Shown piece after piece: positions 1 through 32,113 of a DNA stretch of 32,113 nt. The notes under the pieces are model-generated. The model saw only the letters and a list, made by a program, of their open reading frames with translations, searched no databases and was not told the DNA's origin. The DNA lies in contig JAJYYI010000119.1 of assembly GCA_021801125.1 (NCBI GenBank), positions 84,191-116,303 of the forward strand. The letters run 5' to 3'. Both the position numbers and the translations under genes were made by a program. Every line of letters begins with the position of its first letter. Within the stretch, counting starts at the first letter, position 1. This DNA comes from Deltaproteobacteria bacterium (lineage in GTDB: Bacteria; Desulfobacterota; Binatia; Binatales; Binataceae).

Positions 1-435
1 TCTGCCCTCGGGCAACCCGCCTAGATTGCCGAGCCCGGCCAGGATAGCGAGCAAAATCGCGACCGGAAGCGCAAACAAAAGTGGCAGGTATTTCGGGTGG
101 CTCAGCGCCACGCCGAAAAATCTGGGTGTCGCGTAATGTGTGATACTATAGTCGCGCAGCGCTGCCATCACGTTGGCCGGCTTGGCGTCGCGCGGGCAAT
201 ACGCGCTGCAGGTACCGCACTGATGGCACAGCCAAATCGACGAATTGGAAAGCGCGCGCTCCTTAAGCCCCCACTGCACCCATATCATCTCCTTGCGCGG
301 GAAGGGATTTTCCTCGCTTGAAACGGGGCATACCGCCGAGCAGGTACCGCACTGATAGCAGTAGGAGAGGTCGCGCGCGTCAAGACCAATGATTCGGCGC
401 TTGAAATCCAGGTCAGGCTCAAGCTTCTCGATCAT
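1..435 (-). CDS. qmoC: QmoC N-terminal part (quinone-interacting membrane oxidoreductase subunit C), truncated by window edge
   Basis: This is the first 145 codons of a gene that continues past the left edge. The N-terminal domain carries two ferredoxin-type cysteine clusters, C26-x2-C29-x2-C32-x3-C36-P and C70-x2-C73-x2-C76-x3-C80-P, the pattern of HdrC/QmoC proteins. A hydrophobic segment begins near residue 113 and should be the first helix of the cytochrome b-like (NarI-type) membrane domain. In the family, QmoC anchors QmoAB to the membrane and passes electrons between the quinone pool and AprBA. The ATG at 435-433 is preceded by AAAGGG seven bases upstream. It starts 10 nt after the qmoB stop, so the two genes are co-transcribed. 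The identification is firm from motifs plus position; only the C-terminal part is unseen. Confidence 0.93.
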   Translation of the reverse strand, partial: MIEKLEPDLDFKRRIIGLDARDLSYCYQCGTCSAVCPVSSEENPFPRKEMIWVQWGLKERALSNSSIWLCHQCGTCSAYCPRDAKPANVMAALRDYSITHYATPRFFGVALSHPKYLPLLFALPVAILLAILAGLGNLGGLPEGR

Positions 436-436
436 C

Positions 437-456
437 TAGAACCCTTTAGAACCCTT
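437..456 (-). repeat. 10-bp perfect tandem duplication at the qmoB-qmoC junction
   Basis: On the plus strand TAGAACCCTT occurs twice in immediate succession (437-446 and 447-456). In the sense direction one copy encodes the last residues and stop of QmoB (Lys-Gly-Phe-stop). The other copy supplies the AAAGGG ribosome binding site for qmoC. The repeat therefore looks functional, perhaps the relic of a slip or duplication that created the qmoC start region. Confidence 0.85.
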
Positions 457-2581
457 TCATCGGGTTGGGACCAACCTCGTTTATCGCGTCGGCCAGCTTG
501 TTCAGCACGGAAGGAAGCTGAGCGTAATCGGCAATTGCGACCTCGACTACCTGAACGCGCTCCGGCTCGAGCATCAACCGTCCCAGAGTCTCCCGCATGT
601 TCGCCATCCGCTTTTCCAGCAGCTCACTGCCGTGGATGAAATGACACTGGTAGTCCTCGCCGGACTTGCATCCCAAAAGCGCCACGCCGTCGAAGCCGCG
701 CGAAACGGCGTCAGTCACGAGCACGCTATTGACCGAGCCGATACAGCGCACGGGGAGCACGCGAATCGAGGCCGGGTATTCCAACCGGTTGATTCCCGCC
801 ATGTCCAGCGCCGGATAGGCGTCGTTTTCGCAGGCCAGGGCCAGGATGCGCGGCTTTTCACCATCGGCCTCCGGTATTTCAACCGACTTTATCATGGCCG
901 ACAGAATATCCACCGAGTAGTCGGCAAACGAAATTATCTGCACCGGACAGGCCCCCATGCAGATCCCGCAGCGCCGGCAACGATTCGGATTGAGCACCGG
1001 ATTTCGCTTCTCGTTTAGCTCCAGCGCGCCGAACGGACACTCCTGCGTGCAGCGCCCGCAGGAGGTGCATTTCTGCATGAAAAACCCCGGGTAGGACATG
1101 TCGCCTACTCGCGGATGGACCGCCTGGCCGGCCGAACTCTTTTCGATCGATTGCATCGCCTTGAGCGCGGCCGCCCGCCCGTCGCGGGCCGCCGCCGCGA
1201 GGTCCATCGCTTGGCGCGCCGCGCCGGCTGAATAAATTCCGGTGCGGCGAGTCTCGTACGGAAAGCAGATGAAGTTGGAGTCGGCAAAGCCGAACTTTGT
1301 CACCGGCAGCTCCTGGCCCTGCAAATAGCGTAAAGCCAGCGCTCCGTCGCTAGTCGCCGTGTTAGGCGCCATTCCAGAGGCGAGAACGACAAGGTCAACC
1401 TCAAGCGCTGTTCCCGGACCGAGCGTCGTGCCGCTTAGTTCGACGGCCAGACTGTGATCGTGGGTCTCGCTTATGCGCTCGACTTGCCCCTGAGAAAGCA
1501 ACACGCCGGGGTCCGCCTGCACGGCGTGGTAGAAGTATTCATACTGTCCCGGCGTCTGGATGTCGCCGTAGAACAGGTAGGCGAGCGCTTCGGGGTTAAG
1601 CTCCCTGACGTATAGCGCTTGTTTGAGCGCGACCAGGCTCGAGACGTTCCCTCCGTATGGCAGATGCGCATCGTCGCCGCGCCCGTCGCATAGCAGGAAA
1701 AGCACGCGGCGGGCGGGTCCTCCGTCTGAAGGGCGCGCAACAACGCCGCGCTTGGCCATTTCTTCGAGCGCGACGCTCGTCGTGACGTTCGGATAAACGC
1801 CGAGACCGTAGCGCTCGTATTTTTCCGTCGCCACCGGCTGCCAACCCGTGGCCGCAATGATCGCACCGACGGTATCTTCGACGGTCCCTTGCGCGGTCCG
1901 CAGCGTGACCTTGAACCGCCCGGGTTCACCCTCGATAGACTCAACCGAGGAGCCGCAGTGGATTGCGACGTTCGGCAGCGCCCTGAGTTCCCGCACCTGT
2001 TCGACAACCGTAATCGGCGGCAAGCCGCGATAGGGAAACCGCTTCGGGAACTGCCGGTAAAGACGGTTCGCCCACCCGCCCAGCTCCTCCTGCTTCTCGA
2101 CGACTACGACGCGAAAGCCGCATCGGGCGGCGTTCAGGGCCGCGCTTATCCCGGCAATTCCGCCGCCGATTACCAGCACCGCGCGAGTATTCGCCTGGGT
2201 GTACGGCTGCGGGCGCGCGACCCTTTGCGCCCGCATAATCCCCATCCGAAGATAGTCCAGCGCCAGTTCTTGCGTCTCCGGATGGCCAGCCGGATGACTC
2301 CACGCCACCTGCTCGCGCAGATTGACGCGCTCGACCGTCGCGCCGGGAATCCGAAAGACGTCCGTATTGACTCTTGGTGAGCAAGCCGCGACCACCACGG
2401 CCTCAACCGCGCCCTCGGCGACGTCATCGCGAATGAGCCGCGAATCCTCCAGGCAAAACGCCGGCGACTTGCGCACCAGGCATCCGGCCTCGGCACCGAG
2501 CGCAGCGAGTTGCTCGACGTCTACCGCGCCTGCAATAGAGCAGCCCGAACAGATGTAGGCACCCACTTTCTTGTTGGCCAT
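446..2581 (-). CDS. qmoB: QmoB, HdrA-like flavin/iron-sulfur subunit with MvhD-like C-terminus
   Basis: This 711-aa protein is the electron-carrying subunit of the Qmo complex in the cytoplasm. The N-terminus has a CSGC motif (residues 11-14) as in HdrA. An FAD-binding glycine motif VIGGGIAG follows at about 137-144, with ELGG at 166-169. Two [4Fe-4S] clusters follow: C505-x2-C508-x2-C511-x3-C515 and C535-x2-C538-x2-C541-x3-C545. The last ~145 residues resemble the MvhD/FrhD electron-transfer domain, including CIGSVN and GCKSGEDYQCH. The chosen start gives MANKKVGAYIC; the open frame extends 47 codons further upstream from a TTG, but that part overlaps qmoA and has no family resemblance. The start is one base past the qmoA stop, implying translational coupling. 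Confidence 0.95.
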   Translation of the reverse strand: MANKKVGAYICSGCSIAGAVDVEQLAALGAEAGCLVRKSPAFCLEDSRLIRDDVAEGAVEAVVVAACSPRVNTDVFRIPGATVERVNLREQVAWSHPAGHPETQELALDYLRMGIMRAQRVARPQPYTQANTRAVLVIGGGIAGISAALNAARCGFRVVVVEKQEELGGWANRLYRQFPKRFPYRGLPPITVVEQVRELRALPNVAIHCGSSVESIEGEPGRFKVTLRTAQGTVEDTVGAIIAATGWQPVATEKYERYGLGVYPNVTTSVALEEMAKRGVVARPSDGGPARRVLFLLCDGRGDDAHLPYGGNVSSLVALKQALYVRELNPEALAYLFYGDIQTPGQYEYFYHAVQADPGVLLSQGQVERISETHDHSLAVELSGTTLGPGTALEVDLVVLASGMAPNTATSDGALALRYLQGQELPVTKFGFADSNFICFPYETRRTGIYSAGAARQAMDLAAAARDGRAAALKAMQSIEKSSAGQAVHPRVGDMSYPGFFMQKCTSCGRCTQECPFGALELNEKRNPVLNPNRCRRCGICMGACPVQIISFADYSVDILSAMIKSVEIPEADGEKPRILALACENDAYPALDMAGINRLEYPASIRVLPVRCIGSVNSVLVTDAVSRGFDGVALLGCKSGEDYQCHFIHGSELLEKRMANMRETLGRLMLEPERVQVVEVAIADYAQLPSVLNKLADAINEVGPNPMKGF

Positions 2582-2582
2582 C

Positions 2583-3959
2583 TCAGTTCCCGGCCGTCCG
2601 CGCCAGCGTCTCGATCGCCATCGCCGCGGCGGCGGTCGCGTCTTGCACCGAAGTCGCCACGTCAAACGGACCTCTGGCGCATCCCGCGGCGAAGATCCCG
2701 TCTTGCGGCTCGGCACCGGCAAACCAATCTTGGTCTACGCGAAAAGGTCCTGCCCGTAATGTCGAAGTTTCTGCTTCAGAACCGGCCGGCTCGAAACTCG
2801 GCCCCATCGCTCCGCTGCTCGACCTTTCCGATAAGCTCGACTCCATACCGGTGGCCAGAACCAGCAAATCGACCTGCAACCTGCTCTTGCGCGCCGAGAG
2901 GATATCCTCGGCCTCGACCACGAGCCGCCCGCTTTCGGCGTCCTGCACAACCTTGGCAATCTTACCTTTCTGCACGGTAACGGCAGGATCGCTGAGTATT
3001 TTCTTGGCGAAAAATTCGTAGGTTCCCGGCGTACGCAGGTCAATATAAAAGATATGAGCTCGCGCGTCGGGATTTTGCTCTCGCAGGTACGCCGCCTGTT
3101 TGAGCGAGGCCAGGCAACAAATCGTTGAACAATAGCCGAGATGATTATGGTCGCGCGAACCGGCGCATTGGACAAACGCCGCGCTTTTGACCGGCGCGCC
3201 GTCGGAGGGGCGCACGATGCGGCCGCCTGTCGGCCCGTTGGGCGCCGCCATCCGCTCCATCATAACGTTGGTGATCACGTCGGCGTACTTGCCAAAGCCA
3301 AGGTTGTCGATACGCCGCGCGTCGTAGGGCTTCCAGCCCGTGGCGATGATTATCGCGCCCGCTCTGAGCACGACCTCGCGCGGCTGCATCTTTAGATCGA
3401 TCGCGCCGTACTGGCACGCCTCGACACAACGCGCGCATTCGCTCAGCGCGCACGCCGTGTCGTCGATCACGTATTTCATCGGAAACGCCATATCGTGCGG
3501 AAGGTATATCGCTTTGGTCTTGCCCTGGCCGAAATTGAATGCGTCTGGGCGCTCTGCCGGGCAAACCGCGACGCAAGCATTGCAGGCGGTGCAGCGGTCG
3601 TTCACGTAGCGAGGCCTCAGCGCAACCCGCACCTCAAAGTTCCCCGGCGCGCCACTGATCGCCTCGACTTGCGCCATGGTGAAGAACCTGATTTTCGGAT
3701 TGTCCTTGATTCGGCGGAAGTTGATCTCAAGGCCGCAGTAGGGCGGACAAAGCTTCGGGAAATATCGGTAGAGCTGTGCGACACGGCCGCCCAGATAGGG
3801 CTCCTTCTCGATGATGACGGCTTCGTAGCCCGCCTCGGCCGCTTCGACCGCCGCGGTGATGCCGGCGATTCCGCCCCCAACGATCATGATTGTTCGGGAA
3901 ACCTCCGCCACGGCGGGGCCGGTTTCGCCCGGCAACGACGATTGCATGGCGGAAGCCAT
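2583..3959 (-). CDS. qmoA: QmoA, HdrA-like flavoprotein subunit of the Qmo complex
   Basis: This 458-aa flavoprotein forms the QmoAB soluble module that exchanges electrons with AprBA. An FAD-binding motif IMIVGGGIAGITAA sits at residues 24-37, with YLGGRV at 55-60. Iron-sulfur ligands are visible at C123-x2-C126-x2-C129-x3-C133 and in CALSECARCVEAC (170-182). An HdrA-like NAD(P)/FAD fold follows. The ATG at 3959 has no clear Shine-Dalgarno; a second ATG four codons in, or the one just before IVGGG (codon 25), are alternatives. The true N-terminus is thus uncertain by up to 24 residues. It lies between aprA and qmoB, the standard aprBA-qmoABC order of sulfate reducers and several sulfur oxidisers. 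Confidence 0.95.
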   Translation of the reverse strand: MASAMQSSLPGETGPAVAEVSRTIMIVGGGIAGITAAVEAAEAGYEAVIIEKEPYLGGRVAQLYRYFPKLCPPYCGLEINFRRIKDNPKIRFFTMAQVEAISGAPGNFEVRVALRPRYVNDRCTACNACVAVCPAERPDAFNFGQGKTKAIYLPHDMAFPMKYVIDDTACALSECARCVEACQYGAIDLKMQPREVVLRAGAIIIATGWKPYDARRIDNLGFGKYADVITNVMMERMAAPNGPTGGRIVRPSDGAPVKSAAFVQCAGSRDHNHLGYCSTICCLASLKQAAYLREQNPDARAHIFYIDLRTPGTYEFFAKKILSDPAVTVQKGKIAKVVQDAESGRLVVEAEDILSARKSRLQVDLLVLATGMESSLSERSSSGAMGPSFEPAGSEAETSTLRAGPFRVDQDWFAGAEPQDGIFAAGCARGPFDVATSVQDATAAAAMAIETLARTAGN

Positions 3960-3962
3960 CGG

Positions 3963-4133
3963 TTAGCGCACCGCCTCAGACGGCGCGGGCATGTTCGCCC
4001 AACCGAGCGCAAAGACACGCTCTGGCTCGAAGGTGCGAGCGCGCGCATAACACGGCGGCCCGTCGCCCCACCTATCGAAGTTGCTTAGTGTCCAGCGTGA
4101 GGCCGTCGCGTTAGGTATGTCACCGGCGCGCAT
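3963..4133 (-). CDS. Small unrecognised ORF between aprA and qmoA
   Basis: A 56-codon frame (start ATG 4133; an in-frame TTG at 4160 would give 65 aa and overlap the aprA stop as TTGA) fills the 197-nt aprA-qmoA interval and stops three bases before the qmoA ATG. The predicted peptide is rich in Arg, Ala, Trp and Pro, with no membrane segment or cysteine cluster. I do not recognise a family. Third codon positions are mostly G or C (about 70%), as expected for coding DNA here, and the frame fits the interval exactly, which argues for a translated leader or small subunit. No strong ribosome binding site is seen for either start, so it could be chance. Confidence 0.4.
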   Translation of the reverse strand: MRAGDIPNATASRWTLSNFDRWGDGPPCYARARTFEPERVFALGWANMPAPSEAVR

Positions 4134-4156
4134 TTTTCGAATCACCCAGCACCGGT

Positions 4157-6031
4157 TCAAGGGATCAGGGCCACATAAGGCTTTTTACTCAGCACCCATT
4201 CGCTCTTTTCAGGGTCGAAGCGCGAAACGGTGAAGCATTTCCAATTGGCATCATCGAGCTTGGGGAAGTCGCCGCGGTAATAATAACCAGGCCAGCGCGT
4301 TTCCTCGCGGAAGAGCATGTGGCGCATATGAGCTTCCGCGCAATAGTAGCGGTCCCAAACCTCCCAGGCGCGCAAAAGCTCGTGCAGATCGGACGCCGCC
4401 AAGCGCGACAAGTCGTCGCGCAGCATGTGCAGCAACTCAAGACCTCGCTTGAGGGTCGGCGCGTTGGTGATGTACCCGGCGCCTTGTCCCGCGCAGTATT
4501 CGTCCATGATCTTCTGCAGTCTCAGCAGCGCTTGTTTAGGCCCGAAGGCGTCGGGATTCACTTGGCCCCGCGTGGTCAGGGGACGAGTCTTTTCGTACAC
4601 TTCGAGCGGAGCAAAAAGCGCCTTTTTTACCTCTTCCACCCTATCCGACTCCGCTTCCACCGCCTGCGGATTGTCGTAGATGTAGGCAACCGCTGCCTTG
4701 CCCGCCAGACGTCCCTCTGTGTAAGAGCCCGAGGAGAATTTGTGCGCCGATCCTCCGACTCCGTCCCCGGCGGCGAAGAGCCCGCGCACCGTCGTCATTC
4801 GGTTGTAACCCCAAAAGTATTCCTTGGGTGCGATGTCCTCCGGTCCACTGACCCACGCGCCGGTGCCCGAGGCGTGCGAACCCATCAGGTAGGGTTCCGT
4901 AAGCACAACCTCGGAGGGCACTTTGGCGGGATCGACGTTCTCGGAGGCCCAGAGCAGCGCCTGCGACATCGTCATGTCCAGGAAATCCTCCCAGGCATCC
5001 GATTCGATCTCGCGCAGCTTCTTTGGGTCGTTCTGTACCTGCGCGAACATCGCCTGCAGCGCCTCGTCAGTGCGCAGGTAATGCGGGCCGTTGCCCTCCA
5101 GATGGTCGCGGATCATCTGATGGTTGCGAAGCGGAGTGGGAATCGGCTTGCCGCCTCCGTACGGCAGCCATTCCTTGAGCAGGTCCGCCCACTTCTTTTC
5201 GACCTCTTCGCCGTAAGCGTTCTTGAGCACGGCCTTGAACAGCAGAAACCACATCCCGACCGGTCCGTAGCCGTCCTTGAAACGGGCGACGACCAACCGA
5301 TGCTCCATCTGCGTCATCTCGGCGCCCGCCATGATCATCAGCTTGTAGACCGATCCGGTGTTCCACGGAGCGTACCAGATGCGCCCTAGACCTTCGCCGA
5401 CGGCGTGCGGCCGAAAGACTTGCGTGGCGCCTCCCGCCGCGCAGATTACGGCCTTGGCCTTGAAAACGTAAATTTTTGGATCGCGCACGCTGAAGCCGAC
5501 GGCCCCCGCGATGCGCCCCGAATCGTTTTTGTCGAGCAGCAGATGAGAGATAAAAATACGCTCGTAGATATTTTGCTCCCCGAGCGCCTTTTTGGCCGCC
5601 TCGGCGACGATCGGCTTGTACGACTCGCCATGGATCATCACCTGCCAACGGCCCTCGCGCTTATAGCGCCCGTCGGCCGTCTTGAAGATCGGCAGTCCCC
5701 ACTCCTCGAACATATGAACCGAGGAATCGACGTGGCGCGCGATGTCGTAGACCAGGTCCTCGCGCGACAACCCCATCAGGTCCTGGCGCACGTAGTGGAC
5801 AAAATCCTCCGGCTGATTTTCTCCCCACTTCATGCCCATGTAACAGTTAATCGCCGACAAACCCATCGCGACGGCGCCGCTGCGTTCCACCGCCGCCTTC
5901 TCCACCATCACCACGCGCAGCCCCTTGGCCTTGGCCCAGTATGCCGCCTCGTGCGCCGCGCCGCATCCCGCCATTCCGCCGCCGCAGATCAGAATGTCGC
6001 ACTCGACGACTTCGGTTTCAGGCGTCACCAT
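4157..6031 (-). CDS. aprA: AprA, adenylylsulfate (APS) reductase alpha subunit
   Basis: This 624-aa FAD protein interconverts APS and sulfite plus AMP with AprB. It has an N-terminal FAD motif ILICGGGMAGCGAA (13-26). The substrate-site block MEHRLVVARFKDGYGPVG (from 242) includes R245, the equivalent of the family's catalytic arginine, and the later GSHASGTGAWVSG segment carries the conserved histidine. A C-terminal segment rich in Tyr, Trp and Arg closes the protein, as in the family. The start at 6031 is set by GGAGG seven bases upstream; the frame is open further upstream without family resemblance. Family members are about 620-670 aa. The loop that in well-studied AprA proteins usually reads GSHSGCCG or similar is GSHASGTG here, a small divergence. 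It follows aprB after a 192-nt gap. Confidence 0.97.
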   Translation of the reverse strand: MVTPETEVVECDILICGGGMAGCGAAHEAAYWAKAKGLRVVMVEKAAVERSGAVAMGLSAINCYMGMKWGENQPEDFVHYVRQDLMGLSREDLVYDIARHVDSSVHMFEEWGLPIFKTADGRYKREGRWQVMIHGESYKPIVAEAAKKALGEQNIYERIFISHLLLDKNDSGRIAGAVGFSVRDPKIYVFKAKAVICAAGGATQVFRPHAVGEGLGRIWYAPWNTGSVYKLMIMAGAEMTQMEHRLVVARFKDGYGPVGMWFLLFKAVLKNAYGEEVEKKWADLLKEWLPYGGGKPIPTPLRNHQMIRDHLEGNGPHYLRTDEALQAMFAQVQNDPKKLREIESDAWEDFLDMTMSQALLWASENVDPAKVPSEVVLTEPYLMGSHASGTGAWVSGPEDIAPKEYFWGYNRMTTVRGLFAAGDGVGGSAHKFSSGSYTEGRLAGKAAVAYIYDNPQAVEAESDRVEEVKKALFAPLEVYEKTRPLTTRGQVNPDAFGPKQALLRLQKIMDEYCAGQGAGYITNAPTLKRGLELLHMLRDDLSRLAASDLHELLRAWEVWDRYYCAEAHMRHMLFREETRWPGYYYRGDFPKLDDANWKCFTVSRFDPEKSEWVLSKKPYVALIP

Positions 6032-6223
6032 CTTCGAACCTCCAATGTTAGCCTGAGGCGCCGCGCCGGCTGTCACGTGCCATGCGCGCGCGCGCGCTTC
6101 GCGCTGAATCGAAATGATCAACGCGCCGAGCACGGCGCCGTGCTCGCGACGCTCGTCCGAAACGAAGCGACGGTTGCGAAACGCGGGCGCTCGTTACCCG
6201 TTGCGGCGACCACCTTCGCCGTC
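6032..6223 (-). other. Long aprB-aprA intergenic region
   Basis: These 192 nt separate aprB from aprA, which are usually almost adjacent. The stretch contains the 20-nt palindrome at 6127-6146, an alternating CG tract near 6083-6096 that could itself fold with the neighbouring TTCGCGC, and the aprA ribosome binding site at its downstream end. I see no convincing internal promoter and no coding frame with family resemblance. Confidence 0.6.
6127..6146. repeat. 20-nt perfect palindrome between aprB and aprA
   Basis: CGAGCACGGC followed by GCCGTGCTCG is its own reverse complement. In the aprBA mRNA it would form a stem of at least 8 bp with a GCGC loop. No T-tract follows, so it does not look like a standard intrinsic terminator. 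Possible roles are an RNA processing or stability element, or an operator for a dimeric regulator. Confidence 0.6.
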
Positions 6224-6670
6224 CTACTGCGCAACAACCGGCAGCTTGTCAACGCCCAGAAATTTCTCTTGCCCGCAAAGATTAGGATTCTTGACGTCCT
6301 CGACCTTCGCGTCGGCAAGCCCCTGAAAAGGTTCAATCGAGCCCCAGGGCGTGGTGCGGATTGGGAAGCGAAAGCGCTTAGTCTCGTTGTTGCGAAACTT
6401 AACCGTCCAGATGATCGAGTCGGTGCCGCGCAACGGCGCCAGGCGCGCGCCGAAGGGCACCACGTCCGCATACCCGCGCATTTCGATCGCCGTCTGGGGG
6501 CACGTCTTAACGCAGGCGTAGCACTCCCAGCATTGGTCCGGCTCCTGGTTGTATGCTTTGCCCAGCCCCTTGTCCAAGGTCATCAGATCGTTCGGACAGA
6601 TGTACATACAGGCGGGACGGTCCAGGGCTTGGCACCCGTCGCACTTGTTTGGATTAACGAACGTCGGCAC
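6224..6670 (-). CDS. aprB: AprB, APS reductase beta (ferredoxin-like) subunit
   Basis: This 148-aa iron-sulfur protein feeds or accepts electrons for AprA. Eight cysteines bind two [4Fe-4S] clusters: C10, C13, C21, C25 and C47, C50, C53, C57, in the AprB pattern with the long insertion between the second and third cysteine of the first cluster (KCDGCQALDRPACMYICP). The C-terminal tail that wraps around AprA is present (to VDKLPVVAQ), and total length matches the family (~145-165). The start codon is GTG at 6670, supported by AGGAG about six bases upstream. It begins three bases after the sat stop. Confidence 0.96.
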   Translation of the reverse strand: MPTFVNPNKCDGCQALDRPACMYICPNDLMTLDKGLGKAYNQEPDQCWECYACVKTCPQTAIEMRGYADVVPFGARLAPLRGTDSIIWTVKFRNNETKRFRFPIRTTPWGSIEPFQGLADAKVEDVKNPNLCGQEKFLGVDKLPVVAQ

Positions 6671-6673
6671 CGC

Positions 6674-7906
6674 TCACTCCTGTCGCGCCAGCGGCTTGGG
6701 CCCGGGCTTTGCCGAGCGCTTGCCGCTCGCACCCTCCTGTTCGGCCGCGTAGTACTTGCGCAAGATCTCCAGCACCTCGGGACGGCTGAAATGGTCCGGA
6801 ACGTCGACACCCTCGGAAAGCATCTCGCGCAACGCCGTGCCGCTCACCATCACGCGCTGCGAGACGTCGTGCGGACACGTGCGCGCCGACGCCATGCCGT
6901 CGCACTTACGGCAGTAAAACGTCCAGTCCAGCTTGAGCGGCTTAATTTCCAGAGCGCCGTCCGGCACTTGATCGAAAATCTTCTGCGCGTCGAAGGGCCC
7001 GTAGAAATTTCCCACGCCCGCGTGGTCGCGGCCCACTATCAGATGGCTGCAGCCGAAGTTTTGGCGGAATACCGCGTCCAGCAGCGCTTCACGCGGGCCG
7101 GCATACCGCATCTCGATCGGCACGCCCGCCTGGATACAAGTGTCTTTGACGAAGTAATTCTGCACCGCCGCGTTAACCGCCTCGACGCGCACTTCAGCCG
7201 GTATATCCCCGGGCTTAAGTCTGCCCAGCTTCTGATGCACTAGCAAGCCGTCGCAAACCTCGATGGCGATTTTGGCCAGGTACTCGTGCGAGCGATGCAT
7301 CGGATTGCGCAATTGAAGTCCAGCAACCGTGCCCCAGCCGCGCGCTGCAAACGCTGCGCGCGTTTGCTCGGGGCGCAGGTAAATGTTGGGGTAACGCTCA
7401 GGATAGCCGCTTTCGCTGAAAACCACGACCGGCCCGCCCAGGTTAACCTCGCCCTCGGCCAGCACTCCAGCCACCCCCGGATGAGTCGGATCAGTTGTTC
7501 CGAATACCTCGCGGCACTGGTAAAGCTTATCGGCTTCATAGATGTCGCGAATCTCAAGGCAACCGAGCAGCTCGCCCGTTTCTTCCTCAACCAGCGCTAC
7601 TTCCTGCCCCAGGCGAAGCTCGCGGGCTCGCTCGCGCGGGGTCGACACCGTAATCGGCACCGGCCAAAAAACGCCGGAGGCGGTGCGGAAATCGGCGCAT
7701 ACCGATTTCCAGTCGTCGCGCCCCATGAAGCCCTCCAACGGCGTATAGGCGCCGATCCCGAGCATCACCAGATCGCTGGCTTCCCGCGAGGAAAGCGTGA
7801 TTTTCTGAAGCGTCTGCGCTCGGCGCCGAGATTCAGCTCCTGCCGCGCTACTGAGCAACCGAGGCTTAAGCTGACGCTCGCCGCCGTGCGGATTCACCAA
7901 AGGCAT
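6674..7906 (-). CDS. sat: Sulfate adenylyltransferase (ATP sulfurylase)
   Basis: This 410-aa enzyme makes APS from ATP and sulfate, or runs in reverse to make ATP from APS in sulfur oxidisers. It has the nucleotide-binding motifs [10 protein letters not shown] (198-207) and GRDHAG (292-297). A zinc ribbon follows: C332, C335, C344 and H346. Length fits the homo-oligomeric dissimilatory type with no APS kinase domain; the Lys/Pro-rich last ~20 residues look like an unstructured tail. The ATG at 7906 is preceded by a G-rich GGGGGAG with short spacing. It is the first gene of the sat-aprBA-qmoABC run. Confidence 0.96.
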
Positions 7907-8284
7907 ATACTCCCCCCGCCCTAGCGCCTACGACCAACCACGCGGCCGCCGACAAAGCCGATAGCCGCCGGCGCCCATCGTGGGCGATCGCAACCCTAAC
8001 GAGCTGCGAGCCACGGTCCGCCTTCGAGCAGCGACGCTTTGCCTACCCGTGCGCCGCGCTCTTGGCAACTCCGCACTTCTATTCGTATCTATAACCGACC
8101 CGCCCCCAGGCTAGCAAGGTAAACTGCCGCTCACCGCAAAGCGGACCGGCGGCGAATTCCGCATGTGCCCGCTTTCAAATCGCGCCGCATCGTCGCCGGC
8201 GTAGCTCGCCCGTGCGCGGTCGGCCGATCGGCCGTCGCCGGGCCCGATTAAACAGGGTCGGCAGGCCCCGGCAAAAGCGCCGGT
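7907..8284 (-). other. Intergenic region between the formyl-CoA transferase gene and sat
   Basis: These 378 nt carry the leader and putative promoter of the sulfur operon. A 14-nt palindrome (CGGCCGATCGGCCG, 8221-8234) lies just after the frc stop and could form a short hairpin, but no T-run follows. No coding frame with family resemblance was found on either strand. Confidence 0.6.
8088..8117 (-). promoter_or_regulatory. Candidate sigma-70-type promoter of the sat-apr-qmo operon
   Basis: On the minus strand TTGCTA (8117-8112) and TATAGA (8093-8088) are separated by 18 nt. This is a reasonable -35/-10 pair upstream of sat. It would give a leader of about 175 nt, which is long, so another promoter nearer to sat cannot be excluded. 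Confidence 0.3.
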
Positions 8285-9517
8285 TCAGACGACGCCTTCG
8301 GCGCGAAGCTCTTCGACCTGACCGCGAGTGTAGCCGAGCAGTTCGCCCAAGACCTCCACGGTATGCTCGCCGAGCAAGGGCGACGATTTGATTTCCACCG
8401 GACTCTCGGAAAGAGAGATCGGACAGCCCACGGTCTTGAAGCTCTTGCGCTGCGGATGAGGAACGTCGGCGATTATTTCGCGCTGAGCAAGAGCCTGGTC
8501 CTCGATGAGATCCTTCATCGACAGGATAGGCCCGCACGGCACGTCGACCTCGTTGAGCATCCGCGTGACCTCGAACTTGGTATATCGCATCGTCCATTGC
8601 TCGATCATCGCGAACACTTCCCCGAGACGCTCGACGCGCGCCTCAACGGTGGCAAAGGCGGGGTCGTCGGCTAACTCCGGCCGTCCGATAATGCGGGCCA
8701 ACGCCGGCCATACCTGCGCCTGGACGATCACGTAGACGTAATCGTTCGGGCCGCCCGGCTTGCAACGGAGCGCCGAGCCGGGATGTCCACCGCCGCTCGC
8801 ATTTCCGGACCGCGGCACGGTGTCGCCAAAGGTTTTGTTGGGGTACTCCTTGAGCGGCCCGCGTTGCAGGCGCTGCTGGTCGCGCATTTTGACCCGGCAG
8901 AGGTTGAGCACCGCGTCCTGCATCGCAACCTCAACTCGCTGCCCCCTACCGGTGTTGGTACGTTGATAAAGCGCGGCCAGGATGCCGGCGACTGCATGCA
9001 TCCCGGTGCCGGAGTCGCCGATTTGCGCGCTCGTGCTGGTTGGCGGGCCGTCTTCCCATCCGGTGGTGCTCATCGCGCCGCCCATCGCCTGCGCGACGGT
9101 CTCGTAGGCCTTGCAATCCACGAACGGCCCCGGGCCGAAGCCTTTTATCGAGGCGTAGATAAGTCTCGGGTTAAGCTCGCGCAGATGCTCCCAGGTGAAA
9201 CCGGCGCGATCCAGGGCCCCAGGACCGAAGTTTTCCACCAGAATATCGACGCGCGCGACCAGCCGCTCGAGGATCTGTTTGCCTTTCGGTGATTTGAAGT
9301 TGAGCGTGACGCTGCGCTTGTTGCAGTTGAGCATCGTGAAATACAGAGAGTCCACGTCCGGAATGTCGCGAAGCTGGCCGCGAGTGATATCACCGCGTCC
9401 AGGCACCTCGATTTTGAGTACGTCGGCCCCTAGCCACGCCAGTATCTGAGTGCAGGACGGACCCGACTGGACGTGGGTCATATCGAGAATGCGTACGCCG
9501 TCTAAAGCCTTTGCCAT
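8285..9517 (-). CDS. frc: Formyl-CoA:oxalate CoA-transferase-like class III CoA-transferase
   Basis: This 410-aa class III CoA-transferase moves CoA between formyl-CoA and an acid acceptor, oxalate in characterised FRC. Motifs shared with Oxalobacter FRC run the whole length: [46 protein letters not shown] and PLLGEHT. The catalytic aspartate is D168 in [10 protein letters not shown] (Asp169 in Oxalobacter). Residue 48 is Gln, as in E. coli YfdW, rather than the Trp of Oxalobacter FRC. The start at 9517 has GAGGAA six bases upstream. It is the last gene of a gntR-lyase-frc cassette, 151 nt after the lyase gene. The true acceptor acid is an inference because the partner lyase is not a typical oxalyl-CoA decarboxylase. 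Confidence 0.87.
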
Positions 9518-9668
9518 CGACTATTCCTCGCTGCAATGCTGTTGCTAGCCCCGGTCGCCGCCCACGCTGCCAAAAGCCGCTCGCGGCTCGAACCCGCTCT
9601 TCCGGCGCCAACCGCGCCTTTCCGTTGCACCGCTTCTATTCGCGCTCTCGGTTACGGCTGATGGACGA

Positions 9669-11381
9669 TCACTTGTACATCGTTTGGTTCATCGTGCCGG
9701 GGGCAAACGCGTCTGGATTCACCCACACGTTGATTAAGGCGCATTTGCCGGATTCGCGCGCCCGCCTCAACGCCGGTCCGATCTGAGCCGGGTCGCGCAC
9801 CTCCTCACCGTAGCCGCCGAACATGCGTGCGAACTCCTCGAAGTGCACGTCGCCGAGATAGTTGGCGATCTCGCCTCGCTCGCGGCCGTATTTCGCGATT
9901 TGACCGTAGCGAATCTGATTCATGTGCGAATTGTTCCCGATCACGCCGATAAACGGCAGGTTGAAGCGCACGCACGTCTCGAAATCCCAGCCGGTGAGTC
10001 CGAAGGCGCCGTCACCAAACAGGCACACGACCTCCTTGCGCGGATGGACGTACTTGGCGGCCATCGCAAACGGCGTTCCCACACCCAACGTGCCGAGCGG
10101 CCCCGGGTCCATCCAGCGGCCGGGCGCCTTGGGCTGAATCACGCCGGCCGAGAAAGTCACGACGTCACCGCCGTCGCCGATAAAAATTGACTCCTCGGTG
10201 AGAAATTCGTTGATCTCGTGCGCCAGGCGCAGCGGATGGATCGGCGCCTCCTCGGAAAGGCGCTTGGGCAAGGCACCTTTTTCGAGGCGAAGCTCCTCGG
10301 CGCGCAGCTCCTTTTTCCATTCCTCCCGTGACTTCGCGCCGTTGTCGACAAGGCCCGAGGAAGCCTGAACGACCGCGGACAAGATCGCTCCCGCGTCGCC
10401 AACCAGCCCCAGCGAAATGTCGCGATTTTTCCCCACGGTACGATAGTCGAGATCGATCTGCACCACGGTTGCCTCGGACCGCAATCGCCGCCCGTAACCC
10501 ATCCGGAAATCAAACGGCGTGCCGACTATCACGATAACGTCCGCCTTGTCGAAGGCGTAGCGACGAGTCTGGTGGAAATGATGCTCGTCGCCGGGAGCCA
10601 AAGTGCCGCGCGCGGCGCCGTTCATGTAGGCCGGTATGTTAAGCCGCCGACAAAACTCGGCCGCCGCCTCAACCGCGCGACATGTCCATACCTGCGTGCC
10701 GAACAGCACACAAGGCCGCTTGGATTTGACCAGAATCTGAGCCAGCTTCTCGATATCGGCCGGGTCGCCCGCGCTTCTGGTCGAAGCGCGATATCTGCCT
10801 GCCGCGGGAATTCGCGCGCTTGCAACGTCGACCTTGGCGTCCAGAATGTCGCGCGGAATCTCGAGGAATGAGGGCCCGGGAGCGCCGTGGTAGCACTCGC
10901 GAAAAGCCATGCTGATCATGTCGGCGATACGCTCGGTCGCGGGCACTGTGGCGGCAAACTTGGTCAGCGGGCGCATCAACTCGACGTGCGGCAAGTCTTG
11001 CAGCGAGCCCATCTTATGCTGACTGAGCGCGCCCTGGCCCCCAATCACCAGCATCGGGCTTTCCGCGCGAAAGGCATTGGCAACGCCGGTAACCGCGTCC
11101 GTTGTCCCAGGGCCGGCGGTCACGACCGCGCAGCCGGGCTTGCCCGACATTCGGGCGTATCCGTCGGCGGCATGCGCCGCGACTTGCTCGTGACGCACGT
11201 CGATAATGTCGATACCCTCGTCCGCGCAGCCGTCGTAGATGTCGATTATGTGGCCGCCGCAGAGCGTGAAGATTACGTCCACGCCTTCATTCTTGAGCGC
11301 CTTGGCTACCAGATGACCGCCGGAAATCTTGCCCTCATCCGCGGCCGGTCGCGTGCCGCCTGGTTGCGCCATCGTGGCCAT
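9669..11381 (-). CDS. ThDP-dependent 2-hydroxyacyl-CoA lyase / oxalyl-CoA decarboxylase-family enzyme
   Basis: This 570-aa protein has the three-domain thiamin diphosphate fold. The ThDP-activating glutamate is E65 in DVRHEQ. The ThDP/Mg motif begins at GDG (456-458) and ends in NN (483-484). Oxalyl-CoA decarboxylases have a DYEE motif whose Tyr-Glu lies near residues 120-121; here the region reads GSLQDLPHVEL (125-135), so those residues are absent. The sequence instead resembles 2-hydroxyacyl-CoA lyases, which split 2-hydroxyacyl-CoA into formyl-CoA and an aldehyde or ketone. The ATG at 11381 has GGAGG eight bases upstream; an upstream extension of the frame to 11498 overlaps gntR and is not used. 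It sits 37 nt behind gntR and before frc, so the products probably act together on formyl-CoA. An acetolactate-synthase-like activity is the main alternative. Confidence 0.8.
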   Translation of the reverse strand: MATMAQPGGTRPAADEGKISGGHLVAKALKNEGVDVIFTLCGGHIIDIYDGCADEGIDIIDVRHEQVAAHAADGYARMSGKPGCAVVTAGPGTTDAVTGVANAFRAESPMLVIGGQGALSQHKMGSLQDLPHVELMRPLTKFAATVPATERIADMISMAFRECYHGAPGPSFLEIPRDILDAKVDVASARIPAAGRYRASTRSAGDPADIEKLAQILVKSKRPCVLFGTQVWTCRAVEAAAEFCRRLNIPAYMNGAARGTLAPGDEHHFHQTRRYAFDKADVIVIVGTPFDFRMGYGRRLRSEATVVQIDLDYRTVGKNRDISLGLVGDAGAILSAVVQASSGLVDNGAKSREEWKKELRAEELRLEKGALPKRLSEEAPIHPLRLAHEINEFLTEESIFIGDGGDVVTFSAGVIQPKAPGRWMDPGPLGTLGVGTPFAMAAKYVHPRKEVVCLFGDGAFGLTGWDFETCVRFNLPFIGVIGNNSHMNQIRYGQIAKYGRERGEIANYLGDVHFEEFARMFGGYGEEVRDPAQIGPALRRARESGKCALINVWVNPDAFAPGTMNQTMYK

Positions 11382-11418
11382 GATCCAACCCTCCTCCATT
11401 AATTCGCGGTCACAAAGG

Positions 11419-12165
11419 TCAATCCAAATCGTGAACGTTAGCGGCCACGTGAGCAGCCAGGTTGAGCGCGTGTTCACGCACCAGAGTTTCGGCCGCAACC
11501 GTGTCGCGCCGCTCCAGCGCCTCGATTATGTTCATATGATCGACGATCGAACGCGCATAGCGCCGCTTCTCGCCTATCGTGCGGCGGCGAATCGCTCGCA
11601 TATGGATGAGGATGCTGCTCGCCAGGCGTATCAGCAGAGCGCTGTGACTCATCTCGATGATGCGTTGATGGAACCGTAGATTGGCCTCCGAGTACTCGTC
11701 AAGCTTGGCCTCGATTCTTCCCCCGTCGAACTCGGCGAAAAGCGCGCGCAGCGTCGCGACCTCCTGGCCGGTCGCTTCCACCGTGGCCAGTCGGGCGGCC
11801 ATGCTCTCCAACGCCGCCCACACCGTGATGATTTCGATGACCTCGGTCTTGGACTTTCGCACGACGTAGACGCCGCGCCGCGCGACCGTCTTGACCAAGC
11901 CTTCTTGCTCCAGCCGAGCGATCGCGCTGCGAATAGGGGTTCGGCTTATCCCCAGTTGCTGCGCAAGCTTCCTCTCATCCAGGCGCAAATCCTCACCGGC
12001 GCGGTAGATGTCCCGGGCCATGATCGCCTGGCGCAGCGCCTCGTACGCGCGCACGGTCATAGTGCGGTCGGGCCTTAGCCGCTTAAGTCGCAGCCTGTCC
12101 GTGCCGGAAGTCGAACGCCAATTCGTCTTGGCGGGCGAAAGGGGATTGCTTGCTTCGATTTCCAT
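11419..12165 (-). CDS. GntR-family (FadR/FCD subfamily) transcriptional regulator
   Basis: This 248-aa regulator has an N-terminal winged helix-turn-helix (about 36-105, containing LAQQLGISRTPIRSAIARLEQEGLV) and a C-terminal all-helical FCD ligand domain. The latter shows the metal/ligand residues D-x6-N-x3-H (in YSEANLRFHQ and before), DHMNIIEAL and REHAL. The reading frame is open to 12534, but the start is placed at ATG 12165: a promoter and operator lie just upstream at 12206-12237, and the extension has no family resemblance. GAGG occurs 11 nt before the ATG, slightly far. It likely senses an organic acid and controls itself and the two enzyme genes downstream. A later start at 12060 is possible. 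Confidence 0.88.
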   Translation of the reverse strand: MEIEASNPLSPAKTNWRSTSGTDRLRLKRLRPDRTMTVRAYEALRQAIMARDIYRAGEDLRLDERKLAQQLGISRTPIRSAIARLEQEGLVKTVARRGVYVVRKSKTEVIEIITVWAALESMAARLATVEATGQEVATLRALFAEFDGGRIEAKLDEYSEANLRFHQRIIEMSHSALLIRLASSILIHMRAIRRRTIGEKRRYARSIVDHMNIIEALERRDTVAAETLVREHALNLAAHVAANVHDLD

Positions 12166-12205
12166 TGCCGAAAGTACCTCGCCGACGAAGAGCAAGCTCT
12201 TGGTA

Positions 12206-12219
12206 TCTGGTATACCAGA
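12206..12219. promoter_or_regulatory. Palindromic GntR-type operator
   Basis: TCTGGTATACCAGA is a perfect 14-nt palindrome with the TGGT-x2-ACCA core typical of FadR-subfamily GntR operators. It covers the proposed -10 box of gntR and lies about 41 nt upstream of the start codon, consistent with autorepression. Confidence 0.7.
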
Positions 12220-12237
12220 CTCCTCCGCTTCGATCAA
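12209..12237 (-). promoter_or_regulatory. Sigma-70-like promoter of the gntR-lyase-frc cassette
   Basis: Minus-strand TTGATC (12237-12232) and TATACC (12214-12209) are spaced by 17 nt, giving an expected start near 12202 and a leader of about 37 nt. The -10 box lies inside the palindromic operator, so regulator binding would block RNA polymerase. Confidence 0.55.
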
Positions 12238-12678
12238 AGCCCATAAAGTTTCTCCAACGGGCAAGCAGGTGAACGCCTGGCGAAGCGGCCATCCCCACCG
12301 GCGTGCGGGGGATCGCGCCGTCCCGCAGCGCCTGCTCGCAACGCTCGCGTCGAGAGCGGCGTTGCGCCATGAAGGCGATTCCAGCAGCAATTGGCGAGCT
12401 GTGCGGCTACGCGTGTGGTTTGGGAAGCTTTTCTCTTCGTCAGCCGCGCGAGCTTCTTTCGAACTCAGGCCGCCCGCGCACTTCGCGCGAAGGTGAGAGA
12501 AGGCTCCATCGATAATGCTGGCATAGCCCTGCAAGCACGCCGGCGTGGACGAGGTCTTGGTCCACCATCTTCACCGTCGCTCGAGTACCGAAAACGGTCA
12601 GAGCCGGCATGCCCGACCTGGCTGCGGGAAGAGGTATCGACGAGTAAAATTCTGGCTTTCATCAACGGGGCGCCCGGG

Positions 12679-13578
12679 TCAGTCGTTCTGTGAGAGCTCG
12701 ACCAGATAGTCGGTCAATCCGACCAAATGTTCTTTGAAAAGAGCGACAGTAGCGCGCACCGCAGAGAGCATCGCTACCCGATCCCTGATTTCATTAAGAC
12801 CGAGCCTTACGTTGTCAGCGCCATTGGCCGTGAGAAGAGCGGCCTTATACTCTGTTAGCGCGTACAGCCGTCCAACATTCCTCCACCGGGTGATTAAGGC
12901 TTGGCGCCACGTCAGGCCACCCAGGGTCTGTTCGGCCGGGGTATTCAGAAACCTCCAAACGGAATCGGGGTACTTGCTGGCCGCGTCCGGCTGGCGTCCT
13001 AGAATCTCAGTCAGCATCGCCGGCGTGCTGCCCAGGGGCGCTTTGTCGCCCTCGCGCAGTTGTTGTACCGCGATACTAAGTCCGGCGGCCGCAGCACCTG
13101 CGATAGCGCCGATTAGATTTCCAGCTTCACGCGTGCTCTGAGGTACGCGCAGGCTGGAGCCGACTGCCCCTGTTCCCGTGGCCAGCGTGAGAGTTCCAAG
13201 GTTAACCAGATTGAGGTTGCGATCGCGCTCCGCGGCAATGATGAACGACATCTCATCCAGCCGCGTAATCTCATTGTCGATCCTTGCGATTGTGTAATCG
13301 ATATCCAGAATAGCTTTGATTACCTTAAGGTTCAGCGATTGAAGCGCCAGAGCTTCTTGACCGGCATCGCGTGAGATCGAGCCCGCTTTGATCATTTTTA
13401 CGAGCCGACAGAGTTGCTTTTCCGCTCCGATCTGCCGCGCCGTAATAATGATGTCGCCAGGCAACCCCCAGCCAAGGTTGTCCGCGCAGGCGGCGAAGCT
13501 CGTACCGGTGGTTCCGATCAGAATCTGAAGCGTTGCGTACAACAACCATAGACACGCTATGTATCTGGCTTTCATCAT
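12679..13578 (-). CDS. Exported protein of unknown function
   Basis: I do not recognise this 299-aa protein. It begins with a Sec-type signal peptide (MMKARY, a hydrophobic stretch, then TGTSFA before ACADN), so it should be exported. The mature part is mainly helical, with a charged helical region at about 75-140 that may form coiled coil. A Gly/Ala-rich hydrophobic pair of segments follows at about 145-190 (LGTLTLATGTGAVG and GNLIGAIAGAAAAGLS) that could insert in a membrane. A C-terminal helical region ends the protein. The frame extends 26 codons upstream; the tandem ATG at 13578/13575 is chosen because it starts the signal peptide, though no strong ribosome binding site is seen. It stands alone and is visibly less GC-rich than the neighbouring operons. 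Confidence 0.75.
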   Translation of the reverse strand: MMKARYIACLWLLYATLQILIGTTGTSFAACADNLGWGLPGDIIITARQIGAEKQLCRLVKMIKAGSISRDAGQEALALQSLNLKVIKAILDIDYTIARIDNEITRLDEMSFIIAAERDRNLNLVNLGTLTLATGTGAVGSSLRVPQSTREAGNLIGAIAGAAAAGLSIAVQQLREGDKAPLGSTPAMLTEILGRQPDAASKYPDSVWRFLNTPAEQTLGGLTWRQALITRWRNVGRLYALTEYKAALLTANGADNVRLGLNEIRDRVAMLSAVRATVALFKEHLVGLTDYLVELSQND

Positions 13579-13759
13579 CAAACAACCCGCTGCTGAATAC
13601 CGTAAAAAATCCGTCACCAAAAATTCGCTTCCTGATATAACAAGGACGCTACTCAAAGGTGCGGCCCTTCGTGTTTAACGCGCTGGCAGGTTACGAACGC
13701 GCCAAATACGAGGCGTCCCAAAAATATCGGTTTGGAGTCCTTCGCGCGAGATCGGTCCT

Positions 13760-13987
13760 GTGCGCAAATGGACCGAAGCGCCGGAACTTCTTGTCAGCAG
13801 CTTAGACCGAGGGCAAATCGCCGACCGGCAGGCGATGTCACCGGAGACCATACTGGGCTACTTGGACCAGATGATCGGCGTCGGTCGACTACGAAAATCG
13901 AAAGTCCTTTTCTCGCTCGATAATCATCGACGGCGCAAGCCGCACACCAAGCAGGAGCAGGAGATCGCGCGGCGCTGCGCTAGCTAA
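13760..13987 (+). pseudogene. Small HTH (RecQ-tail/HTH_40-like) ORF, possibly a gene remnant
   Basis: This 75-codon frame starts at GTG 13760, without a clear ribosome binding site. Its centre, from PELLVSSLDRGQIADRQAM through SPETILGYLDQMI to VLFSL, resembles the helix-turn-helix seen at the C-terminus of RecQ-type helicases (HTH_40). The rest of such a helicase is absent, and an in-frame TAA lies 83 bases upstream. It may be a decayed fragment or a free-standing small DNA-binding protein. The C-terminal tail is very basic. Confidence 0.4.
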
Positions 13988-14067
13988 CTCGGCCGGGCCG
14001 ATCGAGGCGGAAGGGCGGATCGCTGGCCAGATTCGCGACGCCGCGCGAAAGGAGCGACGAGCGCCGC

Positions 14068-14310
14068 CTACTGGGAGGCGGTTTGCTTGAGCCGTTGCGC
14101 CATTTTACGTAGCAGGCGCCGCGCCCATAGAAACTCTGTGGCCAGGATCGCAAGTCCGGCGGGAATAACGATTATCGCCGGACCTGGCAGAACTATCATC
14201 GCCACGCCTATTGCGATCACGCTGCTTCCGATTACGAGAACTATAGCGCGACGAACGCCTCGCAGCGCCCGCGCTGCGTAGGAAGAACTTGTCTGCTCTG
14301 CCGCCCGCAT
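14068..14310 (-). CDS. PGPGW-type small transmembrane protein
   Basis: This 80-aa membrane protein has a hydrophobic segment at about 20-38, a central LPGPAIIVIPAGLAILATEF block, and a basic C-terminus with WARRLLRKM. This is the layout of the putative transmembrane PGPGW family, in which a Leu-Pro-Gly-Pro turn joins two helices. The function of the family is unknown. ATG 14310 is preferred over an upstream TTG (14391) because the extension has no family match; a ribosome binding site is weak. It is divergent from the kdp locus. Confidence 0.8.
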   Translation of the reverse strand: MRAAEQTSSSYAARALRGVRRAIVLVIGSSVIAIGVAMIVLPGPAIIVIPAGLAILATEFLWARRLLRKMAQRLKQTASQ

Positions 14311-14446
14311 CTCGTCGCGACGCTCTGCCCTATATCCGCCGCAAGCCGCCGGTACGGGTTGGGAAGGCTTACCTCCGCGCAGAAATCGCAAGATTCAGAT
14401 CTCGCATCGACACGCCAACACAGCATATCCGAAGCACCAAATCAGA

Positions 14447-14490
14447 CTTGCGGCCACCTGTCCGACTCACTGCGGCCTTCACGCCGCAAG
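14447..14490. repeat. Cluster of TGCGGC motifs, candidate enhancer sites
   Basis: CTTGCGGC (14447-14454) is matched by its inverted copy GCCGCAAG (14483-14490), and a third TGCGGCC lies between them (14471-14477). The cluster is centred about 240 bp before the predicted sigma-54 transcription start, a usual distance for an NtrC-type enhancer. The assignment is by pattern only. Confidence 0.3.
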
Positions 14491-14680
14491 CGCGCGCCGC
14501 GGTTAAGCACACGACGCCCCAGGAACGCGGGCCGACCCGGCGCCAAGAGGTTCATCAAAATCGCTCCGAGCACGCTTGCCGCCTGCCGACGCCTTTAAAA
14601 ATGCACGACGGGATTGCACCATGAAATGTCCTGTTTCCCCTGGTCGCCAAAAATGCGAGTCAAGACGGGCGTTGCAGGCT

Positions 14681-14696
14681 TGGCACGAGCCGTGCT
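14681..14696 (+). promoter_or_regulatory. Sigma-54 (-24/-12) promoter of the kdp operon
   Basis: TTGGCACG-AGCC-GTGCT (from 14680) matches the sigma-54 consensus YTGGCACG-N4-TTGCW with a single mismatch in the -12 element. The invariant GG (14682-14683) and GC (14694-14695) have the exact 10-nt spacing. Transcription should start near 14707. The regulator at 24153-25484 has a GAFTGA motif and is the obvious activator. Confidence 0.8.
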
Positions 14697-14910
14697 CAGC
14701 CACGCAACGATGCATGTTTAATAAACCAACTGTACGCCTTCGGCGCGAAGACGAGTCTGATGCAAAAATCACAACCTCGTTCCCCGGCCCTATATTGGAT
14801 TTTGCCGCTCGGGAGCCGGAATTTCGGCCGGGACGTTCGGTGCATCGCAGGTTGAGCGAATCGCGCGCGAGCCTTTTCGGCGCTCGATGCAGGTCATGGA
14901 GGGACGCCCT

Positions 14911-15006
14911 ATGAGTCTCGGATTGTGGATGGCGGCAATGTTTTTGCTCGGCATAGCTACCATGGCGCTTTGCTACGCGTTTCTTTTCGCCTGCGAAAAA
15001 ATCTGA
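14911..15006 (+). CDS. 31-aa membrane peptide preceding kdpF
   Basis: This short ORF encodes a single hydrophobic helix of 31 residues (MSLGLWMAAMFLLG, then IATMALCYAFLFACEKI). The ATG is preceded by GGAGGG seven bases upstream, a stronger ribosome binding site than that of most genes here. It is followed after 11 nt by kdpF. Similar tiny hydrophobic ORFs ending in a Cys-Glu/Asp-Lys/Arg-Ile/Val/Leu pattern precede kdpF in other kdp operons as I recall, but I know of no assigned function. It may stabilise the complex as KdpF does. Confidence 0.75.
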   Translation: MSLGLWMAAMFLLGIATMALCYAFLFACEKI

Positions 15007-15017
15007 GGTATCCGCTA

Positions 15018-15098
15018 GTGATTGCTATAACCGCGATCGTTGCCGGGTTTCTACTTGTCTACCTCTTCGTGGCCTTGATTCGGCCGGAGTGGTTCTGA
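15018..15098 (+). CDS. kdpF: KdpF, small stabilising subunit of the Kdp potassium pump
   Basis: This 26-aa peptide is one transmembrane helix ending in LIRPEWF, the hallmark of KdpF (typical ending L-x-RPE-x-F). It starts with GTG, with GAGGT eight bases upstream. KdpF stabilises the KdpABC complex in the inner membrane. It lies between the 31-aa peptide gene and kdpA. Confidence 0.9.
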   Translation: MIAITAIVAGFLLVYLFVALIRPEWF

Positions 15099-15143
15099 AA
15101 ACCTGCTGCGCCTCGGGCTGAATAAGTCGGTGAAATTTTAACA

Positions 15144-15216
15144 GGCGTGGACTTGCCCGAGACAGGGCTCCGGCGGCGCTGGCTGGCGAGGCCGCTCATC
15201 TGCCCGGATCCACGCC
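15144..15216 (+). other. Potential structured RNA element between kdpF and kdpA
   Basis: In the 139-nt kdpF-kdpA gap, GGCGTGGA (15144-15151) pairs perfectly with TCCACGCC (15209-15216). The GC-rich interior includes a possible GCGGC/GCCGC inner helix. The element ends 21 nt before the kdpA start codon, leaving the ribosome binding site free. This is visual pairing only. Confidence 0.35.
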
Positions 15217-15237
15217 AGCAAAGCAGAGGTTGATGCT

Positions 15238-17055
15238 ATGTGGCTGCTGCCAATCGCACTGATGGCGACCGCAACGGTGATAGCGATTCCTTTAAGCCGA
15301 TACGCCGCCTGGATCATGGAGGGTCAGTATCGCCCGCCGCGCTTGCTCGCGTGGTTCGAAAAGCGGCTTGACAACGGAGCTCAAACTTGGAAGCAGTATG
15401 CTGGCGCGCTTCTGATATTCAACACCGTCCTCTTCATTTACGGCTTTGTGGTTTTAGCGGCGCAGCCCTGGATGCCCCTAAACCCGCAGCATAAGGGGAT
15501 GCTCGCGCCCACGGTCATCTTCAACTCCGTCGCCTCGTTCATGACCAACACCAATCTTCAGCACTACGCCGGCGAGGTGCACCTTTCGAATTACAGTCAG
15601 ATATTCTTCGTAATTTACAACCAGTTCGTCTCGGCGGCTGTCGGCTTCTGCGCGTTGGTTGCGATAATCCGCGCCTTTCGCGGCGAAAAACTGGTCGGCA
15701 ACTTCTTCCTCGATATGTGGCGCGTGGTGATGTACATGTTCGTTCCGGCCGCGCTCATTTCCGGCGTGCTCTTCATTCAGCAAGGCATGCCGATGACTTA
15801 CCACAGTTCGTACCAAGTTTCCACCTTGGAGCCCGCAGCGATGGGAGTTACGGACAACGGACAGGCAAAGCCGCAGACTATAGTGGTCGGCCCGGTCGCC
15901 GCTGTCGTCCCGATCAAGATGCTGGGCACCAACGGCGGCGGATTTTACGGCATGAACTCCGCGCATCCGCTGGAAAACCCCAGCGCCTGGACCAACTTCC
16001 TCACTACGCTGGATATGATGATTTTCCCGTTTACCCTGGTGTTGCTTTACGGCCGGATGCTCAAACGCAGGCGGCATTCCTGGGTGATCTTCTCAGTGAT
16101 GGCGCTCCTGATGATTGGAACCATCGTATGGGCGATCTACTTCGACACATTGAAACCTAACCCAGGTTTAACCGCGCATCCCACGGCAAGGAGTTTCGAG
16201 ATACCCAACCCGTCAGCGCCAGGAGGCAAACGCACCTTCACCGTGCCAGCGGTGGCCGGCCTGCCCGTGGATCAGCACCTGGGAAATCTAGAGGGCAAGG
16301 AGATGCGCTTCGGCATTTCGGCGGGCGCTACGTTCGCAGCTGTCACCGTTGATGTGACATGCGGCGCGGTGAATTGCGAGCACGATAGCCTTAATCCAAT
16401 CGCGGCTTTGTCGCCGATGACGGGAATGTGGCTCAACTGCGTTTACGGCGGCAAGGGCGTCGGCATGATTAACCTCTTGCTCTTCCTGATCGTGGGCGTG
16501 TTTCTAGCCGGTCAGATGGTCGGACGAACTCCCGAGTACTTGGGCAAGAAGGTCGGCGCGCGGGAGATGAAGCTCGCCATGATCGCGCTGCTGGTCCATC
16601 CAATTATGATTCTCGGGCCGACCGGGCTTTTCGCGGCGACGACCTGGGGTACCAAGGCTATAAACAACCCTGGCGCCCACGGCTTTTCCGAAATGCTATA
16701 CCAGTTCTCATCGTCCTCCGCGAATAACGGCTCAGCCTTCGACGGCCTCGCGGTGACCACCGGCTTCGCCGACAATCCCAATCCACCGCCCACGGGAAAG
16801 CAATGGGATATCGCGACTGGCTTAGTGATGCTGCTCAGCCGCTATCTGCCGATTATTGCTCCGATCGCGATGGCGGCAAGCCTGGGCTACAAGAAGCCGA
16901 CGCCGTTCGGACTCGGAACACTGCGCGACGACACCCCCACGTTCGGGTGTCTTTTGTTCGGCACGATTGTGATAGTCGGCGCGCTCCTCTTCTTGCCAGT
17001 GGCGGCGCTGGGTCCGCTCGCCGAGCACCTGGGACCGATCCCGTTCGGCGGCTGA
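15238..17055 (+). CDS. kdpA: KdpA, potassium-translocating subunit
   Basis: This 605-aa inner-membrane protein forms the K+ channel-like part of the Kdp P-type ATPase. The four selectivity-filter loops are visible: TNTNLQHY (103-110), GTNGGGF (230-236), TCGAVNCEHDSLNP (374-387) and SANNGSAF (494-501). About ten hydrophobic helices surround them. It is roughly 45 residues longer than E. coli KdpA, mostly in a periplasmic loop around 305-350. The start is supported by GAGGT seven bases upstream. It is followed by kdpB after 60 nt. Confidence 0.97.
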   Translation: MWLLPIALMATATVIAIPLSRYAAWIMEGQYRPPRLLAWFEKRLDNGAQTWKQYAGALLIFNTVLFIYGFVVLAAQPWMPLNPQHKGMLAPTVIFNSVASFMTNTNLQHYAGEVHLSNYSQIFFVIYNQFVSAAVGFCALVAIIRAFRGEKLVGNFFLDMWRVVMYMFVPAALISGVLFIQQGMPMTYHSSYQVSTLEPAAMGVTDNGQAKPQTIVVGPVAAVVPIKMLGTNGGGFYGMNSAHPLENPSAWTNFLTTLDMMIFPFTLVLLYGRMLKRRRHSWVIFSVMALLMIGTIVWAIYFDTLKPNPGLTAHPTARSFEIPNPSAPGGKRTFTVPAVAGLPVDQHLGNLEGKEMRFGISAGATFAAVTVDVTCGAVNCEHDSLNPIAALSPMTGMWLNCVYGGKGVGMINLLLFLIVGVFLAGQMVGRTPEYLGKKVGAREMKLAMIALLVHPIMILGPTGLFAATTWGTKAINNPGAHGFSEMLYQFSSSSANNGSAFDGLAVTTGFADNPNPPPTGKQWDIATGLVMLLSRYLPIIAPIAMAASLGYKKPTPFGLGTLRDDTPTFGCLLFGTIVIVGALLFLPVAALGPLAEHLGPIPFGG

Positions 17056-17115
17056 GCGTGGGACGGATTCCCGGGGTCCTAGAACCAACCGCGCGCGACT
17101 TCGAGGAAAGACAAA

Positions 17116-19281
17116 ATGAAAATGACAGAACTGGCTAATGTCGCTCCTGAAACCGCCTCTTCGCTCACGCCGCGCCCCGCTCCGCGGCGCATCAGGCGGC
17201 AAAGCTTGTTTGCGCCTGCCCTGTTGCGCACCGCGCTCAAACAGGCCTTCGTAATGATGCGCCCGGACATCCAGTGGGCCAATCCGGTGATGTTCGTGGT
17301 CGAAGTGGGAGCGGTATTAACGTTGCTCTTTGTAATCCAGGCGGCTGCAGGCCGATCATCGAGCCAAGTTCCAGTCAGCTATTTCGTGGCGCTCGACTTC
17401 TGGCTCTTTGTCACGGTCTTGTTCGCGAACTTCGCCACCGCTCTTGCGGAAGCTCGCGGCAAGGCGCAAGCCGATTCTCTGAAGCAAACGCGGCGTGAAA
17501 CTCCCGCGTTCCGCTTGCGCGGCAAAGACATCATCGAAGAGGTGTTGTCGAGTGACCTTAAGCCTGGCGATCGCGTAATCGTTTCGGCTGGACAGATCAT
17601 CCCGCGTGACGGCGAAGTTGTCGAAGGTATCGCCGCGGTGGATGAATCAGCTATCACCGGCGAATCGGCCGCGGTGATTCGCGAGGCGAATAGCGATCAC
17701 TCTGGTGTTACCGGTGGCACACGGGTGCTCTCGGACCGCATCGTGGTGCGCATCACCGCGGCGTCGGGGGAATCGTTTCTCGATCGGATGATAGGGCTGG
17801 TCGAGGGCGCGGTTCGCCAGCGAACACCCAACGAGATCGCTCTCACTCTGGTGCTCTCGGCGTTGACGCTGATCTTCCTGATCGTGGTTGTCCCGCTCTG
17901 GCCGATGGCGTACAACGCCGAGCAATACATGGCTAGCTACCTCGGCGTCCCCGACTCCCTTCACAGCTTGGGCACCGACGTGCCGACCTTGGTCGCTCTA
18001 CTGGTGTGCCTGATTCCGACGACGATTGGCGCCCTTCTCGCTGCGATCGGCATCGCGGGCATGGACCGCGCGCTCCAGGCCAACATCATTGCGAAGAGCG
18101 GCCGCGCGATAGAGACTGCTGGCGATATCGACACCGTGCTGCTTGATAAGACCGGCACCATCACCATCGGCAATCGCCACGCGACTGACTTCATCCCAGT
18201 CGGCCAAAGCTCAATTGATGAACTGCGGCGTCTTGCGGCATTGTCGTCGCTGGCCGATGAAACCCCGGAAGGCAAGAGCATCGTGCGTGCGTTCGAGGAG
18301 CAGCAGCGCAACCGCGAACCGATGAATATACCGTCTGGCGCGCGCTTTGTGCCATTTACCGCGCAGACTCGGATGAGCGGGATTGACCTTCCCTCGGGCG
18401 TTCAAGTGCGCAAAGGCGCGCCGGATGCGGTTTTGAAGTTCATTACCACACAGGGCGCCAGCGCTCCGGCAGACCTCAACCGAGTGGTGGAAACGGTCGC
18501 CGCCAAGGGCGCCACGCCCCTGGCGGTCGCGCAAGGCGCGACCATCCTGGGAGTGGTCGTTCTGGAAGATATTCTCAAGGCAGGCACGAGCGAGCGTTTG
18601 GAGCGGCTACGCAAGGCGGGTGTGCGGACCGTGATGATTACCGGGGACAACTCGCTCACCGCGGCGACGATCGCCAAACAGGCAGGGGTCGATGCATTCG
18701 TCGCTGAAGCAACACCTGAATCAAAGCTTGCCTACATTCGCCAGGAGCAGCGCGAGGGCAAGCTCGTCGCCATGGTCGGTGACGGCACTAACGACGCGCC
18801 GGCCTTGGCGCAGGCCGATGTAGGGCTGGCCATGAACTCCGGCACACAGGCTGCGAAGGAAGCCGGCAACATGGTGGACCTCGACAGCAATCCGACCAAG
18901 TTGATCGAGGTGGTGGAGATCGGCAAGCAACTTTTGATGACGCGGGGCTCGCTGACGACCTTTTCGGTCGCTAATGACGTTGCGAAGTATTTCGCGATCA
19001 TTCCCGCACTGTTTGCGAGCACCCTGCCGTGGCTTCGGCCGATGGACATAATGCACCTGCATTCACCAACCTCGGCGATCCTTTCCGCCGTGATTTTTAA
19101 CGCGCTTATAATTCCCGCCCTAATTCCGGTGGCGCTTAAGGGCGTTCGCTATCAGCCGTTGGGTGCCGACGCTCTACTGCGACGCAACCTTTTGGTCTGG
19201 GGACTCGGCGGTGTAATTGTGCCCTTCATCGGCATCAAGCTGATCGACGTTGTTATGGTCGGGTTGGGTCTAGCCTCCTAA
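17116..19281 (+). CDS. kdpB: KdpB, P-type ATPase catalytic subunit
   Basis: This 721-aa P-type ATPase hydrolyses ATP to drive K+ uptake. It has the actuator motif TGES (181-184, whose serine is the inhibitory phosphorylation site in E. coli), phosphorylation loop DKTGT with D344, a nucleotide-binding domain containing KGAPDA, and the hinge motif GDGTND (555-560). Hydrophobic helices lie near 55-110, 245-310 and 640-720. ATG 17116 has GAGGAAA six bases upstream. The first ~30 residues form a Pro/Arg-rich cytoplasmic tail. kdpC follows after 29 nt. Confidence 0.97.
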
Positions 19282-19310
19282 ACTCTCTGTGCCCAGGGCG
19301 GAGAAAAAAG

Positions 19311-20327
19311 ATGATTCGACATTTTTCCAAGAGTCTGTGCTTTATATTTTTTAGCGTAATAATCTTGTGCGGGCTCTATCCCGCGGTCCTGTGGCTCATT
19401 GGCCAGGGGCTTTTTCCTTTTCAGGCGAACGGCAGCATCTTGACCGGGCCTGATGGAAAGCCGGTGGGCTCGCTTCTAATCGCACAGCCGTTTACTAAGG
19501 ATGAATACTTCCAGCCTCGTCCGTCAGCAGCATCCTACGACGCATCGGCATCGGCCTCTTCCACCCTCGCCGCCTCGAACTACCTTCTGCGCGACCGCGT
19601 GGCTCGCCAGCTGGGTCCGATCGTCACGTACGGCGGCGGTCCCAAGGCTGGGCAACTGGTAGCCCCCGACATCGAAGCGTGGTTTCGCCAGGACCATTTC
19701 GCCGGCCAGCCGCACATAGTCGCCCAGTGGGCCGACGCCCACAACGCGCTGGCGACGGCGTGGGTCAATTCCGATCCCACCCACAGCCAGTACGTCGACG
19801 CCTGGGCGAAAGCTCACCCGACCGTGGTGGCAAAGTGGGTTAAGGATAATCCGGACACCCCTCAACCGACAGCGGCGGACCTCGCAGTCGTGTTTTTCGA
19901 AACTTTTTCGAAGGAGAATCCCGGCAAGTTTCCCTCGAGGGTCACCAGCGAGACCGGCAACCGCAAGACCGTAACGACGATTCAGCCGGTCAGCGAAGGC
20001 AGCGACATCCAGTCAATCTTCTTCGAAATGTGGCGCCAGGATCATCCCACCGCTGATCTAAGGGACGTCCCGGCAGACATGGTGACGACCTCGGGCTCGG
20101 GGCTGGACCCGCACATCTCGTGGGATAACGCGCTATTTCAGTTGGACCGGGTTGCCAATAAATGGGCTGGCAATCTCAAGCGCGACCCGGCCAAGGTCCG
20201 TCAAGAAATCTATTCCTTGCTTGAGGCAAACGCCGAAGCTCCGATGGGCGGGCTGTTTGGTGAGAAGATGATCAACGTGCTTAACGTTAATCTTCAACTG
20301 CGTAAGAGATATGGCAATCCGTCCTGA
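19311..20327 (+). CDS. kdpC: KdpC, enlarged form with an inserted repeat region
   Basis: KdpC is the single-helix subunit that assists ATP binding by KdpB. The N-terminal helix (8-33) and the family signature ending TTSGSGLDPHIS (259-270) are both present. The protein is 338 aa against about 190 in E. coli KdpC; the extra ~140 residues lie at about 100-250. That insert carries repeated Trp/His motifs: WFRQDHFAG, WADAHNALA, WAKAHPTVV and WRQDHPTAD. Two of these lie in 21-residue units (136-156 and 161-181) that align without gaps. The start has GGAG upstream. The insert's role is unknown; it should lie outside the membrane on the periplasmic side. Confidence 0.93.
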   Translation: MIRHFSKSLCFIFFSVIILCGLYPAVLWLIGQGLFPFQANGSILTGPDGKPVGSLLIAQPFTKDEYFQPRPSAASYDASASASSTLAASNYLLRDRVARQLGPIVTYGGGPKAGQLVAPDIEAWFRQDHFAGQPHIVAQWADAHNALATAWVNSDPTHSQYVDAWAKAHPTVVAKWVKDNPDTPQPTAADLAVVFFETFSKENPGKFPSRVTSETGNRKTVTTIQPVSEGSDIQSIFFEMWRQDHPTADLRDVPADMVTTSGSGLDPHISWDNALFQLDRVANKWAGNLKRDPAKVRQEIYSLLEANAEAPMGGLFGEKMINVLNVNLQLRKRYGNPS

Positions 20328-20653
20328 ATGGACTACCTCCACCTCTATGAGCAAACTACCACTAATGGCATTAGCACGAGTCTGCGACGAAGCTGCGCGG
20401 CTACATAAGGGGCAAGGAACGCTCCGCCGCGCCCCGTATATGATTACGACGATGATTAGCGACGAAACCATGCCGATGGCCCCGGCAACACCGGGGCCAT
20501 CGGCGGTTCGGGCCGCAGATGCTTCAACTCTTCTCAGCGATGCTTTTTATTTTGTTACTTTCGGGTGCAGAGCCGGCCAGCCGCCGACCGGATGCGCCCT
20601 TGCTTCGCCGCACCTCTAAGGAGGTTAGGCGAACGCGAGAGTACACGGCACAC
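20328..20653 (+). other. kdpC-porin intergenic region
   Basis: These 326 nt contain a strong hairpin (20472-20504) and, near the right end, an AAGGAGG sequence about 30 nt before the porin ATG. A sigma-54-like string near 20372 has wrong spacing and a lost G, so it is not called. No coding frame was credible. Confidence 0.5.
20472..20504 (+). terminator. Strong hairpin after kdpC
   Basis: GCCGATGGCCCCGG pairs with CCGGGGCCATCGGC over 14 bp around a CAACA loop. No T-run follows, so it may be an attenuator or an mRNA 3'-end stabiliser rather than a classical intrinsic terminator. Its position between kdpC and the porin suggests it sets their relative expression. Confidence 0.55.
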
Positions 20654-22129
20654 ATGCGATTCCAATTACCGCTACCAGCGGCGGCACTAACGCTGGCACT
20701 CGGCTTGATCTGCCTTGGGGTGAGAAGCGGACAGGCGCAAACTACGCCAAACGGGGTTTCGGTAGGACTGTTGCAGAGTAGCGCGAATCTGAGTCTGCTA
20801 ACGTCGGATGTGCTGGAGGAGCTCAGTAGCGCTGCCTCTGGTGCAGCCTCGTCGACCCCGGCCGGCACGGCTCCAGCAACAAGCAATTCCACCTTTGGCA
20901 CTATCGAACAGAGCCTATCGGCGCTGCAAAGCGAGGCCTCCGGAGCTCAAAAGACGCTGCACGACCAATATGGGATTAGCGTCCACGGCCTGGTCGCGGC
21001 GTCCTATCTTTACAATTTCGACCGCCCGGTGACTGGTAATAACTTGTTCAGGGTTTACGATTATTTCGGAACTAACAGCGTTGAGCTGGATCAAGGGGAA
21101 CTATACATCGAGCTCTCAGTGGCAAACCAATTAGGTTTCGTGCTGGACCTTAACACGTTCAACACCGGCTTCAAGCAGTATGGCAGTGTCACCACCTACT
21201 GGGACGTTCCAGGACCGCGTGGAGGATGCTCGGGCAGCCCCTGCAGCTGGCTTGATCCCACGCGAGCTTACCTGACATACACCATCCCGGTTGGCAGCGG
21301 CATTTTCGTCACCGCCGGCAACCAATACTCGCTCATCGGCTACGAAACTGTCCCCAGTTGGCAGAATGTGAACCTTTTTCAGTCGATCGGCTATGTGTTT
21401 GAAAACGAGCCTTTCACGGTCGACGGCATACGCGCACACTACGATTTTAATTCAAAAGTGGGATTGACCCTGGGGGTTAACAACGGTTGGAACGCGGTAG
21501 CCTCGCAGAGTCCTCTGCAGAGCTTCGAAGGCCAGACGGTGCTTAAGCCCTTTTCCTGGCTGACCTACACCTTGGCCGGAATGTACGGCACTGTCGAGGC
21601 CAACTCCAGCGCGCGCAGCGGCGTCATTGACAACATCGTCACGGTCACTCCAACCGACAAGCTTAGCGTCACGGGTGAATACTACTGGGGCCATCAAGAC
21701 GCGGGAGCTTTTCTGCCGACCCCGATCGTCGAGGCGCCGGTCTATCCCTTCAATCCGCTACTTTACGCGTTCCCGTCCGGGGTGCTCACACATGGTGCGA
21801 ATTGGTGGGGCACGGGAACCTGGATCGCTTATAACCTTACCGAGCGCATGCAACTAGGCCTGCGCGGCGAGGTGTTCGATGACGAAAACGGTTTTCTAAC
21901 CGGAATTCCCCAGCAGCTATGGGAGGTCACGACGGGCTTTAACTACAAGGTCACCGAGTGGCTCATGACGCGCTTGGAGTATCGCCACGACCAGTCGACC
22001 GCACATCCTTTCCCCAGCGCCGCTCGCGAGACCAGCTTTGCTTGCCCGGGCCTCGGCACCTGCAGCGCGAGCGGTCACACTTTCTCCGGCATGGATACGG
22101 TAATGGTGACCGTCATTTACTTTTTCTAG
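20654..22129 (+). CDS. Outer-membrane beta-barrel porin (BBP2/OmpL-like)
   Basis: This 491-aa protein has a signal peptide with cleavage predicted after SGQA (residue 28). A low-complexity Ser/Ala/Thr region and a short helical stretch (about 65-105) come next. The barrel follows: alternating hydrophobic strands rich in Tyr, Trp and Gly, ending in MVTVIYFF with the C-terminal Phe that the BAM machinery recognises. The style fits the beta-barrel porin-2 (OmpL-like) family. The frame is open to 20519, but ATG 20654 is chosen because it begins the signal peptide; the nearest good Shine-Dalgarno is about 30 nt upstream, which is odd. Sitting between kdp and its likely regulators, it may let K+ or osmolytes across the outer membrane. 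Confidence 0.85.
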   Translation: MRFQLPLPAAALTLALGLICLGVRSGQAQTTPNGVSVGLLQSSANLSLLTSDVLEELSSAASGAASSTPAGTAPATSNSTFGTIEQSLSALQSEASGAQKTLHDQYGISVHGLVAASYLYNFDRPVTGNNLFRVYDYFGTNSVELDQGELYIELSVANQLGFVLDLNTFNTGFKQYGSVTTYWDVPGPRGGCSGSPCSWLDPTRAYLTYTIPVGSGIFVTAGNQYSLIGYETVPSWQNVNLFQSIGYVFENEPFTVDGIRAHYDFNSKVGLTLGVNNGWNAVASQSPLQSFEGQTVLKPFSWLTYTLAGMYGTVEANSSARSGVIDNIVTVTPTDKLSVTGEYYWGHQDAGAFLPTPIVEAPVYPFNPLLYAFPSGVLTHGANWWGTGTWIAYNLTERMQLGLRGEVFDDENGFLTGIPQQLWEVTTGFNYKVTEWLMTRLEYRHDQSTAHPFPSAARETSFACPGLGTCSASGHTFSGMDTVMVTVIYFF

Positions 22130-22279
22130 CCATTTGGGGCGCACGTGCCTCGGGGCATCCGTGAGAGCTGCGGACGAACGCCCCTTTGAAGACATTGACG
22201 CGAAAGCGTTAAAGTCTACGTAGAGCATTATGCCGACCCAAGATGAAACGCACCGTCACCTCCGTTTCCTGACCAGGCT

Positions 22280-22307
22280 TGGCTCGGCCGGCAACCCGGC
22301 CGAGCCA
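22280..22307 (+). terminator. Strong hairpin between the porin and the histidine kinase genes
   Basis: TGGCTCGGCCGG pairs with CCGGCCGAGCCA over 12 bp around a CAAC loop. No T-run follows. The loop and closing bases (CCGG-CAAC-CCGG) resemble those of the hairpin before the porin gene. Confidence 0.5.
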
Positions 22308-22353
22308 CCAAGTGCGCCATCTCTAGACGGAGGAGTCGGGCGCGAGGCGAGCC

Positions 22354-24171
22354 GTGCCGGATGATGCAGGCACCCAATCGCTGCGCGGCCGGATTCGCAA
22401 CGCCGCACTGCTGTTGCTGGTGCTGGCGGTGGTTCTGGGCGCCTATGCGATTCCCCGCGTCTACCATTTAGGCGGCGCCATCAGACGAACCCTCTACCGC
22501 AATTACGTGAGCATCGAGGCGGCGCAGCATATGCACGCCGCCTTGCGCGATCTGCAGCTCGCCGAGCGCGACGGCCGCGCGCGCGAGGTCCTTGCCCGCT
22601 ACGGCAAAACCTTCGAGCACTGGATGGACGTTGAAAACCACGACCTTACGGAGGTGGGGGAACCGGAGCTGGCTGCGGACATCGAGCGGCGCGGAAAGAG
22701 CCTGTTCGAAGAGATCGCGAGCGAGGAGCCGAGCGTCCGACATGACCGGCTATTCAGCGAACTCAATGATCGCCTTGACCGGTTAATCGAGATGAACCGC
22801 GCCGCTATGTTTCGCGCGGACGGCAAAGCGGTGCGTCTTGCCTCCCACCTGGCTTATGAATTCGCCTTCGGGCTGTTCTGCTTCATGGTCCTTGGGGCGC
22901 TGATGTGCTGGTGGATAGGATGGGCCGTATCGAAACCGTTGACCGAGCTCACGGAGCGCTTGCGCGGGATAAGCATGCGCAGATCGCACATGCGGCTGGG
23001 CGCGCAACGGCTCACCGAGCTGAACACGGTTGCGCGCGAATTCAATCTGATGGCCGAGAAAGTCGAGCACTTTGAAAAGCTCAACGTCGAGCGTTTACTC
23101 TATGAGAAGAACAAGACCGAGGCGATCATCGAGAGCCTCGAAGACGGCGTGGTATTGATCGATTCAGAGGGCGTGGTCGCGCATCTCAACGAAGTAGCGG
23201 CGATCATCTTGGGCATCGAACCCGCTCAGGCCTTGGGTAGCCGGCTGGACGACCTCGACACCAACCAGCCGCACTATCTAAGAGTTAGAGAAGCCCTGCA
23301 CGCGGCCGGCAAATCCAACCTTCAGCCGCAAAGGGTTGAGTTTCAGCGCCACCTGCGTGGGCGGGACCATCATTACATTCTGAAGATTGCGCCCCTGCGG
23401 CGTTCCGACGGCGGACTTCTCGGACAGCTTCTGACCTTGCAGGACGTAACCTATCTGCGCGACCAGGAACGTGTGCGGGCCGATCTGGTGGCCGCGCTTT
23501 CCCATGAGCTGCGAACGCCCCTGGCTTCGCTCACACTTTCCGCGGAACTTCTGGAGCGCGACCAGGCGAACCTGCAGCCTAGACAGGTCGAGCTTTTGAG
23601 CGCCATCACGCAGGAATGCGCTCGAATGAGACAGTTGACCGATGGGCTGCTGAACTTGGCGCGCGGGGAGTTGGCCTCGATCGCGCTTAAGCGGGAGTTT
23701 CTGGACCTTGCGCGCGTTGCCAGCGAGGTCACCGCCAGGTTCTCCATCCAAGCGGAGCAGAAAAACATCAAGCTGGCCACGCATATCCAACCGGTACCAC
23801 GCATAAAGGGCGACCCCGTCAAGTTGTCTTGGGTGTTGTCCAATTTGCTAGGCAACGCGCTGCGCTACACGGCCGCGGACGGCCAAATCGAGGTCGCTAT
23901 GCAGGCCGAAAACGGATCGGTGCGGCTTGAGGTGAGCGACTCAGGCATGGGGATCGCACCCGAACTCAAGGACGCCATCTTCGAGCGCTTCACCCAGTAC
24001 GACGGCAACGGAGCGCAGACCGGCGTGGCCGGATTGGGGCTCGCCATTGCCAAGGAAATCGTCGACGCCCACGGAGGCCGTATATTCGTTGAAAGCGTCG
24101 TCGGCCAGGGCAGCAGATTCATTGTCACTCTGCCGATGACAACCGAGACGGGATGGCCAGACTCCTCATAG
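22354..24171 (+). CDS. Sensor histidine kinase (HAMP-PAS-HisKA-HATPase), KinB-like layout
   Basis: This 605-aa inner-membrane kinase has transmembrane helices at about 16-35 and 168-190 enclosing a helical periplasmic sensor of ~130 residues. A HAMP domain (about 190-245), a PAS domain (about 255-370) and a HisKA domain with phospho-acceptor H384 in SHELRTPL follow. The ATPase domain shows NLLGNALRYT, DSGMGI and GLGLAIAKEI. This is the layout of KinB-type kinases paired with NtrC-family regulators. It lacks the KdpD N-terminal and USP domains. GTG 22354 is chosen with GAGG six bases upstream. It overlaps the regulator gene by 19 nt. Its signal is unknown; low K+ or envelope stress is inferred from position. 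Confidence 0.9.
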   Translation: MPDDAGTQSLRGRIRNAALLLLVLAVVLGAYAIPRVYHLGGAIRRTLYRNYVSIEAAQHMHAALRDLQLAERDGRAREVLARYGKTFEHWMDVENHDLTEVGEPELAADIERRGKSLFEEIASEEPSVRHDRLFSELNDRLDRLIEMNRAAMFRADGKAVRLASHLAYEFAFGLFCFMVLGALMCWWIGWAVSKPLTELTERLRGISMRRSHMRLGAQRLTELNTVAREFNLMAEKVEHFEKLNVERLLYEKNKTEAIIESLEDGVVLIDSEGVVAHLNEVAAIILGIEPAQALGSRLDDLDTNQPHYLRVREALHAAGKSNLQPQRVEFQRHLRGRDHHYILKIAPLRRSDGGLLGQLLTLQDVTYLRDQERVRADLVAALSHELRTPLASLTLSAELLERDQANLQPRQVELLSAITQECARMRQLTDGLLNLARGELASIALKREFLDLARVASEVTARFSIQAEQKNIKLATHIQPVPRIKGDPVKLSWVLSNLLGNALRYTAADGQIEVAMQAENGSVRLEVSDSGMGIAPELKDAIFERFTQYDGNGAQTGVAGLGLAIAKEIVDAHGGRIFVESVVGQGSRFIVTLPMTTETGWPDSS

Positions 24172-25484
24172 TAGACGACGAGAAGAACATCCGTCGAAAC
24201 CTTGCGATGTTCTTCGAGTCGCTCGGTCACAAAGCGCAAGCCGTTGAGAGCGCTCGCCAGGCGCTGCGGGCGCTTGCGGAAACGCCCTTCGATCTCGTGC
24301 TCGCCGATTACAAGATGGCCGAGATGAACGGCCTTGAGCTGCTCAACGAGATAAAGCGCGAGCGCCCGAACTGCCTGGTGATTCTGATGACCGCGTACGC
24401 CACCGTCGAAAACGCGGTCGCGGCGATGAAGGCGGGCGCGTACGACTACGTAACCAAACCCTTTTTGCTGGAGCAGATTCGCCATATCGTCGAACGCGCG
24501 ATCCAGCTGCAGAATCTGCGCCAGGAGAACCGTGCCTTGCGCCAGGCCATTGACGAAGACCCGCTACTTATCTCCAGGAGCCCGGCGATGATGCGCCTGC
24601 GCGAAAGCGCGCGCCAGGCGGCGGCGAGCGACGCGATTTTGATGCTGACCGGCGAAAGCGGTACGGGCAAAAACGTGCTCGCGCGTCAAATCCATCGCTG
24701 GAGCCTGCGCCAGGATGGTCCCTTCGTGGTCGTGAACTGCACGACGCTCTCCGAGCAGCTGCTGGAAAGCGAATTGTTTGGCCACGTGCGCGGAGCGTTC
24801 ACCGGCGCGATCAAGGACAAGCCCGGGCGCCTCGAAGCGGCAGCGGACGGCACCATCTTTCTGGACGAGATAGCCGATCTCTCGCCGGCTTTGCAGGCGA
24901 AATTTCTCCGCTTCGTGCAGGAGCAAAGCTTCGAACGCGTGGGCGACGACCGCACGATCAAAATTGACGCCCGCATTATCGCCGCGTCCAACCGCGACCT
25001 GGAGACCGAAGTCGCGGCACATCGCTTCCGCGATGATCTGTTTTACAGGCTCAACGTGATCACGCTGCGCGTGCCGCCCCTGCGCGAGCGCGCCGAAGAC
25101 ATCCCGGCGCTGGCGGAATGGCTGCTCAAGGGCGCGAGCTTGCGCAATCGCCGCCCGCCGATGAAGCTTTCGCCAGAAGCCGCGAGCGCGTTGAATAGGT
25201 ATCACTGGCCGGGCAACGTACGCGAGCTGCGAAACGCGATCGAGCGCGCCGTGGTCTTAAGTCGCAGCGACGTTATCGTCGCCGAAGACCTGCCGGACTC
25301 GGTGTTTCGCGAAGCGCCGGAAGCTCGACCACGCGGCCTGCACGGGGGCACGCTCGATGAGGTGGAGCGCGAGCACATAACGCGCGTGCTCGCGGAAAGC
25401 GCCACCCTGGAGGAGGCGGCAGCCGCGTTGGGCGTCAACCCGACGACGCTTTGGCGAAAGCGCAAGCGCTACGGCCTCGAGTAG
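24153..25484 (+). CDS. Sigma-54-dependent NtrC-family response regulator
   Basis: This 443-aa regulator has a receiver domain (phospho-acceptor D52, K101), an AAA+ domain (Walker A GESGTGKN at 166-173, sigma-54 contact loop GAFTGA at 213-218, Walker B FLDEIA at 235-240) and a Fis-type HTH at the C-terminus (TLEEAAAALGVNPTTLWRKRKR). The intact GAFTGA means it can drive sigma-54 polymerase. The start lies 19 nt inside the kinase gene. In this locus the obvious target is the promoter at 14681-14696, so it replaces KdpE in function. AlgB is the closest named relative by architecture. Confidence 0.93.
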   Translation: MARLLIVDDEKNIRRNLAMFFESLGHKAQAVESARQALRALAETPFDLVLADYKMAEMNGLELLNEIKRERPNCLVILMTAYATVENAVAAMKAGAYDYVTKPFLLEQIRHIVERAIQLQNLRQENRALRQAIDEDPLLISRSPAMMRLRESARQAAASDAILMLTGESGTGKNVLARQIHRWSLRQDGPFVVVNCTTLSEQLLESELFGHVRGAFTGAIKDKPGRLEAAADGTIFLDEIADLSPALQAKFLRFVQEQSFERVGDDRTIKIDARIIAASNRDLETEVAAHRFRDDLFYRLNVITLRVPPLRERAEDIPALAEWLLKGASLRNRRPPMKLSPEAASALNRYHWPGNVRELRNAIERAVVLSRSDVIVAEDLPDSVFREAPEARPRGLHGGTLDEVEREHITRVLAESATLEEAAAALGVNPTTLWRKRKRYGLE

Positions 25485-25681
25485 AGGGCGTCGGCTCAAA
25501 CAACCATCCCGCGTCATCGGCAGCGGCGTTACGCAACCAGCTACGGAGCGCGGCCGATTTTTTCCTCACCGCCGCTTCGGCACACCCTCTTTCGCCGACG
25601 TGGAAGTCCGCGACGCGCTCCACAAATATGTTGTGCTCCTTGACCGGCCGTCTCGGACAAGGCTAGAGAACAACTAAGCCT

Positions 25682-27340
25682 ATGAGCATACGAGCCGCCA
25701 CCCTGGCCGTGTTCGCGCTTGGCGTCACAAGTATCTCGGCGCCGTTCTTTGCGCTTCCGGCGGCAAGCGACACTCAACCTTCCGCAAACGCTCGGGCTGT
25801 CGACCAAGAGCAGGCGAGCGACAGCCAACAAGCGCGCAATGCTGCCGTGCTGGAGGATAAAGCGCGTGCGAGCTTCGGAGCGTTAAGCCCCGCGGAGCTG
25901 CGCCTGGTGCGCAGCGCGCCCTACCGCAGCCTGGCCTGGATTGGACCGAGTTCCGACCCTGATGACGCCGCGAATGACACCTCTAAGGCGCAGAGCTGGG
26001 GCGCCGAACGCACGATCAGGGAGGCGCTTATCCGCTGGCTACTCAGCGACGCTGAGGCATCGAAGCTGGTCCATCCCAGCGGGGTAGGTATCGCCGGCGC
26101 CCGTATCGCTCAAGCGCTCGATCTGTCGTACATTACCACCGAGCTTCCGCTGACTATCGTGCAGTGCTACGTGTCCGACGGCTTGGAACTTGGCTACGCC
26201 CATCTGGCGACGGTGGTGCTGCGCGGTAGTCGAACCGGCGCGATCAATGCCGACCAGGCCGTGATCCGCGGCGACCTGGCGCTCAGCCAAGGCCGTTATG
26301 AATCCGTAAGCCTGTTCCGCGCCGAAATTGACGGGGACCTCGATCTGCGGGCCGCGCGCCTGGTTGGCGACGATCCGCTCTCGGCGGTGGAAGCCAAGGT
26401 CAAGGGCGACGCGCTTTTTCAGGACGGTTTCCAGACTAGCGGCGTGCTCGATTTTCGGCTCGCCCACATTGACCGCTCGTTGAGCTTTAACGACGCCGTC
26501 TTCACCGGTACGCGGGAGAACGGTCTTAACGCCGAGCGGGCCGTGATCGACGGCACGCTCTACTGGGTAAAGATAGGGCTAGGTGCGCACACAGAGCTTG
26601 ACCTTGGCAATGCGCGAGTCGGCTCGTTATGGGACGACAGGTCTAGTTGGCCCTCGCCGGGTAACCTTTTTCTGGTGGGGTTCGTCTACGACGACCTGAC
26701 GGGAGGCCCGAGCGACGCCGCAAGCCGTCTGGCTTGGCTTCGCCTACAACCCAGGTCGATGTGGACGCAGCCACAGCCTTACCGCCGCCTTGCTCGAGTG
26801 CTGCGCGAAGGCGGCTCTGACGCCGGAGCGAGCGAAATCGAGATTGCGCGGGAGGACGCGCTCGCTCGTTACGGCGATCTGGGTTCCGTCGAGCGAGCAT
26901 GGAAGTTCGCCCTGTGGGCAACGATTGGCTATGGCTACCGTCCCCTGCGCGCGCTTTGGTGGATTCTGCTGTTCGTCATCGTGGGTGCGATTCTTTTCCA
27001 GTGGGGTTACCGCGCGCGGCTAATCGCCCCGACCGAGCCCGAGGCGTATGAGTCCTTCAACACCACCGGTGAGCCGCCGCCGCATTATCCGCCGTTTAGC
27101 AGCTTTGTCTACTCACTGGAGAATTTCCTCCCGGTGGTGGATCTGCATCAGGGGGCCTATTGGAGGCCAAACCCACACCATAGCTCGGCACTCAGCCTTT
27201 CACTTTTCGGTCGACGTGCCGAACCTACGCGGATGCCGGCCAGGCTGCTGCGCTGGTATTTGTGGGTGCATATCCTCGCCGGGTGGACGATCACACCGCT
27301 GCTCTTTGCCGGGCTTTCGGGTCTTCTGCGTAACGACTGA
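25682..27340 (+). CDS. Exported/membrane-associated protein with pentapeptide-like repeat body
   Basis: This 552-aa protein has an N-terminal signal-like segment, then an Ala/Gln-rich linker. The body of about 240 residues (110-350) has a repeating pattern of alternating Leu/Ala/Gly positions such as GVGIAGARIAQALDLSY, AEIDGDLDLRAARL and AHIDRSLSFNDAVF. This resembles the right-handed beta-helix of proteins often labelled membrane-associated oxidoreductase, a label without biochemical support. Two transmembrane helices lie at about 419-445 and 525-545, with a Pro-rich loop between. The ATG at 25682 has no good ribosome binding site. It lies 197 nt past the regulator gene and may belong to the same unit. 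Function unknown. Confidence 0.7.
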   Translation: MSIRAATLAVFALGVTSISAPFFALPAASDTQPSANARAVDQEQASDSQQARNAAVLEDKARASFGALSPAELRLVRSAPYRSLAWIGPSSDPDDAANDTSKAQSWGAERTIREALIRWLLSDAEASKLVHPSGVGIAGARIAQALDLSYITTELPLTIVQCYVSDGLELGYAHLATVVLRGSRTGAINADQAVIRGDLALSQGRYESVSLFRAEIDGDLDLRAARLVGDDPLSAVEAKVKGDALFQDGFQTSGVLDFRLAHIDRSLSFNDAVFTGTRENGLNAERAVIDGTLYWVKIGLGAHTELDLGNARVGSLWDDRSSWPSPGNLFLVGFVYDDLTGGPSDAASRLAWLRLQPRSMWTQPQPYRRLARVLREGGSDAGASEIEIAREDALARYGDLGSVERAWKFALWATIGYGYRPLRALWWILLFVIVGAILFQWGYRARLIAPTEPEAYESFNTTGEPPPHYPPFSSFVYSLENFLPVVDLHQGAYWRPNPHHSSALSLSLFGRRAEPTRMPARLLRWYLWVHILAGWTITPLLFAGLSGLLRND

Positions 27341-27640
27341 CACCCCTTCCACGACGCCATTCCCTAAGAGCGGCGCTAAGCCCGTGCGCCCTGCGTAATG
27401 TGCAGCCTTCTCGACTCTTTGCGCGGAGATTATTCCTACGTTTCCAAAAAATTTCCGCTCCCATTCGCACGTTTTGAAAAATTTTGCGTGAATTTAGTTG
27501 ACGTAGGCCATCATGTTCGATCCGTGGCCGCTGAAAGTTGGGTAAAAGTAGTGTAAGCTACATTTAGTTAGCGGAGGTTCCAGGGCGCTGGTCAGGCTAA
27601 TCGCCCTCACTAAAGATGGCTCGCAAGACCAGGAGCAACG
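27341..27640 (+). other. AT-rich intergenic region before the HTH gene
   Basis: This 300-nt stretch is clearly AT-richer than its surroundings and contains two similar tracts, CAAAAAATTTCC and GAAAAATTTTGC, about 30 nt apart. It probably holds the promoter of the HTH gene, but no -35/-10 pair with good spacing stands out. Confidence 0.45.
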
Positions 27641-27868
27641 ATGAATACAGGTGACATTCGTAACACGCGAACGGATCCAGAGCGCACTGCACCGCGCGGC
27701 CAACTATTGACCGCGCGCGAGTTGGCGGATCATCTGCGAGTACATAGGAGCACCATTTACAGACTTCTGCGCCAACACAGAATCCCGGGCTTTAGAATTA
27801 ATGGTGATTGGCGCTTCGACCGCGAAGAAATCGAGCGCTGGATTAGGCGCAAGACCAAGGCTGAGTAA
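27641..27868 (+). CDS. Excisionase-family helix-turn-helix DNA-binding protein
   Basis: This 75-aa protein has the MerR-like HTH_17 fold: LLTARELADHLRVHRSTIYR, then LLRQHRIPGFRINGDWRF and REEIERWIRRK. The ATG has AGGAG five bases upstream. Such proteins act as excisionases or as small regulators; no recombinase lies next to it, so a regulatory role is as likely. It converges with the VWFA gene. Confidence 0.85.
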   Translation: MNTGDIRNTRTDPERTAPRGQLLTARELADHLRVHRSTIYRLLRQHRIPGFRINGDWRFDREEIERWIRRKTKAE

Positions 27869-28004
27869 AACGCGCCAAGATTAAAGCTTCCCACTCCGGG
27901 CACGCGCAAGGCAAGCGCACGCCACGGCTCTAGGCCGTCGCATGGCGGTCGAAGCGAGAAAGTGCGCCCGCGCGAGTTTGCGCGAGGAGGGTACGCAGCA
28001 GCCT

Positions 28005-29195
28005 TTACGATGGAGGGTTGGCCGGTCCGCTAGCGCCGACCGTCACACCCTCTCGCACGCGAACCCTAGCATCTGGGTGATCAGGCACTTCCACGCGCAA
28101 TCGCCGAAAACCCGTACGGCCGGGATCTGGCGACAGAAAGCCTATCGTATACTGCTGGCGCAACTCCGCGCTGATTGTCTGGGTAGCCAGGCGAAGCTGC
28201 GCGCCGTCGCCCACGGCCCGAATGATAAAAGTACGGGCGCCGGTCTCTCGCGATAAAGTCTCGAGCGTCGCGGCGTCGACGCGATCATAGTCTAACGCCC
28301 CAACGAAGCCGAGCGGGCCCAGAAATGACGCCCATGGCGACGAGCTGCCGATATTGGGGTTGCCGATCCCTATGGAGTAAATCAAAACGCCAAGTCGTCT
28401 CGCCTGCGAGACGACTTGGCTTAACGAGTACATGCTCGCGTTGTCCATGCCGTCTGTCAGGACCAATAAAGCCTTTTTTTCGTGGCGCCCGCGCTCAACC
28501 ATAAGTAGGCCGTCAAGAATCACGTCGTAAAGCGCGGTACGGCCAAAAGCATGCAACAGGGCCAATCGTGCCATCACCAACGAGTGATCGGTGGTAAACG
28601 GCTGGAGCAGGAAGGGGCGGTTCGAAAAAGCGAAAAGAAAAACGTCGTCCTGCGGATTCAGATCGCGCAAGAATTGTGAAATCGCGGAGCGCGCCTGTGC
28701 CAGCTTGGGCTCCATGCTGCCCGAGGTGTCGACCAGGATACCGATCGACACGGGAACGTTGAGGTCGCGCCGAAAAAACTCCACCGGGCGCTGGATGCCG
28801 TCCTCGTAAACCAGGAAGTCCTGCTTTTGCAATCCCGTGACGTAGCCCCCGTCCTGGTTAGTCACGGTTACCGTCACCTGGGCGTAGCCGGGCTGGCGCC
28901 TAAGCTCACGCGCGGGGATTTCCAGCTCTCCAGTCGGTTGCGGCGCTTGGGGCGGAATCACGTCGGTTGAGCCGGATTGCGGAGATTGCGGTGGTATCAC
29001 CGCGGTCGAGGGAGGGTAATTCCCCTGGCGGGTGGGGATCTCTAAAGTGCCTGACGGCGCATTAGTACCACCCTGTCCAGCCGGTGGCGGAACGTTGGGA
29101 TAGTTCTTATAGCCGCCTTGTTGCGCCCAGCCGGGTGCGCAAATAGCCGCCAGGAGCAGTCCGGCCACTAAATAGCCACTTATTAAGCGACCCAT
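28005..29195 (-). CDS. Secreted VWFA-domain protein (acidobacterial type)
   Basis: This 396-aa protein has a signal peptide ending PGWA before QQGG, a Pro/Gln-rich linker (about 30-100) with repeated LEIP and VIPPQ motifs, then a beta-strand segment (VTVTVTNQDGGYVTGLQKQDF) typical of VWFA-related acidobacterial proteins. A von Willebrand A domain follows. The metal-ion site DTSGS lies at 156-160, and TDGMDN is the later acidic motif. A C-terminal domain has RQQYTIGF. The frame is open to 29249; ATG 29195 is chosen because it begins the signal peptide and has AAGG upstream. It likely binds a protein partner in the envelope; target unknown. Confidence 0.88.
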   Translation of the reverse strand: MGRLISGYLVAGLLLAAICAPGWAQQGGYKNYPNVPPPAGQGGTNAPSGTLEIPTRQGNYPPSTAVIPPQSPQSGSTDVIPPQAPQPTGELEIPARELRRQPGYAQVTVTVTNQDGGYVTGLQKQDFLVYEDGIQRPVEFFRRDLNVPVSIGILVDTSGSMEPKLAQARSAISQFLRDLNPQDDVFLFAFSNRPFLLQPFTTDHSLVMARLALLHAFGRTALYDVILDGLLMVERGRHEKKALLVLTDGMDNASMYSLSQVVSQARRLGVLIYSIGIGNPNIGSSSPWASFLGPLGFVGALDYDRVDAATLETLSRETGARTFIIRAVGDGAQLRLATQTISAELRQQYTIGFLSPDPGRTGFRRLRVEVPDHPDARVRVREGVTVGASGPANPPS

Positions 29196-29629
29196 GACGA
29201 CCTTAGCCTTGCCCCCAAAGGCTATACTAATCTCAGTCATTTGCCTCACGACGTTTTAATCTTCGCATTAGAGCAGCCTCCAGGCAACTGGCCGGCTTCC
29301 GCGAGAGCGCTCGCGCGGGTTGTGACAGCGCGCGGATTAGGTCATAAAGCGAAAAAAGGAAATAGACATGTAAATAATACGCCACCGTTCGACTCCGATG
29401 CTTACTGGAATGGGTTAGCGGTATGGGCCGGTACGCAGAGCCATAGGGTAGGAATCCGAGGGTTCGCCGCAAGAGGGCTTAGGTTGCAGCATCCGGTCGG
29501 TACTGATAGAAGGTTAAACGAGTCTCGCGGCAGTGAATCAGCCGGTTCGCGCACACTTAGCGTGCCGGTCGGAACGCCGCCGGCGGACCATTTTCCCAGA
29601 CATACGCTGCGCGCGAGCGTCGCACGCGC
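29196..29629. other. Intergenic region between the VWFA gene and tRNA-Gln
   Basis: These 434 nt presumably contain the minus-strand VWFA promoter and the plus-strand tRNA promoter. No convincing -35/-10 pair, repeat or coding frame was found; a 139-codon plus-strand frame runs into the tRNA gene and is not credible. Confidence 0.45.
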
Positions 29630-29705
29630 TGAGGAGTGGGCTAATTGGCAAGCCACCTGACTCTGGATCAGGCTAATGGAGGTTCGAGTCCTCCCTCCTC
29701 AGCCA
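29630..29705 (+). tRNA. tRNA-Gln (anticodon CTG)
   Basis: The 76-nt cloverleaf has acceptor stem TGAGGAG/CTCCTCA, anticodon stem CCTGA/TCAGG with loop CTCTGGA (anticodon CTG), and T stem GGAGG/CCTCC with loop TTCGAGT. The discriminator is G and CCA is encoded. It reads CAG codons. Confidence 0.96.
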
Positions 29706-29727
29706 TCACGCCAAGCGGGATCAGCGA

Positions 29728-29802
29728 GGTCCCATCGTCTAGCGGTTAGGACGCCGGCCTCTCACGTCGGTAACGCGGGTTCGAGTCCCGCTGGGACCAC
29801 CA
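29728..29802 (+). tRNA. tRNA-Glu (anticodon CTC)
   Basis: The 75-nt cloverleaf has acceptor stem GGTCCCA/TGGGACC, anticodon stem CCGGC/GTCGG (one G-U pair) with loop CTCTCAC (anticodon CTC), and T loop TTCGAGT. Discriminator A and CCA are encoded. It lies 22 nt after tRNA-Gln, so the two are probably co-transcribed. The integrase gene ends 34 nt beyond it. Confidence 0.96.
29770..29802 (+). other. Probable attachment site (att) at the tRNA-Glu 3' end
   Basis: Tyrosine integrases commonly insert at the 3' end of tRNA genes, leaving the tRNA intact. Here the integrase gene ends 34 nt downstream of tRNA-Glu, so the T-arm and acceptor region is the likely core. No second copy of this sequence is found in the window; it would lie beyond the right edge. 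Exact limits are inferred. Confidence 0.4.
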
Positions 29803-29836
29803 GCAAATTGCTCAATAAAATCAGGCACTTAGCCGA

Positions 29837-30916
29837 CTAGCCGCGCGCGGCCGAAAGAGCGTTGCCGGCGCCCGGTGCCAAATAGGTGCCAACTTTTTCC
29901 CTTCCAACCGCCGTTTGACTGCCGGCGCCAAGGTTGACCGCATCGACCGCGCCCCGAAGGTAGGCGTCGGAAAGATGCGTATAGCGCGCCGTCATGCGCG
30001 GGTCTTTGTGGCCCAAGAGCGCTTGGAGCCCGCGTTGTTGGATGCCGGCCATTGCCTGGTAGCTGGCGAAGCTATGACGTAAATCGTGGAGCCTGAAGTC
30101 TTCGATACCGGCGCGCTTCACGATACGGCCAAACGCCATGCTCACTTGGTTCGGCCCGAACGGGAAAAGCCGGCCGTCGAGGCGCACGGGTAGGCCCGCG
30201 AGCGCCGAGAACGCGGTTTCGTTCAGATAGACCCGCCGTGCCTCGCCGTTCTTGGTTTCGCCGATTAGCGCTACGCGGTTTTGCCAGTCAATGGACTTGC
30301 GCGTAAGACCAAGAACTTCGTTGCGGCGCATGCCGGTATTCAGCGCAACCAGCGTGAACGCTCTTAGATAGAGGTCGGCGCCGCATGCGGCAAGAAGCCG
30401 GTCGATTTCTTCGACCGAGAGAAAGCGCGCGCGCCCGGGCGCTTCCTTGAGCGGCGCAAGGCCGGTAAGCGGGAAGCGGCCCAGATACTCCCATTGCACG
30501 GCGCGCTTGAACATATGCTTTAGGACCGCGATTTCGCGATTGACCGTACTAGGCGCCGCGCCCTGCTCGATGCGGCGCGCGACGTAGTTTTCTACGCTGG
30601 CGAGGTTGATGGCGCGCAAGGCCCCCGGAAAGGCCGGCTTGAGGTGCTTTCGCGCGATGCCAAACCAGCGCTCCTGACTGCGCGGTTTGAGCGTCGGCGC
30701 AACCCGCCGCTGCCATTCCTTCACGAAGTCGGCGAACGGGATGGCGGAGTCTTCGATGACCCCAAGGTGCACGCGCCGCGCCACGTTGCCGAGAACTCCG
30801 CTTAGAATTTCCTTGGCTATGCGCTGGTTAGGTCCGATCTTCTTGCGCTTGCGCCGGCCTTCGGCATCAACGAAATCGATCCACCAGTTTGAGCCTCGTT
30901 GAAATACCCGTGCCAT
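29837..30916 (-). CDS. int: Tyrosine recombinase / phage-type integrase
   Basis: This 359-aa site-specific recombinase has an N-terminal arm-binding part (MARVFQRGSNWWIDF, KRKKIG), a core-binding SAM-like domain (about 60-145) and a catalytic domain. Catalytic residues are R197 (TGMRRNE), K222, H277-x2-R280 (LHDLRHSF), H303 (LGHKD) and nucleophile Y312 (ARYTHL), all present. ATG 30916 is chosen with AAGG upstream, one base after the stop of the preceding gene; an open extension to 31141 overlaps that gene. Placement next to tRNA-Glu marks the left end of an integrated element. Confidence 0.95.
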   Translation of the reverse strand: MARVFQRGSNWWIDFVDAEGRRKRKKIGPNQRIAKEILSGVLGNVARRVHLGVIEDSAIPFADFVKEWQRRVAPTLKPRSQERWFGIARKHLKPAFPGALRAINLASVENYVARRIEQGAAPSTVNREIAVLKHMFKRAVQWEYLGRFPLTGLAPLKEAPGRARFLSVEEIDRLLAACGADLYLRAFTLVALNTGMRRNEVLGLTRKSIDWQNRVALIGETKNGEARRVYLNETAFSALAGLPVRLDGRLFPFGPNQVSMAFGRIVKRAGIEDFRLHDLRHSFASYQAMAGIQQRGLQALLGHKDPRMTARYTHLSDAYLRGAVDAVNLGAGSQTAVGREKVGTYLAPGAGNALSAARG

Positions 30917-30917
30917 G

Positions 30918-31532
30918 TCATTCACCTTCCTTGGCGATCGCATCGTGTAGATCGCCGAGTTCGTCCTGCTCGCGTTTGGTTGCCGCGCGTAGGCCAAGCC
31001 GGCGCCGCACGCGGCGCTCGGCGTTATAGTACCCAACCTTTTGTCTGTGGCGATGCAGCCGCGCGAGCGCTCGGTGTTCTTCGCACGCTTGCGTGTTAAA
31101 CCGCGTTGCGTAGTAGAGTCGGCCGCATTCGGGACAAACACGCACGCGCGCCGGGTCCGCGCTGCGAAGCGCGGATAGGAATTCTTCGAGTTCGCCTAGG
31201 CTCAATTTGCCGGCGCTAAACGCCAACAACCACCAACGCACGGCGCGTTCGCTTGTCTGCGCGACGCCAATTGCGGCGCCGGGCGTCGCGAGGATGCGTT
31301 GCGTTAACGCTTCGCTCGCGTCTTGCGCTGCCGTCGGCAAAGCCGCGTTCGCGCGCTTAAGCCATGATTCGAGGTTAGCCGCCGCGGCGGCCTGCCGCGC
31401 CCGCGTAACGTTTGCACGCAGTTTCGGCGTCCGAGGCGTTTCAGCTTCAGCCCCGAACTTTATGGTGAAACGTTTGCGCGCAGTTTTTGGCGCTTTGTGC
31501 TTGCCACGTCCGGCGCGCGCTTGATGTTGCAT
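30918..31532 (-). CDS. Zinc-finger protein of an integrative element, unknown function
   Basis: This 204-aa protein has a basic N-terminus (first ~25 residues rich in Lys and Arg), an Ala/Leu helical middle and a C-terminal zinc-binding motif C133-x2-C136-x13-C150-x2-H153, resembling the CGNR-type finger (VCPECGRLYYATRFN). A basic C-terminal part follows. It ends one base before the integrase ATG and may assist integration or regulate the element. ATG 31532 is chosen; a TTG lies one codon upstream. No named family is assigned. Confidence 0.75.
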   Translation of the reverse strand: MQHQARAGRGKHKAPKTARKRFTIKFGAEAETPRTPKLRANVTRARQAAAAANLESWLKRANAALPTAAQDASEALTQRILATPGAAIGVAQTSERAVRWWLLAFSAGKLSLGELEEFLSALRSADPARVRVCPECGRLYYATRFNTQACEEHRALARLHRHRQKVGYYNAERRVRRRLGLRAATKREQDELGDLHDAIAKEGE

Positions 31533-31601
31533 CAAAGCCGTCCCCGTTGCACGATGAGCATAGAAGAAACCTACGCTCTATGCGCTCAGAGGTCAAGGGT
31601 G

Positions 31602-31832
31602 ATGCTTGAAAACGTTTCAACCGATTCTAGGACCGGCAGGCTTGCGTTCTCGGTTGCCGAGATAGCCGCTTTGCTCGGCTGCTCGCGAAGTTTCGTTAGG
31701 TTGGAGTTGGCGCGCGGCCGTTTGAACGGCGTCAAGCGTGGCCGGCGGGTTTTCGTTTTGGCCGTTGAGCTTACGCGGTATCTAGGCGCGGACCGGCCGT
31801 CCGGCGCGCTAGCTGGTGCGGCCCCGCGATGA
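31602..31832 (+). CDS. Excisionase-like HTH protein
   Basis: This 76-aa protein carries an HTH_17 motif (FSVAEIAALLGCSRSFVRLE, then LARGRLNGVKRGRRVFV). The frame opens at 31497; ATG 31602 is chosen because GAGG lies nine bases upstream and the product has the usual excisionase size, whereas the earlier ATG at 31554 lacks a ribosome binding site. It is divergent from the integrase pair and overlaps the next gene (ATGA). It probably acts as excisionase or AlpA-type regulator of the element. Confidence 0.8.
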   Translation: MLENVSTDSRTGRLAFSVAEIAALLGCSRSFVRLELARGRLNGVKRGRRVFVLAVELTRYLGADRPSGALAGAAPR

Positions 31833-32113
31833 ACGCGGCAGAAATCGCGCGTGCGCTCGGCGGCGAGCGGCGAAGCGGCGCCGGCTGGAAATGCTTATGT
31901 CCTGCTCATCGCGACACAAACCCGAGTCTCGACCTGAAAGACGGAAGCGATGGCCGGATTCTGGCTGTCTGTCGCGCCGGCTGTTCCCAAGAAGCCCTTG
32001 TCGCGGAGCTGAAGTCTCGCAACCTTTGGCCGGACCGCAACGGCGCCAGCGATGAGCTTCGGCGGCGCGAGTATCGGCTGAACTACGTCGACGGGAGCGG
32101 CGAGGCAATCCAC
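31829..32113 (+). CDS. CHC2-type DNA primase/helicase N-terminus, truncated by window edge
   Basis: The first 95 codons of a gene that continues to the right. The product begins MNAAEIARALGGERRSGAGW, then has a zinc-binding set C22, C24, H27 (KCLCPAHRD) and C48, C52 (VCRAGCS). This is the CHC2-like N-terminus of TOPRIM primases found in phages, plasmids and integrative elements. The ATG overlaps the HTH gene stop (ATGA), so they are translationally coupled. The missing C-terminus should hold TOPRIM and possibly helicase domains. Confidence 0.85.
   Translation, partial: MNAAEIARALGGERRSGAGWKCLCPAHRDTNPSLDLKDGSDGRILAVCRAGCSQEALVAELKSRNLWPDRNGASDELRRREYRLNYVDGSGEAIH

Follow-up and report, generated by a model that had tools for sequence, protein, structure and literature searches.

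A clade of ThDP-dependent lyases occupying the oxalyl-CoA decarboxylase slot of bacterial oxalate operons

What is the role of a formyl-CoA:oxalate CoA-transferase (FRC) when the ThDP-dependent enzyme encoded beside it is not a typical oxalyl-CoA decarboxylase (OXC)? The question is raised by a stretch of 32,113 nucleotides from a member of the Binataceae (GCA_021801125.1, contig JAJYYI010000119.1), here called the window, in which both open reading frames are present on the minus strand, where a sequence-only reading had placed them (Table 1). That reading proposed a closed cycle in which the ThDP enzyme, here termed the lyase, would cleave a 2-hydroxyacyl-CoA, releasing formyl-CoA and an aldehyde or ketone. 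We consider it highly probable that the pair instead constitutes a predicted oxalate-degrading cycle, in which an enzyme from a different clade of ThDP lyases stands in for the usual OXC. The two genes are separated by 151 bp, and the 3' end of a gene for a GntR/FCD-family regulator lies 37 bp upstream of the lyase gene; a promoter and terminator scan gave no signal exceeding shuffled sequence.

Table 1. Features of the lyase-FRC locus (positions in the window).
Feature	Position	Strand	Length	Remarks
ThDP-dependent acyl-CoA lyase, proposed stand-in OXC	9669..11381	-	570 aa	
FRC, formyl-CoA:oxalate CoA-transferase	8285..9517	-	410 aa	Q17, Q48, D168, GGG loop
GntR/FCD-family regulator	11419..12060	-		start codon inferred

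The transferase is a true FRC, as had been supposed. It passes both NCBIfam models for this enzyme, TIGR03253 (653.8 bits, cut-off 504.2) and PRK05398 (673.9 bits, cut-off 442), and an alignment to the Oxalobacter formigenes enzyme (2vjq) shows Q17 and the catalytic Asp to be present, the latter as D168, the counterpart of D169 in O. formigenes. Q17, Asp169 and a GG loop at 259-260 are the key residues described for FRC (PMC10192776), and the loop is likewise found in the window enzyme.

The lyase matches 51 NCBIfam models, and in all 25 of those listed it falls below the model's own cut-off. The top-scoring model is PRK05858, an "acetolactate synthase" group (474.7 bits, curated cut-off 587); the 2-hydroxyacyl-CoA lyase (HACL) model NF058623 gives 344.6 bits (cut-off 600) and the OXC model PRK09259 gives 242 bits (cut-off 557). 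Among the matches listed, members of the lyase clade reach about 215-256 bits against the 739 required by TIGR03254; three alphaproteobacterial lyases fell short of the 1e-60 threshold in one of the searches. Identity of the window lyase is 24-25% to the OXCs of O. formigenes and Escherichia coli, and 31-32% to HACL-type enzymes. In the alignment, its S126-L127-Q128-D129 stands against D-Y-E-E in 14 of 14 OXCs. All 110 lyase rows (97 distinct) have Leu-Gln for OXC Tyr120-Glu121 and Asn for Tyr483, while Tyr-Glu and Tyr are present in all 14 OXCs. The active-site set assigned by alignment comprises E65 (the cofactor-activating Glu), H44, T88, L127-Q128-D129 and Q489-I490, and the C-terminal QTMYK of the clade is invariant.

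Among the closest known likenesses is AcHACL, an actinobacterial 2-hydroxyisobutyryl-CoA lyase (PDB 7pt1-7pt4) with 32% identity, in which H44, T88, L127, Q128, D129, P131 and H132 are in register with the lyase and the ADP-site Arg is likewise absent. The substrate-side residues H44, T88 and Q128, whose roles are described for AcHACL (PMC8760513), are kept in 97/97 distinct members of the lyase clade. In contrast, the position of AcHACL E493, described in the same paper as the catalytic acid/base Glu that sets the HACL reaction apart, is Ile in all 97, and that of I492 is Gln. The lyase also stops at residue 570, in the region of the large C-terminal lid of AcHACL (residues 556-590; PMC8760513). 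As for the two acyl-CoA arginines named for ApbHACL/S (R260 and R400; PMC11271303), the equivalent of the former is retained as R273 and that of the latter is Gly or Ala; the ADP-site Arg (R156) is replaced by Ala.

In a tree of ThDP enzymes built without AtOXC, the lyase clade and the OXC clade each have support of 100/100 and the split between them 99/91, with a program warning of long branches. The lyase clade lies on the AcHACL side of this split, outside the OXC clade, and its closest sister group consists of 38-40%-identical relatives from the window's own family, in the one tested of which PRK05858 is also the best model. ApbHACS, unlike the lyase, sits on the OXC side and retains the ADP-site Arg. 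The Leu-Gln motif, the sub-cut-off OXC score and the separate clade together bear out the earlier description of a HACL-like partner without Tyr-Glu. Predicted structure was dropped as a discriminator between OXC and HACL on account of low pLDDT and tied folds: the AF2 model averages a pLDDT of 72.7, with values under 50 at the C-terminus and in several loops of the active site, and in fold comparison Z is about 35-38 alike for HACS, glyoxylate carboligase, OXC and benzaldehyde lyase. AcHACL ranks high in Foldseek and is absent from the 50 VIA-align rows listed.

We base the functional call on gene exchange with OXC, and not on phylogeny. Among 88 lyase loci from several phyla, fetched by lyase similarity, FRC adjoins the lyase in every one, a pairing far beyond chance. 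ACD is present in 80 of these loci (immediately after FRC in 78), SucC in 41, an OFA/OxlT-type transporter in 39 and an upstream GntR of at least 42% identity in 14; a GntR tally of 57/88 was set aside, as it mixed orthologues with weak 28-35% matches to unrelated regulators. The canonical counterpart in Skermanella, GntR-oxc-frc-ACD-sucC-sucD-FDH, has the same frame, and the GntR that precedes it is 52% identical to the regulator of the window. OxlT is found beside either enzyme, and genes for NAD-dependent formate dehydrogenase (FDH) adjoin OXC in two loci (L147, L148) and the lyase in two others (L156, L160). By its constant adjacency to FRC within the oxc-frc frame, the lyase is the FRC partner in an oxalate gene cluster, and its clade takes the place that OXC has in the oxalate operon. 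These neighbourhoods, shared across many bacteria, suggest that it does the job of the usual OXC.

The two enzymes exclude one another. FRC was found in 15 of 190 genomes in a sample of Alphaproteobacteria (nine with the lyase, six with OXC) and in 19 of 246 in a sample of actinobacteria (14 and five); the 34 FRC-bearing genomes of these class-wide samples thus comprise 23 with the lyase, 11 with OXC, none with both and none with neither. A one-sided Fisher test that ignores kinship gives p = 3.5e-9 for the 34 genomes and p = 7.8e-9 for the 32 that remain without the two search centres. No OXC over the cut-off was found in the 50 lyase genomes searched, a search that covered 50 of 80 loci. Within the window's own family, OXC occurs in 12 of 41 genomes and the lyase in six, with an overlap of zero that is not significant (0.11). 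Such exclusion could also reflect different substrates, with both enzymes competing for one FRC.

Moreover, partners have been exchanged repeatedly. A tree of 63 FRC rows requires five partner changes, and the FRCs of a locus with a lyase partner (L155) and of one with an OXC partner (L152) are 87.5% identical and sisters at support 96. Between Cupriavidus metallidurans and Cupriavidus campinensis, flanks of 84% and 86-87% DNA identity enclose a lyase-bearing 2.07 kb in the one and 0.22 kb in the other; only the lyase is absent from the otherwise matching operon of C. campinensis, which has an OXC within 22 kb. The same holds for the actinobacterial genome G379, where only the lyase is missing, 166 bp remain between sucC and frc, and an OXC lies 21.5 kb away, not adjacent to FRC. 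A third case, G485, was withdrawn as a clean loss: it is likely a misassembly, since ACD is also absent and the FRC genes contain Ns and are partly duplicated.

The lyase is best read as a second, independently evolved oxalyl-CoA decarboxylase in an ordinary Oxc/Frc cycle. The data establish the gene identities, the clade, the operon frame, the exclusion of OXC and the repeated change of partners; oxalyl-CoA as the substrate, the course of catalysis and the part played by each residue are what we infer. FRC would transfer CoA from formyl-CoA to oxalate, yielding oxalyl-CoA and formate. The ThDP ylide of the lyase, activated by E65, would attack the thioester carbonyl of oxalyl-CoA, CO2 would leave, and protonation of the carbanion would give formyl-CoA, which would re-enter FRC. 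The net reaction would be oxalate + H+ to formate + CO2, with zero ATP per turn; formate would pass to FDH where present, and ACD and SucCD, NDP-forming acyl-CoA ligases encoded in many relatives, may either prime the CoA pool or draw on it. The predicted cycle resembles that of O. formigenes and of E. coli (yfdW-yfdU) in its true FRC, operon frame, formyl-CoA recycling and expected formate and CO2, but its decarboxylase slot holds an enzyme that shares about 25% identity with OXC and is devoid of Tyr-Glu, Y483 and the ADP-site Arg.

The missing Tyr-Glu had been held to speak against oxalate. This finds no support: eukaryotic OXCs have Phe-Gln at this site (PMC9090294) and bacterial OXC mutants in which Tyr or Glu is changed to Ala are described as retaining about 10% activity (PMC7190790). 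AtOXC, reported to catalyse the oxalyl-CoA step and 40-43% identical to bacterial OXC (PMC9090294), and the HACL/S sub-family (8vza and others) illustrate that Phe-Gln occurs in formyl-CoA-making enzymes. Searches of the open-access PMC literature gave, in titles and abstract openings, no pointer to the lyase clade as an oxalyl-CoA decarboxylase; an inactive clade in the HACL screen of 134 enzymes behind PMC11271303 could include its relatives. If the reading is right, oxalyl-CoA decarboxylation has at least two origins among the ThDP lyases, one with Tyr-Glu and the other from a lyase-type site minus the acid/base Glu, and nature has provided a comparison of the residues required for decarboxylation and for 2-hydroxyacyl cleavage. 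Censuses based on oxc would overlook many oxalate degraders, as 23 of the 34 FRC-bearing genomes had only the lyase. Work on the turnover of oxalate in soil and on the oxalate-carbonate pathway that relies on this marker would be skewed, most of all where actinobacteria are concerned.

Several observations count against a stand-in OXC. The active-site core, P131 and H132 included, matches 2-hydroxyisobutyryl-CoA lyase and not OXC, and neither the second acyl-CoA Arg nor the ADP-site Arg is kept. No ACD, SucCD or OxlT was found beside the pair in the window genome, whose FDH homologue has only 37% identity and lies on a separate contig. One lyase genome, G276, also encodes a protein resembling HACL/S, which clears the looser of the OXC models, PRK09259 (575.5 bits, cut-off 557), although it fails TIGR03254 (534 of 739), has Phe-Gln and clusters with HACS, not OXC. 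The shared core and the position of the clade in the tree would suit the 2-hydroxyacid cycle originally proposed, in which FRC hands the CoA of formyl-CoA to the next 2-hydroxyacid, as would an aldehyde dehydrogenase gene in 13 of the 88 loci, which an aldehyde-releasing lyase might want. Yet this gene, beside which the reference gene set covered no others for 2-hydroxyacids, is absent from the other 75 and is retained in G379 and G485, both without the lyase; the acid/base Glu has given way to Ile throughout; and clade members and OXC replace one another within one operon type, next to OxlT and to near-identical FRCs. Since a 2-hydroxyacid cycle would still give formate, nearby FDH genes do not discriminate. 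We consider this cycle improbable, and find equally doubtful the reading in which this ATP-free cycle acts on a 2-hydroxyacid (perhaps sulfonated in this lineage) to yield formate and a carbonyl compound and the exchange with OXC reflects two substrates passing through one promiscuous FRC. The recycling of formyl-CoA proposed in the sequence-only reading is the likely logic of the pair; its 2-hydroxyacid substrate is not supported.

A bifunctional lyase, which would also condense the formyl anion derived from oxalyl-CoA with an aldehyde such as glyoxylate and so link oxalate to C2/C3 assimilation, is very improbable. A hydroxymethyl-CoA-ThDP intermediate is described as common to OXC and HACL (PMC11271303), the active site is ligase-like, and a BhcR-annotated regulator adjoins the Phyllobacterium lyase cluster; but just two of the 88 loci have BhcR-like genes labelled, and both kinds of operon carry FDH and not assimilation genes, within the scope of the reference gene set. 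Least credible is organosulfonate breakdown in this lineage, with a sulfonated 2-hydroxyacid (e.g., sulfolactate) activated by FRC and cut by the lyase, and the sulfite oxidised by Apr/Sat/Qmo. Downstream of the pair, on the same strand, lie sat, aprB, aprA and two qmo-like genes, and the window genome has no DsrA over the cut-off, which fits sulfite oxidation and not sulfate reduction to sulfide. Against this, 378 bp separate FRC from sat, and the active-site positions of the window lyase are unchanged relative to the rest of its clade. The sulfur genes accompany just two of the 88 lyase loci, both from one genus, and sulfite-releasing sulfonate catabolism was set aside for that reason as an account of the pair; sat-aprBA-qmo is lineage-specific and probably not part of the oxalate cycle.

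The transferase of the window scores 653.8 bits against TIGR03253 (cut-off 504.2) and, aligned to 2vjq, retains Q17, Q48, D168 (Of D169) and the GGG loop; in the bacterial formyl-CoA:oxalate CoA-transferases (FRCs) described in PMC10192776, Q17, D169 and G259-260 are fully conserved and the consensus at position 48 is Q. On score and residues it is a genuine formyl-CoA transferase, as the sequence-only reading had suggested. The regulator and the ThDP enzyme (hereafter, with its clade, the lyase) are separated by 37 bp, lyase and FRC by 151 bp, and FRC and sat by 378 bp.

Features of the window and of compared loci
Feature	Location	Strand	Remark
GntR/FCD regulator	window 11419-12060	minus	start inferred
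ThDP enzyme (lyase), 570 aa	window 9669-11381	minus	
FRC, 410 aa	window 8285-9517	minus	
sat, aprB, aprA, two Qmo/HdrA-like genes	window 446-7906	minus	after FRC
KdpA, KdpB, KdpC; then porin-like protein, sensor kinase, sigma-54-type response regulator	window 15238-20327, 22354-25484		by eye
Tyrosine-recombinase-like integrase ORF	window 29837-31141		by eye; close to window end
PqqC-like, radical-SAM (PqqE-like), ABC transporter, M16-peptidase-like ORFs	L248 89-7000		by eye; adjoining qmo
Three FRC genes round one oxc	L176 4539-5759, 8731-9966, 13211-14404		C. campinensis megaplasmid
Lyase-type FRC genes of G485	contig 34, L228 5363-6766, 10739-12151		mirror orientation, flanking sucCD-ALDH

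The lyase of the window does not reach the curated cut-off of any of three models: its best-scoring one, the HACL model and that for canonical oxalyl-CoA decarboxylase (OXC). Across 110 lyase rows (97 distinct genes), at least 60% identical to one another, identity to 14 OXCs averages 26% and never exceeds 30%, and in a maximum-likelihood tree of ThDP enzymes (53 rows, 27 of them lyases) the two form separate clades, each supported at 100/100. A split supported at 99/91 sets OXC and HACS, of the HACL/S sub-family, against the lyase clade, PRK05858-like relatives (39% identical to the lyase), an actinobacterial 2-hydroxyisobutyryl-CoA lyase (AcHACL) and an acetolactate synthase; the exact sister of the lyase clade is unsure because of long branches, of which the tree program warned (AcHACL, ALS and others). 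Judged from sequence, the lyase and OXC are not orthologues; the earlier description, "not a typical oxalyl-CoA decarboxylase", is borne out, including by the phylogeny then proposed as a check. The window's family also commonly has a second group of ThDP enzymes (L101-L113 and others), which share 38-40% identity with the lyase; the one member scanned, L101, has PRK05858 as its best model, with a score below cut-off.

Searches with the lyase returned at least 80 genome loci (73-88% identity) and eight plasmid records (65-75%); 80 of the former, seven of the latter and the window make up a set of 88. Among these listed matches the gene immediately after the lyase is FRC every time (88 of 88), an NDP-forming acyl-CoA ligase of the acetate-CoA-ligase family (ACD) is present in 80, immediately 3' of FRC in 78, and SucC (41), an OFA/OxlT-type transporter (39), an upstream GntR regulator of at least 42% identity (14) and aldehyde dehydrogenase (13) recur. 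Canonical oxc-frc lies in the same operon frame: the order is GntR-oxc-frc-ACD-sucC-sucD-FDH in Skermanella and GntR-oxc-frc-sucCD in Azospirillum ramasamyi, and between the two operon types the regulators compared are 52% identical and the ACDs 67-79%. FDH genes adjoin OXC at L147, L148, L179 and L181, and the lyase at L156 and L160.

No OXC passed the cut-off in any of 50 lyase genomes searched (the E. coli control was positive), and none was found in the window genome at E 1e-90. FRC over cut-off occurred in 15 of 190 alphaproteobacterial genomes, adjoining the lyase in nine and OXC in six, and in 19 of 246 actinobacterial genomes, adjoining the lyase in 14 and OXC in four; in G379 OXC lies 21.5 kb off. 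These 34 FRC genomes hold either lyase (23) or OXC (11), never both and never neither (Fisher p = 3.5e-9, uncorrected for kinship), and all 11 OXC genomes lack a lyase-clade gene, the best match being 32% identical. Two lyase genomes, G087 and G052, were search centres; without them the count is 21 to 11 (p = 7.8e-9, likewise uncorrected). G087 (L093) was counted from the 88-locus survey, and the sampled genome G081 was already in the 50-genome search. Among 41 genomes of the window's own family, OXC occurs in 12 and lyase in six without overlap, which is not significant alone (0.11). The lyase genome G276 encodes an HACL/S-like protein, L167, that passes PRK09259 (575.5/557) and not TIGR03254, has Phe-Gln at the motif and groups with ApbHACS; judging by it, PRK09259 may over-call OXC.

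In a tree of FRCs, thinned from 112 rows to 63, five switches between lyase and OXC partners are required, of which well-supported branches force at least three (OXC label) or at least four (lyase label); the FRCs of L155 (lyase) and L152 (OXC) are sisters, 87.5% identical. The megaplasmid of Cupriavidus campinensis carries a former lyase operon, now without lyase, beside an oxc-frc pair that sits between regulator and sucD. Where the C. metallidurans cluster has the interval with the lyase (L011 5678-7749), C. campinensis has only about 0.2 kb left (L176 12958-13174), and the DNA on either side is 84% and 86-87% identical between the two. In G379 the lyase is absent from the order ALDH-sucD-sucC-[166 bp]-frc-ACD-OFA, and the contig also bears oxc together with FDH genes. 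Two lyase-type FRCs stand alone in G485, 12-18 kb away from its oxc-frc; this genome is weak evidence for lyase loss because ACD is missing too and the FRCs carry N and a partial duplication: the one read through contains an unknown residue and an in-frame repeat of about 60 residues, which suggests misassembly.

The simplest account is that the lyase clade is a predicted oxalyl-CoA decarboxylase interchangeable with OXC, an independently evolved enzyme that would work in the known Oxc/Frc cycle. The sequence-only reading had instead proposed that lyase and FRC convert 2-hydroxyacids to formate and a carbonyl, which we regard as very unlikely, keeping some small weight on it because the active-site core is lyase-like: H44, T88, L127 and Q128 occur in 97 of 97 distinct lyases, as in AcHACL in the same register, at positions where all 14 OXCs carry Pro, Val, Tyr and Glu. 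AcHACL E493 and I492 are replaced by Ile and Gln in all 97, and decarboxylation, we infer, needs no base such as E493. The absent Tyr-Glu is not decisive, since eukaryotic OXC is described as having Phe-Gln in its place (PMC9090294) and bacterial OXC mutants with either residue changed to Ala as retaining about 10% activity (PMC7190790). Against an oxalyl-CoA decarboxylase count the acyl-CoA arginines: of the two described in ApbHACL/S (R260 and R400; PMC11271303), the lyase clade retains R260 and has Gly or Ala in place of R400, and 109 of 110 rows have Ala instead of the ADP-site Arg (R156). The way CoA is bound must therefore be partly different. Titles and abstract openings in the open-access literature yielded no characterised member of the clade; a census of 1396 OXCs, described as one network at 50% identity (PMC7190790), is unlikely to include it because its identity to the OXCs compared here is at most 30%.

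Elsewhere in the window, an ORF of 325 aa (12679-13656), which lies between the GntR/FCD gene and the Kdp set, has no Pfam match at 0.001, and the porin-like ORF has none in NCBIfam. No DsrA over cut-off was found in the window genome, and the sat-aprBA-qmo set probably serves to oxidise sulfite, with Apr and Sat running in reverse. Of the 88 listed loci, it stands beside lyase-FRC in one genus only (the window and L015, identical with L126). Outside the window, a QmoC-like Fe-S/membrane ORF, recognised by eye, follows the Qmo/HdrA-like genes (L248 7460-8626).
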